Source: Nonomuraea coxensis DSM 45129
Lineage (GTDB): Bacteria; Actinomycetota; Actinomycetes; Streptosporangiales; Streptosporangiaceae
NCBI RefSeq assembly: GCF_019397265.1
Contig: NZ_CP068985.1
Span: 4,816,501 to 4,880,500, forward strand
Reading direction: 5' to 3'
DNA: 64,000 bases
The stretch's first letter is position 1. Each line of letters starts with the position of its first letter. A program made the translations under genes and the position numbers. Below are positions 1 through 64,000 of the stretch, piece after piece. Under the pieces are notes generated by a model. That model searched no databases. It saw only the letters and a program-made list of their open reading frames with translations, and was not told where the DNA came from.

Positions 1-1038
1 CACCCTGGTGGCGGCGGTGCTGCCGCGCAGGACCTGCGTGGCCAGCGGGCGGCGCTCGGCCTCGTAGGTGTCGAGCAGCCGGTCGCCCGCCACACCCCGG
101 ATCACGAGGGCCAGCTTCCAGGCGAGGTTCTCGGCGTCGCCGATTCCCGTGAGCATGCCCTGCCCGCCGAACGGGGCGTGCGCGTGGGCGGCGTCCCCGG
201 CCAGCAGGATCCGGCCCTGCCGGTAGGTGTCCGCCAGGCGGCGGTGCACGCTGAACAACGACGCCCAGGAGGCGTCCAGCAGCCGGATGCCGGCCAGGCC
301 GGTGCGTTCGGGCAGGATGCGGCGCATGCGCTCGACGATCTGTTCCTCGGTCGGCTTGTCGCCGGAGAAGGCGGGGTCGTAGGCGAGCAGCCGCCACTCG
401 CCGCCGGGCATGGGCATGGCGCCCAGCATGCCCTCCGGGTGCACCCAGCCGCTGGTGCCCGAGCGGTCGAGGGTGGTGTCGAGGTGGGCGTCGACCAGGA
501 GGAAGCGTTCGCTGACCCGGACGCCGGGGAAGCCGATGCCGGCGAGCTTGCGTACGGTGCTGCCGGTCCCGTCGCAGCCGGCGAGCCAGCGCGCCCGCAC
601 GGTGCGGCCGTCGCCCAGCGCCGCGGTGACGCCGTCGGCGTCCCGGTCGACGCCCACCAGCGCGGAGCCCCATTCCGGCCTGACGCCCAGCTCGGCCAGG
701 CGGTCGCGCAGCCGCGCCTCGACCCGGGCCTGGGAGATGACCATCGGGGCGGCGGCGGTGTTCAGGCCGGGATCGCCGAAGCGGATGCGCGTCATCGGGC
801 GGTCGCCCGCGTACGTGGTGATCGTCATGGCCCGTACGGACTGCTCGGGCAGGCCGCTGAGCGCGTCGAGGCGGTCGAGCACCTCGGAGCCGCGCGCGTG
901 CACGAAGTTCGCCCGCGACGTGGTGGCCGGGCCAGGGGCCTTGTCGAGCACCCGTACCGAGACGCCGTGCTGGAGCAGCGCGCACGCCAGGGTCAGGCCG
1001 ACCGGCCCGGCTCCGATGACGAGGACATCAGGTTCCAC
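1..1038 (-). CDS. FAD-dependent aromatic-ring monooxygenase (3' end outside window)
   Basis: This is a flavoprotein hydroxylase of the PheA/TfdB/UbiH type, which uses NAD(P)H and O2 to hydroxylate aromatic or polyketide substrates. The N-terminus has the dinucleotide fold VLVIGAGPVGLTLA followed by an acidic residue after the next strand. The second FAD motif, LLAGDAAHAHAPFGGQGMLTG as read in two halves (GDAAHAHAPFGGQG), lies near residue 285. The chosen GTG start at 1038 has GCGAGG six bases upstream. 346 codons are present and the gene runs off the left edge; family members are usually 390-550 residues. The substrate cannot be told. A strong palindrome lies just upstream, so a TetR-type repressor probably controls it. 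Confidence 0.85.
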   Translation of the reverse strand, partial: MEPDVLVIGAGPVGLTLACALLQHGVSVRVLDKAPGPATTSRANFVHARGSEVLDRLDALSGLPEQSVRAMTITTYAGDRPMTRIRFGDPGLNTAAAPMVISQARVEARLRDRLAELGVRPEWGSALVGVDRDADGVTAALGDGRTVRARWLAGCDGTGSTVRKLAGIGFPGVRVSERFLLVDAHLDTTLDRSGTSGWVHPEGMLGAMPMPGGEWRLLAYDPAFSGDKPTEEQIVERMRRILPERTGLAGIRLLDASWASLFSVHRRLADTYRQGRILLAGDAAHAHAPFGGQGMLTGIGDAENLAWKLALVIRGVAGDRLLDTYEAERRPLATQVLRGSTAATRV

Positions 1039-1051
1039 GGCACACCTCGCT

Positions 1052-1078
1052 TTGTTTACGGAACGGTATCGTAAACAA
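1052..1078. promoter_or_regulatory. 27-bp palindromic operator upstream of the monooxygenase
   Basis: Two perfect 9-base arms, TTGTTTACG and CGTAAACAA, flank a 9-base centre. The site lies 14 bases upstream of the monooxygenase start and is AT-rich against its surroundings. The arm sequence and spacing resemble TetR-family operators. No regulator is adjacent; the nearest TetR gene starts at 3431 and has its own divergent promoter, so the cognate repressor may lie outside the window. Confidence 0.65.
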
Positions 1079-1102
1079 TTTAACCCGCAGGCGCCATGGC
1101 GT

Positions 1103-2524
1103 CTACCTGAGCGCGCGGATCACCCGGCGGGCGAGCGGGATCAGCCACGCGGCGAGGCAGGCCAGCCCGCCGAGCAGGTGCAGCGGGTCGGCCTCCGTCC
1201 AGGATCGGACGATCCAGTACGTCGGCAACGGCGCCAGCGCCCAGCCCGCCGGCCCGCTGAGCCACCACGCCGCCACCGGCAGGTACGCGGGCAGCGCCAG
1301 CACCTTGTCCGCGGTGGCGCCCTGCACCCTGCTGCGGGCGACCGCCAGCGTCGCGAGCGTCATCAACGGCCCGAGCGGTACGGCGAGCACGAGCGCGCCG
1401 GCCGCCGAGGCGGGCACCAGGCCGGACAACGGCGCCGCGACCGCGAGACCGGCGGCGCTGAGCAGCGTGACCGCCGCCAGCCGGTAGGCGAGGTAGCGCG
1501 GCACCCCGAGCGGCGAGGTGCGCACGACGGCGAGCGCGCCGTCCTCCAGGTCGTCGAGCACGAGCAGCGCGCCCGTCATGCCGAAAGAGACCGGCACGTG
1601 CACGGCGACTGCGAGCATCGCCAGCACCGGCTCGTAGGAGGCCGGGCCGGGGCCGCCGGTGCGCTGGAGCCATCCGGCCAGCGGCGGGTAGCCGAAGCGG
1701 AGCGCGAGCGCGAGCAGCAGCGGGCTGAGCGCCACCGCGGCCAGCATCGTGTCCCGGGTGATGTTGCGCAGGTCGGCGCGGGGGAACACCAGCAGGCGCG
1801 GCCGGCCGGGGAGCGCCCGGACATGGACGACGGCCCGGCCGGGCGCCGCGTCCTGACCGGCGCGCAGCCGCCAGGTGGCGTACCCCACGGCCGCCGCCGC
1901 CCACAACGCCAGATAGCCGAGCAGCCCGCCCGCCGGGTACGGCGCGTCACCGCGCAGCAGCATGAGCGCGCCGGTCGTGGGCGTGACGTACCACAGCATC
2001 CCGCTCAGCAGCCCGGCGGACACCGCCAGCGGCACCGCGAGCAGCAGCGCCATCGGGCCCGCCAGCGCCACCATGAACCCGACGAACTCGTCCTTGCGGG
2101 CGGCGACGCCGGCCGCGACGGCGACCAGGAGCAGGCCGGACAGGGCGATCGCGGGCAGCCCCGCACCGATCTGGCCGGCACGCCCCCCGGCGATCAGGAC
2201 CGGGACCGCGCCGAGCGTCGCGAGCCCGGCCAGCGGGGCCGATCTCGCCGCGATCTGCTCCCAGGGCCGCGCCGGGCTCACGGCGAGCGCGGCGGCGGCC
2301 CCGGTGGAGCGGTCGGTGACGGTCAGAGCGCCCGCGAACAGGGTGCCCACCGTCATGACCTCCACGAACAGCAGGTACGGCGTCGCGACCCACGCGGCCC
2401 GCACCGGCAGCAGGACGAGCAGGGCGGACCAGAACGCGGCGAGCCCGAGCACCGCCGCCGGGACGCCGTTGCGCCACTGGACGCGCAGTTCGAGCGCGAG
2501 CAGCGCGGCCGGTCGCCGCGTCAT
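1103..2524 (-). CDS. ABC-2 type exporter permease subunit
   Basis: This is the membrane half of an ABC exporter, 473 residues, with about twelve hydrophobic segments spread along the protein, as in permeases made of two six-helix halves. It resembles the permeases of mycobacterial fluoroquinolone-export-type systems, but the substrate is unknown. Its ATG overlaps the stop of the ATPase gene by four bases (ATGA), so the two are translationally coupled. The pair diverges from a TetR gene, the usual arrangement for an inducible drug or lipid exporter. Confidence 0.75.
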   Translation of the reverse strand: MTRRPAALLALELRVQWRNGVPAAVLGLAAFWSALLVLLPVRAAWVATPYLLFVEVMTVGTLFAGALTVTDRSTGAAAALAVSPARPWEQIAARSAPLAGLATLGAVPVLIAGGRAGQIGAGLPAIALSGLLLVAVAAGVAARKDEFVGFMVALAGPMALLLAVPLAVSAGLLSGMLWYVTPTTGALMLLRGDAPYPAGGLLGYLALWAAAAVGYATWRLRAGQDAAPGRAVVHVRALPGRPRLLVFPRADLRNITRDTMLAAVALSPLLLALALRFGYPPLAGWLQRTGGPGPASYEPVLAMLAVAVHVPVSFGMTGALLVLDDLEDGALAVVRTSPLGVPRYLAYRLAAVTLLSAAGLAVAAPLSGLVPASAAGALVLAVPLGPLMTLATLAVARSRVQGATADKVLALPAYLPVAAWWLSGPAGWALAPLPTYWIVRSWTEADPLHLLGGLACLAAWLIPLARRVIRALR

Positions 2525-3393
2525 GACGCCGCGCTCGCGGCGGAGGCGGTCCCGGTGACCGCGATGAAGACGTCGGCGAGCGCGGCCTCGCGGGTGTGCA
2601 CGGTCCGTACCCGTCCGGTGGCGAGCAGGTCCAGCAGCCCGGGATCGTCGGCGGACGGGAACTCGGCCTGCCGCAGCTCACCGGCTTCGGCGAACTCCAC
2701 GATCACCGAGCGGCGGCCGTGGGCGAGCCGGAGGTTGCGCGGGGTGTCGACGGCCACGACGGCGCCCTCGCGCATGAACGCGACCCGGGTGCACAGCTCC
2801 TCGACGGCCGGCATGTCGTGGGTGGTGAGGAAGACGGTGCGCCCGGCGTCCGCCTGCGCGCGGATGATCGCCCGGACGTCGGCGGCGTTGGCCGGGTCCA
2901 GCCCGGACGTCGGCTCGTCGAGGAAGAGCACGTCCGGGCGGTGCAGGATCGCGCGGGCCAGGTTCAGCCGCATCTTCATGCCCTTGGAGAACGTCGCGGC
3001 GCGCTGGTCGGCGGCGTCGGCGAGGCCGACGGTGGCCAGCACCTGGTCCGGCCGGTCCACCGGGCGGCGGTAGAGGGCGGCGAAGGCGGCCAGGTTCTCC
3101 CGGGCGGTGAGCTTGGGGAAGTACGCGGGCAGCTCGAAGCCGACGCCGATCCGCTCGTACAGGTGCCGGCCCCAGCCGGCGATGGGCCGGCCGAGCACCT
3201 GGACGCGGCCGGTGTAGCGGCGGTGCTGGCCGGTGAGCACGCGCTGGGTCGTGGACTTGCCGGCGCCGTTCGGGCCGAGCAGGCCGAACACCTCGCCGGC
3301 GCCCACGGTGAGGTCGACGCCGGCCACCGCGTCCCGCGCGGCGGCGCGGTAGCGCACCCGGAGCGCCTCGACCCGGATGGTCTCTTTTTGCAT
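2521..3393 (-). CDS. ABC exporter ATP-binding subunit
   Basis: This is the nucleotide-binding subunit that powers the permease encoded immediately downstream. It shows Walker A (GPNGAGKST), a signature-like FSKGMKMRL in place of LSGGQ, Walker B followed by the catalytic glutamate (VLFLDEPTSGLDP), and the H-loop (TTHD). The protein is about 290 residues with a C-terminal accessory region after the ATPase fold, as in ABC-2 drug-export ATPases. ATG at 3393 is chosen; a GTG one codon upstream (3396) is equally possible. Only 37 bases separate it from the divergent TetR gene. Confidence 0.85.
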   Translation of the reverse strand: MQKETIRVEALRVRYRAAARDAVAGVDLTVGAGEVFGLLGPNGAGKSTTQRVLTGQHRRYTGRVQVLGRPIAGWGRHLYERIGVGFELPAYFPKLTARENLAAFAALYRRPVDRPDQVLATVGLADAADQRAATFSKGMKMRLNLARAILHRPDVLFLDEPTSGLDPANAADVRAIIRAQADAGRTVFLTTHDMPAVEELCTRVAFMREGAVVAVDTPRNLRLAHGRRSVIVEFAEAGELRQAEFPSADDPGLLDLLATGRVRTVHTREAALADVFIAVTGTASAASAAS

Positions 3394-3430
3394 CACAATG
3401 CAACTTTACATCAGAGTGTAGGATGTCGCC

Positions 3431-4012
3431 ATGGGGCTGCGAGAGCGGAAGAAGGAACAGACGCGGGCCGCGCTGGTCGAGGCCGCGGCACGGTTGTTCG
3501 CCGAGAAGGGGTACGACAAGACCACGGTCGCGGACATCGCCGCCGCCGCGAACGTCTCGACGCGCACGTTCTTCGGCTACTTCCGCGCCAAGGAGGACGT
3601 GCTGTTCGCGGGCACCGATCAGCGGCTGCGGGCGATCGGGGAGGCGTTCGACGCCGTACAGGCCGACACCCCGCTGGAGGCCGTGCGCCAGATCCTCGAC
3701 CGCGTCCTGGCCGCCTCGGACGACCTGTCCAGCCCCGACCGGCTCGCCCTCATGTTCGCCAAACCCGAGCTGCAGGCCCAGGCGCTGCAACGGCTGATCG
3801 CGGCGGAGCGCCTGATCGCCGACCGGCTGCGGCGCGCCTACCCCGACCGGCTGGACGACACACTGTCCCGCGCGACGGCAGGCGCGCTGGTCGGCGCGCT
3901 GGTCGGAGCGGCCCTGGCCGGCATCGAGCGGGGCGACCCGCCGCAGGCCCTGCGTGAGCGGATGCGCCGCGCCCTCCACCTGCTGGAGGACGGGCTCCGC
4001 ACCCTCGAATGA
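3431..4012 (+). CDS. TetR/AcrR family regulator of the adjacent ABC exporter
   Basis: This is a 193-residue one-component repressor. The N-terminal helix-turn-helix reads TTVADIAAAANVSTRTFFGYF at about residues 33-53 (the recognition helix region includes STRTFFGYF), which is typical of TetR proteins. The C-terminal ligand-binding domain is divergent. The gene is divergent from the exporter ATPase gene, and the 37-base spacer is AT-richer than its surroundings. Exporter repression relieved by an exported compound is therefore the likely logic. It converges on the NACHT gene 34 bases further on. Confidence 0.85.
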   Translation: MGLRERKKEQTRAALVEAAARLFAEKGYDKTTVADIAAAANVSTRTFFGYFRAKEDVLFAGTDQRLRAIGEAFDAVQADTPLEAVRQILDRVLAASDDLSSPDRLALMFAKPELQAQALQRLIAAERLIADRLRRAYPDRLDDTLSRATAGALVGALVGAALAGIERGDPPQALRERMRRALHLLEDGLRTLE

Positions 4013-4046
4013 GCCCGGCCGGTCACAGGGCCAGATCGTGGAAAGG

Positions 4047-6932
4047 TCAGTGGAAGGATGCCGGAAGGCAGTGGGGTGAGCACTGGGCCAGTACCTGGCG
4101 GAAGGGGTTGGCCCAACGGCGCTTCAGGCGGAAGTAGTAGGCACCCAGCGAGGCCAGAGCGAGGCCCGCCACGGCGTAAGCCGTCCAGCCGGCGTGGGGG
4201 CCGTAGGGAGCAAGCCAGTCGTTGAGCGTCGCCCCGCTGTAGGCGATGAGACAGGCCGAGGACACCAGTACCCCGGGGAAGAGCACCCAGGCCCCGAACC
4301 CCGAACTGATGGTGATCACGCCCACGACGGTGGCCACTACGGCGGTCACCGTGACGATCGCCAGCCAGACCGGCCCCCACGTCCCCTGGCCCAGCAGGGA
4401 CCGCATCGCTCCGTAGATTCCCGTGCCGGCCGTGAACAGCGCGCCCAGAGTCACGCCCGTCGTCAGGAGGCGGCGGAGCAACCGGGGCTCCGGCCGTTCC
4501 TCCCCCAGCAGGCTCCACCTCTGCCGGCCGCCCCAGGGCCGGTCGAGACGTCCGGCGACGGCGGCGAGGACCGTCCAGTCGAGCGCGGCCAGGCACTGCG
4601 ACGTGGCGGGGCGTAGGGGGCGGTTCCGTACCACGAAGCCGGCCAGGTGCAGGGCGGCGCGGTGCAGCCGGGCGTTGCCGGCGTGGTCCGCGGTGATGGC
4701 GGCCAGCCCTCGGTAGACCTGCTCGGACATCGAACGCTTGCGGAGGCCCGGCGGCAGCATCCCGGCTCTCTCGAACCAGTGGAGCGCCTGCTCCTCCTGC
4801 TGGGACACCGGCAGCGGCTGGTTCCCCGAGCCGATCAAGTCGTCGTGGGCCAGGACGGCGAGCGCGACGGGCGGGAAGACGGGCGGCAGGTCGAGATCGG
4901 GGGGTATGGCCTCGTCGTTCGCGCGCAACTGGCCGACCACGGATTCGATGATCGCGCACAGCCGGGGCGGCCAGTCACCGCGGTAGGGCCGGCTGATCCA
5001 GCTCGTTCCTCCCGGGCTCTCCCCGAAGGACAGGGCGGTGCGGACGTCCTCGCTGTTCAGCAGCGCGGCCAGCCACCACACGGCGCGAATGTGATCGGTG
5101 AGCTCGGTCAGCGCCTCGGCCGCGGCCGGCGTCCCGATCCGCCCCAGCTCATCGATGGCCCAGGCACGCTCCACGCGTTTCAGCTCCGGGACGGCCAGGT
5201 CTCCCATGGCGCGCAGCGCGCCGCGAGCGTGGGTGGAGGTGTCCGCGGCCTCCAGCAGCCGGTCCAGCGCCTCGCGCCGACCGGAAGCAGCCAGTACGTG
5301 GTAGATGGCCGGGTAGTCGGCCTGCGCACTGCCCATGAGCTGGGCGAGCACCTGGTCACCGCGGGTGTTGCCGACGGCGGCCAGCGCGCCGAGCGCGCGC
5401 AGCGCGGGGCCCGGCAGCTCGATGCCGCAGGAGACCGGGGCGACGAAGTCGACGATGACGTCGTCGGCGAAGGCCGGTTCGACGTGCTCGGCCTCGGCCA
5501 GGCAGCGCAGGACCAGCACCCGCGAGCGGGGGTCGGCGTAGAGCTCGCGCAGCAGCCAGGTGCAGTCGCGGGGGACGATGGAGCACCACAGGCGGACGAC
5601 CTCCTGCCAGAGCGCCGGGGCGCGCCGGTAGTGGCCGAGCAGTTCCTCGCCGCGCCCCGCGAGTTCGACGGCGGCCAGGTATTCCTGCAAGGTGAGGTGG
5701 CGGAAGACGTAGCTCCGGCCGCCGCCCTGCCACAGCCGGACCAGCAGGCGGCTTCGGTCCACCAGCTCGTCGATCAGCCGCTCGGCCTGCGCGTCCTGGA
5801 GGAGGTCAGCGGCCTCCGTCCTGATCAGCGCCACCAGGTCGCGGTGGCCGACGGTCCGCCCGTCGTCCTGGTTCATCAGCGACAGCGCCAGCCGCCGCAG
5901 GACGACGAGCTTGACGTCGGGCTCGAAACGGGTCATCGCGTCCAGCCCGCGCGCGGTGTCGCGGCCGAGCAGATACCGGATCGCCAGCTCGTAGAACCCG
6001 GCCCGGGACCTGGGCAGTCTCTCCGCCTGCTCGCCGAAGACCCCCTCCAGAAACAGGTAGGAGGTCATGGTGAGGAGCATGGGGCTGCGCGCCAGTTCCA
6101 GCACCGGCCGGGTGTCGCTCAGCGCGGCGATCAGACAGTGCGCGCGCACGTCGTCCTTGACCAGGTGGCGTAAGAGCACCCGCAGCGACGCGTCGTCGAG
6201 GTCGGCCACCACGACGGGGGCGCCGAACTCCGCGGCGAGCGCGCCCTTGTAGACGGACTCCCTGCAGGTGACCACCATGGGGCAGCGCTCGTAGCGGCTG
6301 GCCAGCTCTCTGAGCTCGCCCAGCACGGTGGACTGGTGGTCGCGTGCCACCTCGTCCAGCCCGTCGAAGAACAGGCGCAGCCGACCGCCCGTCAGAGCGT
6401 GGTGCAGCCGGTCGGCGCCGATCGGCCCTCTGCCGTGCCCCAGCGTCTCGGCCAGCAGGTCGCGCAACGTGGCCCTGCCGTAGCGATGAAGGTCGATCAG
6501 GATGGGCACGCGACGGTCCCGCCGCGGATCATCCGCCCAGCCGAGCATGAGGTGTTTGAGCAGCATGGACTTGCCCGCGCCTGGCTCCCCCAGGACGACC
6601 ACGCGATCGCGTGACAGGACCAGCCGCTCCATGTCGAGCCGCGAGCCGCCGGACTCGTAGTGCAGGGGGACGTACACTTCCTCGACCGTCACGGGGGCGT
6701 CGCCCGCGCGAAAGCCCATGGTGTGCGTGCCGAACGTGTGGCGCACCAGCTTGGCGTAGCGGCCCAGCGCGCGCCGTCCGAGCGCCGGCCGCCTCGGCCC
6801 GCGCAGGAGGTGGTCCAGGGCGCGCTTGCCGAGCTCTTCGACGATGCCGCCGGTGAACTTGTCGAGCAGCCACAGGACCACGAACAACGCGAGCAGGGCG
6901 CCGCCGTAGGGCAGCAGCTGGCTGGTGTCCAT
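4047..6932 (-). CDS. Membrane-anchored NACHT-type STAND NTPase
   Basis: This 961-residue protein has an N-terminal transmembrane helix (about residues 10-28), a NACHT module with Walker A GEPGAGKS (115-122) and Walker B LRLFFDGLDEV (185-195), then a long helical region. That region has HEAT/Armadillo-like character (for example LRALGALAAVGNTRGDQVLA). The last 150 residues carry four or five hydrophobic segments. Bacterial NACHT proteins are signal-transducing STAND ATPases, and several protect against phage; others in actinomycetes have unknown roles. No separate effector gene is adjacent, so the terminal membrane segments could be the output module. Function in this strain is inference. It is transcribed alone, with no strong ribosome-binding site before the ATG. 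Confidence 0.8.
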   Translation of the reverse strand: MDTSQLLPYGGALLALFVVLWLLDKFTGGIVEELGKRALDHLLRGPRRPALGRRALGRYAKLVRHTFGTHTMGFRAGDAPVTVEEVYVPLHYESGGSRLDMERLVLSRDRVVVLGEPGAGKSMLLKHLMLGWADDPRRDRRVPILIDLHRYGRATLRDLLAETLGHGRGPIGADRLHHALTGGRLRLFFDGLDEVARDHQSTVLGELRELASRYERCPMVVTCRESVYKGALAAEFGAPVVVADLDDASLRVLLRHLVKDDVRAHCLIAALSDTRPVLELARSPMLLTMTSYLFLEGVFGEQAERLPRSRAGFYELAIRYLLGRDTARGLDAMTRFEPDVKLVVLRRLALSLMNQDDGRTVGHRDLVALIRTEAADLLQDAQAERLIDELVDRSRLLVRLWQGGGRSYVFRHLTLQEYLAAVELAGRGEELLGHYRRAPALWQEVVRLWCSIVPRDCTWLLRELYADPRSRVLVLRCLAEAEHVEPAFADDVIVDFVAPVSCGIELPGPALRALGALAAVGNTRGDQVLAQLMGSAQADYPAIYHVLAASGRREALDRLLEAADTSTHARGALRAMGDLAVPELKRVERAWAIDELGRIGTPAAAEALTELTDHIRAVWWLAALLNSEDVRTALSFGESPGGTSWISRPYRGDWPPRLCAIIESVVGQLRANDEAIPPDLDLPPVFPPVALAVLAHDDLIGSGNQPLPVSQQEEQALHWFERAGMLPPGLRKRSMSEQVYRGLAAITADHAGNARLHRAALHLAGFVVRNRPLRPATSQCLAALDWTVLAAVAGRLDRPWGGRQRWSLLGEERPEPRLLRRLLTTGVTLGALFTAGTGIYGAMRSLLGQGTWGPVWLAIVTVTAVVATVVGVITISSGFGAWVLFPGVLVSSACLIAYSGATLNDWLAPYGPHAGWTAYAVAGLALASLGAYYFRLKRRWANPFRQVLAQCSPHCLPASFH

Positions 6933-7144
6933 GACGGTAGCAATATCAAAGACCCTCTTGACCTGGAACGGGGTCGTACGAATTCCGGCCCCCGGCCCCC
7001 ACCGGGTATGGACACCTTTCTCCCGGGGGCGGCCGGCTTCGGGGCGCCCCTCAGCGGGAGGAGCGCCGCGAAATCGGCGGGAGGGGGTGGCGTCAGCTCA
7101 GGGGCGGGATGACGGTGAGCACCGGTCTAGGGCGCCCAAGGCCG
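6933..7144. other. Intergenic spacer without recognised gene
   Basis: These 212 bases separate the NACHT gene start from the hydrolase gene end. The part nearest the NACHT start is AT-richer (ATATCAAAG on the plus strand) and presumably contains its promoter. The remainder is G/C-rich and holds no gene I can support. Confidence 0.4.
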
Positions 7145-8662
7145 TCACGGCCCCTCAGGGAGGTGGACGGCGACGCCCTGGTGACGCAGGAACCGCGCTT
7201 CAGGGAAGCGGCTCGACGGCCCGTCGAGCAGGGACGGCGACTGCCCCATCAGGTGCTTGTCGAAGAACGCGAGCGAGTAGGCGTTGATGACGGCGTGTGC
7301 CCGCCGGGCGTCGATCGTCCCGTTCAGGCCGAGCTGCGGGGTGACCGGTGACCAGGCCGGGACGTCGGTGAAGTCGACGTGGAACAACCCGGGGACCTCC
7401 ACGTAGTAGCCGGCGCCCGGCAGCCGCCGGTACACGTCGGTCATGGTCTCGACGGTGCCGGCGATCTCCTCCTCCAGCCAGCCGCCGCTGCGCTCCCGTT
7501 CGAGACGGAAGGTCTGGGTGTCGCGGGTCATGAACATGACCGGCTGCCGCAGGCCCGCCTGGACGACGTGGGCCGTCAGCTGAACGTCCATGATGAAGCA
7601 CGCTTTGATGCGCTGGTCGGTCGCGCACGCCTCGGCGCCGGTCGCGCCGCCCCACGAGATCCCGAAGACGCCGGCGCGCCCGAGGTCGAGGCGGCCGGTC
7701 AGGAGGCCGTCAGGGTCGGCTTCGTTCAGTCCCGCGAGCCGGTCGAGCGCGAAGCTGACGTCCTGCGCGAAGTACGGGATGATCCCGTCGGGAAGCGTCT
7801 GCCCCTGGAGGACCGGCGCGACGGGCTGCGGCGTCCAGCTCTGCCTGATCAGCGGATAGATCTTGTCCCTGGACCATCCCGGGATCTCCCGCCCGTCGGG
7901 GAAGCGAGTCGTGGCGGCGGCGCCCGGCTGGTCCAGCCCGACGACCACGTAGCCGTGCGAGACCAGTTCCTGGATCTGGAAGGTGCTCGCGGCCCGGAAC
8001 GCGCCGAGCCCGGTGAGGGAGATGAGCACCGGATAGCGGGGTCGGTCGGCCGCCATCCGCGCGGACGTGACGGCGTCGGTGGTCACGTACCTGAACTGGC
8101 TGAAGACGGGCTCCGGGAAGCCGGTCAGGCGCGCCATCGCCGACGTCACCGCCTCGGCGTCCTGGATGTAGGGGGCGCGCGGCGCCGACGGCTCCGGCTC
8201 GGCAGGATACCACACCTGGGCCATGAGCTCCCGGCGATCGCCGGGGGCGTCGGTGAACAGCTCCGGGCGGCTCGCGTCGACCCAGTGGTAGGTCGTGGTG
8301 CCGATCGCGTACGGCCCGGTCGGCTCGGGGAAGCGGAACACGGGCAGCACCGTTGCCAGGAGGACGGAGGCGAGGAGCGCCAGCGCGCCCAGCGCTGCGG
8401 CTGTTCGGGCGGCCGGCCGGTTGACGTGCCCGGCGCGCGGCCGGACGACACCGGTCAGCCAGGCCAGGAAGAGGGTCACGGCCAGCGCGTAGCCGGGGGC
8501 CAGTTGCCAGCGCGGGCCTTCGACGAGGACCTGCGCCGCCGCGAGGAGCAGCGCGACGGGCACCACCAGGCCGAGCCGCGTACGCGCGCGCAGCCTGGGG
8601 ATCGCCATGATCGCGAGCCCCAGCAGGTTGCCGACCGCTAACAGGATCTCCAGGGGTCTCAT
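7145..8662 (-). CDS. Membrane-associated alpha/beta hydrolase, PAF-acetylhydrolase-like
   Basis: This 505-residue protein has four hydrophobic N-terminal helices (about residues 5-110), then a large alpha/beta hydrolase domain with nucleophile elbow GISWGG (Ser about 336). A late GLFHVDF could supply the catalytic His. The layout matches actinobacterial dienelactone-hydrolase/PAF-acetylhydrolase-like carboxylesterases whose catalytic domain is extracytoplasmic. The substrate is unknown. The ATG at 8662 is chosen because GAGGAG lies seven bases upstream; longer upstream frames read through the operator region. The gene diverges from a TetR gene, and two matching palindromes lie between them. 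Confidence 0.75.
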   Translation of the reverse strand: MRPLEILLAVGNLLGLAIMAIPRLRARTRLGLVVPVALLLAAAQVLVEGPRWQLAPGYALAVTLFLAWLTGVVRPRAGHVNRPAARTAAALGALALLASVLLATVLPVFRFPEPTGPYAIGTTTYHWVDASRPELFTDAPGDRRELMAQVWYPAEPEPSAPRAPYIQDAEAVTSAMARLTGFPEPVFSQFRYVTTDAVTSARMAADRPRYPVLISLTGLGAFRAASTFQIQELVSHGYVVVGLDQPGAAATTRFPDGREIPGWSRDKIYPLIRQSWTPQPVAPVLQGQTLPDGIIPYFAQDVSFALDRLAGLNEADPDGLLTGRLDLGRAGVFGISWGGATGAEACATDQRIKACFIMDVQLTAHVVQAGLRQPVMFMTRDTQTFRLERERSGGWLEEEIAGTVETMTDVYRRLPGAGYYVEVPGLFHVDFTDVPAWSPVTPQLGLNGTIDARRAHAVINAYSLAFFDKHLMGQSPSLLDGPSSRFPEARFLRHQGVAVHLPEGP

Positions 8663-8688
8663 GGGGCACTCCTCAGCGTTTTCCCTCG

Positions 8689-8738
8689 AACCTACATCGT
8701 AGGTTTCACCTCGCATGGTAAATTCTACATCGTAGGTT
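8689..8738. promoter_or_regulatory. Paired TetR operators in the divergent promoter region
   Basis: Two copies of the same palindrome occur 31 bases apart. The first, AACCTACATCGTAGGTT (8689-8705), is perfect around its central ATC. The second (8721-8738) is AATTCTACATCGTAGGTTT, with one weaker arm. One site is close to the hydrolase start and the other is 22 bases before the TetR start. This is the classic arrangement for a TetR repressor controlling itself and a divergent gene. Confidence 0.8.
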
Positions 8739-8759
8739 TGGCAACCGGAGGGAGATGGC

Positions 8760-9410
8760 GTGGCCAGACGCAGACAGGGCACGCCGGCCGGGCTCGACCG
8801 CGAGCGCATCGCGGCCGCCGCCGTCGTACTCGTCGACCGCGACGGCCTCGACCGCTTCGGGGTACGGCGGCTCGCGGAGGAGCTCGGGGTCGACCCGATG
8901 TCGATCTACCACTACATCAAGGGCAAAGCGGCACTGCTGGACGCGATGTCGGAGGCCGTGCTCGCCGAGGTGGCGGCCGGCGCGGACGACGCGCCCCGCG
9001 ACTGGGAGAAGCTCACCCGCTGGACGGCGCACCGCTACCGGGAGATGGCCTACCGGCACCCCCGGGTGTTCCCGCTGCTGGCGACCCGCGCCCAGACCTC
9101 GCCGGTGGCCCTCGCCGCCCTGGAACGACTGGTCACCGCGATGCGTCAGGCCGGTCTGCCCGACCAGGTGGTCGCGGACGCGCCGCTGATGCTGTTCGGC
9201 TTCCTCAACGGATATCTGCTGGCGGTCCTCAGCGGCGGGCCCGACGGGCCCGGCGACATGCCCGCGATCGACGCCGCCGCCTACCCGGCGCTGGCCGCCC
9301 TCACGCCCCTGCAGGCCGGCTTCGGGTCCGTGGCGGAGTTCGACCGGATGCTCGACGCCGTGATCGGCGGGCTCCGGGACCGGGCCTCCGCCGCGTTCAC
9401 CTCGAGATGA
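8760..9410 (+). CDS. TetR family regulator with TetR_C-like domain
   Basis: This is a 216-residue repressor. The helix-turn-helix DRFGVRRLAEELGVDPMSIY (about residues 30-50) is of the original TetR subclass, whose C-terminal domain binds small hydrophobic ligands. The GTG start at 8760 is preceded by GGAGGG at good spacing. It probably binds the twin palindromes in its promoter and controls the divergent membrane hydrolase. The inducer is unknown. Confidence 0.85.
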   Translation: MARRRQGTPAGLDRERIAAAAVVLVDRDGLDRFGVRRLAEELGVDPMSIYHYIKGKAALLDAMSEAVLAEVAAGADDAPRDWEKLTRWTAHRYREMAYRHPRVFPLLATRAQTSPVALAALERLVTAMRQAGLPDQVVADAPLMLFGFLNGYLLAVLSGGPDGPGDMPAIDAAAYPALAALTPLQAGFGSVAEFDRMLDAVIGGLRDRASAAFTSR

Positions 9411-9437
9411 TCCGCCGCGCCCTGGCGAGGTTGGCGA

Positions 9438-9570
9438 TCAGTTCCGTACGGGTCTGGTGCTCGTGCCCGACCCGAGCCCGGCCGCCGGCCGCAGCAGAGT
9501 GGACTTCCCGCAGCCCGAGGGGCCCAGGATGGCCACGATCTCACCTGGCAGGATGTCCAGGCATGCCTGA
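9438..9570 (-). pseudogene. Remnant of an ABC transporter ATPase gene
   Basis: Reading the minus strand gives CLDILPGEIVAILGPSGCGK followed by STLLRPAAGLG, the Walker A region of a nitrate/sulfonate/taurine-type importer ATPase. The similarity starts abruptly and stops after about 40 residues, and the frame ends at 9438. No signature motif, Walker B or permease is nearby. It is therefore a deletion scar between the TetR gene and the lipoate ligase gene. Confidence 0.75.
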
Positions 9571-9603
9571 TGCGGTTTGAAGGCAGGGGCGGGCGCTGAG
9601 ACG

Positions 9604-10350
9604 TCAGCCAGTCGGCCGGCGACCGGCTTCCACGGGAGCCGGGGTGGCGCTGTCGAGGATGTCGTCGGGACGTACAAGCCCGTGCGTGACGTACGCCGTG
9701 ACGATCGCGGCGACGACGGCGTGAAGCTCGCGAACGCCCGTCTCCTCCTCGACCGTGCCGATCGTTAAAGGGTCCAGTTCGAGGTCAAGCGCGTCGTAGC
9801 AGGCCAGGGCCACGTCGCGAAGGGCGGGGCCGCCGTGGACCTGCACGACGGAGCTGACCAGCCAGGAGCGCCCGCGGATGCGCTGCGCGGTGCCGGCGAT
9901 CTTGACTCGGCCCCGGGCATTGACGCTGTGGTCGCCGGGGCAGTATTCCCGTGGCACCGGACCGACGCGGGCGTCCACGCCGAGAGAGCCAAGGGCGGCG
10001 CGCAGTGCCTCCGCCACCGCGGTGAAGCGGTGGTGCGGGGACAGGGCGCCGGCCGGGTCGACGCCGTAGTGATCGAGCACCAGACTGCCCCCGTGCAGGG
10101 GGGCGGCCGATCCCCCGACCGGGCGTACGTGGGCCGCGAAGCCGTGTTCCACGACCGCCACGACGGCGGAGGCGAATCCGGGGTTCCTCGTGTCACGGCG
10201 GCTGAAGGCGACGACCGGCGGCAACCGGCGGACATGGAGGATGGGGGATGCCCGCTCTTCTTGCGAGAGTTTCCGCAGGAGACCCGCTACATGCTGGAAC
10301 GGGTCTCCTCCCGGAGGGTCGGTCCGATCGGCGGGGAGCACGGGGATCAA
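9604..10350 (-). CDS. Lipoate-protein ligase A family protein (last gene of the E1/E2 operon)
   Basis: This 248-residue protein belongs to the biotin/lipoate ligase fold. It shows the substrate-binding VRPVGGSAAPLHGGSL segment (GG about residues 80-81) and the catalytic-lysine motif GRVKIAGTAQR (Lys about 151). Such enzymes attach lipoate, or transfer octanoyl groups, to the lysine of lipoyl domains. The TTG start at 10350 overlaps the stop of the E2 catalytic gene (TTGA), with no better start in frame. Its position at the end of the operon suggests it modifies Lys43 of the small lipoyl protein encoded 0.7 kb upstream. That partner assignment is inference. Confidence 0.8.
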   Translation of the reverse strand: MIPVLPADRTDPPGGDPFQHVAGLLRKLSQEERASPILHVRRLPPVVAFSRRDTRNPGFASAVVAVVEHGFAAHVRPVGGSAAPLHGGSLVLDHYGVDPAGALSPHHRFTAVAEALRAALGSLGVDARVGPVPREYCPGDHSVNARGRVKIAGTAQRIRGRSWLVSSVVQVHGGPALRDVALACYDALDLELDPLTIGTVEEETGVRELHAVVAAIVTAYVTHGLVRPDDILDSATPAPVEAGRRPTG

Positions 10351-11018
10351 GGCGTCTCGATCAGGGCGCGCAGCTCGGTGAGGAACGCGGCGCCCGTCGC
10401 GCCGTCGACCGCCCGGTGATCGCAGGTGAGCGTGAAGTCGGCCTGGGGGACCCACTCCCCCGCACCGTCACGGCGGACGTACCGCTCGCTGGTGGCACCG
10501 ATCGCCAGGATCGCCACCTGCGGCACGTTGAGGATCGCGGTGAACCGGTCGACGCCCTGCATGCCGAGGTTGGAGATCGTGAAGGTGCCCCCCGTCACGT
10601 CGGCCCTGCCGAGCCGGCCCTCCCGCGCCCGGGAGACGAGGTCACGGCGGGCGGCCCTGATCTCCGGGAGCGCGAGCCGGTCGGCGCCCTGGACGACGGG
10701 GACCATGAGGCCCGCGTCGGTCGCGACCGCCACACCGATGTTGACCTGGCCGAACCGCGTGACGGTCAGGTCGTCGTACCACGCGTTGAGCTGCGGGTGC
10801 CTCACGAGTGCTCTGGCGCAGCACTCGATCAGCCTGTCGGTCACGGTCGCCTGGGCGTCACGCTGTTTCACGGCGAGCGCGGCCGACATGTCCACGGTGA
10901 GCGTCAGAGTGAAGGCCGGCGCTTCCCACGCCTTGATCATCCTGCGCGCGGCGGTCCGCCTGATGCCGGTCAGCGGCACCACGTCACGAACGCCGGGGCC
11001 GCTCGCGTCCACGGTCAT
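10347..11018 (-). CDS. Dihydrolipoamide acyltransferase (E2) catalytic domain only
   Basis: This 223-residue protein is just the inner catalytic core of a 2-oxoacid dehydrogenase E2, which transfers the acyl group from lipoyl-lysine to CoA. The active-site motif DHRAVDG with catalytic His about 201 is intact. The N-terminus begins almost at once with VVPLTGIRRTAARRM, the start of the catalytic fold. There is thus no lipoyl domain, no flexible Ala/Pro linker and no peripheral-subunit-binding domain. The lipoyl domain is a separate gene ending four bases upstream in another frame. The ribosome-binding site is weak, so coupled translation is likely. A frameshifted ancestral E2 is an alternative explanation. 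Confidence 0.85.
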   Translation of the reverse strand: MTVDASGPGVRDVVPLTGIRRTAARRMIKAWEAPAFTLTLTVDMSAALAVKQRDAQATVTDRLIECCARALVRHPQLNAWYDDLTVTRFGQVNIGVAVATDAGLMVPVVQGADRLALPEIRAARRDLVSRAREGRLGRADVTGGTFTISNLGMQGVDRFTAILNVPQVAILAIGATSERYVRRDGAGEWVPQADFTLTCDHRAVDGATGAAFLTELRALIETP

Positions 11019-11022
11019 CGTC

Positions 11023-11262
11023 CTAGTCCGTCTCGATGACGGCGATGACGGCGCGGACGTCCACGGTCTCTCCCTCGGCCGCCAGGATCTCGGTGAGAGT
11101 GCCGGTCGCCGGGGCCTCCACGGTCTCCTCGACCTTCTCGGCCTCGACGTCGACGAGCGGCTCGTCCTCGACGACGCGCTCGCCGACCTTCTTGAGCCAG
11201 GTGGAGATCGTGCCCTCGCTCATGCCCATTCCCCATTGCGGGAGGAGGACTTCAACCCTCAT
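11023..11262 (-). CDS. Stand-alone lipoyl carrier protein of the dehydrogenase complex
   Basis: This is a 79-residue single lipoyl domain. The lipoylation site is Lys43 in VDVEAEKVEETVEAP, and the C-terminal half has the matching symmetric strands (GTLTEILAAEGETVDV). It should shuttle acyl groups between E1 and the E2 core encoded just downstream. The ATG follows AAAGGAG at good spacing. It resembles the N-terminal domain of acetoin/pyruvate dehydrogenase E2 chains but ends cleanly after the domain, with no linker. Confidence 0.85.
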   Translation of the reverse strand: MRVEVLLPQWGMGMSEGTISTWLKKVGERVVEDEPLVDVEAEKVEETVEAPATGTLTEILAAEGETVDVRAVIAVIETD

Positions 11263-11295
11263 GGTCAGCTCCTTTCCTGTACATCCGATTCTTCG

Positions 11296-12303
11296 TTACG
11301 CCGGCGCGAGGCCGGTCACCCGCCGGAGGGCGGCGACGATGCCGTCGCGGGTGGGGTACATCTGCTGCTCAAGGCTGGGGCTGAACGGGATCTGCATGTC
11401 CGGCGCGGTGAGCCGCACGATGGGGGCCTTCAGCGCGTCGAACACCTCCTCCGCGACGAGGGCGGAGATCTCGGCCGCGGCGCCGCACGTACGGTGGGCC
11501 GGCTCGACGACGACGAGCCGGCCCGTTCTGGCGACCGAGGTGAGGATCGCGGCCGTGTCCAGGGGCACGAGTGTGCGCGGGTCGATGACCTCGACCGACA
11601 CGCCTTCCTCCGCGAGGCGGTCGGCCGCTGCGCACGCGTCGGGCACGGAACCGGAGATCGCGACGAGGGTGACGTCGGTCCCCTCCCTCACCGTCCGCGC
11701 GACTCCCAGAGGGATGCGGAAGGGGTCGTCGCCGACCTCGCCCTTCAGCCCCCACAGCTTCACGGCCTCGAACGTCAGCACCGGGTCGTCCGAATCGATG
11801 GCGGCGCGGAGCAGCCCCTTGGCGTCCTCGGGTGACGCGGGAGCGATGATCTTCAGCCCGGGCACGTTCATGAACATCGGGTACGGCCGGTCCGAGTGGT
11901 GCGCGCCCGTGTTGAGGCCGTAGAACATCGCCGAGCGGAAGACGACCGGCATGGACGCCTGGCCGCCGAACATGTAGCGGTTCTTGGCGACCTGGTTCAC
12001 GAACTGGTCCATCGCCATGTAGAGGAAGCTCGAATAGGAAAGGTCGACGATGGGGCGCAGCCCGGTCATCGCGGCTCCGGCCGCGATGCCCACAATTCCC
12101 TCCTCGGAGATGGGGGTGTTCCTGATGCGGTTGCGGCCGAACAGCTGCAGGAAGTCGCCTTCGCTGCTCCGGGACTTGCCGCCGCCCGTCGTGCCGTAGA
12201 CGTTGGCCTCGACGTCCTCGCCCACGATGACGACGCGCTCGTCGGCCTCCATCGCCTCGCGCTGCGCGGCGCCGATGGCTCCGAGGTAGCTCATGATGCT
12301 CAT
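11296..12303 (-). CDS. Thiamine-diphosphate-dependent dehydrogenase E1 beta subunit
   Basis: This 335-residue protein has the transketolase-like pyrimidine-binding domain followed by the C-terminal transketolase domain of acetoin/pyruvate dehydrogenase E1 beta chains. Recognisable pieces are EDVEANVYGTTGG, the interface motif ISEEGIVGIAAGAAMTG, and FEAVKLWGLKGEVG. With the alpha subunit it forms the heterotetramer that decarboxylates or cleaves the substrate and acylates the lipoyl protein. Its ATG overlaps the alpha-subunit stop by four bases. The closest family feel is acetoin-dehydrogenase-like, but the substrate is not determined. Confidence 0.85.
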   Translation of the reverse strand: MSIMSYLGAIGAAQREAMEADERVVIVGEDVEANVYGTTGGGKSRSSEGDFLQLFGRNRIRNTPISEEGIVGIAAGAAMTGLRPIVDLSYSSFLYMAMDQFVNQVAKNRYMFGGQASMPVVFRSAMFYGLNTGAHHSDRPYPMFMNVPGLKIIAPASPEDAKGLLRAAIDSDDPVLTFEAVKLWGLKGEVGDDPFRIPLGVARTVREGTDVTLVAISGSVPDACAAADRLAEEGVSVEVIDPRTLVPLDTAAILTSVARTGRLVVVEPAHRTCGAAAEISALVAEEVFDALKAPIVRLTAPDMQIPFSPSLEQQMYPTRDGIVAALRRVTGLAPA

Positions 12304-13283
12304 ACGGCGGTCACCTCGTCGGTGTAGAGGTCCTCGAATGCGACGGACGGCTCGGGATAGGGACTCTCGTTCGCGAACTCCACGGCGCGGTCGACCTCTT
12401 CCATCACTTCCGCGTCGAGCTCCTTGAGTTGCTCGTCGGTGATGCCGCGGTCGCGCAGGCGACCGGCGAGGCGGTCCAGCGGATCACGGCTGAGCCACTC
12501 GTCGATCTGCTCCTTGTCGCGGTAGTTGTCGATGCGCAGGCCTTCGGAGTGCTCGTTGAAGCGGTAGGTCATGACCTCCACCAGGCACGGGCCCTCGCCC
12601 GCCCTGGCCCGGTCGGCCGCGGTCTTCACCGCGTCGTACACCGCGATCACGTCCTGGCCGTCGTCCACTCGGACTCCGGGGATGCCGAACCCGGCCGCGC
12701 GTTCGAAGATGTTGCCGGAGGTCACGGTGTGGGCGGGCGTGCTGAGCGCGTACTGGTTGTTCTCGCAGAGGAAGATGGCCGGCAGCTTCCAGACGCCCGC
12801 CATGTTCATGGCCTCGTAGAGGACTCCCTGGTTGGCGGCGCCGTCGCCGAAGAAGGCGAGGGAGACGCGCGGGCGGCCGAGGAGTTTCGACGCGAACGCG
12901 GAGCCGGTCGCGATCGGGATGGAGGAGCCGACGATGCCGGACTCGCCCAGGCTGCCGACCGAGAAGTCGGCCAGGTGCAGCGACCCGCCCTTGCCCCGGC
13001 ACACTCCGGTGGCCTTGCCGACGAGTTCGGCCATCAGCGGGCCGAGCGGGGAGCCCTTGCCGATGGGATGGCCGTGGCTGCGATGGTTGCCCGTCATGTA
13101 GTCGTCGTCGTCGAGCGCCATGCAGGAGCCGACGACCTGGGCCTCCTGACCGATGCTCGTGTGCACGGTGCCAGGGATGAGGCCGCGTTTGACCATCTTG
13201 GCCGCGCGCTCCTCGAAGCGGCGGATGCGCGTCATCCGCCGCTGCATCTCAAGCAGCGTGGACGTGGGTAGGTCGGTCCGCAC
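12300..13283 (-). CDS. Thiamine-diphosphate-dependent dehydrogenase E1 alpha subunit
   Basis: This 327-residue protein carries the ThDP motif as GDGAANQG followed about 25 residues later by ENNQYA, and the SIGQEAQVVG and GNHRSHGHPIGKG elements of acetoin/pyruvate dehydrogenase E1 alpha. Its short length fits the acetoin-dehydrogenase subtype better than classical branched-chain enzymes. The GTG start at 13283 has a perfect AAGGAGG five bases upstream. It is the first gene of a five-gene operon with its own promoter, whose operator is shared with the kinase operon. No E3 (dihydrolipoamide dehydrogenase) gene is in the window. Confidence 0.85.
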   Translation of the reverse strand: MRTDLPTSTLLEMQRRMTRIRRFEERAAKMVKRGLIPGTVHTSIGQEAQVVGSCMALDDDDYMTGNHRSHGHPIGKGSPLGPLMAELVGKATGVCRGKGGSLHLADFSVGSLGESGIVGSSIPIATGSAFASKLLGRPRVSLAFFGDGAANQGVLYEAMNMAGVWKLPAIFLCENNQYALSTPAHTVTSGNIFERAAGFGIPGVRVDDGQDVIAVYDAVKTAADRARAGEGPCLVEVMTYRFNEHSEGLRIDNYRDKEQIDEWLSRDPLDRLAGRLRDRGITDEQLKELDAEVMEEVDRAVEFANESPYPEPSVAFEDLYTDEVTAV

Positions 13284-13300
13284 GAATCCTCCTTTGCATA

Positions 13301-13329
13301 TATATTCAATCAAGAATGGTTATTCTCAA
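13301..13329 (-). promoter_or_regulatory. Promoter and operator of the E1/E2 operon
   Basis: On the minus strand a -35 box TTGAGA (13324-13329) and a -10 box AATATA (13301-13306) are separated by 17 bases. An inverted repeat, ATTC-TTGATT-GAAT (13304-13317), fills the spacer and touches the -10 box. The same element, with the same following TATATGCA, precedes the FGGY kinase gene. A repressor of the SorC type encoded next door could block polymerase here. Confidence 0.7.
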
Positions 13330-13384
13330 TGATAGCGGCGAAGGGCCGGCTCGCACCTTTCGGGTTCTGCGCCGGCTCTCCGGG

Positions 13385-14356
13385 TCAGTTGTCGGCGACC
13401 AGCGCCTGCGCGTTCATCAGATCGGTGACGATGACGTCGACCCATCCCCCGCGAAGCGCTCCGCGGATGGCCTCGAACTTGCGCGCGCCACCGGCGATGC
13501 CCACGCGCCGCGGCGTCTTCAACAGCGCCTCGACGCCGATGCCCACCACCAGGTCGTTGAACTCGGTCTCGATCGGCCTGCCGTCGGCGTCGAAGAAGCG
13601 CATCGCCACGTCGCCCACCGCGCCGAGCTCACGCAACGTCCGCATCTGCGCCTCCGACACGGCGTTGCCGGAGACCTGGAGCAGCGGCGACGGCGTGACG
13701 CTGCCGATGCCGACGAGAACATCGGTGAGGTTCTCCCAGGCCGCCGCCGTCTCGACGACGTTCGGGTCCTGGAAAAGGGCCTCACGGGCGGACGGCGTCG
13801 CGACGATGCCCGGCGTGGGCAGGAACATGGGGGTGCCGCCCGCGATGCGGGCCAGCCGGAACGTCAGCTCGGTCGCCTTGAGCTGTGCGGCCGGCTGTCC
13901 CACTCCGCCCATGATCTGCACGATGGACTCGGCACGCCGACGCTTGAGCGGAACCATCGAGTCGACGGTCGCCAGCAGGGTCTCCGACCAGGAGGAGAAC
14001 CCGACCCGCGCGCCGTTCGTGAGCGTCGCCTCAAGGTAGGTCGCCGCCGCTGCGCCGAGCGCCCACATGGTGGAGCGTTCATCGCCGCTGCTCTCCACGA
14101 TGAGCGCCTGCCGCAGCCCGTACTTCCGTACGAGCTGCTCCTCCAGCTCCGGATAGACGCCCTCGGGCGGCAGCACGACCGTGCGCACGATCCCCATCTC
14201 CACCGCCTGCTTGAGCCACCGCGACACCCGCGACTGAGAGATGCGCAGCTGCTCCGCGATCGCCGGCTGCGTCATGTTCTGCTCGTGATACATCCGCGCG
14301 ACCTGCACGATCATGGTCACGGAGTCGCGACCTTCGGCGCCTGTTCTCCCGATCAC
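13385..14356 (-). CDS. SorC/DeoR-type sugar-binding transcriptional regulator
   Basis: This 323-residue protein has an N-terminal helix-turn-helix (MTQPAIAEQLRISQSRVSRW, about residues 28-47). A C-terminal SorC sugar-binding domain follows, including VGFSSWSETLLA and the glycine-rich VGIAGGARKFEAI. Family members respond to phosphorylated sugars or polyols produced by the pathway they control. The GTG start at 14356 follows AAAGGAG. The gene sits between the ABC importer genes and the E1/E2 operon, making it the obvious candidate to bind the shared operators at 13304 and 20417. Confidence 0.85.
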   Translation of the reverse strand: MIGRTGAEGRDSVTMIVQVARMYHEQNMTQPAIAEQLRISQSRVSRWLKQAVEMGIVRTVVLPPEGVYPELEEQLVRKYGLRQALIVESSGDERSTMWALGAAAATYLEATLTNGARVGFSSWSETLLATVDSMVPLKRRRAESIVQIMGGVGQPAAQLKATELTFRLARIAGGTPMFLPTPGIVATPSAREALFQDPNVVETAAAWENLTDVLVGIGSVTPSPLLQVSGNAVSEAQMRTLRELGAVGDVAMRFFDADGRPIETEFNDLVVGIGVEALLKTPRRVGIAGGARKFEAIRGALRGGWVDVIVTDLMNAQALVADN

Positions 14357-14417
14357 GTGGCTTCTCCTTTCTGCATCGTCGATGTCGCTGATCGCTCAGG
14401 TCCACGGTGGCACCTGT

Positions 14418-15914
14418 TCACTGGGTGGCGTACGCCATGACGCGATCGGCGGTCGCTTCGGCCGCCTCCATGATCCCCTGATTCCGACCTTGGGCAAGAA
14501 CCATGACCCGGTGCGCGAGACCGAGCACCTCCTCCAGGTCGGACGAGACCACGATGATCGCCTTGCCCTGCTGCGCGAGCTCGGCGACGACCTCGTAGAT
14601 CGACGCGCGCGCGCCGATGTCGATGCCCCGGGTCGGCTCGTCGAGAATGATGACCTTCGGATCCGACGAGAGCCACTTGGAAAGGACGACCTTCTGCTGG
14701 TTGCCGCCGGACAGGGTCGCCACCGGGTCGCCGACACCGCCCTTCACGCCGAATCGCTGCGCGGCCTTGCGGGCGAACCGGGTGACGCCCGAAGGAGTGA
14801 CGAAGCCCCACCGGGTGATGGCGGCGAGATTCGGCAGCGCGATGTTGTCCTCGATGGTGTCGGACAGGATGACGCCCTGCTGTTTGCGGTCCTCGGGAAT
14901 GAGGACCACTCCCGCCGCCTTGGCCGCGAGCGGATCGTCCGCCGCGAGCGGCACGCCGTCGATCCTGACCTCGCCGCAGCGGCGCGGCTCCAGAGAGACG
15001 ATGGACCGCACCAGTTCGGTGCGTCCAGCGCCGACGATGCCCGCGATGCCGAAGACCTCTCCGGCACGCACGGTGAAGGAGACGTCCTCGAAGCGGCCGG
15101 CCCGGTCGGAGATGCCTTCGACCGACACCACGACCGCCTCGCGCGGGGCGTCGAATCGGGGGAAGAGCCGGTCGACGCTGCGGCCGACCATCTCCCGCAC
15201 CAGCACGTCAGGGGCGACGTCCCCGCTGTCGTGCTCCGCGACCTTCTCCCCGTCGCGGAGCACGACGATGCGGTCGGCGATCTGCGCGATCTCCGCGAGC
15301 CGGTGGCTCACGTAGATGAACGAGACGCCCTGCTCCTTGAGGGAGCGGATGCACGCGAACAGCGCGGTCGTCTCCATCTCGCCGAGCGCGGCGGTCGGCT
15401 CGTCGAGGATGAGCAGCGAGGCGTCGAGCATGAGCGCCTTGGCGATCTCCACCTGCTGCTGGCCCGCGACGCTCAGCTCGCGGACCGGCTGATCCGTCCG
15501 GCCGGTGAACCCGACCTTGTCCAGCTGCTCCCGCGCCTGCCTGAGCATCGTCCGCGCGCTGAGGAACCCGGCCCGGGTGGGCCACCGGCCGACCGCGACG
15601 TTCTCGGCCACGGTCAGGTCGGGGAGCAGCCGCATCTCCTGATGGATCATGCCGATGCCGCGCATGAGCGAGTCGCGTGGCGTCGCGGGCGCATGCGGTC
15701 GGCCCTGCCAGGTCATGGTGCCCGTGGTGGGCTGAATCGCACCGGCGATGATACCGGACAAGGTGGATTTCCCCGCGCCGTTCTCGCCGAGAAGGGCGAT
15801 CACCTCACCCGGCCGCGCCTCCAGGTCGATGCCGTTCAGCGCGGTGGTGCCCGGGTACGACTTCGAGATGCCGCGAACCGTCAGTATCGGGCTCGGAGCG
15901 GGCTCGCTCGTCAC
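14418..15914 (-). CDS. Sugar ABC importer ATPase, RbsA/XylG type
   Basis: This 498-residue protein contains two tandem ATP-binding domains. The first has Walker A GENGAGKST and signature LSVAGQQQVEIAKAL. The second has the degenerate P-loop GIVGAGRTE typical of the family and signature LSGGNQQKV. This is the layout of ribose/xylose/rhamnose/erythritol-type importers. The GTG start overlaps the stop of the binding-protein gene (GTGA). With RbsB- and RbsC-like partners upstream it forms a full importer. Confidence 0.9.
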   Translation of the reverse strand: MTSEPAPSPILTVRGISKSYPGTTALNGIDLEARPGEVIALLGENGAGKSTLSGIIAGAIQPTTGTMTWQGRPHAPATPRDSLMRGIGMIHQEMRLLPDLTVAENVAVGRWPTRAGFLSARTMLRQAREQLDKVGFTGRTDQPVRELSVAGQQQVEIAKALMLDASLLILDEPTAALGEMETTALFACIRSLKEQGVSFIYVSHRLAEIAQIADRIVVLRDGEKVAEHDSGDVAPDVLVREMVGRSVDRLFPRFDAPREAVVVSVEGISDRAGRFEDVSFTVRAGEVFGIAGIVGAGRTELVRSIVSLEPRRCGEVRIDGVPLAADDPLAAKAAGVVLIPEDRKQQGVILSDTIEDNIALPNLAAITRWGFVTPSGVTRFARKAAQRFGVKGGVGDPVATLSGGNQQKVVLSKWLSSDPKVIILDEPTRGIDIGARASIYEVVAELAQQGKAIIVVSSDLEEVLGLAHRVMVLAQGRNQGIMEAAEATADRVMAYATQ

Positions 15915-16867
15915 GGGTGGTTCGCCAGGTACTCGTCGACGTTCTCGCTGGTCGTCAGGATGCCCTTCTGCAACTGCTCGGCGGGGACCTGCTCCTTCTT
16001 GATCAGCTTGAGCGTCGACTGGACGGCGAGCTTGCCCATGGCCGTCGTCTGCTGGGTGACGGTCGCGGCGAGCAGGCCGCTCTTCACCGCCTCAAGGCCC
16101 GACGGGTCACCGTCGAATCCGACGACGAGCATGTCCTTGCTGCCCGCGTTGCGCGCGGCCTGGGCGGCGCCGAGCGCGAGCCCGTCGGCCCGCCCGAAGA
16201 TGATGTCGATGTCCGGATGCGCCTGGAGGAGGTCCGTGGCGATCTGGTAGCCCTCGTCCTGCAGCCATGCCTTGGACGCCTGTCGGGCGACCTCCTTGAT
16301 CTTGCCGCCCTCGATGCCCTTCTTGAACCCCTCGTCACGCGCCTCCTCAGGCGTGGTGCCGAGCTGGCCCTGGATGATCGCGAGGTTGCTCCTGTCGCCG
16401 GCGTTCTTCACGACCCACTCGCCGAGCTCCTGCGCCGCGGCGACGCTGTCGGTGGCGATGAACGTGTCGCCGGGGGCGTCCTTGGGGTTGCGGTCAACCG
16501 TGACCACGGGAATGCCTGCCGACTTCGCGGCACGCACCGGAACCGTCGCCGCGGCGGCGCCCGCCGGGATGTAGATGAGCCCGTCGACCCCTCGGGTGAT
16601 GAAGTCCTGGACCTGGCTGACCTGGTCGTCGGCGTCGTTCTTGGCGTCCGCGATCAGGACCTTCGCGTTCTCGCGCTTGGCCTCGTCCTCGACCCACTTG
16701 CGGATCGCCACGTAGAAGGGGGACTGCTGGTTGGGCACGGCGAGGCCGATCGTGATCTCGCTGTCTTCGGCGCTGGTGCTCGACGCGCACGCGCCGAGAG
16801 TGGTGGACAGCAGGGCTGCGGTCATCAGGCCGACGAACATCTTGACGGGCCTGCGTGGTTCGAACAT
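15911..16867 (-). CDS. Sugar ABC importer substrate-binding lipoprotein, RbsB type
   Basis: This 318-residue protein has a signal peptide with lipobox LGAC (Cys about 27), then the periplasmic-binding-protein type 1 fold (ITIGLAVPNQQSPFYVAIRK). Elements such as GVDGLIYIPAGAAAATV and GFDGDPSGLEAVKSG match ribose/galactose-type binders. The ATG at 16867 has GGAAAGGA upstream. It captures the external substrate of the locus; the pocket residues do not let me name the sugar. Confidence 0.9.
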   Translation of the reverse strand: MFEPRRPVKMFVGLMTAALLSTTLGACASSTSAEDSEITIGLAVPNQQSPFYVAIRKWVEDEAKRENAKVLIADAKNDADDQVSQVQDFITRGVDGLIYIPAGAAAATVPVRAAKSAGIPVVTVDRNPKDAPGDTFIATDSVAAAQELGEWVVKNAGDRSNLAIIQGQLGTTPEEARDEGFKKGIEGGKIKEVARQASKAWLQDEGYQIATDLLQAHPDIDIIFGRADGLALGAAQAARNAGSKDMLVVGFDGDPSGLEAVKSGLLAATVTQQTTAMGKLAVQSTLKLIKKEQVPAEQLQKGILTTSENVDEYLANHP

Positions 16868-16929
16868 GTGGGGGGTTCCTTTCCCGATGGCTCCTGTGGG
16901 AACGTTCCAGATCTCTCGCCGTCCGGCGC

Positions 16930-17955
16930 TCATGCGCTTCGTTCCTTGCGGCGACGGAAGACGTCGGTGAACACGGCGGCGGCGATGACGACGCCGATGA
17001 TGACTTGCTGAAGAAACGGCGACACGCCGAGAAGGTTGAGTCCGTTGTGCATGACGCCGACGATGAGCACGCCGACGATCGTGCCGGTGATGCGGCCGAC
17101 CCCGCCCGAGAGGCTGGCGCCTCCGATGACGACGGCGGCGATGACGTCGAGTTCGAGCCCTTCTCCCGCGCTGGGCTGGGAGGAGTCGAGCCGGCTGGCG
17201 AGCACGATGGCCGCGAGCCCGGCCATGAGACCGGCCACGACGTAGACCCAGGTCGTCACGGCCTTGACCTTGATGCCGGCCAGGCGGGCGACCTCGGGGT
17301 TGCCGCCGACCGCGTAGACCGAGCGGCCACTCGCCCGATATCTCAGGATGGCCCACCCGATGACGTAGAGCACGATCAGCGCCATCAACGTGATCGAGAG
17401 GAAGCCGCCATATCTGGTCGACGCCAGCGAGTAGAACCACTCGGGGTAACCGGTGATCTGACGTCCGTCCGTGGTCATGTTGGCGAGACCCCGGGCGACC
17501 GACATCATGGCGAGCGTCGCGATGAACGGCGGCAATCGCGTGATGGTGACCGCGAGGCCGTTGACCAGCCCGGCGAGGCCGCCGGCCGCCACACAGGCGA
17601 TCATCGCGATCCACAGCGGCAGTCCGCCGTCATGGGAGAGCCAGCCGAGGACCATCACCGACAGGGCGAACACCGCGCCGACCGACAGGTCGATGCCGCC
17701 GGTGATGATGACCGCGGTGGCGCCGAGCGCGAGGATCCCGAGCACGGTCACCTGGTCGAGGATGTTGATCAGATTGACGGGTCTGGCGAAGTTGGGGGCG
17801 AAGATCGCCATGATCACGACGAGCGCGACCAGGCCCAGGAACGGGCCGCCCACTCCGTCGAAGATCCGCGCCAGTCCTTTGGCCGCGCCACGCGGCGACC
17901 GCGGGCCGTCATCGGCGCGCGGGCCGGCGCTCGCGGGATGGTGGGTCATGGCCAC
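16930..17955 (-). CDS. Sugar ABC importer permease, RbsC type
   Basis: This is an integral membrane permease of the ribose/xylose family with eight to ten hydrophobic helices. The family motif GGIDLSVGAVFALS and the late GGASLSGGVGRITGTIVG loop, which contacts the ATPase, are both present. A GTG start at 17955 with GGAG six bases upstream is preferred; an ATG at 17949 is the alternative. It lies 45 bases downstream of the SDR gene and 62 bases upstream of the binding-protein gene in one operon. Confidence 0.88.
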   Translation of the reverse strand: MAMTHHPASAGPRADDGPRSPRGAAKGLARIFDGVGGPFLGLVALVVIMAIFAPNFARPVNLINILDQVTVLGILALGATAVIITGGIDLSVGAVFALSVMVLGWLSHDGGLPLWIAMIACVAAGGLAGLVNGLAVTITRLPPFIATLAMMSVARGLANMTTDGRQITGYPEWFYSLASTRYGGFLSITLMALIVLYVIGWAILRYRASGRSVYAVGGNPEVARLAGIKVKAVTTWVYVVAGLMAGLAAIVLASRLDSSQPSAGEGLELDVIAAVVIGGASLSGGVGRITGTIVGVLIVGVMHNGLNLLGVSPFLQQVIIGVVIAAAVFTDVFRRRKERSA

Positions 17956-18000
17956 TTCTGGCTCCAAGGGGGGCGTACGGGTGTGTTCGGACGGTCCATG

Positions 18001-18807
18001 TCAGTCCATCGACATTCCGCCGTCGACGTTGATCGTCTGACCGGTGATGTAGGTGGCGGCGTCGGAGGCGAGGAAGAGCAGGAGGTTGGCCACGTCGGCC
18101 TCGCGGGCGGGGCGCTGCAGCGGGATGTCACGGATCCACTCGGCCACGAGCTCGCCGGGCTGGTAGTCGCCGAGCTTGGCCCCCCAGGCGCCGTCCAGGT
18201 AGCCCCACATGTCGGTCATCACGATGCCGGGGCAGTAGGCGTTCACCCGGATGCCGTCCTTGGCGAGCTCCTTGGCGAGGGACTGCGTCATGCCGACGAC
18301 CCCGAACTTGCTGGCCGCGTAGTGGGGGGTGAAGATGAACCCTTCCCTCGCCTGGGCGCTCGCGGCGTTGAGGATCACCCCGCCGCCGGCCGCGCGCAGC
18401 AGCGCGACGGCCTCGCGCGCCACGATGAAGTGGCCGACCGTGTTGACGTCGAGGACGCGCTTGAACTCCTCGGTCGTCAGGTCTGTCAGCCGTTCGACGC
18501 TGATCACGCCCGCGTTGTTGACGAGGACGTCGAGGCTTCCCCACTCCTCGGCCGCCACCGCGACGGCCGCCCTGACGGCCGCGTCGTCGGTGACGTCCGC
18601 CGTACAGGCGCGCGTGTCGAGCCCGTCGGCACGCATCAGCTTCGCCGTCTCGTGCACCTGATCGTCGCGGTCGACCAGCAGCACCGCCGCTCCCGCCTCG
18701 GCGAAGGCACGGGAGATCGCCCGTCCCATGCCATGGGCGGCGCCGGTCACCAGCACCTTCTTACCGGCGAAGTGGCCGGCGAAGATGCTCGAGGCCTGTT
18801 CGTTCAT
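18001..18807 (-). CDS. Short-chain dehydrogenase/reductase, probable polyol or sugar dehydrogenase
   Basis: This 268-residue classical SDR has the cofactor motif TGAAHGMG (about 21-28) and NNAG (97-100). The catalytic set is Ser150, Tyr163 and Lys167 (HYAASK). An Asp in LLVDRDDQ after the second strand suggests NAD(H) rather than NADP(H). The C-terminus ITGQTINVDGGMSMD is typical of the family. It overlaps the upstream kinase stop by four bases (ATGA). Oxidation of an imported polyol to a ketose, or of a sugar to a lactone, is the likely role. Confidence 0.85.
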   Translation of the reverse strand: MNEQASSIFAGHFAGKKVLVTGAAHGMGRAISRAFAEAGAAVLLVDRDDQVHETAKLMRADGLDTRACTADVTDDAAVRAAVAVAAEEWGSLDVLVNNAGVISVERLTDLTTEEFKRVLDVNTVGHFIVAREAVALLRAAGGGVILNAASAQAREGFIFTPHYAASKFGVVGMTQSLAKELAKDGIRVNAYCPGIVMTDMWGYLDGAWGAKLGDYQPGELVAEWIRDIPLQRPAREADVANLLLFLASDAATYITGQTINVDGGMSMD

Positions 18808-20327
18808 GACTCGCTCTGCTTTCTGGGAATGGCGGGCTGGAATCGGGAGCGTTCGATCGCCGATCGCCACGTCTGACGGCGGGCGTCGGCGCCGGATCTC
18901 TCCATCAGGGGGTCGAACGGCGAGCGGTCCCGGGGAAGGCGAAGGCACTCCTCCGCCGTCCACAGACCGCAACTGACGCCGGCCAGGTGGGCGGCCCCGG
19001 TGGCGGAGAGTTCGGCGATGTTGCTGCGCACCACGCGCCGCTGGCTCAGGTCGGCCTGTACCTGCATGAGCCAGTCGTTCTGGCTGGGGCCGCCGTCGGC
19101 GAGCACCGTGTCGATCGGGGTGCCCAGACGTTCTTCCACCGCGGAGAACAGGTCCTCCGTCTGCAGCGCCACCGACTCGAACGCGGCGCGGGCCAGGTGG
19201 CCTGGGCCGGTGCCCAGCCCGAAGCCGCTGACCAGCCCCACCGCCGACTCGTCCCACCAGGGCGCGCCCAGACCGGCGAAGGCCGGTACGAGATCGACGC
19301 CCTGGGTGTCGGGGACGGACTGCGCGAGCGCGCTGAGCTGGGCCGGGTCGACCCCGAGGATCTTGGCGAGCCACAGCAGGGTGGCGCCGGTCGACAGGAT
19401 CGTCCCCTCGAAGGCGAAGGCCGGCACGGGGTCGGCCCACGCGATGGTGGTGACCAGCCCGTCCAGGACGCGGGCGCCGGCCCGGTCGTCGACCTCGGCG
19501 AGGCCCATGATCGAGCTGCCGCTGCCGTAGGTCGCCTTCACCTGGCCGGGAGCGCGCACCCCGTGGGCGTAGAGGGCGGCGTGGGAGTCGCCGAGGATTC
19601 CGTGCAGGCGCGTGCCGCGGGGAACGCCGGGGACGTCGATGAGCGCCGCCGTCGCCTCGGTCGACGCGCACACGCGCGGCAGGCAGACGGGCGGGATGCG
19701 GAACAGTTCGAGCAGTTCGCCGTCCCAGGTCAGCGTCTCCAGGTTGAGCAGCTGGGTGCGGCCGGCGTTACCGATCTCGATGCGGTGCTCGCCGGTCAGC
19801 GTCCAGGTCAGCCAGGAGTCGATGGTGCCGAGCGCGATCTCGCCCCGGCGGGCCGCGTCGCGGTGGGGATCGACCTGGTCGAGCAGCCATTCGTACTTGA
19901 GGGCGGAGAACATGGGGTCCAGCGGAAGACCGGTCTTCGCGCGGATCCTGGCGGCCCAGCCGGACTCCTCCAGGGGGCGTACCCGATCGGCTGTGCGCCG
20001 GTCCTGCCAGCCGAGGACCGGGCCGAGAGGTTCGCCCGTCCTGCGGCTCCAGATGACGGCGGATTCGCGCTGGTTGGACAGGCCGATGCCGACGAGTTCG
20101 ACGTCCACGGAGTCCAGAACGGTCACGAGCGCGGCGACGACGCTTTCCCGGATCTCGTTCGCGTCCTGCTCGACCCAGCCGGGAGCGGGGTCGGCCCGGC
20201 CGATGCCGACCGAGGACCTGCCGAGGACTCTGCCGTCGGCGCCCACGACGACGGCCTTGCTGGAACTCGTCCCTTGATCGATGGCGGCGACCGCGGGGAC
20301 ACCTTTGGGCATGCTGGCGTCAGCCAC
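18804..20327 (-). CDS. FGGY-family carbohydrate kinase, glycerol-kinase-like branch
   Basis: This 507-residue kinase has the N-terminal phosphate loop DQGTSSSKA (about 17-25) and the conserved SNQRESAVIW and GWQDRR segments. The catalytic-Asp region is GDSHAALYAHG, and the C-terminal ATP-site motif is LADGGPSQNDWLMQ. The overall pattern is closest to glycerol kinases, but GDQQ is replaced by GDSH, so the substrate is probably another polyol or ketose. The GTG start at 20327 is supported by AGGAGA eight bases upstream. It is the first gene of the kinase-SDR-importer-regulator operon. Confidence 0.85.
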   Translation of the reverse strand: MADASMPKGVPAVAAIDQGTSSSKAVVVGADGRVLGRSSVGIGRADPAPGWVEQDANEIRESVVAALVTVLDSVDVELVGIGLSNQRESAVIWSRRTGEPLGPVLGWQDRRTADRVRPLEESGWAARIRAKTGLPLDPMFSALKYEWLLDQVDPHRDAARRGEIALGTIDSWLTWTLTGEHRIEIGNAGRTQLLNLETLTWDGELLELFRIPPVCLPRVCASTEATAALIDVPGVPRGTRLHGILGDSHAALYAHGVRAPGQVKATYGSGSSIMGLAEVDDRAGARVLDGLVTTIAWADPVPAFAFEGTILSTGATLLWLAKILGVDPAQLSALAQSVPDTQGVDLVPAFAGLGAPWWDESAVGLVSGFGLGTGPGHLARAAFESVALQTEDLFSAVEERLGTPIDTVLADGGPSQNDWLMQVQADLSQRRVVRSNIAELSATGAAHLAGVSCGLWTAEECLRLPRDRSPFDPLMERSGADARRQTWRSAIERSRFQPAIPRKQSES

Positions 20328-20411
20328 GAATTGTTTCTCCTGCCGAATGTGCACCTGAACCGTGAAGCGGCAGTGGCGGCGCACGTCGCCACTGGCCAGA
20401 CGGCTGATGCA

Positions 20412-20440
20412 TATCTATTCAGTGATGAATTATCGGTCAA
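20412..20440 (-). promoter_or_regulatory. Promoter and operator of the kinase/importer operon
   Basis: On the minus strand TTGACC (20435-20440) and TAGATA (20412-20417) are 17 bases apart, close to the sigma-70 consensus. An inverted repeat ATTCA-TCAC-TGAAT (20417-20430) lies inside the spacer. TGAATAGATATGCA matches TGAATATATATGCA of the E1/E2 promoter at 13 of 14 positions. The transcription start would be about 80 bases before the kinase GTG. Confidence 0.75.
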
Positions 20441-20590
20441 TGCATCGTGGCAGCGAGCGGATGAGCATGTCAACAGTCATGGAGGTAAAGGGCTCACCTG
20501 AAAAAAGCGGGACGGTGAGGAGAGCCGGCCGACCCTGCACACCCCCTCCGACCTGCAAGCCTTGCCCCATCATGGGATGACAGGTTCTCT

Positions 20591-21911
20591 TACTACAGTC
20601 ATGCTTTGTGATCTATAGTCGGGCTCGTGTCGGAGGTGGTGCCGTCTGAGGATCTCCAGTCGTGGACGGCCGGGCTGGACGAGCTGTTCGCGCGGGTGGC
20701 CCGTCGTTTCGGCCGGGTGGAGCCGCGTCGGCAGGCGCGGGCATACCTGGTCGGGCTCCTGGCGCCGGTGGAGCGCAAGAACGGCTGGCAGCTGGCCGAG
20801 GCCGCGGGTGACGCGCGGCCGCATCGGATGCAGCGGCTGCTGAACAACGTGCGCTGGGATCCCCGGGAAGTCCGTGTCGACCTGCGGAATTACGTGGTCG
20901 ACAAGCTGGGCGAACCGGGTGGCGTGTTGATCGTGGGCGATACCGGGTTCGTCAAGAAGGGCGCCCGGTCGGCCGGAGTGCAGCGCCGGGCGGCCGGCGC
21001 GGCAGGCCGGGTGGAGAACTGCCAGCTCGGGGTGTTTCTGGCGTACGCCACCCCGCGCGGGCGCACCCTGCTCGATGCCGAGCTGTATCTGCCGAAGTCC
21101 TGGACCGATGACCGTGCCCGATGCGTCCAGGCCGGCATTCCGGACAGCGTGCCCTTCACCACCGAACCGGCGCTGGCGACCGCGATGCTGGGCCGCGCCC
21201 TGGACGGTGGAGTGCCCGCCTCGTGGGTGGCCGCGGACGAGACGTACGGCCAGGACCACGAGTTCCGTGCGTTCCTGGAGGCACGCAAGATCGGGTACGT
21301 GGTCACGGTGCCCAGGAGTCAGCCGATCGGCACCGGCGACACCGGCTCACGCGCTGACGCCGTAACCGCCGATGCCCCTGAGCAGGCGTGGAAACGCCTG
21401 CCCGCGGGCGATGGGGCCAAGGGGCCGCGCCCATACGACTGGGCAATGGCCACGTTGCCGCCGCACGCCGACGACGATCTCGGCGGCTCCGCGGGCTTTC
21501 AGCGGCGGCTCCTGGTCCGCCGCGGCCTCGCGCCGGACGACCGAGGCGAGCGTGGGCCGGCCTTCTGGCTGTGCTTCGGACCTGTGGGAACCCCGCTACG
21601 GGAGCTGGTGCGCATCGCTGGTTCCCGCTGGGCGATCGAGGAGTGCCTCGCCTCCGCCAGGAACCAAGTCGGACTGGATCAGTACCAGGTCCGCCGCTAC
21701 GACGGCTGGCACCGCCACATCACCCTGGCCATGCTCGCCCACGCCTACCTCGCCGGCACCGCCGCCCACGCCACGGAAGCGTCTCGCCCCCAGCCGGGAT
21801 CTGCCGTCTCCTGGCACGTCTGACCAGCACCGTCACTCATCCGCTCAACCCCGCGCCCGCAGCGGCCACAACAAGAATCTGTGCAACAGATCGCGAAACG
21901 TGACTGTGGTA
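20591..21911 (+). mobile_element. Complete IS701-like insertion sequence
   Basis: The element is about 1.32 kb with imperfect terminal inverted repeats. The left end (20591-20618, starting TACTACAGTCATG) and the right end on the opposite strand (21911-21884, starting TACCACAGTCACG) match at 21 of 28 positions. One transposase gene fills it. I see no convincing short target duplication directly outside the repeats, so the insertion may be old or followed by rearrangement. It separates the catabolic locus from the PadR/ABC operon. Confidence 0.8.
20627..21823 (+). CDS. IS701 family transposase
   Basis: This 398-residue DDE transposase has RRFGRVEPRRQARAYLVGLL near the N-terminus. The first catalytic Asp lies in VGDTGFVKKG, the second in AADETYGQD, and a Glu-containing segment (AIEECLASARNQVGLDQYQV) precedes a WHRHITLAMLAHAYL helix. 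These are hallmarks of the DDE_5/IS701 group. The frame is uninterrupted, so the enzyme may still be active. The start is GTG; the exact start is uncertain because no strong ribosome-binding site is present. Confidence 0.88.
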   Translation: MSEVVPSEDLQSWTAGLDELFARVARRFGRVEPRRQARAYLVGLLAPVERKNGWQLAEAAGDARPHRMQRLLNNVRWDPREVRVDLRNYVVDKLGEPGGVLIVGDTGFVKKGARSAGVQRRAAGAAGRVENCQLGVFLAYATPRGRTLLDAELYLPKSWTDDRARCVQAGIPDSVPFTTEPALATAMLGRALDGGVPASWVAADETYGQDHEFRAFLEARKIGYVVTVPRSQPIGTGDTGSRADAVTADAPEQAWKRLPAGDGAKGPRPYDWAMATLPPHADDDLGGSAGFQRRLLVRRGLAPDDRGERGPAFWLCFGPVGTPLRELVRIAGSRWAIEECLASARNQVGLDQYQVRRYDGWHRHITLAMLAHAYLAGTAAHATEASRPQPGSAVSWHV

Positions 21912-21948
21912 TCAGCTGCAGGATGCGTTCGCCGAAGGTGTGGGCCGG

Positions 21949-21983
21949 TTGCTTGGGGCATACCGCGTATGCATACTGAGTAT
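21949..21983 (+). promoter_or_regulatory. Leaderless promoter with PadR-type operator
   Basis: TTGCTT (21949-21954) and CATACT (21972-21977) are 17 bases apart. The ATG of the PadR gene begins nine bases after the -10 box, which predicts a leaderless or nearly leaderless mRNA. The perfect palindrome ATACTGAGTAT (21973-21983) overlaps the -10 box and start point, as expected for PadR autorepression. Confidence 0.6.
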
Positions 21984-21985
21984 CC

Positions 21986-22495
21986 ATGTCGGTCAGACAC
22001 GGGCTGCTCGCTCTCCTCAGCACGGGGCCACGCCACGGCTATCAACTACGGGTCGAGTTCGAGGCGTCGACGGGGGCGACCTGGCCGCTCAACATCGGCC
22101 AGGTCTACACGACGCTGTCCCGCCTGGAGCGTGACGGCCTGGTCGAGCCGGGCGAGGCGGACGAGCAGGGCCGGGTCGTCCACACGATCACCGCGGCCGG
22201 CCGGGAGGAACTGGCGCGGTGGTTCAGCACCCCCGTCGTGCAGTCCGACCGGCCGCGGGACGAGCTGGTCATCAAGCTGGCGATGGCGATCGCCGCCGGC
22301 AGGGCGGACGTCGCCGAGGTCATCCACAGGCAGCGGACGGCGACCATGCGCGCCCTCCAGCAGCTCACCATGGCCAAGCGCGCCGCCACGGACAGCGCGG
22401 CCCAGCGGCTCGTGATCGACTCCATGATCTTCCAGGCCGAGGCCGAGCAACGGTGGCTGGACCACTGCGAGGCCGTTCTCAAGGAGGAGAGATGA
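21986..22495 (+). CDS. PadR family transcriptional regulator
   Basis: This 169-residue PadR protein has a winged helix (HGLLALLSTGPRHGYQLR, then NIGQVYTTLSRLERDGLVEP) and a C-terminal helical dimerisation domain. It is the first gene of a three-gene operon with an ABC ATPase and a FtsX-like permease, the standard layout for PadR-repressed export systems. Its stop overlaps the ATPase start (ATGA). Confidence 0.88.
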   Translation: MSVRHGLLALLSTGPRHGYQLRVEFEASTGATWPLNIGQVYTTLSRLERDGLVEPGEADEQGRVVHTITAAGREELARWFSTPVVQSDRPRDELVIKLAMAIAAGRADVAEVIHRQRTATMRALQQLTMAKRAATDSAAQRLVIDSMIFQAEAEQRWLDHCEAVLKEER

Positions 22496-23184
22496 CGTTC
22501 GTACGGCTGGCCGAGGTGGCCAGGGTCCACGGGGAGGGCGCGACGGCCGTGCACGCGCTGAGGGGCGTGAGCCTGGAGGTCGACGTGGGAGAGCTGGTCG
22601 CGGTCATGGGCCCGTCGGGGTCCGGCAAGTCGACCCTGCTCAACCTCGCGGGCGGGCTCGACCGGCCCACCTCGGGGACGGTGCGCGTCGGCGAGCAGGA
22701 CCTCGCCGCCGTACGCGATCTCGCCGCGCTGCGGCGGCGCAGCGTCGGCTACGTCTTCCAGGACCTCAACCTGATCACCTCGCTGACCGCGGCGGAGAAC
22801 GTGATGCTGCCGCGCGAGCTCGACGGCGTGCGATCGAGCCGGGCCAGGAAGGAGGCCATGGCCGTGCTGGCGGAGGTCGACGGCGAGGACCTCGCCGACC
22901 GCTTCCCCGAGGAGCTGTCCGGCGGGCAGCGGCAGCGCGTCGCGATCGCCCGCGCCCTGGTCGGCGAGCGGCGCCTGCTGCTGGCCGACGAACCGACCGG
23001 AGCGCTCGACACGCGCACCGGCGACGAGATCATGCGCACGTTACGGGCCCGCTGCGACGCGGGCGCGGCGGTCCTGCTGGTCACCCACGAGCCGCGCTAC
23101 GCCGGCTGGGCCGATCGGGTGGTGTTCCTGCGCGACGGGATGATCGCCGACACGACGGACACGCCGACGGCGAGCGCCCGATGA
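22492..23184 (+). CDS. ABC transporter ATPase, MacB/LolD type
   Basis: This 230-residue ATPase has Walker A GPSGSGKST, signature LSGGQRQRVAIARAL, Walker B with catalytic Glu (LLLADEPTGALD) and an H-loop (VTHE). These are the features of the LolD/MacB/SalX group, which works with FtsX-like permeases in mechanotransmission or efflux. The ATG at 22492 follows AAGGAGGAG. It is coupled to genes on both sides by four-base overlaps. Confidence 0.9.
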   Translation: MTFVRLAEVARVHGEGATAVHALRGVSLEVDVGELVAVMGPSGSGKSTLLNLAGGLDRPTSGTVRVGEQDLAAVRDLAALRRRSVGYVFQDLNLITSLTAAENVMLPRELDGVRSSRARKEAMAVLAEVDGEDLADRFPEELSGGQRQRVAIARALVGERRLLLADEPTGALDTRTGDEIMRTLRARCDAGAAVLLVTHEPRYAGWADRVVFLRDGMIADTTDTPTASAR

Positions 23185-25697
23185 GCGCCCTTCTGGCCGC
23201 GCTGCGCATCGCCCGCAGAACCGCCTGGCGCGCCCGGGGACGCAGCGCGCTCATCATGGTGATGATCGGCCTGCCCGTGCTGGTGATCACGGCGCTGTTC
23301 ACCCTGGTCGAGACCATGAGCGTCTCCGGGCGGGAGGGGCTGACGGCCGAGCTCGGCGCGGCCGACGTCCGCCTCGTGCAGGTGCCCGCGGGCACGGACC
23401 TCCACCAGGAGGCGAACGGGTCGAGCTGGAGCACGAGCGGCGGCGGAGCGCCCGGGCCGGGGCTCGGCCCGTCCGAGGTGGTGGCCCTGCTCGGACCGGG
23501 CACCCGGCTGGTCCCCTTCGCCACCGGCGTGCTCCTGCCGGGCCCGGAAAAGATCGACGCGGAAAAGATCGACGCGCTGCGGATCGACCTGCGTGACCCT
23601 CTCACCAAGGGGATGCTGACGTTGACCAAGGGCCGGTTGCCCGCCGCCGGGGAGATCGCGGTCACCCCCGCGTCCGGCCTGCGGCCAGGCGACGTCCTGC
23701 GGCCGCCCGGCGCGGCCCCGCTGAGGGTGGTGGGCGTGGTCGAGCACCCGAACCGGCCGTCGTACCGGCAGGTCGTGGGTCCTGACGTCTCGCTGCCGCC
23801 GCTGGACGGGTTCTGGTCCCCCGGCGAGTACGGCGCAGGCTGGCTGGCCGACACCCCCAGGCCGGTGACCTGGAACGACGTCCCCGCCCTGAACAAGGCC
23901 GGTCTGTACGTCACCGCCCCCGCCCTGATCCTGGACTCGCCCCGCACCCCGGCCCGTCCCGGCGCCATGAACGTCCAGGGGACGGTCGGGCTCGGCGCCA
24001 TGGTGATCATGGTGGTGCAGGAGACCGTGCTGCTCGCCGGGCCCGCCTTCGCGGTCGGGCTAAGAAGGCGGCGGCGGGAGCTGGCCGAGATCGCGGCGCA
24101 GGGCGGCTCGCCCGCGCACCTGCGGATGATCGTACTGGCCGACGGGCTGGTCCTCGGCGGCGCGGCCACGCTCGTGGCGGCGGCGCTGGGCGTCGCGGCC
24201 GGAGCGCTGGGCGCCCCGATCGTGGCGAGCTGGACGGCGGCGCCGGTGGGGCCGGTGGACGTGCCGTGGACGGCGGTGCTGGCCGTGGCCGCGCTGGGCC
24301 TGGTGTCCGGGATCACGGCGGCGCAGGTGCCCGCCGCGCAGGCGGCCCGGCAGGACCCCGCGAGCGTGCTGGCCGCCCGCCCGCCCGCCGCCGCCGACGG
24401 GCCGGGACGCCCGCTGGCGGGGGTCGTGCTGGTGCTGGCCGGGCTGGGGGCGACCGTGGTGGCGCGCCGCCAGCCGGAGTCGGTCTGGGTGTGGGCCGCC
24501 GCGGTGCTGATCATGATCGGTCTGGTGGTGCTGACCCCCTGGCTGGTCCGCTTCACCGGACGGGTGGCCACACGGCTGAGGCCCCCGCTGCGGGTGGCCG
24601 TCCGCGACGCGGTGCGCCACCGTTCCCGTACGGCGAGCGCCGTCGCGGCCGTCATGGCGGTCACCGCCACGGCCGTCGCCATGGGCATCGGCGCCCAGAG
24701 CGCGTACATGGACCAGCGCGACGCCTACACCTCGGCCCGCCCGGCCGGCATGCTCGCGATCTGGGGCGGCACCATGAGCGACGCCACCTGGAGCAGGCTC
24801 CGCGCGGAGGCGGCCCGGCAGTTGCCCGGGGTGCCGCTGGTCGCCGGCTACCAGGTGCAGGACGCCAAGGGCCACCGCTACGCGCTGCGGTACACGGTGC
24901 GGTGGAACGGGAAACGCGCCCGCCGCACGGTGGCCGTCGGCGACCGGGCCCTGCTCAGGCTCCTGCAAGGGCGCGACGACCCGGCGGCGGCCGCGGCGCT
25001 GGCGGCGGGCAAGGCCGTGGTGTTCGACCCGGCCGCGGTGCGCGACGGCAAGCTGGCGCTGCGGGCCGGCTCCACGTCCGGTCCCCCGCGCAAGCTGGAC
25101 GTCCCGGCGGTGGTCGCCGTGCCCGCCGACGAGCACCAGGGCGGCGCGCTGCTGCCGCGCGCCCTCGTCGAGCAGGCGGGGTTCGCCACGGCGGAGCGCC
25201 AGCTCTACGCGATGCACCGGCCGCCGGCCGGCTCCACGCTGGGACGGGATCTCGCCAAGGTCACCCAGCGGGTCACGGTCGCCTCCGAGGAGGGCTACCG
25301 CAACGTGCCCGATCCCGCCCTGTGGGGCTGGCTCGTGGGCGCCGTCGTCCTCGCGGCCGGCGGCACGCTGGTCGCGACCCGGCTGGCGGCGGCCGACATG
25401 CGGCCCGAGCGGGCGACGATGCTGGCGATCGGCGCGCCGCCGGCGACGCTGCGGCTGGTGGTGGCCGGCCAGGCCCTCTACGTCTCCGCGCTCGGCGCGC
25501 TGGTCGGGCTGGCCGCGGGAGCGGTGACGGGCGTGGCGCTGAGCCGGCCGATGACGACGTACGGCGCGGGGGATCCCGCCACGATCGCCGTGCCGTGGCT
25601 GTTCGTGCTCGCCGTGGTGGCCGGGCCGCCCGTCCTGGCGACGGCGGCGGCGCTGATCACCCGGACCAGGCTGCCGCTGACCCGCCGGCTCCTGTGA
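23181..25697 (+). CDS. FtsX-like ABC transporter permease
   Basis: This 838-residue permease has an N-terminal helix (about residues 25-45), a large extracytoplasmic domain, then a three-helix FtsX domain around residues 270-400. A second, similar half includes VAVRDAVRHRSRTASAVAAVMAVTATAVAMG and a C-terminal FtsX domain (residues about 710-830). The duplicated FtsX layout is typical of actinobacterial exporters or membrane-stress systems. A small in-frame duplication, EKIDAEKIDALRID, lies near residue 120. The substrate is unknown. Confidence 0.85.
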   Translation: MSALLAALRIARRTAWRARGRSALIMVMIGLPVLVITALFTLVETMSVSGREGLTAELGAADVRLVQVPAGTDLHQEANGSSWSTSGGGAPGPGLGPSEVVALLGPGTRLVPFATGVLLPGPEKIDAEKIDALRIDLRDPLTKGMLTLTKGRLPAAGEIAVTPASGLRPGDVLRPPGAAPLRVVGVVEHPNRPSYRQVVGPDVSLPPLDGFWSPGEYGAGWLADTPRPVTWNDVPALNKAGLYVTAPALILDSPRTPARPGAMNVQGTVGLGAMVIMVVQETVLLAGPAFAVGLRRRRRELAEIAAQGGSPAHLRMIVLADGLVLGGAATLVAAALGVAAGALGAPIVASWTAAPVGPVDVPWTAVLAVAALGLVSGITAAQVPAAQAARQDPASVLAARPPAAADGPGRPLAGVVLVLAGLGATVVARRQPESVWVWAAAVLIMIGLVVLTPWLVRFTGRVATRLRPPLRVAVRDAVRHRSRTASAVAAVMAVTATAVAMGIGAQSAYMDQRDAYTSARPAGMLAIWGGTMSDATWSRLRAEAARQLPGVPLVAGYQVQDAKGHRYALRYTVRWNGKRARRTVAVGDRALLRLLQGRDDPAAAAALAAGKAVVFDPAAVRDGKLALRAGSTSGPPRKLDVPAVVAVPADEHQGGALLPRALVEQAGFATAERQLYAMHRPPAGSTLGRDLAKVTQRVTVASEEGYRNVPDPALWGWLVGAVVLAAGGTLVATRLAAADMRPERATMLAIGAPPATLRLVVAGQALYVSALGALVGLAAGAVTGVALSRPMTTYGAGDPATIAVPWLFVLAVVAGPPVLATAAALITRTRLPLTRRLL

Positions 25698-25890
25698 CCC
25701 GCGCCCCTGGCCGTCGCCGCCGTCACGCAGGAGCGCGCGCAGGCCGGCGATGGCGGCGGCCACCCGTGACAGCGGCCCGGCCGGGTCAGGGAGCGCGGCG
25801 GGCCGCCGGCTGGTGGTCCGGGACGAGCGGGGCGGCCGTGCGGGGGTCCAGCGGCGGGGGCGAAACGGTCGTCGTCTTCTCCTCAGAAGG
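25698..25890. other. Intergenic spacer
   Basis: This 193-base GC-rich spacer lies between the convergent permease and MFS genes. I see no intact gene, RNA or strong hairpin here. Confidence 0.4.
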
Positions 25891-27129
25891 TCAGGAACGG
25901 TCGGCGACAGGTTCGGGCAGGGGCGCGGCGGCGCGCCGAGGGAGCAGCAGCGGGGTCGCCAGCAGGAGCACGCCGGCCAGGGCGATGGCCGTACGCGGGC
26001 CGAGCAGGCCGCCCAGCACCCCCCAGACGGCGGTCAGGAGGGCGGTCGTGGCCCTGGTCGTCACCGCCCAGGCCGACAGGGTGCGGGTGACCAGGCCGGA
26101 CGGGGTGCGTTCGAGCCGGTAGGTGGCGTGGACGGGGTTGAAGACGGCGCAGCAGAAGATGAGCCCGAGCTCGACGCCCATCACCAGCAGCAGCCCCCCG
26201 GTGCCCGGCCCCAGCAGGGCCAGGCCGACGGGCCAGATCGCGCGCAGCGTTCCGGCCGCGGCCAGGACCCGGTGCTGCCCGAACCGGCCGACGAGCGGAC
26301 GGGCCAGCCGCGCGCCGAACAGCCCGCCGATCGCGGGCACGGCGAAGGCGAGGCCGTACTGCCACGGCGCGAACCCGAGCTCGCCCAGCATCAGGACGGC
26401 CAGCAGCGCGTCGATGGCCATCACCAGGCCGTTGAACAGGGCGGTGTTGAGGAACAGCGGGCGCAGCGTCGCGTCGGCGAGGATGTGCCGCCAGCCGTCG
26501 AGCAGGTCCCCGGCCCGCGGGCGCGCGGCCGGCCGGGGCGCGGGCCCCGGCTCCCGCCCGCCGATCGCGCGGATGCCGAGGGCCGAGAGCAGGTGGCTGA
26601 CCGCGTCGGCCACCACCGTCGCCACCGGTCCGAGCAGCCCGATCGCCGCGCCGCCGAGCGGCGGCCCGATGATCGTGGTCGTCCAGGCCGTGGACTCGAA
26701 GCGGGCGTTGGCGACGAGCAGGTCCCCGGCCGGCAGGAGCGACTTCAGGTAGGCGCCCGACGCGGCGCGGAAGGTGATGTCGGCCGCCGCGGTCACGACC
26801 GAGACCAGCAGGAGCTGGACGAAGGTCAGCACGCCGAGCACGTACGCGGCCGGGATCGTCAGCAGCGCCGCGCACCGCAGCAGGTCCGTCCCGACGAGCA
26901 CCGGCCGTTTGTGCCGGAACTCCACCCACGGGCCGAGCGGCACCGCCACGGCCGCGCCCACCGCCGCCCCCGCGGAGGCCAGCACGGCGACCTCCGCGGG
27001 CCCGCCGTGCAGCACCTGGACGGCGATCAGCGGGAACGCGCCGAACGCCAGCCACGTGCCGAGGGCGCTGGTCCCGTACGCTGCCCACAGCCATCCGAAC
27101 GGCCGCCCCAGCCGATGCCCGCTCCGCAT
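25891..27129 (-). CDS. MFS transporter
   Basis: This 412-residue major facilitator has about eleven or twelve hydrophobic helices and the loop FRHKRPVLVGTDLLRC, the equivalent of motif A between helices 2 and 3. It resembles the MFS_3/enterobactin-exporter-like group. The ATG at 27129 is chosen because AGGAG precedes it by eight bases. It diverges from a LysR gene that probably controls it. The substrate is unknown. Confidence 0.8.
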   Translation of the reverse strand: MRSGHRLGRPFGWLWAAYGTSALGTWLAFGAFPLIAVQVLHGGPAEVAVLASAGAAVGAAVAVPLGPWVEFRHKRPVLVGTDLLRCAALLTIPAAYVLGVLTFVQLLLVSVVTAAADITFRAASGAYLKSLLPAGDLLVANARFESTAWTTTIIGPPLGGAAIGLLGPVATVVADAVSHLLSALGIRAIGGREPGPAPRPAARPRAGDLLDGWRHILADATLRPLFLNTALFNGLVMAIDALLAVLMLGELGFAPWQYGLAFAVPAIGGLFGARLARPLVGRFGQHRVLAAAGTLRAIWPVGLALLGPGTGGLLLVMGVELGLIFCCAVFNPVHATYRLERTPSGLVTRTLSAWAVTTRATTALLTAVWGVLGGLLGPRTAIALAGVLLLATPLLLPRRAAAPLPEPVADRS

Positions 27130-27232
27130 GCCCGACACTCCTGTCCGCTCGCCCGCCACAACCGATCGATGATCGATGAGCATCCAAGCGCGCGCCGGAA
27201 CAGGGGATCAAACAACGCGAAGCCGTCCAGCC

Positions 27233-27247
27233 ACAACCGGCTGTTGT
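27233..27247. promoter_or_regulatory. Probable LysR-type binding site
   Basis: The inverted repeat ACAAC-CGGCT-GTTGT lies in the 135-base region between the divergent MFS and LysR genes, 18 bases before the LysR start. Position and size fit an autoregulatory LysR site. Confidence 0.5.
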
Positions 27248-27264
27248 AGCCGTAGGGTGTGGGC

Positions 27265-28200
27265 GTGGATCTCGACACCGTACGGACCTTCGTCGCCGCC
27301 GCCGACGCCGGGCAGTTCCAGGAGGCCGCCGCCGAGCTGGCCATCACCCAGCAGGCCGTCTCCAAGCGCGTCGCCGCGCTGGAGCGCGAGCTCGGCGTGC
27401 GGCTGTTCACCCGCACGCCGCGCGGCGCCGCGCTCAGCATCGACGGGCAGGCGTTCCTCCCCCACGCCCGCGACCTGCTCCGGGTCGCCGAGCGCGCGGT
27501 CGCGTCCGTACGGACCGGCAGCCGGCCGCTGCGCGTCGACGTGATCGCCTCACGCGGCGCGGCGTCCGGCCTCATGCGCGCCTTCCACCAGGCCCACCCA
27601 GGAATCGAGCTCGGCGTGGTGATGCTGCACGACATCGAGGCCGCCGTCGCCGCCATCCGGTCCGGCACGATCGACGCGTCCTTCCGCGCCGTCACCGCGC
27701 CCGGCCGGCCGCTCCCGGAGGACATCGCCTCCGTACGGGTGCTCGACGAGCCCCTCCAGCTCCTCACCGGCCCCGCGCACGCGCTGGCGTCCGCCCGGTC
27801 GGTGACGCCGGCCCAGCTCGCCGGGCACCGGATCTGGATGCCCGGCCTCGACCCCGGCACCGAGTGGGCCGCCTACTACGACGACCTCGTCGCCGAGTTC
27901 GGCCTCGCCATCGAGGCGACCGGGCCCAACTTCGGCTCCGACGCGCTGCTCGACACCATCGCCGACACTCCGGCGCTGGCCACGTTCATGGGCGGGCACA
28001 CCCGTCTGGTCTGGCCCGCCGGTCACGGGCTGCGCCGCATCCCGGTGACCGATCCCACGCCGGTCTACCCGCACTCGCTCCTGTGGCACCGCGACAACCC
28101 GCACCCCGGGCTGGCCACGCTCCGCGACCATCTGGCCGCCGCGTCGGACGGTCACGGCGCCGCCGGGACGTGGGTGCCAGGGTGGGCGAAGCGGCGCTGA
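27265..28200 (+). CDS. LysR family transcriptional regulator
   Basis: This protein of about 311 residues has the LysR helix-turn-helix (FQEAAAELAITQQAVSKRVA, then LERELGVRLFTR). A periplasmic-binding-like effector domain follows. The GTG at 27265 is preferred over a GTG six bases upstream because AGGG then has normal spacing. Likely targets are itself and the divergent MFS transporter. Confidence 0.88.
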   Translation: MDLDTVRTFVAAADAGQFQEAAAELAITQQAVSKRVAALERELGVRLFTRTPRGAALSIDGQAFLPHARDLLRVAERAVASVRTGSRPLRVDVIASRGAASGLMRAFHQAHPGIELGVVMLHDIEAAVAAIRSGTIDASFRAVTAPGRPLPEDIASVRVLDEPLQLLTGPAHALASARSVTPAQLAGHRIWMPGLDPGTEWAAYYDDLVAEFGLAIEATGPNFGSDALLDTIADTPALATFMGGHTRLVWPAGHGLRRIPVTDPTPVYPHSLLWHRDNPHPGLATLRDHLAAASDGHGAAGTWVPGWAKRR

Positions 28201-28212
28201 GCCGCGGCGGCC

Positions 28213-30774
28213 TCAGCCGAGCACCTCCACGTGGCCGTCGGTCCCGTTGACGCGGATGCGCTGCCCGTCGCGGATCAGCCGGGTGGCCCGCTCGACGCCC
28301 ACGACGGCCGGCAGCCCGTACTCCCTGGCGATCACCGCCCCGTGCGTCATGGGGCCGCCCACCTCCGTCACCAGTCCGGCGGCGGCGACGAACAGCGGGG
28401 TCCAGCTCGGGTCGGTGTAGGCGGTGACCAGGATGTCGCCCGTCTCCAGGTCGGCCCGCGCCATGTCCGTGACGACCCTGGCCCGGCCCTCGACGGTCCC
28501 GGCCGAGGCCGGGATGCCGGGCAGCGCGCCGGGCGGCAGGTCCTCGCGCCGGTAGCGGCCGGTGATGACCTCGCCGTCCGAGGTGAAGACCCGGGGCGGG
28601 ACGAGCGTCTCGTACGTGCGGAACGCCGCCCGCCGCTCCGCGACCAGCCCGGCGTCCACGTCGCCGGTGCGCACGGCCTCCCGCAGCTCCTCGAAGCGGA
28701 GGAAGAAGACGTCGTCCCGCTCGCGCAGGACGCCGGAGCTGACGAGGCGGTCGGCCTCGCGCAGCAACGCCTGCTTGTACGCGAAGTAGCGGCTGATCAT
28801 GCCGTACTTGGGGTACTCGCGGTAGCCGGTGAAGGCGCGGACACGGTCGATCATCCGCTTGGTCTCCTCGGCCTTCGCCTCCCCACCGGGCAGGGCGCGC
28901 AGCCGCGCCAGCACGTCCTGCTCCTTGCGCCGCGACTCCTGGAGTCCCTGCTCGAAGTGCCGCCGGCCGGCGCCGGGCTCGAAGTTCCTGACGTTGCCGA
29001 GGATGGTGGGCACGAGCAGGGCGGGGTTCTCGCTCCAGCGGGTCCGGGTGATGTCGATCTCGCCCGCGCAGCGCATGCCGTACTCGTCGAGGAAATCCAG
29101 GATGGCGGCCCGCGCCCCCGGCCCGCCGGGCAGCCCGGCCAGCTCGTCCAGGAACCCCGCGCCCTCCCGGCCCTCGTCGGCGACGCGGCGCAGGACCGCC
29201 ACGACCTCGGGGTGCGGCCGGACGGCGTCCGCGACGTCGAGGAGCGCCAGCCCCATCTCGGAGGTGACGTTGTGCGGCACCGACTGGGTGAGCGCGTCGG
29301 CGGCGTTCTTCTCCCCCAGCCACGTCTCCAGATGGTCGTTGAGCCACCACGACGCCTCCATGCCCGCCATGATCGCCTGGGAGCTCCGCGGGCTGAACAG
29401 GGCGCGCCTCAGCTCCGCGAGGTCGGCCAGGATGAACTCCATCAGCTCCGGCCCGGACAGCGTCGCGATCGTGCTCCGCAGCGTGGCGAGGGACTCCCTG
29501 TCCGCCTCGATCAGCTCGGTGACGAGGGCCGGGTCGGGCTCGGCCGGTGCGGGCGGCGGGCCGGCGGGCGCCCCGGCCGGCGCCCCCGCGTCGGGCCGCG
29601 AGGGGATGTCGGGCCGCGAGGGGATGAGGTCGCCGCGGTCGATGACGGTCCGCAGCGCGTCCCGCATCCACGGGTCGTCCTTGCCCAGCGTCGCGAACAG
29701 GCCGTCCCTGCCCGCGGGCGTCGCCAGGGCGGCGGCGACGTCGACGAACAGCCGCCCGCCGGCCTCGTGCATCGGCCGGGGCGTCGTGAGCTGCCACACC
29801 GAGAGCCCGAGCGGCTTCATCGCGTCGGTCATCATCTGCTGGTGGCCGACGGAGACGTAGACGTGGTTCTCCTGGTCGCCGCTCTCGGGAACGGGGAACA
29901 GAGTGGTGATCGGCCGGCTCTGCACGATGTGGAAGTCGTCGCCGGTCAGGCACCATTCGATGTCCTGCGGGCGGCCGAAGTGCGCCTCGATCCGGCGGCC
30001 CAGCCGGGCCAGGGCCACGACCTGGGCGTCCGTCAGGACCGGCCGCGCCTCGTCGGCCGGCGCCGTGGCGCTGACCCGGTCGTCGCGCACCGCGTAGACG
30101 TCGCCGGTGACCAGGCCGGACACGAGCGCCTCGCCGAGGCCCCGCACGGCCTGCACCGAGGCGACCTTCCGGTCGGAGGTCACGGGGTCCGCGGTGAACA
30201 GGACCCCGGCCGCGTCAGGGACCACCATCCGCTGGACGACCACGGCCATCCGCACCTGACGGTCGTCGAAGCCGTTGCGCCGCCGGTAGGTGACCGCCCG
30301 CTCGGTGAACAGCGACGCCCAGCACCTCCGGACGTGCCGGACGATCTCCGCCAGGCCCACGACGTCGAGGTAGGAGTCCTGCTGGCCGGCGAACGACGCG
30401 CCCGGCAGGTCCTCGGCGGTCGCGCTGGACCGCACCGCGTACGCGGCTCCCGCGCCGAGCCGGTCGAGCGCGTCGCCGATCTCCGCCACGAGCTCGCCGG
30501 GCACCGTGACGTCCTCGACGACACGGCGGACCTCGGCGCTCGCCTCGCGGATCGCCTCGCGGTCGTCAGGATCGACGCGCGCCAGCAGGTCGAGCCGGTC
30601 GCCGAACGACGGCGCCGCGGCCACCACCCGGCGGAAGGCGTCCGTCGTGACGCAGAAGCCGTCCGGCACGCGGACGCCGTCGATCCGCGACAGCTCGCCG
30701 AGGCCCACTCCCTTGCCGCCGACGTCCGCGATGTTCGTCGAGTCGATCTGCGCGAAACCCAGCACGTAGCCCAA
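28213..30774 (-). CDS. Rifampin phosphotransferase-like / PEP-synthase-like enzyme
   Basis: This 853-residue protein has an N-terminal PPDK/PEP-synthase ATP-binding domain (VGGKGVGLGEL, YAVRSSATAEDLPGASFAGQ, QDIEWCL). A long central domain follows, and the C-terminal swivelling domain contains the phosphohistidine loop GGPMTHGAVIAREYGLPAVVG. This order (ATP, substrate domain, His domain) and length match Rph, which inactivates rifamycins by phosphorylation; PEP synthase itself would carry a C-terminal PEP-binding barrel. An Ala/Pro-rich linker with a tandem PSRPD repeat sits near residue 400. The TTG start at 30774 has GGAG eight bases upstream. I could not find a clear rifamycin-associated element upstream. 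Confidence 0.75.
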   Translation of the reverse strand: MGYVLGFAQIDSTNIADVGGKGVGLGELSRIDGVRVPDGFCVTTDAFRRVVAAAPSFGDRLDLLARVDPDDREAIREASAEVRRVVEDVTVPGELVAEIGDALDRLGAGAAYAVRSSATAEDLPGASFAGQQDSYLDVVGLAEIVRHVRRCWASLFTERAVTYRRRNGFDDRQVRMAVVVQRMVVPDAAGVLFTADPVTSDRKVASVQAVRGLGEALVSGLVTGDVYAVRDDRVSATAPADEARPVLTDAQVVALARLGRRIEAHFGRPQDIEWCLTGDDFHIVQSRPITTLFPVPESGDQENHVYVSVGHQQMMTDAMKPLGLSVWQLTTPRPMHEAGGRLFVDVAAALATPAGRDGLFATLGKDDPWMRDALRTVIDRGDLIPSRPDIPSRPDAGAPAGAPAGPPPAPAEPDPALVTELIEADRESLATLRSTIATLSGPELMEFILADLAELRRALFSPRSSQAIMAGMEASWWLNDHLETWLGEKNAADALTQSVPHNVTSEMGLALLDVADAVRPHPEVVAVLRRVADEGREGAGFLDELAGLPGGPGARAAILDFLDEYGMRCAGEIDITRTRWSENPALLVPTILGNVRNFEPGAGRRHFEQGLQESRRKEQDVLARLRALPGGEAKAEETKRMIDRVRAFTGYREYPKYGMISRYFAYKQALLREADRLVSSGVLRERDDVFFLRFEELREAVRTGDVDAGLVAERRAAFRTYETLVPPRVFTSDGEVITGRYRREDLPPGALPGIPASAGTVEGRARVVTDMARADLETGDILVTAYTDPSWTPLFVAAAGLVTEVGGPMTHGAVIAREYGLPAVVGVERATRLIRDGQRIRVNGTDGHVEVLG

Positions 30775-30877
30775 TTCGGTTGCTCCATCGTTCGTCCGGT
30801 CGGTACGCAACGGGCAAGTATGGAGCACTTTCTGACTTCTCATGAGGGGCGCTGATCTGCTATAGAGTGAAAGGGGA

Positions 30878-31115
30878 TCAAGGATCGCCGCACCAGCCGT
30901 TGGCCCGGAACGCCAGGCCCACGACATCGGCCACGGCACCGTCCGCGCAGGCCCGCACCACCGTGCCGGCGGCCGCGCCGACGCCGGGATGGCCGTCCCC
31001 GACCGCGACGCCCAAACCGGCCGCCGCGATCACGTCGAAGTCGTTGGGGTTGTCGCCGACGGCCGCCACCTCGTCCAGCGACACCTCGGTCACCCCGGCG
31101 GGCAGCTGGAACCGC
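30878..31115 (-). pseudogene. Remnant of a Cof-type HAD phosphatase gene
   Basis: The minus strand reads VSLDEVAAVGDNPNDFDVIA and continues AAGLGVAVGDGHPGV. This is the last HAD motif (GDNxND) and C-terminus of a Cof/YbhA-like sugar-phosphate phosphatase. The upstream three-quarters, including the DxD nucleophile motif, is absent, and the sequence before the similarity is unrelated. The remnant lies in the 0.5-kb spacer between the rifampin phosphotransferase-like gene and the sigma factor gene. Confidence 0.75.
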
Positions 31116-31228
31116 TGGTCACGCAGCTCCCCGCGAACGATGCCCGGCTCTTCTCGCCCGCCTGGAAGCAGGGAATGCACGGCGCGGAGTCTCGCATCCG
31201 ACGCCGACAGAAATCGGGGTGAAACGAT

Positions 31229-31241
31229 CCGGACGGTCCGG
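31229..31241. promoter_or_regulatory. Palindrome in the sigma-factor promoter region
   Basis: CCGGACGGTCCGG is a perfect 13-base palindrome 42 bases upstream of the sigma factor GTG start, just after GAAACGAT. It could be an operator or part of an autoregulated ECF-type promoter. I cannot tell which from sequence alone. Confidence 0.4.
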
Positions 31242-31282
31242 ACAGGTACAGGATGTCGGGACCCCGGACGAGAGAAGGCAGC

Positions 31283-31837
31283 GTGACTCCCCCTGACCAC
31301 AAGCGGCGTTTCGAGGTGATCTACGTTGCCAACTATGCCGACATCCTCGCCTATGTCCGGCGACGTACGGAGTCGCCGGACGACGCCGCCGACGCCCTCG
31401 CCGAGACGTTCACCACGGCCTGGCGCCGCCTCGACGACATCCCCGAGGGGCGGGACGCGCGGCTGTGGCTGTTCGGCGTGGCCCGCCGCGTGCTGGCCAA
31501 CGGCCGCCGGGCCGAGTCGCGCCGCGGCGAGCTGGTGGAGCGGCTCGGCCGGGAGCTGGCCGCGTGGGCGGAGCCGGACCGGCCGGGCGGCGCGCTCCCG
31601 GGTGTACGGGAGGCGTTCGCGCGGCTGAGCCCCGACGATCGCGAGATCCTCTCGCTGGTCGGCTGGGAGGGGCTGGGCTCGGACGAGGTGGCCACCGTCC
31701 TGGGGTGCTCGCGGGGCGCCGCCCGGTTGCGGCTGCACCGCGCCCGTAAACGCCTGGCCAGGGAGTTGCGCGCGGCGGGCATCGACGTCGCTGCCATCGG
31801 CCTGCGTGCCATGGAACTGTCGAAGGGAGCGATCTGA
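31283..31837 (+). CDS. ECF-type RNA polymerase sigma factor
   Basis: This 184-residue sigma-70 family protein has region 2 (YADILAYVRRRTESPDDAADALAETFTTAWRRL, read in two parts) with its -10-recognition helix. Region 4 ends in a helix-turn-helix (GSDEVATVLGCSRGAARLRL). The GTG at 31283 is supported by GAAGG just upstream. It is coupled by a one-base overlap to a membrane-protein gene that probably encodes its regulator. Confidence 0.85.
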   Translation: MTPPDHKRRFEVIYVANYADILAYVRRRTESPDDAADALAETFTTAWRRLDDIPEGRDARLWLFGVARRVLANGRRAESRRGELVERLGRELAAWAEPDRPGGALPGVREAFARLSPDDREILSLVGWEGLGSDEVATVLGCSRGAARLRLHRARKRLARELRAAGIDVAAIGLRAMELSKGAI

Positions 31838-32658
31838 TGCACGACCTCGACCGCCTGGTGGCGAGCCTCGCCCCCGATCCCGGCCCCGGCATGACGCCGA
31901 CCGCCAGGGAACTGATGGACGAGATCACCGCGCGCCCGGTCACCGCGCAGGCCCGCGCGCCCCGCCGCCGCCGCGCATGGGCGGCCGTGCCGGTCCTGGC
32001 CACGCTGGCGACCCTGTTCTCCTTCGGCGTCGCCCAGGCGCCCGCCTCCGCGGCGCTCGACATCCGGCTCGTGGACGGCGACTACGTGATCACGGTCAAG
32101 GACCTGATGGCCGAGCCCGAGGTGTACCAGCGCGAGCTGAAGGCCCGGGGCCTGGACATCACGCTCGCCGTGGTGCCGACCTCCGCCAGCCAGGCCGGGC
32201 AGATCTTCGTGCTGCACGACCTGGACCGGCTGCGGGCCGGACAGGCGGTGCCCGCCGAGGGCCCGATCACCACGATCGACGCCCCCGGCTCCTGCGAGCG
32301 GTCCGGCGGCTGCCCGATCGGCGTCAAGGTGCCGGCCGACTTCGACAAGAAGGCCCGGATCACGCTCGGCAGGCGGGCCAGGCCCGGCGAGAAGTACAAG
32401 ATGCCGCCCGGCATCGCCATGCCCGGCGAGCCGCTGCACTGCGTGGCCTACGTCAACAAGACCGTCGCCGAGGTGGCGGCGATGCTGCGCGAGCGTGGCG
32501 TGACCCCGGCGTACGTCGCCGACTGGCAGCATGCGCAGCCCTCGGCCCCCGCCGGCTGGTACGTGCACGACGGCGTCATGAGCGCAGACGGCGAGGCGCT
32601 CCTGCTGGTCGGGCCCGAGCCGCGCGCCGAGGAGCAGACCTCGGAGCCGCGCTGCTGA
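31837..32658 (+). CDS. Single-pass membrane protein, putative partner of the ECF sigma factor
   Basis: This 273-residue protein has a short cytoplasmic N-terminus (about 45 residues, with no His/Cys zinc anti-sigma motif), one transmembrane helix (about 47-70) and an extracytoplasmic domain. The layout and overlap with the sigma gene are those of an anti-sigma or sigma-associated sensor. I do not recognise the outer domain. Two cysteines in SCERSGGCP could form a disulfide. A strong terminator follows. Confidence 0.6.
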   Translation: MHDLDRLVASLAPDPGPGMTPTARELMDEITARPVTAQARAPRRRRAWAAVPVLATLATLFSFGVAQAPASAALDIRLVDGDYVITVKDLMAEPEVYQRELKARGLDITLAVVPTSASQAGQIFVLHDLDRLRAGQAVPAEGPITTIDAPGSCERSGGCPIGVKVPADFDKKARITLGRRARPGEKYKMPPGIAMPGEPLHCVAYVNKTVAEVAAMLRERGVTPAYVADWQHAQPSAPAGWYVHDGVMSADGEALLLVGPEPRAEEQTSEPRC

Positions 32659-32666
32659 TCCACCCC

Positions 32667-32692
32667 GGGGAGCCCCGCGAACGGGGCTCCCC
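32667..32692 (+). terminator. Rho-independent-like hairpin after the sigma operon
   Basis: Eleven-base perfect arms, GGGGAGCCCCG and CGGGGCTCCCC, enclose a CGAA tetraloop nine bases after the membrane-protein stop. There is no U tract, which is usual for actinomycete terminators. Confidence 0.75.
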
Positions 32693-32732
32693 CTGCCGGC
32701 GCGGCCCCCGAGCCCGCCGCGCCGGCTCCTCT

Positions 32733-32855
32733 CACCGCCGCGCGTGCCGTCGCCGCGCGCCTGCGGGCTTCTTCCATCGCCGCGCGTGCCTCTGCCGCGC
32801 GCGTGCGGGTTTCTTCCTCCGCCGCGCGTGCCGCTGCCGCGTGCGCGGGCCTCCC
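32733..32855 (+). repeat. 42-bp tandem direct repeat, about 2.8 copies
   Basis: The unit begins CGCCGCGCGTGCC and ends GCGGGYTTCTTCC. Two full copies and a shortened third are arranged head to tail between the sigma operon terminator and the membrane glycosyltransferase gene. In one frame the repeat encodes a Pro/Arg-rich peptide that would extend the N-terminus of the next gene. It looks like a non-coding minisatellite rather than protein. Confidence 0.75.
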
Positions 32856-32881
32856 CGTGTTCCCCGCCGATCGGATTTCGT

Positions 32882-34270
32882 GTGCTCCTCGACGCTCCTC
32901 CCGCCGTGCTGCCCTCGCGGCGCGGCCCCCTCGCCGGTCACGGCGCGTTCGCCGTGCTGCTCGCCTGCGCGGCCGCGCTGCGCGTGGTGACGATGCTCGG
33001 CTACCGCCCGGCCACCCTCTACTGGTACGACTCCTACACCTACCTCGACACCGCCGCGCACCTCGCCCCGTCGGCGGCCTTCCACCCGATCGGCTATCCG
33101 CTGCTGCTGCGGGCGCTGCTGCCGTTCCACAGCGTCGAGCTGGTCGTGGCCGTCCAGCACGCGCTCGGCCTGGGCGTCGCCGTGCTGGTGTACGCCGTGC
33201 TGCGCCGCAGGTCGCTGCCCGGCTGGGCGGCGGCAGCGGCGACCGTGCCGCCGCTGTTCGACGCCTCGTTCCTGCGGCTGGAGCACGCCGTCCTGTCCGA
33301 CACCCAATTCATCTTCCTCGTCGTGGCGGGCCTGGCCGTGCTGATGTGGTCGCCGCGCCTGTCCGTACGGGCCGCGACCGTGGCGGGCCTGCTGTTCGCG
33401 CTGGCCGCGCTGACCCGGACGATCGCGCTCCCGCTGCTCCTGCTCGTCGTGCTCGTGCTGGCCGTGCGGCGCGCGGGCTGGCGCCGCCTGGCCGCGCTGG
33501 GCCTGGCGGGGACGCTGCCGCTGGCCGCGTACGCCGCCTGGTACGCCCAGCACCACGGCCGGTTCGCGCTCAGCGGCGCGGACGGCGTCGCGCTGTGGGC
33601 CCGTACGATGACCTTCGCCGACTGCGCCCGTGTCCAGCCGCCGCCCGCCGAGGCCCGGCTCTGCCCCAACGGCACGGAGCTGGACGCCGCCTCCGAGTAC
33701 GTGTGGGCCCCGGGCTCCTCGCTCAACCTCCTGCCCGGCGACCGTTTCGCCCACAACGGGCTCGCCCGCTCGTTCGCGCTCCGGGCGATCGCCGCCCAGC
33801 CGCTCGACTATCTGGGCAAGGTCGTACGGGACACCGCCATCGCCTTCTCCTGGACCCCGATCGCGCATCCCGCCCGCGTCACGCCCGCCTTCGGCTTCAG
33901 CCACGGCCGCTGGCCGCTGGCCGCGCAGCCGCTGGCCGCCAAGGTCCAGCGTGAGTACGACCCGGACCTGCGCGGCATGCGTTCGGTGTCGCCGTACGCG
34001 GACTTCCTCGTCGCCTACCAGTACGTCGCCTACCTGCGCGGCCCCCTGCTGGGCGCGATCCTGCTGCTCGGCGGGGTGGCCGCGGCGCTGCGGCCCGCCG
34101 TGGCGCTGCTGCCGTGGGCGGTCGCGGTGGGCCTGCTGGTCGGCCCGGTCGCCGTCCTGGACTTCGACCACCGCTATGTCCTGCCCGTCGTCCCGGTCGC
34201 CTGCCTGGCGGCCGCTCTGGCGTTCAGCCGTCGCGACGGGTCGCCGGGGGCGCGGTGGAGTCGCGGATGA
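32882..34270 (+). CDS. Polytopic membrane protein, GT-C glycosyltransferase-like
   Basis: This protein of about 462 residues has roughly ten transmembrane helices. The first extracytoplasmic loop carries RPATLYWYDSYTYLDTAAHL, an acidic-residue motif in the place where GT39/PMT-like GT-C enzymes have their catalytic Asp. A long soluble loop (residues about 230-340) is also typical. Transfer of a sugar from a polyprenyl-phosphate donor to the cell surface is a reasonable guess. The GTG at 32882 is the first start after the tandem repeat; it has only a weak ribosome-binding site. Confidence 0.6.
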   Translation: MLLDAPPAVLPSRRGPLAGHGAFAVLLACAAALRVVTMLGYRPATLYWYDSYTYLDTAAHLAPSAAFHPIGYPLLLRALLPFHSVELVVAVQHALGLGVAVLVYAVLRRRSLPGWAAAAATVPPLFDASFLRLEHAVLSDTQFIFLVVAGLAVLMWSPRLSVRAATVAGLLFALAALTRTIALPLLLLVVLVLAVRRAGWRRLAALGLAGTLPLAAYAAWYAQHHGRFALSGADGVALWARTMTFADCARVQPPPAEARLCPNGTELDAASEYVWAPGSSLNLLPGDRFAHNGLARSFALRAIAAQPLDYLGKVVRDTAIAFSWTPIAHPARVTPAFGFSHGRWPLAAQPLAAKVQREYDPDLRGMRSVSPYADFLVAYQYVAYLRGPLLGAILLLGGVAAALRPAVALLPWAVAVGLLVGPVAVLDFDHRYVLPVVPVACLAAALAFSRRDGSPGARWSRG

Positions 34271-34312
34271 CGAGCTGCGCGCCGACCCGGCAGGCCCGCC
34301 CGTTGCGCGCCT
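34224..34312 (-). pseudogene. C-terminal remnant of a LacI-family regulator
   Basis: On the minus strand the sequence reads ACRVGAQLVIRDSTAPP and stops 7 codons later. LVIRDSTAPP is the hallmark C-terminus of LacI/GalR regulators. Everything upstream is missing and replaced by an unrelated hydantoinase fragment on the other strand. The remnant overlaps the 3' end of the membrane glycosyltransferase gene. Confidence 0.75.
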
Positions 34313-34340
34313 CCTGGGCGCCGTCGCGGGCGCCGTCGGC

Positions 34341-34503
34341 GTGCTCATCGGCAGCGACCACTGCTGCTACGACGTGGCGCAGAAGCAGTCGCGCCGCTCC
34401 GACGTGCGCGCCATGCCGAACGGCCTGCCGGGCGTGGAGACCCGGCTGCCGGTCATCTTCTCGGAGTTCGTCGCGGGCGGCCCGGCCGGCCTGCCCGGGC
34501 GGG
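34341..34503 (+). pseudogene. Internal fragment of a dihydropyrimidinase/hydantoinase-like amidohydrolase
   Basis: The plus strand encodes VLIGSDHCCYDVAQKQ followed by MPNGLPGVETRLPVIFSEFV. This is the metal-site (SDH) and following region of hydantoinase-like enzymes. About 54 residues survive of a protein usually about 450-480 long, with no start and no in-frame continuation. It directly abuts the LacI remnant. Confidence 0.75.
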
Positions 34504-34527
34504 GCCGGCTCCGCCGCCGCGCCGGTG

Positions 34528-34977
34528 TCACCCGGTCGCGGGCTGGAGCAGGCCCTCCTCCTCCGCGGCCTGCCGGTCGTAGGCGGAGCGCGCGGCGGAG
34601 ATCTCCTGCTGGTGCTCCTCCGTCCAGACCACCAGCGACTTGATCACCTCGTGCAGGGAGATGCCGAGCGGCGTCAGCTCGTAGTCCACCCGGGGCGGCA
34701 CCACCGGGTAGACGGTCCGCCTGACCAGCCCGTCCCGCTCCAGCCGGCGCAGCGTGACGGTGAGCATCCGCTGGCTCACGCCGTCCACGGCGCGGCGCAG
34801 CTCGGTGAACCGCATCGTCCTCCTGTCGAGCAGGGCGATCACCAGCAGCGACCACTTGTCCGCCACGCGGTCGAGGATGTGCCGCACGTCGCAGTCCGCC
34901 CGGACGTCCCACTGCCTGGCCTCGTCGTCCTCGGTTCCCGTGCAGTAACCCGGTGCCTTTGAAGTGCCTTCTTCCAT
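34528..34977 (-). CDS. HxlR family transcriptional regulator
   Basis: This 149-residue HxlR protein has the typical Cys near the start of the winged helix (CDVRHILDRVADKWSLLVIALL). The recognition region (RFTELRRAVDGVSQRMLTVTLR) and wing (LTPLGISLHEVI) follow. The ATG at 34977 follows GGAGAG. It diverges from an MFS exporter gene. Some HxlR proteins use the N-terminal Cys to sense electrophiles or quinones. Confidence 0.88.
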   Translation of the reverse strand: MEEGTSKAPGYCTGTEDDEARQWDVRADCDVRHILDRVADKWSLLVIALLDRRTMRFTELRRAVDGVSQRMLTVTLRRLERDGLVRRTVYPVVPPRVDYELTPLGISLHEVIKSLVVWTEEHQQEISAARSAYDRQAAEEEGLLQPATG

Positions 34978-35003
34978 AGCTCTCCATGGTGACGCAAGAT
35001 TCC

Positions 35004-35014
35004 TTCGTTACGAA
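35004..35014. promoter_or_regulatory. Palindrome between HxlR and MFS genes
   Basis: TTCGTTACGAA is a perfect 11-base palindrome centred in the 60-base divergent region. This is the likely HxlR operator controlling both genes. Confidence 0.55.
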
Positions 35015-35037
35015 AGAGAACCATTGGAGAGGTTCCT

Positions 35038-36456
35038 GTGTCCACCACCGTTCAACCCCCGTCGGCCTCGCTGAGGATGACCCCGCGCGCCTGGGGAACG
35101 CTGTTCGTCCTGTGCGGAGCGATCTTCCTGGAGGGCATCAACGTCGCCATGCTCAACGTGGCGCTGCCCGCCATCCGGGCCGACCTCGGCCTGTCCACCG
35201 GCGAGCTGCAGTGGGTGATCAGCGCCTACGTCCTGGGCTACGGCGGGTTCATGCTGGTCGGCGGCAGGGCCGCCGACCTGTTCGGCCGCCGCCGCATGTT
35301 CCTGGCCTGGCTCGCGATCTTCCTTGTCGTCTCCGCCCTGGGCGGCATGGCCGGCGAGGGCTGGCAGCTCATCGCCGCCCGCTTCGTGGCCGGCGTCGCC
35401 GCGGCGGTCATGACCCCGGCCGGACTGTCGATCATCACCACCAGCTTCGCCGAAGGACCGCCGCGCAACCAGGCGCTCCTCGTCTACTCCGGCACCGCGG
35501 CGGGCGGCTTCTCGCTCGGGCTGGTCCTCGGGGGCCTGCTGGCCGCCGTCGACTGGCGGCTGGTGCTGTTCGCGCCCGCCGTGCTGGCGCTGATCGTCCT
35601 CCTGCTGGCCGTGCCGCTGATTCCCGCCGCCCCGGCCGAACGCCCCGGCGACCGGCGCGTGGACGTGCTCGGCGCGGTCACCGTCACCGCCGCCATCATG
35701 CTGCTGGTCCTCGGCGTCGAGCGGGCCGCCCACGCCGACGCCGCCTCGACCGCCGTCACCGTCGCGGCGGGGCTCGCCCTTCTCGGCCTGTTCGTGGTGG
35801 TCGAGCGCAGGTCCGCCGTTCCGCTCCTGCGGCTGGGCCTCCTGCGCTCCGGGCCGCTGGTCCGGGCCAACCTGGCCGGCCTGCTGTTCGCCGGGGCCTT
35901 CTTCGGCTTCCAGTTCATCGCGGTACTGTACCTGCAGGAGCTGCGGGGCTGGAGCTCGCTGCAGACCAGCCTGGCCATGCTGGCCGTCGGCGCGGACGCC
36001 GTCCTCGCCCCGACCCTCACGCCCCGGCTGGTCAACCGCTTCGGCAACGCGAAGGTCATCGTGGCGGGGCTGCTCCTGGCCGTGCTGTCCTACGTCCTGT
36101 TCCTGCCCATCGGCCCGGACACCGTCTACCTCGCGATGTTCCCCACCATGATCGTCCTCGGGGTGGCGTTCGCCCTCGCCTACGGGCCGCTGACCATCGT
36201 CGCGACCGACGGCGTGGCGGAGAGCGAGCAGGGAGTGGCCGGCGGGCTGCTCTACACCTCCTTCCAGTTCGGCGCCGCGCTCGGGCTCGCCGCCAGCACC
36301 GCCGTCATCGTCGCCACCACGGCGGGCGGCGCGGCGGATGGCACGGCGGGCATGCTCGACGGCTATCGCGCCGCCCTGGCCGTGCCCATCGCCGCCGCGG
36401 TCCTGGCCGCCGCCGTCAGCGCCTTCGGCCTGCGCAGGAAGGCGCCGGCCCGATGA
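35038..36456 (+). CDS. MFS drug exporter, DHA2 (14-helix) type
   Basis: This 472-residue transporter has about 14 hydrophobic helices. It shows LNVALPAIRADLGLS after helix 1 (DHA2 motif D1), motif A as GGRAADLFGRRRMF, and a motif-C-like helix rich in Gly. These are features of EmrB/QacA-type proton-driven drug exporters. The GTG start at 35038 follows GGAGAGG. The divergent HxlR gene likely represses it. Confidence 0.88.
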   Translation: MSTTVQPPSASLRMTPRAWGTLFVLCGAIFLEGINVAMLNVALPAIRADLGLSTGELQWVISAYVLGYGGFMLVGGRAADLFGRRRMFLAWLAIFLVVSALGGMAGEGWQLIAARFVAGVAAAVMTPAGLSIITTSFAEGPPRNQALLVYSGTAAGGFSLGLVLGGLLAAVDWRLVLFAPAVLALIVLLLAVPLIPAAPAERPGDRRVDVLGAVTVTAAIMLLVLGVERAAHADAASTAVTVAAGLALLGLFVVVERRSAVPLLRLGLLRSGPLVRANLAGLLFAGAFFGFQFIAVLYLQELRGWSSLQTSLAMLAVGADAVLAPTLTPRLVNRFGNAKVIVAGLLLAVLSYVLFLPIGPDTVYLAMFPTMIVLGVAFALAYGPLTIVATDGVAESEQGVAGGLLYTSFQFGAALGLAASTAVIVATTAGGAADGTAGMLDGYRAALAVPIAAAVLAAAVSAFGLRRKAPAR

Positions 36457-36504
36457 CCGGCGCCGCGGAACCCTCATAGGGGCGGCGCGCCACCCCCTCC
36501 TTGT

Positions 36505-36532
36505 GTAGGCTGCCTATATATAGACAGCCTAC
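36505..36532. promoter_or_regulatory. 28-bp near-perfect palindrome at the promoter of the DUF2269-like gene
   Basis: Two 14-base arms, GTAGGCTGCCTATA and TATAGACAGCCTAC, pair at 13 of 14 positions with no spacer. The AT-rich centre contains TATATA, which can serve as a -10 box. The site lies 15 bases before the ATG. It is one of the strongest operator candidates in the window; no regulator that clearly owns it is adjacent. Confidence 0.75.
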
Positions 36533-36546
36533 GCTTAGGACGGGTC

Positions 36547-37176
36547 ATGGGACGCACGAACCGCAACCTGCTGGTATGGCTGCACGTGCTGACGTCGGTG
36601 GGCTGGATGAGCCAGGCACTCGCCCTGTTCACCCTGAACGTGTACGGCATGGCCACGGGCGACCGCAACGCCTACGTGATGGCGGAACTGCTCGACGAGA
36701 ACGTGCTGGTGCACCTGGCCAACGGGTCGATCTTCACCGGCTTCATGCTCTCGGCGCTCACCCGGTGGGGCTACTTCCAGTACTGGTGGGTGCTGCTGAA
36801 GTCCGTCATCTCGCTGGTCCAGCTCAACGTCGCCATCCTCCTGCTCGGCCCCGCGCTGACCGCCCTCGCCGAGGGCGGGACCGCGCCCACCCCGGCGATG
36901 CCCGTGGGCACGCTGCTCATGGCCTCGGCCATCGCCTTCCAAGGGTGGCTCTCGATCGCCAAACCGTGGAAACGCACCCCCTGGACCGCCAAGCCCGTGC
37001 CGTCGCCCGCGCCGCCCGCCTGGTTCCCGTACGTCGTCCTCGCGGTGCCCGTGGCCGACTTCGCGCTCGCCCTGCTCGTCTTCGGCAACCCGGCCCCGAT
37101 CTTCTTCGTTCTCACGGCGGTCGGCTACCCCTTCTGGCGTTCCCGCCACCTCGCGCCCGCCCCGGCCTCCGGGTGA
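36547..37176 (+). CDS. DUF2269-like integral membrane protein
   Basis: This 209-residue protein has about four or five membrane helices. The first contains WLHVLTSVGWMSQALALF, and the mid-protein segment GSIFTGFMLSALTRWGYFQYWWVL resembles DUF2269/haem-copper-oxidase-assembly-like small membrane proteins. No enzymatic motif is visible. AGGACG precedes the ATG. Tight control by the large palindrome suggests a stress-inducible role, which is inference. Confidence 0.65.
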   Translation: MGRTNRNLLVWLHVLTSVGWMSQALALFTLNVYGMATGDRNAYVMAELLDENVLVHLANGSIFTGFMLSALTRWGYFQYWWVLLKSVISLVQLNVAILLLGPALTALAEGGTAPTPAMPVGTLLMASAIAFQGWLSIAKPWKRTPWTAKPVPSPAPPAWFPYVVLAVPVADFALALLVFGNPAPIFFVLTAVGYPFWRSRHLAPAPASG

Positions 37177-37206
37177 CGACGGACGCGTTCCGCGCCGCTG
37201 GGCCTC

Positions 37207-37614
37207 TCAGGCGGGGCACGGGGCCATGGCCGACGCGGTCAACGGCGGGTAGCTCCCGCCGCCCGCCCGCTCGGCCGCGTCGATGTAGCCGGCGAGGGCC
37301 TCACGGGATCGGGCCAGCCTGCCGAGCTGATCGTCCAGCCGCCGCAGCCGTGACCGCATCGCCGCCAGCAGCTCGGGACAGCCGATCAGTTCCGGGGCCT
37401 CTCCGGTCGCGCAGGGCAGCAGGTACGCGATGTCCTCCGACGACAGGCCCGCGCCGAGCAGGTGCCGGATCTGCCTCACTCGCAGCACGGCGTCCTCGTC
37501 GTACTCGCGGTAACCGTTCGCGCCCCGTGCGGGCCGCAGCAGGCCCTGCGCCTCGTAGTAGCGCAACTGGTGGGTGTGCACGCCCGTCCTGCGGCTCAGT
37601 TCCCCGATCAGCAT
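37207..37614 (-). CDS. MerR family transcriptional regulator
   Basis: This 135-residue protein has the MerR winged helix (GELSRRTGVHTHQLRYYEAQGL, with the RYYE signature) and a coiled-coil dimerisation helix. Cysteines at LPCATGE, IGCPEL and near the C-terminus (PCPA) might bind a metal or sense redox, though this is not established. It diverges from an imine-reductase-like gene, and a MerR-style operator lies between them. Confidence 0.88.
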   Translation of the reverse strand: MLIGELSRRTGVHTHQLRYYEAQGLLRPARGANGYREYDEDAVLRVRQIRHLLGAGLSSEDIAYLLPCATGEAPELIGCPELLAAMRSRLRRLDDQLGRLARSREALAGYIDAAERAGGGSYPPLTASAMAPCPA

Positions 37615-37626
37615 CCCGAACCTCGC

Positions 37627-37648
37627 TTGACCTTCATACCGGTGTCAA
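37627..37648 (+). promoter_or_regulatory. MerR-type operator before the reductase gene
   Basis: The inverted repeat TTGACC ... GGTGTCAA spans 22 bases in the 50-base divergent spacer. TTGACC also serves as a -35 box. MerR proteins activate from such overlong-spacer promoters, so this is the likely control site of the reductase. Confidence 0.6.
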
Positions 37649-37664
37649 CGTCGACGATGCTGCC

Positions 37665-38567
37665 ATGAACCGCACCACCGAAACACCTGTGACCGTCGTC
37701 GGGCTCGGGCTCATGGGCCGGGCACTCGCCGGGGCGTTCCTCAAGGCCGGGCACCCCACGACCGTGTGGAACCGTACGCCCTCCAAGGCCGGCCCGCTGG
37801 TGGCCGAGGGCGCGCGGCCGGCGGCGACGGCGGGCGACGCGCTCCGCGCGGGCCCCCTGACGATCATCTGCCTCACCGACTACCCCGCCGTGCGCGAGCT
37901 GCTCGGCGCGCACGAGAACGCGCTGGACGGCACCACGCTGATCAACCTCACCTCCGGCGACTCCGCCCAGGCCCGGGACACCGCCTGCTGGGCCGGGCAG
38001 CGCGGTGCCCGCTACCTCGACGGCGCCATCATGGCCGTCCCCCCGGCGATCGGGACCGCCGAGGCGGAGATCCTGCTCAGCGGGCCACGGCCGGACTTCG
38101 AGGCGCACCGGCCGGCGCTCGGCGCGCTCGGCACCGTCACCCACCTCGGCGCGGACCACGGGCTGGCGTCCCTGTACGACGTGGCCGGCCTCGCCATGAT
38201 GTGGAGCGTGCTGAACGGCTGGCTCCAGGGCACGGCCCTGGTCGGGACGGCCGGCGTCGACGCCGCGACGTACGCGCCGTTCGCCCGGCGGATCGCGGCC
38301 CTGGTCGCCGAGTGGCTGCCCGGGTACGCCGAGCAGATCGACAGCGGCTCCTTCCCCGCCGAGGTGTCGGCCCTGGAGACCGACGCGCGGGCGATGAGCC
38401 ACCTCATCGAGGAGAGCGAGGCGGTGGGGGTCGACGCCGGGCTGCCGAGGCTGTTCAAGGCGATGGCCGACCGCGCGATCGCCGCCGGCCACGGCGGTGA
38501 GCAGTACCCCGTGCTCATCGAGGAGTTCACCACGCCGCGAGCCGCCACCGATGATCATCGGCGATAA
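37665..38567 (+). CDS. NAD(P)-dependent oxidoreductase of the imine reductase / 6-phosphogluconate-dehydrogenase-like family
   Basis: This 300-residue protein has an N-terminal Rossmann motif (VVGLGLMGRALAGAFLKAGH) with NRTPSKA, indicating NADPH preference. The C-terminal helical domain contains SLYDVAGLAMMW, where imine reductases have their catalytic Asp/Tyr. Imine reductases reduce cyclic imines to amines; the natural substrates are mostly unknown. A divergent MerR gene controls it. Confidence 0.82.
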   Translation: MNRTTETPVTVVGLGLMGRALAGAFLKAGHPTTVWNRTPSKAGPLVAEGARPAATAGDALRAGPLTIICLTDYPAVRELLGAHENALDGTTLINLTSGDSAQARDTACWAGQRGARYLDGAIMAVPPAIGTAEAEILLSGPRPDFEAHRPALGALGTVTHLGADHGLASLYDVAGLAMMWSVLNGWLQGTALVGTAGVDAATYAPFARRIAALVAEWLPGYAEQIDSGSFPAEVSALETDARAMSHLIEESEAVGVDAGLPRLFKAMADRAIAAGHGGEQYPVLIEEFTTPRAATDDHRR

Positions 38568-38576
38568 GGTACGCCG

Positions 38577-40721
38577 GTGGACAACCTGGAAAGCCTCGTC
38601 ATCACCCGCAGGTTACGCGTGCCCCTCGACCCCGCCCCCGGGACCTCCCGGCCGGGCCGGGGCGAGGCGGCGGCCCGCCGGCTCGACGCCGCGCTGCTGA
38701 GCGCCGGCTTCACCTGCTCGCCGGCGCTGCTGGAACGGCTGTCGCGGCTGCCCGGGGAGAGCGTGATCGACCTCGGCGCACGGATCCTGGCCGCCGTCCG
38801 CCACCTGGCAGGCGACCACGTACGGCACAACGCCTACTTCATCGACTTCCCCCGCAACGTCCCCGACACGGCCGAGTTCTGGGCGGGCCTGCTGCGGCGG
38901 GCGCTGCCCGACCCGGACGCCTCCGCCCAGGCGGTCACGCCGCGGACCCTGAACCTGCTCACCCTGCCCGGCTACGGCCGCTACCCGCACACCCACGCCG
39001 ACCTGGTGGCCGCGCACGCCGAGCTGATCCCGCTGGCCGGCGACCGCGTCACCGTGCTGGACCTGGGCGGCGACCTGCGGTCGGAGGCACGCGAGCTGTA
39101 CCTCTCGCTCGCGGGCTCACAGGTGCCGCTGCCGGCCGAGGACCTGACCGCGCTGCGCGAACTGGCCGCGTACTGCGCCGGGCACTGCCCGGAGCTCGCC
39201 GCCGCTGAGGCGCCGGAGACCGTGCCGGTGCGGGAGAACCGCGCCGTCGTCAACGAGGCACGCCTGGCCGCGGGCCTGCCGCTGCTCGTGGACACCGTGA
39301 CCGACGTGCTCCGCCTGGCCTGCGGCGCCTCCGGCGGCGACGTCACGCTGGCCACCGCCACCAGGTTCCGCTCCTTCCGCCGGGCCGAGCGCCGCGCCCT
39401 GCTGCGCGCCCTGGACGCCGTCGCCACGCAGGCCGCGCTGGGCGAGGTGCCCCGCCTGCGCGAGCAGTGGAAGCGGCTCGGCGAACGCCTGCACCCGCAC
39501 GAGTACCCGCACCTGCCGCGCGCGGCGCACGTCTTCGACGTCGCCCGCGGCGAGCTCCGGGCGCGCGGGCTCGGCAGCCGGGTGGAGGAGGCGCTCGCGG
39601 CCGGGCGCACGCAGGAGGCGGCCGAGCTGCTGTCGGGCTCGCCCGGCGCGCTGCTGCGCCGCCTGGACCACCTGCTGCGCACCGGCACCGAGCAGGAGCG
39701 GGTGCTGGCGGCGGCCGCGACGGCGGCGCGGGCCGCGTCCGGCCGGGTGCTGCTGTCGCTGCGCGAGCACCTGCACAACCGGCTCGCCCCCGCCGCCGGG
39801 CGGGTCTTCGTCAACCGGCACGGCCGGGCCTGGACGAGCGCCGACACCCGCCCGCCGCTCGCCCCCGACGTGCTGTCGCAGGTCGCGGAGCTCCTGGACG
39901 AGGAGATCACGCGGCGGCTGCCCGACCTCGGCAGGGTCGTCGTCGAGCCCGCCATGCTCGACGTCGCGCTGCCGCTGTCGGCCAAGGCGGTCGTGCCCGG
40001 GCTCGGCATGCTGCCGCGCGGCTCGCTGTCGCCGGTCGAGGGGGAGCTGCTGCGCTTCTTCGTCCACTGGCGGCAGGCCGGGCGGCGCACCGACTACGAC
40101 CTGTCGGCGCTCATGCTGGACGAGGAGTACGGCGACCCCGAGTACGTCTCGTGGACGAACTACACCAACGACTTCGCCACGTACTCCGGAGACCTCACCT
40201 CCGCGCCCGACGGCGCGAGCGAGTTCATCGACATCGACCTCGGCCGGGCCACCCGCCCGGTCATCGTCCCCCAGGTCAACATCTACGCCGGCGAGCCGTT
40301 CGACGAGGCCGCCGAGGCCTTCTTCGGCTTCATGACCAGGGACGCCGCGCAGCAGGGCCTGCCGTTCGAGCCGCGTACGGTGCGGATGAAGTCCGACCTG
40401 CGCGGCGCGGGACGCGTCGCGCTGCCGCTGGTGTTCCTGCGCGGCGGCGACGGCGGCTGGCGGGCCAAGTGGCTGCACCTCTACCTGAAGGGCCACCCCG
40501 CCTTCAACCAGGTGGAGGGCAACCGGGTGAGCACGGCCCTGCTGGTGCGCTCGATCGTCGAGCGCGACCACCTGACGGTGCGCTACCTGACCGGCCTGCT
40601 GGCCCGCAGGGGCTCGACCGGCGAGCGCACCACCTACCTCGGCCTGCGGGCGCCCGCCGACGCGCCGCAGGGCGCCACCGTCCACACGCCGGCGACACTG
40701 CACGAGCTGATCCCCGCCTGA
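38577..40721 (+). CDS. Large protein with C-terminal TerD-like domain
   Basis: This 714-residue cytoplasmic protein has a helical, Leu/Arg/Ala-rich N-terminal region of about 500 residues, followed by a TerD-like beta domain. That domain includes DYDLSALMLDEEY and SWTNYTNDFATYSGDLTSAP with acidic residues suited to Ca2+. It appears to belong to a family found in actinobacteria and myxobacteria (represented by SCO0854 and MXAN_6230). TerD domains are linked to tellurite resistance, phage inhibition and stress. I see no RING-type Cys/His cluster here. The start is GTG with AAGG upstream. The precise role is unknown. Confidence 0.65.
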   Translation: MDNLESLVITRRLRVPLDPAPGTSRPGRGEAAARRLDAALLSAGFTCSPALLERLSRLPGESVIDLGARILAAVRHLAGDHVRHNAYFIDFPRNVPDTAEFWAGLLRRALPDPDASAQAVTPRTLNLLTLPGYGRYPHTHADLVAAHAELIPLAGDRVTVLDLGGDLRSEARELYLSLAGSQVPLPAEDLTALRELAAYCAGHCPELAAAEAPETVPVRENRAVVNEARLAAGLPLLVDTVTDVLRLACGASGGDVTLATATRFRSFRRAERRALLRALDAVATQAALGEVPRLREQWKRLGERLHPHEYPHLPRAAHVFDVARGELRARGLGSRVEEALAAGRTQEAAELLSGSPGALLRRLDHLLRTGTEQERVLAAAATAARAASGRVLLSLREHLHNRLAPAAGRVFVNRHGRAWTSADTRPPLAPDVLSQVAELLDEEITRRLPDLGRVVVEPAMLDVALPLSAKAVVPGLGMLPRGSLSPVEGELLRFFVHWRQAGRRTDYDLSALMLDEEYGDPEYVSWTNYTNDFATYSGDLTSAPDGASEFIDIDLGRATRPVIVPQVNIYAGEPFDEAAEAFFGFMTRDAAQQGLPFEPRTVRMKSDLRGAGRVALPLVFLRGGDGGWRAKWLHLYLKGHPAFNQVEGNRVSTALLVRSIVERDHLTVRYLTGLLARRGSTGERTTYLGLRAPADAPQGATVHTPATLHELIPA

Positions 40722-40811
40722 TAGGATGAAGATCGCGAGGCCATGGGAGGGCTTCCTTCTCTTTCTTTCGAAAAGATCATCCAGCCTTCCCGCTCTCCTC
40801 GCCTCAGCTTC

Positions 40812-41213
40812 CTAGCGCGCCGCGTCCAGGACCGGTTTCACGTCGACGATCGGCGTGCCGTCCACGGCCTCCAGCCCGGCCACCCGGACGCGCAGCCCGT
40901 CGGCCGCGAGCACCCGCACCCGGTGCAGCCCGACAGGGTTGGGCCGGTCGGCGGAGCGGGTGCTGAAGACCCCCGTCAGCGGGTTGCGCGGGTCGTCGCG
41001 CGGATGCACAGCCGTCACGGTCCGGTCGGCGAGGTGCAGCCACGTCAGGACGAACACCTCGTCACCGGCCGCCAGATCGGCGATCCCCTCCGCCATCGCG
41101 GGCTCGAACACCAGCCAGGCGTCCGGAGCGCCCTCCACGCCCTGCTTCGGGGCGCTCGCCCGGTCCTCCAGCGGCGACTCGACCGCTCCGATCGGCCTGA
41201 TCTCGTACGTCAT
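40812..41213 (-). CDS. trmO: tRNA m6t6A37 methyltransferase TrmO (TsaA family)
   Basis: This 133-residue protein is the single-domain UPF0066/TsaA fold. The signature TRSADRPNPVGLHRV and YEIRPIGAVESP at the N-terminus define the family. In E. coli TrmO N6-methylates t6A at position 37 of a threonine tRNA using S-adenosylmethionine. Actinobacterial short forms lack the C-terminal extension. The ATG follows AAGGAGG. Confidence 0.85.
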   Translation of the reverse strand: MTYEIRPIGAVESPLEDRASAPKQGVEGAPDAWLVFEPAMAEGIADLAAGDEVFVLTWLHLADRTVTAVHPRDDPRNPLTGVFSTRSADRPNPVGLHRVRVLAADGLRVRVAGLEAVDGTPIVDVKPVLDAAR

Positions 41214-41265
41214 GATCCCTCCTTATCGCAGAGCACGCCCGGTGCGCCAGAGCCAAGATTATTCC

Positions 41266-41297
41266 TTGACACGAATATTCTCTGTGGTGAATGATTC
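41266..41297 (+). promoter_or_regulatory. Promoter with ArsR-like inverted repeats
   Basis: TTGACA (41266-41271) and AATGAT (41290-41295) are 18 bases apart. The ATG at 41303 falls at the expected transcription start, so the mRNA is probably leaderless. Two GAAT/ATTC inverted repeats, GAATATTC (41273-41280) and GAATGATTC (41289-41297), overlap the promoter and are good ArsR operator candidates. Confidence 0.6.
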
Positions 41298-41302
41298 TCG
41301 GC

Positions 41303-42151
41303 ATGGACGCGATCCTCACCGCACTCGCCGACCCGGCCCGCTGGCGCCTCGTGGGCCTGCTGGCCGAACGGCCCCGGCCCGTCGGAGTCCTCGCCCAGCT
41401 CGCCGGGGCCCGCCAGCCCCAGACGACCAAGCACCTGCAAAGCCTTGAACGCGCCGGCCTCGTCACCTCCCAGCGCTCCGGCCAGCGCCGCGTCTACGCG
41501 CTGCGCCCCGGGCCGCTACGGGAGCTGGCGGACGCCCTCACCCGGCTGGCCGACACCGCGGACCAGGCCGGCGGCTCCCACGAGACCTACGACCGCTACG
41601 GGCTCAACGTCCACGCCGAACGGCTCGCCGCCCAGGCGCCGGGCTGGGCCGACGGCCGCTCGTTCACCTTCCACCGGTCCCTGGCCGGGCGGCCGGAGGA
41701 GGTCTGGCGGCACCTGACCGAGGCCGACCTGCTCGCCCGCTGGTGGACGCCGGAGGACCTGCGCGTCTCCGAGCTCGTCTTCGAGGCCCGGCCGGGCGGC
41801 CGGATCGTCCACGAGTACCGCGACGCCGAGGACGCCGACGGCTCCGACCTGGTCGTCGGGCGGGCGCGCGGAGTGGTCGACGACGTACGGCCGCACGAGC
41901 GCCTGGCCTACCGGCTCTCCCCCGAGCTCCCCGACGGCACCCGCGCCTTCACCGCCCACCTCGACCTCGGCCTCCGGCCCACCGGCACCGGCACGGACCT
42001 CGACGTCCACTTCCGGATCACCGACAGCGCCGTCGAGTCCGCGGACTTCGTGGCGGGCATCGAGATCGGCTACGGCCAGAGCCTCGACAAGCTCGCCGCG
42101 ACCCTCGCCACCCCCCGCACCACCGCCGACAACCCCAGGAGCACGACATGA
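41303..42151 (+). CDS. ArsR-type helix-turn-helix fused to an SRPBCC (AHSA1-like) domain
   Basis: Residues 1-90 form an ArsR winged helix (ILTALADPARWRLVGLLAE, QPQTTKHLQSLERAGLV). Residues about 115-275 form a START/AHSA1-like ligand-binding domain (SLAGRPEEVWRHLTEADLLARWWTP). This fusion gives a one-component sensor whose ligand pocket sits in the SRPBCC domain. The next gene overlaps by four bases and encodes a RibD/DHFR-like protein, so the two act together. The ATG at 41303 is preferred for a leaderless mRNA; an ATG 12 bases upstream is possible. Confidence 0.8.
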   Translation: MDAILTALADPARWRLVGLLAERPRPVGVLAQLAGARQPQTTKHLQSLERAGLVTSQRSGQRRVYALRPGPLRELADALTRLADTADQAGGSHETYDRYGLNVHAERLAAQAPGWADGRSFTFHRSLAGRPEEVWRHLTEADLLARWWTPEDLRVSELVFEARPGGRIVHEYRDAEDADGSDLVVGRARGVVDDVRPHERLAYRLSPELPDGTRAFTAHLDLGLRPTGTGTDLDVHFRITDSAVESADFVAGIEIGYGQSLDKLAATLATPRTTADNPRSTT

Positions 42152-42765
42152 CCGAAACGACCGACCCGACCGACCTGACCGGCCGCAAGGTGACCGCGAA
42201 CCTGAGCCTCACCCTCGACGGGCGCTACCACGGCCCCGGCGGGCCAGGCGACTTCGCCGCCTTCGCCCCCTACGTGACCAGCGAGGTCGCGCGCGACCAC
42301 ATGAACCGCATCTGGGAGAACGCGACGACGGCACTGCTCGGCCGGGTCAACGCCGAGGGGTTCATGGGCTACTGGTCCTCGGTCGCCGAGGACGACGACG
42401 CCGAACCGCGTGATCGCGGATACGCTACCTGGCTGGTCGGCACGGAGAAGGTGGTCCTGTCGACCACCCTGACCGAGGCGCCGTGGGAGCGCACCCGCGT
42501 GGTCAACGCCCCCGCGGCCGACGTCGTCACCGAACTGAAGGCCGCCGGCGCGGGCGACATCCTCGTCAACAGCAGCGCCAGCGTCATCAAGCCGCTCCTG
42601 GCGGCCGACCTGCTCGACCGGCTCTACCTCATGATCTTCCCGGAGATCGCCGGAGGCGGGCAGCGGCTGTTCGACGACGGCCTGCCGGCCTCCACGTGGA
42701 GACTCACCCACCAGGAGTGCGGAGAACTCGGCGAGATCGCCCTGGTCTACGACCGCGTCCGCTAG
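42148..42765 (+). CDS. Dihydrofolate reductase-like / RibD C-terminal domain protein
   Basis: This 205-residue protein resembles the RibD_C/DHFR superfamily oxidoreductases common in actinomycetes (KVTANLSLTLDGRYHGPGG, LLGRVNAEGFMGYW, KVVLSTTL, LYLMIFPEIAGGGQRLFDDG). Members use NADPH, but most substrates are unknown. It overlaps the ArsR-SRPBCC gene (ATGA). Confidence 0.82.
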   Translation: MTETTDPTDLTGRKVTANLSLTLDGRYHGPGGPGDFAAFAPYVTSEVARDHMNRIWENATTALLGRVNAEGFMGYWSSVAEDDDAEPRDRGYATWLVGTEKVVLSTTLTEAPWERTRVVNAPAADVVTELKAAGAGDILVNSSASVIKPLLAADLLDRLYLMIFPEIAGGGQRLFDDGLPASTWRLTHQECGELGEIALVYDRVR

Positions 42766-42858
42766 AAGGGCCGCCGGGCCGACTTGTGATCATCTGCCGC
42801 CGTTCGCGACATCTTCGCATGATTACTGTCAGTAGTGGGAATGGCGCTATCCGTATCA

Positions 42859-42884
42859 ATAAGGGGCCACCTAGCCCCACTTAT
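42859..42884 (+). other. Hairpin in the leader of the L,D-transpeptidase gene
   Basis: ATAAGGGGC and GCCCCACTTAT pair with a small bulge around a short loop, 32 bases before the ATG. A separate small palindrome, TACTGTCAGTA, lies at 42824-42834. The hairpin could affect translation or termination; no known RNA family is recognised. Confidence 0.4.
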
Positions 42885-42915
42885 GCCTACTTTGCGGGAA
42901 CTGGAGGCACTCACG

Positions 42916-44103
42916 ATGCGGACCGGCGGCACCCTACTCCTCAGCGCCTGCACGGCGGTGCTGCTCCTGACCGCCGCGTGCGCCCCCGACGCCCCACCGC
43001 CCCAGCAGCAGCGGCGGGGCGTCCCCGCCCGGCTGCTGATCACGCCCGGCGACGGCACACGGAAGGTGGCCCCCGACACCGGCATCAACGTCAAGGTCAC
43101 CGACGGCCAGGTCACCGGCGTCATCGTCACCGACCCCGGCGGCCGCCAGATCAGCGGCACCACCGGCACCGACGGGACCTGGCGGCCCCAGTGGCCGCTG
43201 AAGCCGTCCACGGCCTACACCGTGCGCGTGCAGGCCGTCGGCACCGACGGCAAGCAGGTCACCGAGCGGGCCACGTTCACCACCCTCAAACCGGCACGGG
43301 TGCTGGACGGCGGCATGTCACCGCTGGACGGGGAGCGCGTCGGCGTCGGAATGCCGATCCAGCTCCAGCTGTCGAGACCGGTCACCGGACGCGAGGAGCG
43401 CGCCGCGGTCGAGCGCGCCCTGACGGTGGAGATGTCCAAGCCCGTCGAGGGCTCCTGGAGCTGGGTGAGCGACCGCGAGGTGCAGTACCGGCCGCGCGCG
43501 TACTGGCCGTCCGGCGAGGAGGTCACGGTGGTCGCCCACCTGGCCGGGCTGCGCGTCGGACGCGGCGTGTGGGGCGCCAAGGACCGCCGCGTGACCTTCA
43601 CCGTCGGCCCCCAGCACATCACCAGGATCCGCAACGGCGCCCACCGCGCCGTGGTCCGCAAGAACGGCAAGGTCGTCCGGACCATCCCCGTCAGCCTGGG
43701 CAAACCCGGCTACGAGAGCTGGTCCGGCACCATGATCGCCCAGGAGAAGGTGCCCGACATGATCATGGACTCCGCCACCATCGGCCAGCCGGGCCTGTAC
43801 CGCTCACGCACCAGGTGGAACGTCCGCATGACCTACAGCGGCATGTTCTTCCACGCCGCCCCCTGGTCCGTCGGCGACCAGGGCCACCGCAACGTCAGCC
43901 ACGGATGCGTCAACGCCAGCACCGGCCACGCCCGCTGGTTCTACAACTTCACCCAGCGCGGCGACATCATCAAGGTCGTCGGCACCTCGCACAAGCTCCA
44001 GTTCGGCAACGGGCCCAACCCGTGGGCCAAGTCATGGGCGGAATGGCAGGCGGGCAGCGCCCTCCACACGCCGGGCGACCAGGACAGGCCGAGCGACGCC
44101 TGA
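42916..44103 (+). CDS. L,D-transpeptidase lipoprotein (YkuD fold, Ig-like domains)
   Basis: This 395-residue protein has a lipoprotein signal (lipobox LTAAC, Cys 22), two Ig-like domains, and a YkuD catalytic domain. The catalytic motif is SHGCVN (His 329, Cys 331). Such enzymes make 3-3 cross-links in peptidoglycan and are resistant to most penicillins. The ATG at 42916 has GGAGG nine bases upstream. A terminator hairpin follows the stop. Confidence 0.9.
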   Translation: MRTGGTLLLSACTAVLLLTAACAPDAPPPQQQRRGVPARLLITPGDGTRKVAPDTGINVKVTDGQVTGVIVTDPGGRQISGTTGTDGTWRPQWPLKPSTAYTVRVQAVGTDGKQVTERATFTTLKPARVLDGGMSPLDGERVGVGMPIQLQLSRPVTGREERAAVERALTVEMSKPVEGSWSWVSDREVQYRPRAYWPSGEEVTVVAHLAGLRVGRGVWGAKDRRVTFTVGPQHITRIRNGAHRAVVRKNGKVVRTIPVSLGKPGYESWSGTMIAQEKVPDMIMDSATIGQPGLYRSRTRWNVRMTYSGMFFHAAPWSVGDQGHRNVSHGCVNASTGHARWFYNFTQRGDIIKVVGTSHKLQFGNGPNPWAKSWAEWQAGSALHTPGDQDRPSDA

Positions 44104-44113
44104 CCGCCCGCCC

Positions 44114-44147
44114 ACCGGGACCCGTCCGCGCACTGACCGGTCCCGGT
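44114..44147 (+). terminator. Terminator hairpin after the L,D-transpeptidase gene
   Basis: Nine-base perfect arms ACCGGGACC and GGTCCCGGT enclose a 16-base loop, 10 bases after the stop codon. Confidence 0.65.
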
Positions 44148-44262
44148 GCCCGGCCCCCTCGACCCCCCGCACGCCCCCGGCAGAGTGCCCCAAGTGCCCT
44201 CACTTTCTCTTTTACGAAGTGCGCACCCCTTGGTCATCATTTGGCCTAGTCTTTGTGATCCT

Positions 44263-45126
44263 ATGGATCACAACCACCACACCAAGCTCAAAACTGCCGC
44301 TCTGGCACTCGCGGTCGCCGCGACCTCCCAGGTGTTCACCTTCCCCGGCGTCGCGAACGCATCGGCCAGCTCCCGAACCACCTCGGTGACGCAGGCCCAG
44401 CAGACCGCCACCACGAACACCACCGCCCTGAACAAGGGACTCGCCACCAACAACCGGATCTACCGGACCGGCCGCCTGGCCCAGGTCAACTGCAACCCCG
44501 GCTCCCTCCCGACCGGCAGCACCAGCGCCTACCGGCGCTTCCTGACCCGCGTCACCGACTGCCTCAACAGGGCATGGGCCACCCAGTTCCGCAAGGCCGG
44601 CATGCCCTTCTCCAAGCCACGCCTGCGCATCATCACCCGCAAGGTCGGCAACGCCTGCGGCGGCTGGGCCACCGGCGCCGCCGGCTTCTACTGCTCCGGC
44701 GACCGCACCATGTACATGCTCATCACCAAGCGGGAACTACGCCAGCCGTTCCCCCTCGGAATCGCCCGCCTCATGGCCCACGAGTACGGCCACCACGTCC
44801 AGAACATCTCCAAGATCTGGAACTACTACGCCGCGGCCAACGCCAGAGCCGGCAAGGCCCAACGCCTCCAGCTCTCCCGCAACTCCGAACTCCAGGCCGA
44901 GTGCTTCTCCGCCGTCTTCATGTCCACCCAGCGCGGCGGATCCCTCTTCACCGAACAGGAGTGGGACGGCACCGTGGAATGGTTCCGCCAGAACGGCGCC
45001 AAGGCCTGGCCGCAGAACGACCACGGCCGCGGACCCACCCAGGCCGCCTGGATGACCCGCGGCTACAACAGCGGCTCACCCGGCGCCTGCAACACCTGGG
45101 CAGCCTCCCCCCGCACCACCACCTGA
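44263..45126 (+). CDS. Secreted neutral zinc metallopeptidase
   Basis: This 287-residue protein has a signal peptide ending near NASA (about residue 34) and the zinc site HEYGHH (residues 173-178). A Glu in AECFSAVF (about 213) is a candidate third ligand. It belongs to the putative neutral zinc metallopeptidase family (YpfJ-like). Four Cys are likely disulfide-bonded. The ATG is close to an AT-rich stretch with no ribosome-binding site. A terminator follows. Confidence 0.82.
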   Translation: MDHNHHTKLKTAALALAVAATSQVFTFPGVANASASSRTTSVTQAQQTATTNTTALNKGLATNNRIYRTGRLAQVNCNPGSLPTGSTSAYRRFLTRVTDCLNRAWATQFRKAGMPFSKPRLRIITRKVGNACGGWATGAAGFYCSGDRTMYMLITKRELRQPFPLGIARLMAHEYGHHVQNISKIWNYYAAANARAGKAQRLQLSRNSELQAECFSAVFMSTQRGGSLFTEQEWDGTVEWFRQNGAKAWPQNDHGRGPTQAAWMTRGYNSGSPGACNTWAASPRTTT

Positions 45127-45143
45127 CCCGACCCACCCCCACC

Positions 45144-45174
45144 GCGCCCGGCCGACCCTCCACCGGCCGGGCGC
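45144..45174 (+). terminator. Terminator hairpin after the metallopeptidase gene
   Basis: Eleven-base perfect arms GCGCCCGGCCG and CGGCCGGGCGC flank a 9-base loop, 17 bases after the stop codon. Confidence 0.75.
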
Positions 45175-45229
45175 ACCCGTTTCACCAAACGTCAAACATT
45201 CCTCAACCCCGGCGCCCTACAGTCCTCAC

Positions 45230-45355
45230 ATGGTCAACATCGGCTTACCCGAGATCATCCTCACCCTCCTCATCCCCGCCGTCCTGCTGTGGGTCATCAT
45301 CTACACCGCCGTACGCACCGCCATCCGCCACAGCGACAACTCACGCACTCGCTGA
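45230..45355 (+). CDS. Small single-pass membrane protein, 41 residues
   Basis: A 42-codon frame starts MVNIGLPEIILTLLIPAVLL, continues as a hydrophobic helix, and ends in a basic tail (RTAIRHSDNSRTR). It is an almost ideal small membrane protein with one helix and positive residues inside. It lies between two exported-protein genes. The start has no strong ribosome-binding site. No function can be assigned. Confidence 0.5.
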   Translation: MVNIGLPEIILTLLIPAVLLWVIIYTAVRTAIRHSDNSRTR

Positions 45356-45387
45356 ACCAAAGGGCCGCGCCCCGCGTACCTGGCCAC

Positions 45388-45828
45388 ATGCCCCCGCTGC
45401 AACGCCTCCGCACCATCACGGCCACCTGCCTGATCCTCATCGGCCTCACCCTGGCCGCCACCACCTTCCTCACCCCCGACCCGGCCCTCACCGAAACCGC
45501 CCACCCCACACGCCACCACCAGCACCCCTCCGGCGACGAACCCCTCCCCCAGGCCGACACCGCACAACTCCTGCGAGCCGTCGCCTGCACAGACCCGAAA
45601 ACCCAGGTCGACGCCACCGAACTCCGCCAGATCACCTGCCACACCCCCACCGGCCGCTACACCATCCTCACCTTCGCCACCCAGGACGGCACCCGCGCCT
45701 GGCTCGACGAAGCCCAGCCCTACGGCGGGACCTACCTCACCGGCGACCGATGGACCATCGTCGCCGACCCCCACCTCCTGACCACCCTCCACACCCGGCT
45801 CGGCGGCCACCTCGAAGGACACCCCTGA
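45388..45828 (+). CDS. Small exported or membrane-anchored protein of unknown function
   Basis: This 146-residue protein has one N-terminal hydrophobic segment (about residues 8-30) followed by a soluble domain with two Cys (AVACTDPK and QITCHTP) that could form a disulfide. The segment LRAVACTDPKTQVDATELRQ resembles small lipoprotein-like proteins of actinomycetes, but I do not recognise a family. The start is uncertain. Confidence 0.55.
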   Translation: MPPLQRLRTITATCLILIGLTLAATTFLTPDPALTETAHPTRHHQHPSGDEPLPQADTAQLLRAVACTDPKTQVDATELRQITCHTPTGRYTILTFATQDGTRAWLDEAQPYGGTYLTGDRWTIVADPHLLTTLHTRLGGHLEGHP

Positions 45829-45913
45829 CAACCGGCAGAATGCCCCCGTCGCTCTCCAACCGCGCACCCATCAGTGATTCACTGAAAGCGGCCCCGACGC
45901 CCGGAGACCCGAC

Positions 45914-47068
45914 ATGGACGTGTTCGAACCCGCCAAGCTCGGCCCCCTCACCCTGCGCAACCGCATCATCAAGGCCGCCACCTTCGAAGGCATGACCAGA
46001 AACGCCCTCGTCAGCGACGACCTCATCGCCTTCCACCGCGCCCACGCCGCCGGCGGCGCCGCCATGACCACCGTCGCCTACTGCGCCGTCGCCCCCGAAG
46101 GCCGCACCGAACGCCGCCAGATCTGGATGCGCCCCGACGCCCTGCCCGGCCTGCGCCGCCTCACCGACGCCGTACACGCCGAAGGCGCCGCCGCCTCCGC
46201 CCAGATCGGCCACGCCGGCCCCGTCGCCAACAGCAAGTCCAACCGCCTGCCCGCCCTCGCCCCCTCAGCCGCGTTCAACCCCCAGGCCCTCGCCATGACC
46301 CGGCGCGCCACCACCGCCGACATCCAACGCATCACCGCCGCCCACGCCACCGCCGCCCGCCTCGCCGCCGAAGCCGGCTTCGACGCCGTCGAGATCCACC
46401 TCGGCCACAACTACTTCGCCAGCGCCTTCCTCTCCCCACGCCTCAACAAACGCGACGACGAATACGGCGGCCCCCTCCCCAACCGCGCCAAAGTCGCCCT
46501 CGCCGCCGCCCGCGCCGTCCGCGACGCCGTCGGCGACCGCATCGCCATCCTCGCCAAACTCAACATGGACGACGGCGTACGCGGCGGCCTCACCATCGAG
46601 GAAAGCCTCCAGGTCGCCCAATGGCTCGAACACGACGGCAGCCTCGACGCCCTCGAACTCACCGCCGGCAGTTCCCTGCTCAACCCCATGTACCTCTTCC
46701 GCGGCGACGCCCCCATCCACGAATTCGCCGCCAACTTCAAACAACCCGCCCGCCTCGGCATCAAACTCGCCGGCGAACGCTTCATCCGCGCCTACCCCTA
46801 CCAGGAGGCGTACCTGCTCGACTCCGCCCGCCGCTTCCGCGCCACCCTCAAGACACCCCTGATCCTGCTCGGCGGCATCAGCCAGCGCGCCACCATGGAC
46901 CTCGCCATGGACGAGGGCTTCGCCTTCGTCGCCATGGCCCGCGCCCTCCTGCGCGAACCCGACCTCGTCAACCGCCTCAGGACCGACCCGGCCACCCGCT
47001 CCCTGTGCGTCCACTGCAACAAGTGCATGCCGACGATCTACACCGGCACCCGCTGCGTCCTCACCTGA
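45914..47068 (+). CDS. NADH:flavin oxidoreductase, Old Yellow Enzyme family
   Basis: This 384-residue TIM-barrel flavoprotein has LGPLTLRNRIIKAATFEGM at the start, QIGHAG, the substrate-binding EIHLGHNYFASAFLSP, RDDEYGGPLPNR, and the FMN-phosphate region near LLGGISQRATMD. The C-terminus has VHCNKCMP and a later Cys, resembling the iron-sulfur cysteines of longer 2,4-dienoyl-CoA-reductase-like members, but the chain ends there. The substrate is unknown. Its coding strand is strongly C-rich. Confidence 0.85.
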   Translation: MDVFEPAKLGPLTLRNRIIKAATFEGMTRNALVSDDLIAFHRAHAAGGAAMTTVAYCAVAPEGRTERRQIWMRPDALPGLRRLTDAVHAEGAAASAQIGHAGPVANSKSNRLPALAPSAAFNPQALAMTRRATTADIQRITAAHATAARLAAEAGFDAVEIHLGHNYFASAFLSPRLNKRDDEYGGPLPNRAKVALAAARAVRDAVGDRIAILAKLNMDDGVRGGLTIEESLQVAQWLEHDGSLDALELTAGSSLLNPMYLFRGDAPIHEFAANFKQPARLGIKLAGERFIRAYPYQEAYLLDSARRFRATLKTPLILLGGISQRATMDLAMDEGFAFVAMARALLREPDLVNRLRTDPATRSLCVHCNKCMPTIYTGTRCVLT

Positions 47069-47111
47069 GCCCGTCCAGCAGAACCGTCGTCAGCGCATCC
47101 TGACCCACCAC

Positions 47112-47960
47112 TCACCACCCCAAACCCGCCAAAAACCCGACCAACGCCGCATTCACCTCCGCCGGCCGCTCCAACGGCGGCAAATGCCCCGTCCCCGCCA
47201 GATCAAGCCGCCGCGCACCCCTGATCCCCTCCACCAGCAACCCCGACACCTCCTGAATCCCCGGCACATCCGCCAACCCGTTCACCACCAGAGCAGGACA
47301 ACCGACCTCACCCAGCCGGCCCTCCGCCGACAGATGCCGCTCAGACACCGGCGGACAACTCCACGACCGCTCGAACACCCCGCACATCATCGCCACCGCC
47401 AGCTCCCACACCTCCGGATCCAGGTCGTCCACCCCCCGATCCGGCCCCGCCACCTGCCACAACACATGCGCACGAGCGAACGCCCCGACATCCTCGGCAA
47501 GCACCCGCTCCGCCGTGCCGCTCCTGTAAAGAGCCAGCCGATCAGCGGGAACCGTACTGTGCACCCGCTCCCGCGCCTGCGCCAGCATGTCCTCCGGCCA
47601 CACATGACCCGACAACCCCGAAGCGATCAACACCAGCCCCGCCACCCGGTCCGGCGCCACCAACGCCGCCTCCACCGCGTGGGAGCCGCCCATCGAACCG
47701 CCCACCAGCACCGCCCGCTCCACACCGAGCCCGTCCATCACCCGCAACAGGTCCCGGTGATGCACGACCTCACCCACCGGATCAGCCGACTCGCCGTACC
47801 CCCGCCAGTCATAACTGATCACCCGATGACGAGCGGACAACACCTCACGCTGACGCCTCCACATGCGCCGGTCGGCGATGCCCGCGTGGACCAGCACCAC
47901 CGCGGACCCCTCGCCGATCTCCTCACACGCCAGACCGTCGATCATCACCATGGCCGACAT
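47112..47960 (-). CDS. Alpha/beta hydrolase
   Basis: This 282-residue cytosolic hydrolase has the oxyanion motif LVHAGIADRRMW, the nucleophile elbow GGSMGG (Ser 89), a late Asp (VNGLADVPG) and catalytic His in GTGHLPP (about 259). It resembles haloperoxidase/3-oxoadipate enol-lactonase-like hydrolases; the substrate is not predictable. Its coding strand is unusually G-rich, so the plus strand stays C-rich even though this gene runs the other way. Confidence 0.85.
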   Translation of the reverse strand: MSAMVMIDGLACEEIGEGSAVVLVHAGIADRRMWRRQREVLSARHRVISYDWRGYGESADPVGEVVHHRDLLRVMDGLGVERAVLVGGSMGGSHAVEAALVAPDRVAGLVLIASGLSGHVWPEDMLAQARERVHSTVPADRLALYRSGTAERVLAEDVGAFARAHVLWQVAGPDRGVDDLDPEVWELAVAMMCGVFERSWSCPPVSERHLSAEGRLGEVGCPALVVNGLADVPGIQEVSGLLVEGIRGARRLDLAGTGHLPPLERPAEVNAALVGFLAGLGW

Positions 47961-48062
47961 CGTAGGAGCGGAACCCGGCCCGCTCAGCGGGGTTCGCGGC
48001 TGGCGTACGGGCGAAGCCCGTTCCGATGTTGATCTTGGGAGGGATGCGCGAACCCGGCGCCT

Positions 48063-48230
48063 TTACATTGTAGATTCATAACTGAGCTCATGGCCGGGCA
48101 GCGACGGCGCCGTCCAGCCGGCGAGCAGGCGCAGGGCCTGCTCGGTCGCGGAGCCCGACTCCACGTTGTAGACGCACAACGTCTGGTCCGGATCCCCCGG
48201 CGGCTGCAGCGACTCGCGGCTACGGTCCAT
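48063..48230 (-). pseudogene. C-terminal remnant of an MmyB-like XRE regulator
   Basis: The minus strand reads DPDQTLCVYNVESGSATEQA then LRLLAGW. This matches the end of MmyB-like helix-turn-helix regulators (DPDQTLVVYTAEPGS...LRLLASW). The helix-turn-helix and most of the ligand domain are absent. It might be read as a 55-residue protein from an ATG at 48230, but a decayed gene is more likely. Confidence 0.65.
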
Positions 48231-48406
48231 GCCTCCCATTGTGGCCGGACCGGACGCCGCGGCTCCCGTCGAAGGTGGCCCTGCCAGTACCTGCCTCCAG
48301 GGAACCTGCCTGGTCAGGGCAGCTCCGGGCCCCTCCGCAGGGGGTCGCCGGCTGGTGTGCTGAAGAGGCGGAACCCCGCACAGGACACCGAAAGGGCTCA
48401 CCTCTC

Positions 48407-49183
48407 ATGACCATCCACACCTTCGCCCGTCCCCTCGCCGGCCGCGTCGCGGTCGTCACCGGCGCCTCCAGCGGCATCGGCGAGGCCACCGCCGAGCACC
48501 TGGCCGAGCTGGGCGCGCACGTCGTCGTCCTGGCCCGGCGCGCCGAGCGCCTCGACGCCCTGGCCGACCGCGTCACGCGGGCCGGCGGGCAGGCTCTGGC
48601 CCTCGCCGCCGACGTGACCGACGAGGCGTCGGTGCGCGCCGCCGCCGACCGCGTCGCGAACGAACTGGGCGGCGCCGACCTGCTGTTCAACAACGCCGGC
48701 GTCATGCTGCCCGCGCCCGTGGAGGAGCTGGCCACCGACCAGTGGCGGCACCAGATCGACCTCAACATCACGGGGCTGATGAACGTCATCGGGGCGTTCG
48801 TCCCCCAGCTGGTCAAGACGGCCGCCGAGCGCGGCGTGGCCGACCTGGTCAACACCTCGTCCATCGCGGCGCAGAACATCTTCCCGAACTTCGCCGTCTA
48901 CGCCGCGACCAAGGCGTACGTCACCCACCTGTCCCGGCACCTGCGGACCGAGCTGGGGGCGAAGAACGTCCGGGTGTCGGCGATCGAGCCCGGCATCGTC
49001 GCGACCGAGCTGCAGGACCACGTCACCGACGAAGGGGCGCGGGCCTGGCTGGAGGGGGCCAGGCAGGCGATGGAGTGGCTGGCGCCGCAGGACGTCGCCC
49101 GCACGATCGGCTTCCTCGCGAGCCTGCCGCCCCGGGCGAACCTGCAGCAGGTCACCCTCATGCCGACCGGCCAGGCGAGCTGA
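48407..49183 (+). CDS. Short-chain dehydrogenase/reductase (YdfG-like)
   Basis: This 258-residue SDR has cofactor motif TGASSGIG (about 18-25), an Arg-Arg after the second strand (LARRAERLD) suggesting NADPH, NNAG, and catalytic YAATK (Tyr 165, Lys 169). It resembles the broad-specificity NADP-dependent alcohol/aldehyde SDRs. The substrate is unknown. A strong bidirectional terminator follows. Confidence 0.85.
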   Translation: MTIHTFARPLAGRVAVVTGASSGIGEATAEHLAELGAHVVVLARRAERLDALADRVTRAGGQALALAADVTDEASVRAAADRVANELGGADLLFNNAGVMLPAPVEELATDQWRHQIDLNITGLMNVIGAFVPQLVKTAAERGVADLVNTSSIAAQNIFPNFAVYAATKAYVTHLSRHLRTELGAKNVRVSAIEPGIVATELQDHVTDEGARAWLEGARQAMEWLAPQDVARTIGFLASLPPRANLQQVTLMPTGQAS

Positions 49184-49202
49184 CGCCGGCTCCCAGGAGG
49201 GA

Positions 49203-49245
49203 GGGGCCGGCCGGTGTGGACCAGGGAAGAAGACCGGCCGGCCCC
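49203..49245. terminator. Bidirectional terminator between convergent genes
   Basis: Thirteen-base perfect arms GGGGCCGGCCGGT and ACCGGCCGGCCCC surround a 17-base loop. The hairpin sits between the plus-strand SDR gene and the minus-strand methyltransferase gene. A second small repeat of GTCAC/GTGAC lies just beyond, around 49280. Confidence 0.8.
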
Positions 49246-49335
49246 CTTGTGGGTGGGCGTTGACGTCTCTCACTCTCGCTCGTCACGCAGAGTGACGTCA
49301 AGGCAGGGTTCTGTCACCTCCGCCGTCACATAGCG

Positions 49336-50058
49336 TCACCGGACGCGGGCCAGGAACACGTACTCGCGGCCCGGCCGGTCCGGGGCGTCGCGGACCTCGT
49401 CCAGGGCGTATCCGTGCGCGTCGAGGTCCCGCTCGACCTCCTCCCGCTCGCGGAAGCGCAGCGTCAACTGTGATGTCAGCACCGCACCGTCGGCCGCGAA
49501 CACCCACGTCCCGCGGGAGGTGACCAGCGGGCCGCTGACGTCGAGCAGGTCGAACCACTGCTCGATCCGGCCCACGCCCTCGACGTCGGCCACCCGGTAC
49601 GAGTCCGCGCGGTTCCACGCCAGCCACGCCCGGCGGGCCGGCACCCGCGTCTCGAACACCAGGCGCCCGCCCGGCCGCAGCGCCCGGCGCACCTCGTCCA
49701 GGGTGGCCGACCAGTCGTCCGGCTCGGCGATCGCCTGGGCGACGTTCGCGGTCATCGTGGCCAGGTCCACGGCCATCGGCGGCAGCGCGCGGGCGTCGCC
49801 GTGGATCCAGCGCACCCGCTCGGCGCCCGGCTTGGCGCGGGCGACGGCCAGCGACGCCTCCGCGGGGTCGACGCCGGTCACCTCCAGGCCGCGCGCGGCC
49901 AGCATCAGCGCGAACGTCCCGGTGCCGCAGCCGACGTCCAGCACGCTGCGCGCGCCCAGCTCGGCCGCGATCGCCGCGTAGACGAGGAGGTCGGAGCGGT
50001 CGGGGTCGAGCGGGTCGTACACGGCGGCCAGCCGCGGGTCCTCGAACTCCTCTGCCAT
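49336..50058 (-). CDS. Class I SAM-dependent methyltransferase
   Basis: This 240-residue protein has the AdoMet motif I VLDVGCGTGTFALMLAARG, an acidic residue at the end of strand 2 (VTGVDPAEAS) and motif III LRPGGRLVFETR. It is a small-molecule-type methyltransferase (Methyltransf_25-like); the acceptor is unknown. It diverges from the phosphate acetyltransferase gene. Confidence 0.85.
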   Translation of the reverse strand: MAEEFEDPRLAAVYDPLDPDRSDLLVYAAIAAELGARSVLDVGCGTGTFALMLAARGLEVTGVDPAEASLAVARAKPGAERVRWIHGDARALPPMAVDLATMTANVAQAIAEPDDWSATLDEVRRALRPGGRLVFETRVPARRAWLAWNRADSYRVADVEGVGRIEQWFDLLDVSGPLVTSRGTWVFAADGAVLTSQLTLRFREREEVERDLDAHGYALDEVRDAPDRPGREYVFLARVR

Positions 50059-50142
50059 GACGCGACCCTAGACACCGCGCGGAACCGGCCGCCACCGGAT
50101 AAACGTACGATCCACCTCCGGCGACGGGCCAGAATGGGGCGC

Positions 50143-52242
50143 ATGACACGTGCGGTGTACGTCGCGGCGGGCGAGGCGGAGAGCAACAAGGGCACGGTCG
50201 CCCTCGGCATGGTGGAGCTGCTGTCCCGGCAGGTGGGCACGGTGGGCGTGTTCCGGCCCGTGGTGCGGGCCGGCCGCGAGGACAACCTCATCAACACCAT
50301 CCGCAGCCGCTTCCAGCTCGGCCTCCCCTACGACGCCTGCGCCGGGGTCACCTACGACGAGGTGCACGCCGACGCCGACCGCGCCGCGGGCGACATCGTG
50401 GCCCGCTACCGGGAGCTGGCCGGGCGCTGCGCGGCCGTGGTCGTCGTCGGCACCGACTACACCGACGTGGGCGCGCCGACCGAGTTCGAGTTCAACGCCC
50501 GGCTCGCCGCCGACCTGGGCACGCCCGTGCTCAACGTGGTCAGCGCCCGGGGCCGCACCACCGACGAGGTGGCCGCCGCCGTGGAGCTGTCGTCGCGGCA
50601 GCTCGCCCACCACCACGCCCGCGAGCTCGCCGTCGTCGTCACCCGCGCGGAGGCGCCGGCCGGGCTGCCCGCCGCGCTGAAGCACCCGACACCCGTGTTC
50701 GTGCTGCCCGAGGCGGCGTCCCTGCGCGCCCCCACCGTCGCCGACCTGCTGCAGGCCTGCGACGGCGCGTTCTTCCTGGGCGAGCGCGAGGGGCTCGGCC
50801 GCGAGGCGAGCGGCCTGATGGTGGGCGCCATGTCGCTGCCCAACATCCTCGACCGCTACACCGAGGGCACCGCGCTCATCATCCCGTCCGACCGGGCCGC
50901 CGCGCTGCTGCCCGGCCTGATCGCCGCCCACACCGCGCCGGGCTTCCCCTCCCTGTCCGCGGTGATCATGACCGGCGGCACGGAGCTGCCCTCCCCGGTC
51001 GAGCGCCTGCTGCGCGGCATGGTCATCCCCCTGCCGGTGATCGCCACCGACCGCGACACCTTCGACACGGCGACCCGCCTGTCGGCCGTGCAGGGCCGCT
51101 TCACGCCCGCCGCCGAGGGGAAGATCGACACGGCGCTGCGGCTGTTCGCCGAGCACGTCGACGGCCAGGTGCTGCTGGACCGGCTGGCCATCGCCAGGAC
51201 CGACGTCGTCACGCCGCTGATGTTCGAGTACGAGCTGCTGGACCGGGCACGGGCCCACCGCCGCCACATCGTGCTGCCCGAGGGCGACGAGCCGCGCATC
51301 CTGCGCGCCGCCGAGGTGCTGCTGCGCCGCGGCGTCGCCGAGCTGACCCTGCTCGGCGACCGCGAGCGCATCGCGGCGCAGGCGGCCCAGCTCGGCCTGG
51401 ACCTCGACGGGGCCTCCGTGATCAGCCCGTTCGACCCCGAGCTGCGCGAGCGCTTCGCCCGCGAGTACGCCTCCCTCCGCGCCCACAAGGGCGTCACCGT
51501 CGAGCTGGCCCGCGACGCCGTCACCGACGTGTCCTACTTCGGCACGCTCATGGTGCACCTCGGCCTGGCCGACGGCATGGTGTCGGGGGCCGCGCACACC
51601 ACCGCGCACACCATCAGGCCCGCGTTCGAGCTGCTGCGCCTCGGGCTGGTCTCCAGCGTGTTCTTCATGTGCCTGGCCGACCGGGTCCTGGTGTACGGCG
51701 ACTGCGCCGTCAACCCCGACCCGGACGCCGCCCAGCTCGCCGACATCGCGATCGCCTCGGCCCGCACGGCCGCGCTGTTCGGCGTGGAGCCGCGGATCGC
51801 GATGTTGTCGTACTCGACGGGGGCCTCCGGCGCGGGCGCGGACGTCGACAAGGTGCGGGAGGCGACCGAGCTGGTGCGCCGGAGCCGCCCCGACCTGCCG
51901 GTGGAGGGCCCCATCCAGTACGACGCCGCCATCGACCCCGCCGTCGCCCACGCCAAGATGCCGGGCAGCGAGGTGGCCGGCCGCGCCACCGTCTTCGTGG
52001 TGCCCGACCTCAACACCGGCAACAACCTCTACAAGGCGGTGCAGCGCAGCGCCGGCGCCGTCGCGGTGGGGCCGGTGCTGCAGAACCTGCGCAAGCCGGT
52101 CAACGACCTGTCCAGGGGCGCGACGGTCGCCGACATCGTCACCACCGTCGCCATCACCGCCGCGCAGGTGCGCGACGACGTGCCCGCCGGGCCCGTCACG
52201 AGCTCCGAGGACGTGGCCCTCTCCCCCGCTCCCCGCCGGTGA
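50143..52242 (+). CDS. pta: Phosphate acetyltransferase
   Basis: This 699-residue enzyme interconverts acetyl-CoA and acetyl phosphate. The N-terminal part is the BioD-like P-loop-type domain (GEAESNKGTVALGM), then a DRTGG domain. The C-terminal catalytic phosphotransacetylase domain contains RRHIVLPEGDEPRILRAA, DGMVSGAAHTTAHTIRP and PDLNTGNNLYKAVQRS. Length fits the long Pta class. No acetate kinase gene follows, although ackA often neighbours pta in actinomycetes. Its stop overlaps the next gene by four bases. Confidence 0.92.
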   Translation: MTRAVYVAAGEAESNKGTVALGMVELLSRQVGTVGVFRPVVRAGREDNLINTIRSRFQLGLPYDACAGVTYDEVHADADRAAGDIVARYRELAGRCAAVVVVGTDYTDVGAPTEFEFNARLAADLGTPVLNVVSARGRTTDEVAAAVELSSRQLAHHHARELAVVVTRAEAPAGLPAALKHPTPVFVLPEAASLRAPTVADLLQACDGAFFLGEREGLGREASGLMVGAMSLPNILDRYTEGTALIIPSDRAAALLPGLIAAHTAPGFPSLSAVIMTGGTELPSPVERLLRGMVIPLPVIATDRDTFDTATRLSAVQGRFTPAAEGKIDTALRLFAEHVDGQVLLDRLAIARTDVVTPLMFEYELLDRARAHRRHIVLPEGDEPRILRAAEVLLRRGVAELTLLGDRERIAAQAAQLGLDLDGASVISPFDPELRERFAREYASLRAHKGVTVELARDAVTDVSYFGTLMVHLGLADGMVSGAAHTTAHTIRPAFELLRLGLVSSVFFMCLADRVLVYGDCAVNPDPDAAQLADIAIASARTAALFGVEPRIAMLSYSTGASGAGADVDKVREATELVRRSRPDLPVEGPIQYDAAIDPAVAHAKMPGSEVAGRATVFVVPDLNTGNNLYKAVQRSAGAVAVGPVLQNLRKPVNDLSRGATVADIVTTVAITAAQVRDDVPAGPVTSSEDVALSPAPRR

Positions 52243-52786
52243 GCGCGGAACCACGGCCGGCGGTGCGCGCCGCCACGGACGCGGACATGCCCGCCGTGCG
52301 GCGCATCGCCCGCCGGTTCGGGCTGCTGTCCGGCTGGCCGCAGGGTGCCGACTTCCTGGACGCCGAGCGCGCGTTCGGCACCCTCCTGATCGCCCAGGGC
52401 GACGGGGCCGCCGCCGGGTTCGGGGGGACGCTGCGGCGTGCGGACCTCACGCACCTCGGTGACCTGTTCGTGCTGCCCGAGCGGCAGTCCGGTGGCGTCG
52501 GGCGGAGCCTGCTGGCCGAGCTGCTGGCCGGCGACGGGCCGAAGGTCACCTTCGCCAGCCGGCGGGCGGCGTCACGCCGCGCGACTGCGCCGACGCGGTG
52601 CTCGGCGCCCTGGCCGCCACCGGCGCGGGGAGCGGGCGGATCGCCGTCCCCGGCCCGCACCCCCTCGTGCCCCTGCTGCTGGGTGCGGGCTGGCGCATCG
52701 CCGACCAGGACACGTTCATGGCCGACGAGACCGCGCTCACCCGTCTGCGCCCCGACCGGTACGTCCCCCACCCCGACCTAGGCTGA
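52239..52786 (+). pseudogene. GNAT acetyltransferase gene with an apparent frameshift
   Basis: The first part (GTG at 52239) encodes an N-acetyltransferase with the acetyl-CoA strand DLFVLPERQSGGVGRSLLAEL. Around 52550-52565 the plausible reading shifts frame and continues as GGVTPRDCADAVLGAL, ending HPDLG at 52786. The GC-rich run CCGGCGGGCGGCG marks the break. Either the gene is inactivated or there is a sequencing error. Restoring one frame gives a normal protein of about 180 residues. It overlaps pta (GTGA). Confidence 0.75.
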
Positions 52787-53998
52787 CTCCTCCCGGGAGT
52801 TCCTGGCCGCCGGCCGGGGGAAGGCGTCGCGGTGCGGCCCGTGGTCGGGGTCGAACTCGTGCCGGATGCGCGCGCAGTCCTCCAGCAGCGCCCCCTGCAG
52901 CGTCCGCAGCCGGTCGTCGCGCGTCCGGCCGAACATCGACTGGGAGACGTGCTGCTGGCGCTCGCCGTCGCGCAGGGCCTCGCGCAGCTCCCGCATGGCC
53001 TCCTCGCGTCCGCGGCCGAGCTGCAGCCGCCCGAACGCGCCGAACAGCCGCGACAGCGCGTCCACCTCCTCCGACAGCGGGCGGGGAATCTCGGCCGCCT
53101 CCTGCGCCGGCAGCCCGCGCACCCCCGACACGAGGTCCGCCAGGCCCCTGGCGACGCCCCTCAACTGGTGGCAGGCGTGGTCCAGGCAGGTCGCGGCCTC
53201 GGCCACCTGACGCAGGCGGCGGTCGTAGCGGCGGCGGCGCAGCGACAGGCGTACCGACTCCTCCGCCTGGTCACTCGTCTCCTTGGTCTGCTCCAGGCGC
53301 CGCGACAGGTCCCTGGCCCGGCCCAGCCAGTCCTCGGCCATGTCCTTGTCCCATTCGGAGCGCAGGCCGCGGGAGATGTCGTGGGCCAGCTCCGACAGCT
53401 CGCCGGACAGGTCGCTCAGTTCACGCAACGCGGTGTCGACGAAGCGCGGCGGCAGGATCAGCAGGTTCGCGGCGATGCCGATGACCGCGCCCAGCAGCAC
53501 GTCGCCCAGGCGGGCGAAGCCGTAGGTCTTGCCCAGCGCGAGCACCAGCAGCGCCGTGATCGGGATCTGCACGTTGCGTTCGGGCAGGTTGAGCAGGCGG
53601 GTCAGCACCAGGCCCGCCAGCACGAGCACGCCCAGGGTCAGGCCGTTGACGCCCATCAGCCAGATCAGCGTCATCGCCGCCGCCATGCCGACGAAGACCG
53701 CGCCGACCTGCTGAACGCCCCGGACCACGGTGTCGTACGCGGTGGCGGAGACCGTCAGCAGCACGCCGATGGGCACGAGCACCGCCAGGTCGACCTTCAG
53801 CACGTACGCGGCCAGCCACCAGCCGAACACGCACGCCACCGTCACCTTGATCGTCTGGATGAGGTCCTCGCGCTCCATCTGCAGCCAGCGTCCGAGGCCC
53901 TGCCGGTGGATGTTGGCGATCGCCGCCGCCCCGCTCCGCACGATGCGGCCGAGCGGGGAGCCTCCGCTGTCGCGCCCCCGTCCCGGTTCGGTCTCCAT
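52778..53998 (-). CDS. FUSC/aromatic-acid-exporter-like membrane protein
   Basis: This 406-residue protein has about six membrane helices in residues 40-180 (VACVFGWWLAAYVL, VPIGVLLTVSATAYDTV, IPITALLVLALG). A long, charged helical C-terminal half follows, predicted to be coiled-coil. This matches the aromatic acid exporter (ArAE/FUSC) family in half-size form. The ATG at 53998 has AGGTGA upstream. Its 3' end overlaps the converging GNAT frame by nine bases. Confidence 0.75.
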   Translation of the reverse strand: METEPGRGRDSGGSPLGRIVRSGAAAIANIHRQGLGRWLQMEREDLIQTIKVTVACVFGWWLAAYVLKVDLAVLVPIGVLLTVSATAYDTVVRGVQQVGAVFVGMAAAMTLIWLMGVNGLTLGVLVLAGLVLTRLLNLPERNVQIPITALLVLALGKTYGFARLGDVLLGAVIGIAANLLILPPRFVDTALRELSDLSGELSELAHDISRGLRSEWDKDMAEDWLGRARDLSRRLEQTKETSDQAEESVRLSLRRRRYDRRLRQVAEAATCLDHACHQLRGVARGLADLVSGVRGLPAQEAAEIPRPLSEEVDALSRLFGAFGRLQLGRGREEAMRELREALRDGERQQHVSQSMFGRTRDDRLRTLQGALLEDCARIRHEFDPDHGPHRDAFPRPAARNSREESA

Positions 53999-54089
53999 GT
54001 CTGTCACCTGCCCAGCAAGGACGCCTGATAGAGACGGGCTTGTCTGGGTAGCGGCATCGCGGAGTTCACCAGGACCACGGGAGTCGCGC

Positions 54090-54407
54090 ATGAGGACGTT
54101 GGTCGGAGCCGAGCGGATGGCGGTCACCGAGGGCTGGGCGCCCGGGGACCGCCTTCACCTGTTCAACGTCGGGCCGCGCACCGCCGGCGTCGAACTCACC
54201 TTCTGCGCCGAGGGCCGGCCGCCGCTCGGCCCGTACCGGACGGTCGTGCCCGCCCAGCGCCACCGCGCGCTGTCGCTGGAGGAGCTGGCCGGTCCCGCCG
54301 TCCTGTCCCCCGCCATCGCCTACGCCGTCGTGATCGTCGCCGACGTGGACGTGCTCGTCGACCTGACCCGCGACACGCACGAGGCGAGCCGCCGTCCGGC
54401 CGCGTGA
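54090..54407 (+). CDS. Anabaena-sensory-rhodopsin-transducer-like protein
   Basis: This 105-residue all-beta protein matches the small ASRT family: EGWAPGDRLHLFNVGPRTAG, then VELTF, GPYRTVVPAQRH and the C-terminal YAVVIVADVDVLVDLTR. In cyanobacteria the homologue couples a sensory rhodopsin to gene expression and binds DNA or carbohydrate; many homologues occur without rhodopsins. None is seen in this window. GGAG lies six bases before the ATG. Confidence 0.8.
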   Translation: MRTLVGAERMAVTEGWAPGDRLHLFNVGPRTAGVELTFCAEGRPPLGPYRTVVPAQRHRALSLEELAGPAVLSPAIAYAVVIVADVDVLVDLTRDTHEASRRPAA

Positions 54408-54498
54408 GGTCCGGGCCGGCGTTTGACGCAATCTTGCCGATCGCGCCGGGCGTTGCCCCGCGCTCCGGCCGGCGGCGAGCGGCTACTGTCCCTTGATC

Positions 54499-54912
54499 AT
54501 GGGAAAGGGTAACCGCATCAGACGTCAGCGCAGGCGGCTCGACCAGCACGAGCAGGCGCGAACCTCGCCGAGGACGGGCGCGGAGGACGTGACGTCCTCC
54601 TCCTCCGAGTTCCTGACCCGCCTGGACGCGTACCTGTCGGAACAGCCGGGCGCGCACGACTGCGGTGAGGGCGGCACGCCGGCCGCGGCGGCGATGCCGG
54701 AGGTGCTCGCCGCGCTCGCCGACGGCCGGGAGCTGCGCACGCGCGACCTGGCGGCGGCGGTCCTCGCCGGGCGCGGCTGCACGTGCGCCGTCCGCCCGGA
54801 GTTCAGCCAGGCGCTGCTGGACCTGCTCAAGAGCGACGAGCGGGTCGAGGGCACGTTGCGGCGGCCGTCGTACTGGTGGCGGGCTGCGCGGGACGGAACC
54901 CTCCCCAGCTGA
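54499..54912 (+). CDS. Hypothetical cytoplasmic protein
   Basis: This 137-residue protein starts MGKGNRIRRQRRRLDQHEQA, a highly basic N-terminal tail, and continues with an acidic/Ser-rich linker. A small helical domain ends in TLRRPSYWWRAARDGTLPS. The basic leader resembles those of small nucleic-acid-binding or ribosome-associated proteins. No family is recognised, and no strong ribosome-binding site is seen. Confidence 0.6.
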   Translation: MGKGNRIRRQRRRLDQHEQARTSPRTGAEDVTSSSSEFLTRLDAYLSEQPGAHDCGEGGTPAAAAMPEVLAALADGRELRTRDLAAAVLAGRGCTCAVRPEFSQALLDLLKSDERVEGTLRRPSYWWRAARDGTLPS

Positions 54913-55148
54913 TCACACGGGCCTCACGACCGGCCGGCGGGGGCGAGCGCGGCTGCGGACCATCCGAACAATCCCATCCCGGGCAAAGTCCCCGCAAAAA
55001 GCGGATGAGCAGAGAGTGGCGGAAGCGACGGCTGGCTATAACTGGGGCAGCCTGTGTCAGTGGCGACGAGAAACGACCCTCGCCCCTTATCGCTCTTTCG
55101 TCGCGAAGAGCAGGGCCAGGCGGCAGATTCTCCTTCCTTGAGGTGAAA
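54913..55148. promoter_or_regulatory. Leader region of the secreted-protein gene
   Basis: This 236-base spacer contains a likely -10 element (TATAAC near 55038) and a hairpin with arms GCTCTT (55092-55097) and AAGAGC (55106-55111) shortly before the GTG start. It may be an untranslated leader; no known RNA family is recognised. Confidence 0.45.
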
Positions 55149-55991
55149 GTGAAAAAGTCAGAAAAGTCAGTGTGGCCGATTTCCGGCCTTGTTCTCGCGG
55201 CCGCGGCGGCCCTGATCGCGGGTGTCGCACAACCGGCCGTCGCACAGGAGCCGGCACAGCCGAGGTCGGCGGAGCCGGCGCCGCAGGAGACCGTCACCCC
55301 GGGGACCACGCGCGTCAATCGGGTCCCGCTGGTCAATCTCTCCAGCGACAAATGGGGAATTATCGGCCGCAATACCTACGGCAGCCCGAACGCGGTTTTC
55401 CGCGACGGCCCTTGGGGGCGAACCTCCGCCACCTTCCCCGCCACCCAGTCACCGCCCTACGGTGACGGCAGCCTGGGCCTCATCGTCGACACCGGCGAGA
55501 AAATCGCCTTCGGCAACGAGACGAACTTCGCCGGGCAGCGGCTCTCCTCCATCGACATCCTTCGTTACTGGGTGTTCGCGGGCACCGACAACATCTCGTC
55601 GGTGGTCCTGCCGAACATCACCATCGAGGCCGACCCCAACGTCGGGACGTCGAACTACACGAGTCTGGTCTACCAGCCCGACCAGTCCACCAGCCCGTCG
55701 GCTCCGGCCACGCCGACGGCCAACGTGTGGCAGCGCTACGATGCCACCGCTGCCGGAAACCGGTGGTGGGCCACCGGGTCCACCGGCACCACGATCGGCT
55801 GCACCCAGGCCACTCCCTGCACGTTCCAGGAGCTGAAGGCCCGGATGCCCAATGCGGTGATCAGCTACAGCCTCGGCATCAGCAAGGGCCGGGACACCGC
55901 CTTCGTCGGTGCCGTCGACGGGCTTCAGGTCAACCGCGTGGTCTACGACTTCGAGTTCTCGGGCGTACGCACCAGAATCGCGCCGCGCTGA
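55149..55991 (+). CDS. Secreted protein of unknown function
   Basis: This 280-residue protein has a clear signal peptide (KKSEKS, hydrophobic core, cleavage near AVA-QEP about residue 32), a short Pro/Glu-rich linker, and a beta-rich domain. That domain has many Asn, Thr and Gly residues (IIGRNTYGSPNAVFRDGPWG, ISSVVLPNITIEADPNVGTS). The one visible Cys pair (IGCTQATPCTF) could form a disulfide. It has the look of a lectin- or adhesin-like exoprotein. No motif gives an activity. AGG lies before the GTG start, and a terminator follows. Confidence 0.7.
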   Translation: MKKSEKSVWPISGLVLAAAAALIAGVAQPAVAQEPAQPRSAEPAPQETVTPGTTRVNRVPLVNLSSDKWGIIGRNTYGSPNAVFRDGPWGRTSATFPATQSPPYGDGSLGLIVDTGEKIAFGNETNFAGQRLSSIDILRYWVFAGTDNISSVVLPNITIEADPNVGTSNYTSLVYQPDQSTSPSAPATPTANVWQRYDATAAGNRWWATGSTGTTIGCTQATPCTFQELKARMPNAVISYSLGISKGRDTAFVGAVDGLQVNRVVYDFEFSGVRTRIAPR

Positions 55992-56025
55992 GCCGGAGAA
56001 ACAGCCCTCCGCGGCCTTCTCCGGC
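55992..56025. terminator. Terminator hairpin after the secreted-protein gene
   Basis: Nine-base perfect arms GCCGGAGAA and TTCTCCGGC surround a 16-base loop directly after the stop codon. The site lies between convergent genes. Confidence 0.7.
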
Positions 56026-56061
56026 CCCGGAGGGCGAAGCCGGCCACCGGCGTACGGGACG

Positions 56062-57069
56062 TCAGGCGGCGACCGTCTCGTCCTCCAGCGAGGTCGCGCC
56101 CTGCCGCCAGCGGCCCAGCACGTGCTCCGCCCACAGCCGCTCGACGGCCAGCGCGCACGCCGCGCCGTACAGGATGTCGCCGGTCAGCGACGGCTCCTGC
56201 GTGGCGAGGCCGGTGCACAGGTCGTGCGCGGCGATCTGCTCGTGCACGGCGTCGGCCTGGACGTGCTCGTCGTAGAAACGCGTCGCCTCGGCGTCCCCGC
56301 CGAGGCGACGCAGGGCCGTGGCGTAGCGGCGGTTGGGCAGCGACGAGGTCATCTCCAGCGCGGCGAGGTGCCCGGCCAGCGCGCCGCGCAACCGTCGGTG
56401 CAGCCCGAACAGCGACATGACGTTGGAGATCGCCAGCGTGATCCCCGGCACCCGCCCCAGGTAGGCGCCGTAGGAGGCGTCCAGGCCCAGGGCGGTCATG
56501 GTGGTGCTGAACAGCTCGGCGTGCATGCGCCCGGCGCTGCCGCCGCCGTACTCGTCGATCTGGACCTCGACCAGCGCGGCCTTGGGCCCGCCGTGCAGGC
56601 GCGGGATGCCCCAGGTGTGCGGGTCGGCCTCTTTCAGGTGGTAGATCGAGCGGTGGACGACGAACTCCCTGAACCGGTCGAGCCCGGCCTCGCGCTGCAG
56701 ATACGCCGCCAGGCCCGGCCCCTGCTGCTCGTCGTGGGCGACCAGTTCCTTCAGCGCCCGGCGGACGTGCTGGGGCGGCGGCGGCGCGGGCCTCGGGACG
56801 GCGTCCGCGAGCGCGCCCTCCAGGCAGCGTTCGAGCTCGCGCCGGAACCCCAGGAGCGACGGCTGCCACTCCCAGCGGTCGTCCACGTCGTCGAAGCCGC
56901 GGTAGTGCAGCTCGTAGCAGGCGAACAGGGCGAGCTGCAGGTCGCCGTCCTCCAGGGCCGCGGCGCAGGGCCGCGGCGTCACCAGCGGCGGCTCCAGGTC
57001 GCCCGGCGGCCCGGCGAGGCGCTCGAAGAGCTCCCCGGTGACGGGGCCGCGGGCGGCGGGCAGGCGCAT
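56062..57069 (-). CDS. Haem-oxygenase-like diiron protein (iron-containing redox enzyme family)
   Basis: This 335-residue, mostly helical protein belongs to the Haem_oxygenas_2/HDO-like superfamily. The probable metal ligands lie in SIYHLKEADPHTWGIPRL (Glu 147, His 151 region), VEVQIDEYGGG with MHAELF (Glu 168, Asp 172, His 183) and the later FYDEHVQADAVHEQ. Characterised relatives such as UndA and SznF activate O2 at a dinuclear iron site to desaturate, decarboxylate or N-oxygenate substrates. The actual reaction here is unknown. GGAGGAG precedes the ATG. Confidence 0.75.
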   Translation of the reverse strand: MRLPAARGPVTGELFERLAGPPGDLEPPLVTPRPCAAALEDGDLQLALFACYELHYRGFDDVDDRWEWQPSLLGFRRELERCLEGALADAVPRPAPPPPQHVRRALKELVAHDEQQGPGLAAYLQREAGLDRFREFVVHRSIYHLKEADPHTWGIPRLHGGPKAALVEVQIDEYGGGSAGRMHAELFSTTMTALGLDASYGAYLGRVPGITLAISNVMSLFGLHRRLRGALAGHLAALEMTSSLPNRRYATALRRLGGDAEATRFYDEHVQADAVHEQIAAHDLCTGLATQEPSLTGDILYGAACALAVERLWAEHVLGRWRQGATSLEDETVAA

Positions 57070-57394
57070 CAGGCTCCTCCCCCGCGACGGATGACAAGCT
57101 CGGACGACGTCGGCACCGCACCCCCTGGTGATCCCCATGAATCACGACTCCTGCTGCCCGGGGCCCTGAGGCCCAAACCGCGAGCCCCGACCGGCGCGGC
57201 GATCCCGGGCCAGGCGCTGCCGGCCCGGACGATGGGAGGGAAGATCGATCTCGCACGACGGACAGGCTCAACCCACGCCTTATCTCTCATATGGCCGTGT
57301 CGAGCGCCGCTTGGAAAAGGAGTGGCTGCCCAGCAGTCCTGATGCGATCATCAGTCGCGCGACTTGATCCACATGCGCGTCTCCGGAGGTCCAC
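57070..57394. other. Intergenic spacer with short inverted repeat
   Basis: This 325-base divergent spacer contains the promoters of the diiron-protein and GNAT genes. A short repeat CTGATG/CATCAG occurs near 57339-57354. No further gene or RNA family is recognised. Confidence 0.4.
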
Positions 57395-57964
57395 ATGGAC
57401 ATCGCCTCGCTGCTGCCGATAACCACGCCCCGGCTGTCGCTGCGTCTGTTCACTCCCGGCGACGCCGACGACCTGTACGCCTACCAAAGCCTTCCGAGCG
57501 TGGCACGCTACCTGTACCGGCCGCCGCACACGCGCGAGCGCAGCGAGGAGGTTGCCGCAGAGCGTGCGGCGCAGACGGCCTGGCGCGCCGACGGGGACAA
57601 GTTCGCGCTTGCCGTCTGCCGGCCCGGTGAGCCCGGCCTCCTTGGCGAAGTGAGTCTCAAACTGGCCGATGCCCGCGCCGCCCAGGCCGAGATCGGCTGG
57701 ACTCTCGACCCACGTCACCAGGGGCACGGCTACGCGACCGAGGCAGCCGCGGCGCTGGCCAGGCTCGCCTTCGACAAGCTGGGCGTGCACCGGCTCTACG
57801 CACGGCTGGATGTGGAGAACACCGGGTCCGTGCGGGTCTGCGAACGCCTCGGGATGCGCCGGGAGGCGCACCTGGTCGAGAACGACCTCGACGGGGATCG
57901 CTGGGGCAGCGAGTACATCTACGCGGCACTGTCCGCGGATCTCGGCGGTCGATCAGGCGATTGA
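57395..57964 (+). CDS. GNAT N-acetyltransferase, RimJ/RimL type
   Basis: This 189-residue acetyltransferase begins ITTPRLSLRLFTPGDADDL. It carries the acetyl-CoA loop DPRHQGHGYATEAAAALARLA and the late VENTGSVRVCERLGMRREAH, the standard RimL/Acetyltransf_3 pattern. Such enzymes modify ribosomal proteins or antibiotics; the target is unknown. It starts at an isolated ATG downstream of a spacer of about 0.3 kb. Confidence 0.88.
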   Translation: MDIASLLPITTPRLSLRLFTPGDADDLYAYQSLPSVARYLYRPPHTRERSEEVAAERAAQTAWRADGDKFALAVCRPGEPGLLGEVSLKLADARAAQAEIGWTLDPRHQGHGYATEAAAALARLAFDKLGVHRLYARLDVENTGSVRVCERLGMRREAHLVENDLDGDRWGSEYIYAALSADLGGRSGD

Positions 57965-58097
57965 GCCCGACGCCGCCTGCGGTTCGCGATCGGCGGGCTA
58001 CCGCTGATCAGTGCACTCGGCCTCCAACCAGTCGCTGTCGCAGCTGGTGGAATCTCCGATCACCTGACATGTGGCCTGCCCCCGGCTGGGATTGCGA

Positions 58098-58451
58098 TCA
58101 GGGAGTGGAAGCCGCTTCGCGTTCGGCGAGGTACTCGTCGAGGAGGGTGAACAGGGTGTCGATGACGAGTTCTTCCTGATCGGCGGAGAGCTCCCAGTGG
58201 TCCCAGGTGGCGAGAGCGATGTGGCGTACCTGTCCTGACCAGTGGTGACTGCAGGTCTCGCCGCGACGGGCGATGAGCCATTCCGTCCACCCCCGCAGGC
58301 CAGGGCCGCCGTGGCGCTTGGCGTGCTGGTCATAGCCTTCAAGGAATGCCTCCAGGCCTGCCAGTCGACCGCCGATGACGAACATCCCTAGGCGGCGTCT
58401 GATGGTGGCGAAGTACTCGCGCTCGCTCATCTGGGTGAGGGGCTTGGTCAT
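58098..58451 (-). CDS. Hypothetical cytoplasmic protein
   Basis: This 117-residue helical protein starts MTKPLTQMSEREYFATIRRR and contains GGRLAGLEAFLEGYDQHAKR and a C-terminal acidic helix (DQEELVIDTLFTLLDEYLAE). It has no catalytic motif and no signal. Aromatic and His residues (HHWSGQVRHIALATWDHW) cluster in the middle. I do not recognise a family. It is transcribed away from the riboswitch-controlled gene. Confidence 0.6.
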   Translation of the reverse strand: MTKPLTQMSEREYFATIRRRLGMFVIGGRLAGLEAFLEGYDQHAKRHGGPGLRGWTEWLIARRGETCSHHWSGQVRHIALATWDHWELSADQEELVIDTLFTLLDEYLAEREAASTP

Positions 58452-58794
58452 GAACGATGTTCTCACCTGCCCAAGGCGCTCGGCAGGCGGATCGAGGAGC
58501 AGGTCACGCTGATGCGCCGGCTCTGGCCCATCTCGCCATCGGCACGATGCGGGCGGGCCGTGGCCGCCGCGCTCGGACCGGAACGCGGCTGAGAGCACAC
58601 CGGCACGTTACCTTCGCCGCCCGTCATGAGGATTTCGTGACCGGGGAATTACGCAGGTCAGAGGGGTGTTGTACAGTTCCGTGGGCAGGCCCAGACCTCA
58701 GCCTTGGAGCGAGTGACCAGAGGGCCGCGCTCACCTGCGTCCGCATCGCGGGCGCCGCGTTCGATCCCACTCCCACCGCGGGCGTCCGATGCCC
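58452..58794. promoter_or_regulatory. Promoter-bearing spacer upstream of the riboswitch
   Basis: These 343 bases hold no gene I can support. TACAGT at 58672-58677 is a possible -10 box for the riboswitch transcript, which would give a leader of roughly 260 bases. The divergent hypothetical gene must also have its promoter here. Confidence 0.4.
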
Positions 58795-58926
58795 GTGGCC
58801 GCTGAATCCGCCACTGGCGGAACCGGGGACCCGTTCTCCACCGGGGTGAATCGGCACGTCCGCGTGCCGTAGGGCAGCTTCCGCACGCCCGAACCCGTCA
58901 GCTAACCCGGTAAGCGGCATGGAAGC
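58795..58926 (+). ncRNA. Cyclic di-AMP riboswitch (ydaO/yuaA type)
   Basis: The leader carries the ydaO-yuaA landmarks in order: GCTGAATCCGCC, AACCGGGGACCC, a CCGGGGTGAATCGG block, a GC-rich stem around GCACGTCCGCGTGC, and the GAACCCGTCAGCTAACC block followed by GGTAAGCGGCATGGAAG. The aptamer ends just before AAAGGAG of the CHAP-domain gene. In actinomycetes this riboswitch precedes cell-wall hydrolase genes such as rpfA, and c-di-AMP binding normally lowers their expression. Confidence 0.9.
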
Positions 58927-58945
58927 GCAAAGGAGCAGTCCCTTC

Positions 58946-59626
58946 ATGGCCATCAGCCGTTTCATCCGTGCCCCGAAGCTGAACGCCGCCAAGCTGGCGC
59001 TGAGCGGCGCCCTCGCCGTCTCCGCCCTGGGCGCCACCGCCGCCGTGACCGCGGCCGCCGACAGTGCTCCCGCGCGGCCCGCGGCCGCCGCCGCCGCCCA
59101 GCAGGGCGTCAGCAACCGCGACGCGCGCGTGAACGTCACCGCCCAGCAGGTCCTTGACCTCGCCCGCGCCCAGGTGGGCACGTCCGAGAACACCGCCGGC
59201 GGCGGCACCAAGTTCCAGCGCTGGTACGCCGACTCGGCCCGCGCCGGCGAGACCGTCGTGCGCGACGGCGGCAACAGGAACGCCTACCTGAACGCCCCCT
59301 GGTGCTCGATGTTCGTCTCCTGGGTCGGCGAGGAGAGCGGCGCCCGCTCGCAGGTCGGCTGGGACGCCTACACCGTCGCCCACGCCAAGTGGTTCGCCGC
59401 CAACGACCGCTGGGGCAGCGAGGCCAGGCCCGGCGCCGTCGTGTTCTTCTCCTGGAGCGGCAGCAAGAGCCTGAGCGCCATCGACCACGTCGGTTTCGTC
59501 GTCAAGGACAACGGCGACGGCACGATCTCCACGATCGAGGGCAACACGGGCAATGGCAAGGTCGAGGAGCGGGTCCGCCCGACCTCGCAGGTCGCCGGCT
59601 ACGGCTACCCGAACTACGCCGCCTGA
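58946..59626 (+). CDS. Secreted CHAP-domain peptidoglycan hydrolase
   Basis: This 226-residue protein has a signal peptide (basic start, helix SGALAVSALGATAAVTAAA) and a C-terminal CHAP domain. The catalytic Cys lies in NAPWCSMFVSW (Cys 120) and His in AIDHVGFV (His 181). CHAP enzymes are amidases or endopeptidases that cut peptidoglycan stems. The ATG at 58946 has AAAGGAG about ten bases upstream, right after the c-di-AMP riboswitch, so turgor or c-di-AMP signalling should set its level. Confidence 0.9.
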   Translation: MAISRFIRAPKLNAAKLALSGALAVSALGATAAVTAAADSAPARPAAAAAAQQGVSNRDARVNVTAQQVLDLARAQVGTSENTAGGGTKFQRWYADSARAGETVVRDGGNRNAYLNAPWCSMFVSWVGEESGARSQVGWDAYTVAHAKWFAANDRWGSEARPGAVVFFSWSGSKSLSAIDHVGFVVKDNGDGTISTIEGNTGNGKVEERVRPTSQVAGYGYPNYAA

Positions 59627-59645
59627 CCCTCCTCGATCCTCGGGC

Positions 59646-60145
59646 TCACTCCTCGGGCGGCCAGTTGCGCAGCACGGAGTCGAGGGCGTCGAGGGTTCTC
59701 GCCCAGGACACGTCCGCCTCGCGCGCGGTGCGGCTGAAGCCGCCCTGCGTCTCCAGGCTGACGAAGCCGTGGAAGGTGCTGTGCAGCATGCGCACGGCGT
59801 CGGTCTGGGCGGGCTCGGGCAGGTCGTAGCCGCGCAGGATGGCCCGGGTCATCTCGGCGTGCCTGCGGGCGGCGCTGGCGTGGGCGGTCTCGTCGTCGAG
59901 TTGGATCTGCGCGGCGGCGTACCTGCCGGGGTGTTCCTTGGCGTAGCCGCGGTAGGCGTCGGCGAAGGCCACCAGGGCGTCCTTGCCGGCGCGGCCGGCG
60001 AGGGCGGCGGCGGCCCGCTCGGCGAGCTCGGCCAGCCCCAGGACGGCCACCCGTACGCGCAGCTCCTGGACGTCCCTGACGTGGGAGTACAGCGCGGCGG
60101 GCTTGACCCCGAAGCGGCGGGCGAGCGCCGAGACCGTCACGCCGA
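59646..60145 (-). pseudogene. TetR family regulator gene truncated at the 5' end
   Basis: The minus strand encodes most of a TetR protein: VTVSALARRFGVKPAALYSHV (helix-turn-helix) and a WHG-type C-terminal domain (LHSTFHGFVSLETQGGFSR). The first helix and normal start are missing; before VTVSALA the sequence is replaced by an unrelated fragment. A shortened product could still be made from a GTG near the junction, but DNA binding would be compromised. Confidence 0.7.
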
Positions 60146-60284
60146 CCTCGCCTGCTCCCTCTACCTGCGCGGCCGGAAGGAGGCCGCGGGCGGCGGCGTC
60201 GTGGACGAGTCCCTCACCCTGGACGACAAGCTCGCCCGCACCCGGCGAAACCTGGACGCCTTCCTGGACAAGGTGGCCGCGTGA
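60146..60284 (+). pseudogene. C-terminal fragment of an unidentified protein
   Basis: An in-frame tail reads VVDESLTLDDKLARTRRNLD and ends AFLDKVAA at a TGA. It looks like a real protein C-terminus (basic helix, conserved-looking pattern) but has no start and abuts the truncated TetR gene on the opposite strand. I could not identify the family. Confidence 0.45.
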
Positions 60285-60291
60285 CCCCCGG

Positions 60292-60396
60292 TCAGCGCGC
60301 GCCCGTCCGGAAGGCGTCCGGAACGAGGCGCGGTAGGACTGCGGCGTGACGCCGGCCACGGCCTTGAACCGCTCGCGGAACGCCGTGGCCGATTTG
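60292..60396 (-). pseudogene. C-terminal remnant of an AraC-family regulator
   Basis: The minus strand reads KSATAFRERFKAVAGVTPQS and YRASFR before a stop. This is the last helix-turn-helix and end of an AraC/GlxA-type regulator. It begins six bases after the stop of the WYL gene and has no upstream portion. Together with the two fragments to its left it marks a multi-gene deletion junction. Confidence 0.7.
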
Positions 60397-60401
60397 TCGT
60401 T

Positions 60402-61376
60402 CTACGCGCCCGGCTGCGGGGGGCCGCCCCCGCCGGTCAGCCGCGCGCCGAAGGACCGGAGCGCGGCGCGGAAACGGGCCGGCTCCTCGACGGTGAAGGG
60501 GGCGTCCAGGAACGCGAGGCTGAGCAGCAGCCACTGCCAGGTGTCGAGCGCCAGCACGGCCCTGGTCCGCCGCTCCCCCAGTGCCTCCAGGTCGGCGTCC
60601 TGGTAGGCGAACGCGTCGGCGACGTCGGCCAGGGGCGCCTCGACGGTGAGGACGACGCGCTCGCGGTCCTTGCCGAGGCCCTGGCGCAGGTAGTCGAGCG
60701 CGGTGCCGGCGGGCAGGGGGCGGGGCTCGTACGTGCTGGTGGAGACGCGCAGGCCGGTGACGCGGTCGAGGCGGAAGACCCGCCAGTCGTCCTTGGCGGT
60801 GTCCCACGCGAGCAGGTACCAGCGCAGGTTGTGGTGCACGTGCCGGTAGGGCTCCGCCCGGCGGGAGGTGACCGCGCCGTCCTTGCCGGTGTAGTCGAAG
60901 GCGACGACGAGCCGGCGCTGGATCGCCTCGGCCAGCTCGGCCAGGACGTCGGCGCTGACGCTCGGAGCCCGCGTGGCGCTCGTCTCGAGGCTCGCCCGCA
61001 GGTGGGAGGCCCGGTGCCGCAGCCGCTTCGGCAGGTACTGGTCGACCTTGCCGTAGGCGCGGGTGGCGGCCTCGTCCACGCTGCCCCCGGCGGCGCGGCC
61101 CGTCGCGGCGAGGGTGGCGAGCCCGAGGAGGGTGGCGATCGCCTCGTCGTCGTCGAGCACGAGCGGCGGCAGCGCGCCGCCCGCGACGAGCCGGTAGTGG
61201 CCGCCGGGGCCGGGGCGGGTCCGCACCGGGTAGCCGTAGGCGCGCAGGCGGTCGACGTCGCGGCGCAGGGTGCGGGGGCTGACGTCGAGCCGGGCGACGA
61301 GCTCGTCGGCGGTGAACGCCCTTCCGGTCTGCAACGTGGCCAGCAGGGCGAGGATGCGCTGGGTGACGTCCGCCAT
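60402..61376 (-). CDS. WYL-domain transcriptional regulator (YafY type)
   Basis: This 324-residue protein has an N-terminal winged helix (RAFTADELVARLDVSPRTLRR), the WYL domain (VVAFDYTGKDG, HHNLRWYLLAWD, WRVFRLDRV) and the WCX C-terminal region. WYL regulators respond to nucleic-acid or nucleotide ligands and often control DNA-damage or defence genes. It diverges from a UvrA2-like gene across 63 bases, so DNA damage is a likely trigger. Confidence 0.88.
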   Translation of the reverse strand: MADVTQRILALLATLQTGRAFTADELVARLDVSPRTLRRDVDRLRAYGYPVRTRPGPGGHYRLVAGGALPPLVLDDDEAIATLLGLATLAATGRAAGGSVDEAATRAYGKVDQYLPKRLRHRASHLRASLETSATRAPSVSADVLAELAEAIQRRLVVAFDYTGKDGAVTSRRAEPYRHVHHNLRWYLLAWDTAKDDWRVFRLDRVTGLRVSTSTYEPRPLPAGTALDYLRQGLGKDRERVVLTVEAPLADVADAFAYQDADLEALGERRTRAVLALDTWQWLLLSLAFLDAPFTVEEPARFRAALRSFGARLTGGGGPPQPGA

Positions 61377-61439
61377 GTCCCCCAGTCTTCCCCGGGACGC
61401 GGTCAGGATGTGGCCACATCTGTTCGTAGCGTCGTCCGC

Positions 61440-63671
<2,232 letters not shown>

Positions 63672-63724
63672 CGGATCCTCCGGCAGGGCTACCTTCCGGG
63701 TCCGGTTTCGGGTCGAATGGTGAG

Positions 63725-64000
63725 GTGACCTCATGGCGAGCGCGTCTCCGGCGGGACCCGGCCCTGCTCGTCCTGGTTCTGCTCGCCGCCGCCGTGCTCG
63801 CCGTGGCCCTGTTCGCCGTGGTCGGGCTCGCCTGGACGGCCGGTCCCGCCGAGTGGCGGCCGGTGCTGGAGCGGCTGCCGGCCCACCTGGTGCCGCCCTA
63901 CCCGGCGGAGGACCTGCCGCCGCTGGCGATGACCGTCCTCGCGGCGGCCGGCCTCCTGGCCGCCGCCGGCTGCCGGCTGCTCCGCCGTGGCGGCCTGCGG
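63725..64000 (+). CDS. Membrane protein, N-terminal part (runs off window)
   Basis: The frame starting GTG at 63725 reads VTSWRARLRRDPALLVLVLL and continues through a hydrophobic helix, a loop with two Trp residues (WTAGPAEWRPV), and a second helix near the window edge. 92 codons are present. No function can be assigned from this part. An overlapping ATG frame (63733) gives an Arg/Pro-rich product and is rejected. Confidence 0.5.
   Translation, partial: MTSWRARLRRDPALLVLVLLAAAVLAVALFAVVGLAWTAGPAEWRPVLERLPAHLVPPYPAEDLPPLAMTVLAAAGLLAAAGCRLLRRGGLR

Follow-up and report, generated by a model that had tools for sequence, protein, structure and literature searches.

Original work on the D-apiose catabolic cluster (AplK, AptAB) is said to be that of Carter et al. 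in 2018. Most routes of sugar breakdown arrive at acyl-CoA from pyruvate, losing CO2, or by way of phosphoketolase and acetyl-phosphate. Strains with the E. coli D-apiose cluster grew on D-apiose, according to one report (PMC13001218). The window analysed here (the whole stretch of 64,000 nucleotides, from Nonomuraea coxensis DSM 45129) holds a locus that shares with the cluster of E. coli SE15 an AplK-type FGGY kinase, an SDR, an RbsABC importer and a SorC regulator. It differs from that cluster in lacking AptA and AptB, the isomerase-like gene and the second SDR, and it has instead a complex of E1, lipoyl protein, E2 and LplA, together with an RbsABC importer of a different subtype.

Gene calls and a domain search placed eleven genes at this locus, all on the minus strand between 9604 and 20312 (Table 1). 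Their products are an FGGY kinase, an SDR, an RbsABC-type importer, a SorC regulator, E1-alpha, E1-beta, a lipoyl protein, an E2 core and an LplA-like protein, and every gene kind that an earlier note on this DNA had named is among them. Pfam scores lie well over the cut-offs for 10 of the 11 products; the LplA-like protein is the weakest assignment (LplA-B_cat 32.0 bits against a cut-off of 27), and its sequence shows a Lys motif of the LplA type (VKIAGTAQ). A ThDP-dependent E1, a lipoyl carrier and an E2 core are all encoded, which makes this a 2-oxoacid-dehydrogenase-type complex in the broad sense. No E3 gene was seen within the locus, and two lipoamide dehydrogenases that exceed the family cut-off elsewhere in the genome are candidates for E3. 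For E1-alpha, the GTG at 13283, which is preceded by an AAGGAGG, is a more likely start than the TTG at 13313 of the mechanical call. The same gene set was found complete and in the same order in two further genomes (loci L033 and L034, 81-99% protein identity), and this conservation, together with an operator-like site common to both operons, rules out a chance neighbourhood.

Table 1. Features of the locus in window coordinates, in the direction of transcription.
Feature	Position	Strand	Remarks
Operator-like site TGAATAGATATGCA, ahead of kinase/importer operon	20408..20421	-	one of two genome copies
FGGY kinase, AplK type (assigned by comparison)	18804..20312	-	FGGY_N 176 bits; FGGY_N/C domains
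SDR dehydrogenase	18001..18807	-	adh_short_C2 207 bits; ATG overlaps kinase stop
RbsC-type permease	16930..17949	-	BPD_transp_2 161 bits
RbsB-type substrate-binding lipoprotein	15911..16867	-	Peripla_BP_4 202 bits
RbsA-type double ATPase	14418..15914	-	ABC_tran 187 bits, two stretches
SorC/DeoR-type sugar-sensing regulator	13385..14356	-	Sugar-bind PF04198 195 bits
Operator-like site TGAATATATATGCA, 11 bp ahead of E1-alpha GTG	13295..13308	-	other of two genome copies
E1-alpha, ThDP-dependent	12300..13283	-	E1_dh 276 bits
E1-beta	11296..12303	-	Transketolase_C 126 bits, Transket_pyr 112 bits
Free lipoyl carrier protein, 79 aa	11023..11262	-	Biotin_lipoyl 63 bits; EKV lysine motif in sequence
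E2 acyltransferase core without lipoyl domain	10347..11018	-	2-oxoacid_dh 230 bits, residues 12-223/223; DHRxxDG motif
LplA/LipL-like lipoyl transferase or ligase	9604..10350	-	LplA-B_cat 32.0 bits; TTG start overlaps E2 stop

We propose, with a probability of about 0.5, that these genes form one SorC-controlled catabolic system that imports a polyol, oxidises it with the SDR to an apulose-like branched ketose, phosphorylates this ketose and cleaves the product oxidatively to acyl-CoA and a triose phosphate ("oxidative ketolysis"). The substrate of the RbsABC importer would be a branched sugar alcohol, with apiitol or a compound close to it as the likeliest candidate; a search of solved sequences with the RbsB-type protein returned ribose-type binding proteins as its nearest relatives and gave no ligand call. 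The SDR, 46% identical to the second SDR of the SE15 cluster, would oxidise a secondary hydroxyl of the imported polyol to give the apulose-like ketose, and it is probably NAD-dependent because it carries an Asp after strand beta-2, the rule for NAD dependence in this family. The AplK-type kinase would phosphorylate a hydroxymethyl arm of the ketose, and the ThDP enzyme formed by E1-alpha and E1-beta would then attack the ketone and split the bond to the adjoining tertiary carbinol in a transketolase-like manner. Rather than being passed to an aldose, the two-carbon unit would be oxidised onto the free lipoyl protein and handed by the E2 core to CoA, and in this way apulose 4-phosphate would yield glycolyl-CoA, DHAP and NADH, and a methyl-ketone analogue acetyl-CoA. 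The LplA-like protein would lipoylate the carrier, which a housekeeping E3 would re-oxidise. No gene obviously handling glycolyl-CoA was seen in the locus. Sequence comparison shows the gene content, the common site, the kinase type, the replacement of AptAB and the sugar linkage of the E1 clade, and we infer the substrate, the products, the direction and the acceptance of a phosphorylated ketose by E1. The earlier note had an imported polyol oxidised, phosphorylated and finally cleaved to an acyl-CoA; this fits in outline, but the kinase is of the AplK ketose-kinase type, and a generic polyol pathway with an added enzyme is not the nearest known logic.

Several lines of comparison bear on the kinase. 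It groups with E. coli AplK (SH-aLRT 99) in a tree without the L118 and L125 kinases, where that protein is the sole AplK reference and stands on a long branch (1.23). Against the glycerol-kinase model TIGR01311 it scores 435.1 bits, below the cut-off of 590.35, and its glycerol-pocket residues are M/S/S, as in AplK, where GlpK has Y/Q/F. These three positions read M/L-S-S in all 36 rows of the AplK clade (34 distinct sequences) and Y-Q-F in 4/4 GlpK rows. Cut-off, tree and pocket residues rule out a glycerol kinase. In overall identity it is at least as close to the GlpK of the same genome (39-40%) as to AplK (39%). Tree and pocket residues mark it as a kinase of the AplK type.

The loci with such kinases show what the dehydrogenase complex replaces. 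Thirty of 32 AplK-type loci (kinase score >330 bits, one bacterial order) combine an AptA-like with an AptB-like gene and lack E1, and the remaining two, L033 and L034, have E1 and, like the window locus, no AptAB. Elsewhere in the window genome and in genomes G144 and G301 no split AptA-like gene was found, the single match in each lying in a frame of 666-846 aa. Two bridging loci were seen: L043 combines a window-type permease (62%), SDR (61%) and AplK-type kinase with AptAB, and L079 has AptAB and E1 together, which could then serve different substrates. By this comparison the dehydrogenase complex stands in for AptAB. An importer set occurring mostly without the dehydrogenase would, according to the earlier note, have spoken against its scheme; such is the case in the wider AplK-type family, with AptAB instead. 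The link holds better among importers of the window type, defined by a permease identity of 60% or more: of four such loci, those of the window, L033 and L034 have the complex and L043 has AptAB, a count of few cases drawn from kinase-based matches of one order.

A different substrate would be a methyl-ketone ketose phosphate, of the 1-deoxyketose type or from an oxidised 2-methyltetrol, cleaved by an acetoin-dehydrogenase-like complex to acetyl-CoA and an aldehyde or ketone phosphate. We consider this unlikely, though several observations are consistent with it. The best NCBIfam match of the lipoyl protein is the acetoin dehydrogenase E2 model NF011457 (75.9 bits, well below the cut-off of 307); the E2 core gave no match to NF011457, a result that would still leave room for an acetoin system whose E2 is of the PF00198 type. 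Acetoin/diacetyl reductases and a butanediol dehydrogenase are among the nearest solved sequences of the SDR, and an independent locus of Rhizobium sp. CIAT894 joins an FGGY kinase, SDRs and RbsABC to an E2 annotated as acetoin-type. In addition, one source (PMC6117667) states that the tertiary acyloin methylacetoin can be turned into acetyl-CoA. Against it, the sister AplK-type loci are apiose-like, with an isomerase-like TIM barrel gene in 29/32 and a pectate lyase in one, which favours a hydroxylated ketose for the window type. The isomerase-like gene had no match in L033 or L034, where the only SDR is of the SDR2 type, and the window locus with its one SDR likewise lacks the Escherichia-style SDR pair. 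Plain use of acetoin or 2,3-butanediol was rejected as the main reading because it would leave kinase, importer and SorC without a role.

The E1 clade of the window locus forms one group (SH-aLRT 99) and is itself sugar-linked: 59/59 of its loci, from Actinomycetota and Alphaproteobacteria, have an FGGY kinase no more than 10 kb away, vs 0/21 in neighbouring clades. A conventional 2-oxoacid dehydrogenase that works at a later step, such as on sugar-derived pyruvate, and is co-regulated for flux would agree with the nearest solved sequences and NCBIfam models of both E1 chains, which are PDH or 2-oxoacid dehydrogenases, and with the scarcity of other E1-alpha matches in the genome, only two at E <= 1e-15 and both much weaker. 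Nevertheless, E1-alpha falls below the cut-offs of the PDH equivalogs TIGR03182 (335.3 bits against 393.85) and TIGR03181 (263.7 against 411.35), as does E1-beta for NF006667 (294.6 against 321), and a downstream PDH would explain neither the constant kinase nor the AptAB replacement, so that we regard it as distinctly improbable. Among 58 E1-clade loci, E2 was found in 43 and an LplA-like gene in 40, the complex not always being whole within the flanks; in L110 the genes for E2 and the LplA-like protein enclose an E3-like gene. With L133 counted in the other group, 13 E1-alpha and 10 E1-beta positions are clade-specific, two of the latter lying only in a gapped C-terminal tail, and no charged residue set arguing for phosphate binding was seen among them. 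In most of the clade the kinases are different ones (xylulokinase-like, GlpK-like), accompanied by genes for GlpD-like, Fe-ADH and class II aldolase proteins, and some of its E1 enzymes may therefore act on a substrate other than apulose phosphate. This larger locus type comprises Fe-ADH, a xylulokinase-like protein, HAD phosphatase, GlpD, GlpK, class II aldolase and sometimes an epoxide hydrolase; 2-methyltetrols and erythritol-like polyols were considered as its substrates.

The two operons are joined by the operator-like 14-mer, which has exactly two copies in the 9.07-Mb genome, one ahead of each operon. Two exact matches per genome were obtained in three genomes (N. coxensis and two relatives), and the reversed-pattern control gave zero in the same three; SorC would be the binder. 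Only 13/58 E1-clade loci have a site in the 200 bp that precede E1-alpha. With the common site ahead of both operons and nowhere else in the genome, they belong together, and the view of the earlier note that importer, SDR, kinase and dehydrogenase form one system is borne out by this site and by the kinase at every E1-clade locus. That two operons are merely adjacent, one for a polyol and the other for acetoin or another ketone, is very improbable: the 101-bp gap between SorC and E1-alpha with its own operator-like site, which means that the E1 genes can be transcribed separately, and the altered gene-block order in L091, L118 and L125 would suit it, but the shared site and the kinase/E1 linkage that survives rearrangement in L079, L091, L118 and L125 argue against it.

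Beyond the proposed ketolysis at this locus, the E1 clade could represent a widespread, undescribed "oxidative ketolase" class, a possibility we advance tentatively and at somewhat less than even odds. Its ThDP-lipoate complexes would take the (branched) ketose phosphates that FGGY kinases produce and cleave them to acyl-CoA and a triose-type phosphate; they would thus take the place of transketolase and channel sugars directly into the acyl-CoA pools, making NADH with no CO2 loss, and similar parts lists would have been assembled independently at least twice. Full-text searches in an open-access library found no description of such a system. If true, direct cleavage of a ketose phosphate to acyl-CoA would be another route that conserves carbon and makes NADH, a useful part for carbon-efficient biosynthesis; E1/E2 genes now generically annotated in Actinomycetota and Alphaproteobacteria would gain a function, with substrates to be sought among plant and soil polyols.

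Compared with the acetoin dehydrogenase system (aco), the locus has in common ThDP-dependent E1-alpha and E1-beta with a lipoyl carrier and E2, and it would likewise split a C-C bond beside a ketone without CO2 loss; it adds a kinase, an importer and SorC, its lipoyl domain stands alone as a protein of 79 aa, and its E2 is a PF00198 core, unlike that of the Rhizobium analogue, which is annotated as acetoin-type. The pyruvate dehydrogenase complex of the E1 alpha2beta2 type shares the domain families of E1-alpha, E1-beta and the E2 core, whereas the window E1 scores below curated PDH cut-offs and has a sugar-locus context and a split E2. A plasmid locus of Rhizobium sp. CIAT894 and S. meliloti Ak57 (RbsABC, E1, acetoin-type E2, FGGY, two SDR, SorC) has the same functional parts list, but appears to be an independently assembled analogue, because its E1 falls outside the window's E1 clade and identities are low (E1-alpha 43% and kinase 22% in S. 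meliloti). The nearest known logic is that of the D-apiose pathway, with the split transketolase replaced by E1/E2.

All 11 genes of the polyol kinase, importer and dehydrogenase locus that the earlier note had placed on the minus strand are present where it put them, the LplA-like gene being the only one with a weak family assignment (32.0 bits against a cut-off of 27, Pfam/NCBIfam). The complete set is also present, at 81-99% identity, in two further genomes (orthologous loci L033 and L034). Just outside the kinase operon, on its upstream side, the opposite strand carries a DDE_5 transposase gene (20627-21823, +). A small reading frame (9438-9677, -) that includes an ABC-ATPase Walker A stretch overlaps the LplA-like gene at its end; it appears to be left over from a further importer gene.

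Genes of the locus, in window positions
Gene	Positions	Strand	Remark
FGGY kinase	18804-20312	-	
SDR	18001-18807	-	overlaps stop of kinase
Permease	16930-17949	-	
Substrate-binding protein	15911-16867	-	
Double ATPase	14418-15914	-	
SorC	13385-14356	-	
E1-alpha	12300-13283	-	
E1-beta	11296-12303	-	
Lipoyl protein	11023-11262	-	
E2 core	10347-11018	-	
LplA-like	9604-10350	-	weak assignment

The kinase protein search covered 345 genomes of the order, and the surroundings of 40 listed matches were fetched, comprising the top-ranked kinases and some glycerol kinases as comparison. Kinases 43-53% identical to the window kinase mostly sit directly behind a gene matching E1-beta at about 30%, and at L079, a Glaciibacter superstes locus, this gene codes for the C half of a transketolase and its upstream neighbour for the N half (NF004559, 213 and 277 bits). 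As reference sequences we used the D-apiose cluster of E. coli SE15, whose aplK, aptA and aptB are named in PMC13001218, which also reports that other E. coli strains with the cluster grow on D-apiose. The window kinase is 39% identical to AplK of this cluster and the window SDR 46% identical to its second SDR, while the L079 transketolase halves match AptA and AptB at 46% and 38%. The window kinase is also 39-40% identical to the GlpK of its own genome, so identity alone does not part AplK from GlpK, and a kinase tree was therefore built. In this tree of 100 kinases (quick search, midpoint root, long AplK branch, L118 and L125 kinases left out), a single group (SH-aLRT 99) unites the window type (7 rows, including two pairs of one genome each entered twice) with E. 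coli AplK and the 28 rows linked to AptAB; the four GlpK rows fall outside it, as do 24 GlpK-like kinases from other E1 loci. At three positions of the glycerol pocket (Y135, Q246 and F270 in E. coli GlpK numbering), all 36 AplK-group rows carry M or L, S and S, and all four GlpK rows Y, Q and F; R83, E84, W103 and D245 are conserved in every row of both groups compared. Judged by its sequence, the window kinase is of the AplK type.

Both transketolase halves were found in 30 of the 32 loci gathered through the kinase (L033-L064, kinase score >330 bits), and none of these 30 has an E1-alpha match of at least 200 bits; the two loci without the halves, L033 and L034, both carry E1. Of the 32, 29 also have an isomerase-like TIM barrel of the kind that an apiose isomerase would have. 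The below-threshold loci L065, L067 and L068 have both halves too (the second half of L067 at only 97 bits). When 396 genomes from the phylum were searched with the kinase (E <=1e-105), one additional locus emerged, G457, in which both halves accompany an isomerase-like gene. No split AptA half was found in the window genome or in the relative genomes G144 and G301, where the sole AptA-like matches lie in frames of 666, 846 and 767 aa, too long to be split halves. Two loci bridge the types: L043 combines a window-type permease (62%), SDR (61%) and SorC with an AplK-type kinase, AptAB and a second SDR, with no isomerase-like gene at the locus, and L079 holds AptAB, the kinase (70%), both SDRs, the importer (67-73%) and the E1 complex. 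Three further loci (L091, L118 and L125) retain kinase, SDR, importer and E1 in an altered gene order. By gene content, the E1 complex occupies the place that the transketolase has in other AplK-type loci.

The linkage was also seen from the side of the dehydrogenase, in the best 80 of 299 E1-alpha relatives from a scan of a collection described as comprising 84,980 species. A match to the window kinase of at least 50 bits is present in 56 of the 58 loci with E1-alpha identity of at least 68%, including all 41 of those with at least 20 kb of DNA, and in none of the other 22 among these 80. One of the latter, L133, slightly below 68%, falls inside the clade in the joined E1-alpha and E1-beta tree (SH-aLRT 99), so that the clade counts 59 loci and the remainder 21, of which 19 are Chloroflexota and two are mycolic-acid actinobacteria. 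The two loci missed by the window-kinase match are L094, on a 3.6-kb contig, and L130; their FGGY kinases and that of L133 were recovered by a profile made from the kinases of these loci, and the L130 kinase is FGGY by Pfam as well. This profile, which includes many of the clade's own kinases, matches in 59/59 clade loci (E <=1e-10) and in 0/21 others (E <=1e-3), 10 of which are shorter than 20 kb. With window proteins at >=50 bits, the 58 loci also matched SorC (45), importer genes together with the kinase (39), lipoyl protein (55), E2 (43) and the LplA-like gene (40). Being ascertained through E1, they are uninformative on importers without E1, which the kinase-based set covers. The clade ranges over Alphaproteobacteria and Actinomycetota, the latter including Cryobacterium, Arthrobacter, Nocardioides, Geodermatophilus, Nakamurella, Conexibacter and a Rubrobacter plasmid, and on gene content it is sugar-linked as a whole.

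The two operons share a site and probably form one regulon. The sequence TGAATANATATGCA lies at 13295-13308, 11 bp upstream of the E1-alpha start codon, and a second time at 20408-20421, in front of the kinase operon. When as many as two mismatches are allowed, it has three matches in the window, one being the first site on the opposite strand (shuffle mean 0.03), and with up to one mismatch only the two locus sites in the 9.07-Mb genome (reversed-pattern control, 1 match). The window genome, G144 and G301 each contain two exact matches to the slightly wider pattern YGAATANWTATGCA and no more, always at this locus; the control pattern matches nowhere in them. We also searched TGAATANATATKCA, with G or T at position 12 and up to one mismatch. 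In the 58 E1 loci (1.08 Mb) this gave 47 sites, spread over 37 loci, compared with 1, 1 and 0 sites after resampling three times. It gave 36 sites across 22 of 31 sister loci (0, 0, 0) and, in the other E1 group, 3 sites across 2 of its 22 loci (0, 0, 0). The resampling preserves dinucleotide frequencies and not exact counts. A site lies at most 200 bp upstream of E1-alpha in 13 of the 58 E1 loci, the remaining sites lying upstream of other genes of the same locus. The site is therefore probably the family's SorC operator, with SorC as the presumed binding protein.

Many clade members carry a larger gene set, counted from protein clusters with the family assigned on one member each: an Fe-ADH of the glycerol-1-phosphate dehydrogenase type (39 loci), a xylulokinase-like FGGY kinase, a HAD-IIA phosphatase (28 loci), a GlpD-like dehydrogenase (37 loci), a GlpK-like kinase and a class II aldolase (40 loci). 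Genes of this set are also named in existing annotation. L097 (2315-19468), L158 and L159 show kinase/dehydrogenase modules (Fe-ADH with xylulokinase-like; GlpD with GlpK) beside HAD phosphatase and class II aldolase; the Fe-ADH/HAD/FGGY trio resembles AraM/AraL/AraB of Bacillus. L110 has an E3-like gene (Pfam) between E2 and the LplA-like gene. One protein cluster in nine clade loci (L098, L100, L103, L110, L113, L119, L121, L122 and L132), epoxide-hydrolase-like by Pfam on the L100 member only, could hint at epoxydiol-derived branched polyols. In the AptAB-type sister locus L035, a pectate lyase gene (1822-3255) has an operator-like site with two mismatches in front, and a nucleoside-hydrolase-like cluster (Pfam, one member; L037 18426-19814), found in 11 fetched loci, is a candidate apiosyl hydrolase. 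Two plasmid loci that fall outside the clade, in Rhizobium sp. CIAT894 and S. meliloti Ak57 (L165, L167), combine RbsABC, SorC, an FGGY kinase and two SDRs with E1 and E2; the E2 is annotated as acetoin type in the former and comes as two pieces in the latter. Plasmids of Shinella and Roseateles match 96-98% of the S. meliloti stretch, and for two of these three plasmids the displayed feature names include E1, an acetoin-type E2 and an FGGY kinase. The S. meliloti E1-alpha and kinase are 43% and 22% identical to those of the window, an independent assembly of the same parts. A further polyol importer adjoins a dehydrogenase complex on a Rhizobium sp. K1/93 plasmid (L164), where a glucitol-type PTS, SorC-like regulator, oxidoreductase, E1-alpha/beta, E2 and thiC lie together.

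ThDP chemistry is common to transketolase and E1 enzymes. In the apiose pathway, AptAB takes a two-carbon unit from apulose 4-phosphate, leaving DHAP, and hands the unit on to an aldose phosphate; at this step the E1/E2 complex would instead oxidise the two-carbon unit onto lipoate and then pass it to CoA. The comparisons establish the gene content, the shared site, the type of kinase, the exchange of transketolase for E1 and the linkage to sugar genes. Beyond these, the imported compound would be a polyol, because the locus has no isomerase-like gene and a single SDR with a probable NAD site, the intermediate would be apulose-like and the product an acyl-CoA. We give oxidative cleavage of an AplK product a probability of about 0.5; that apiitol and apulose in particular are involved is a more tentative proposal. 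The individual parts are already known and their combination appears to be new: we found no such system among 5.39 million open-access papers searched in full text, though subscription papers, mostly absent from that collection, may describe one. If the E1 chemistry is as proposed, this would be a new class of ketose-cleaving enzyme. Acetoin dehydrogenase itself cleaves methylacetoin, a tertiary acyloin of which apulose is a hydroxylated relative. Conversion of methylacetoin to acetyl-CoA is mentioned in PMC6117667.
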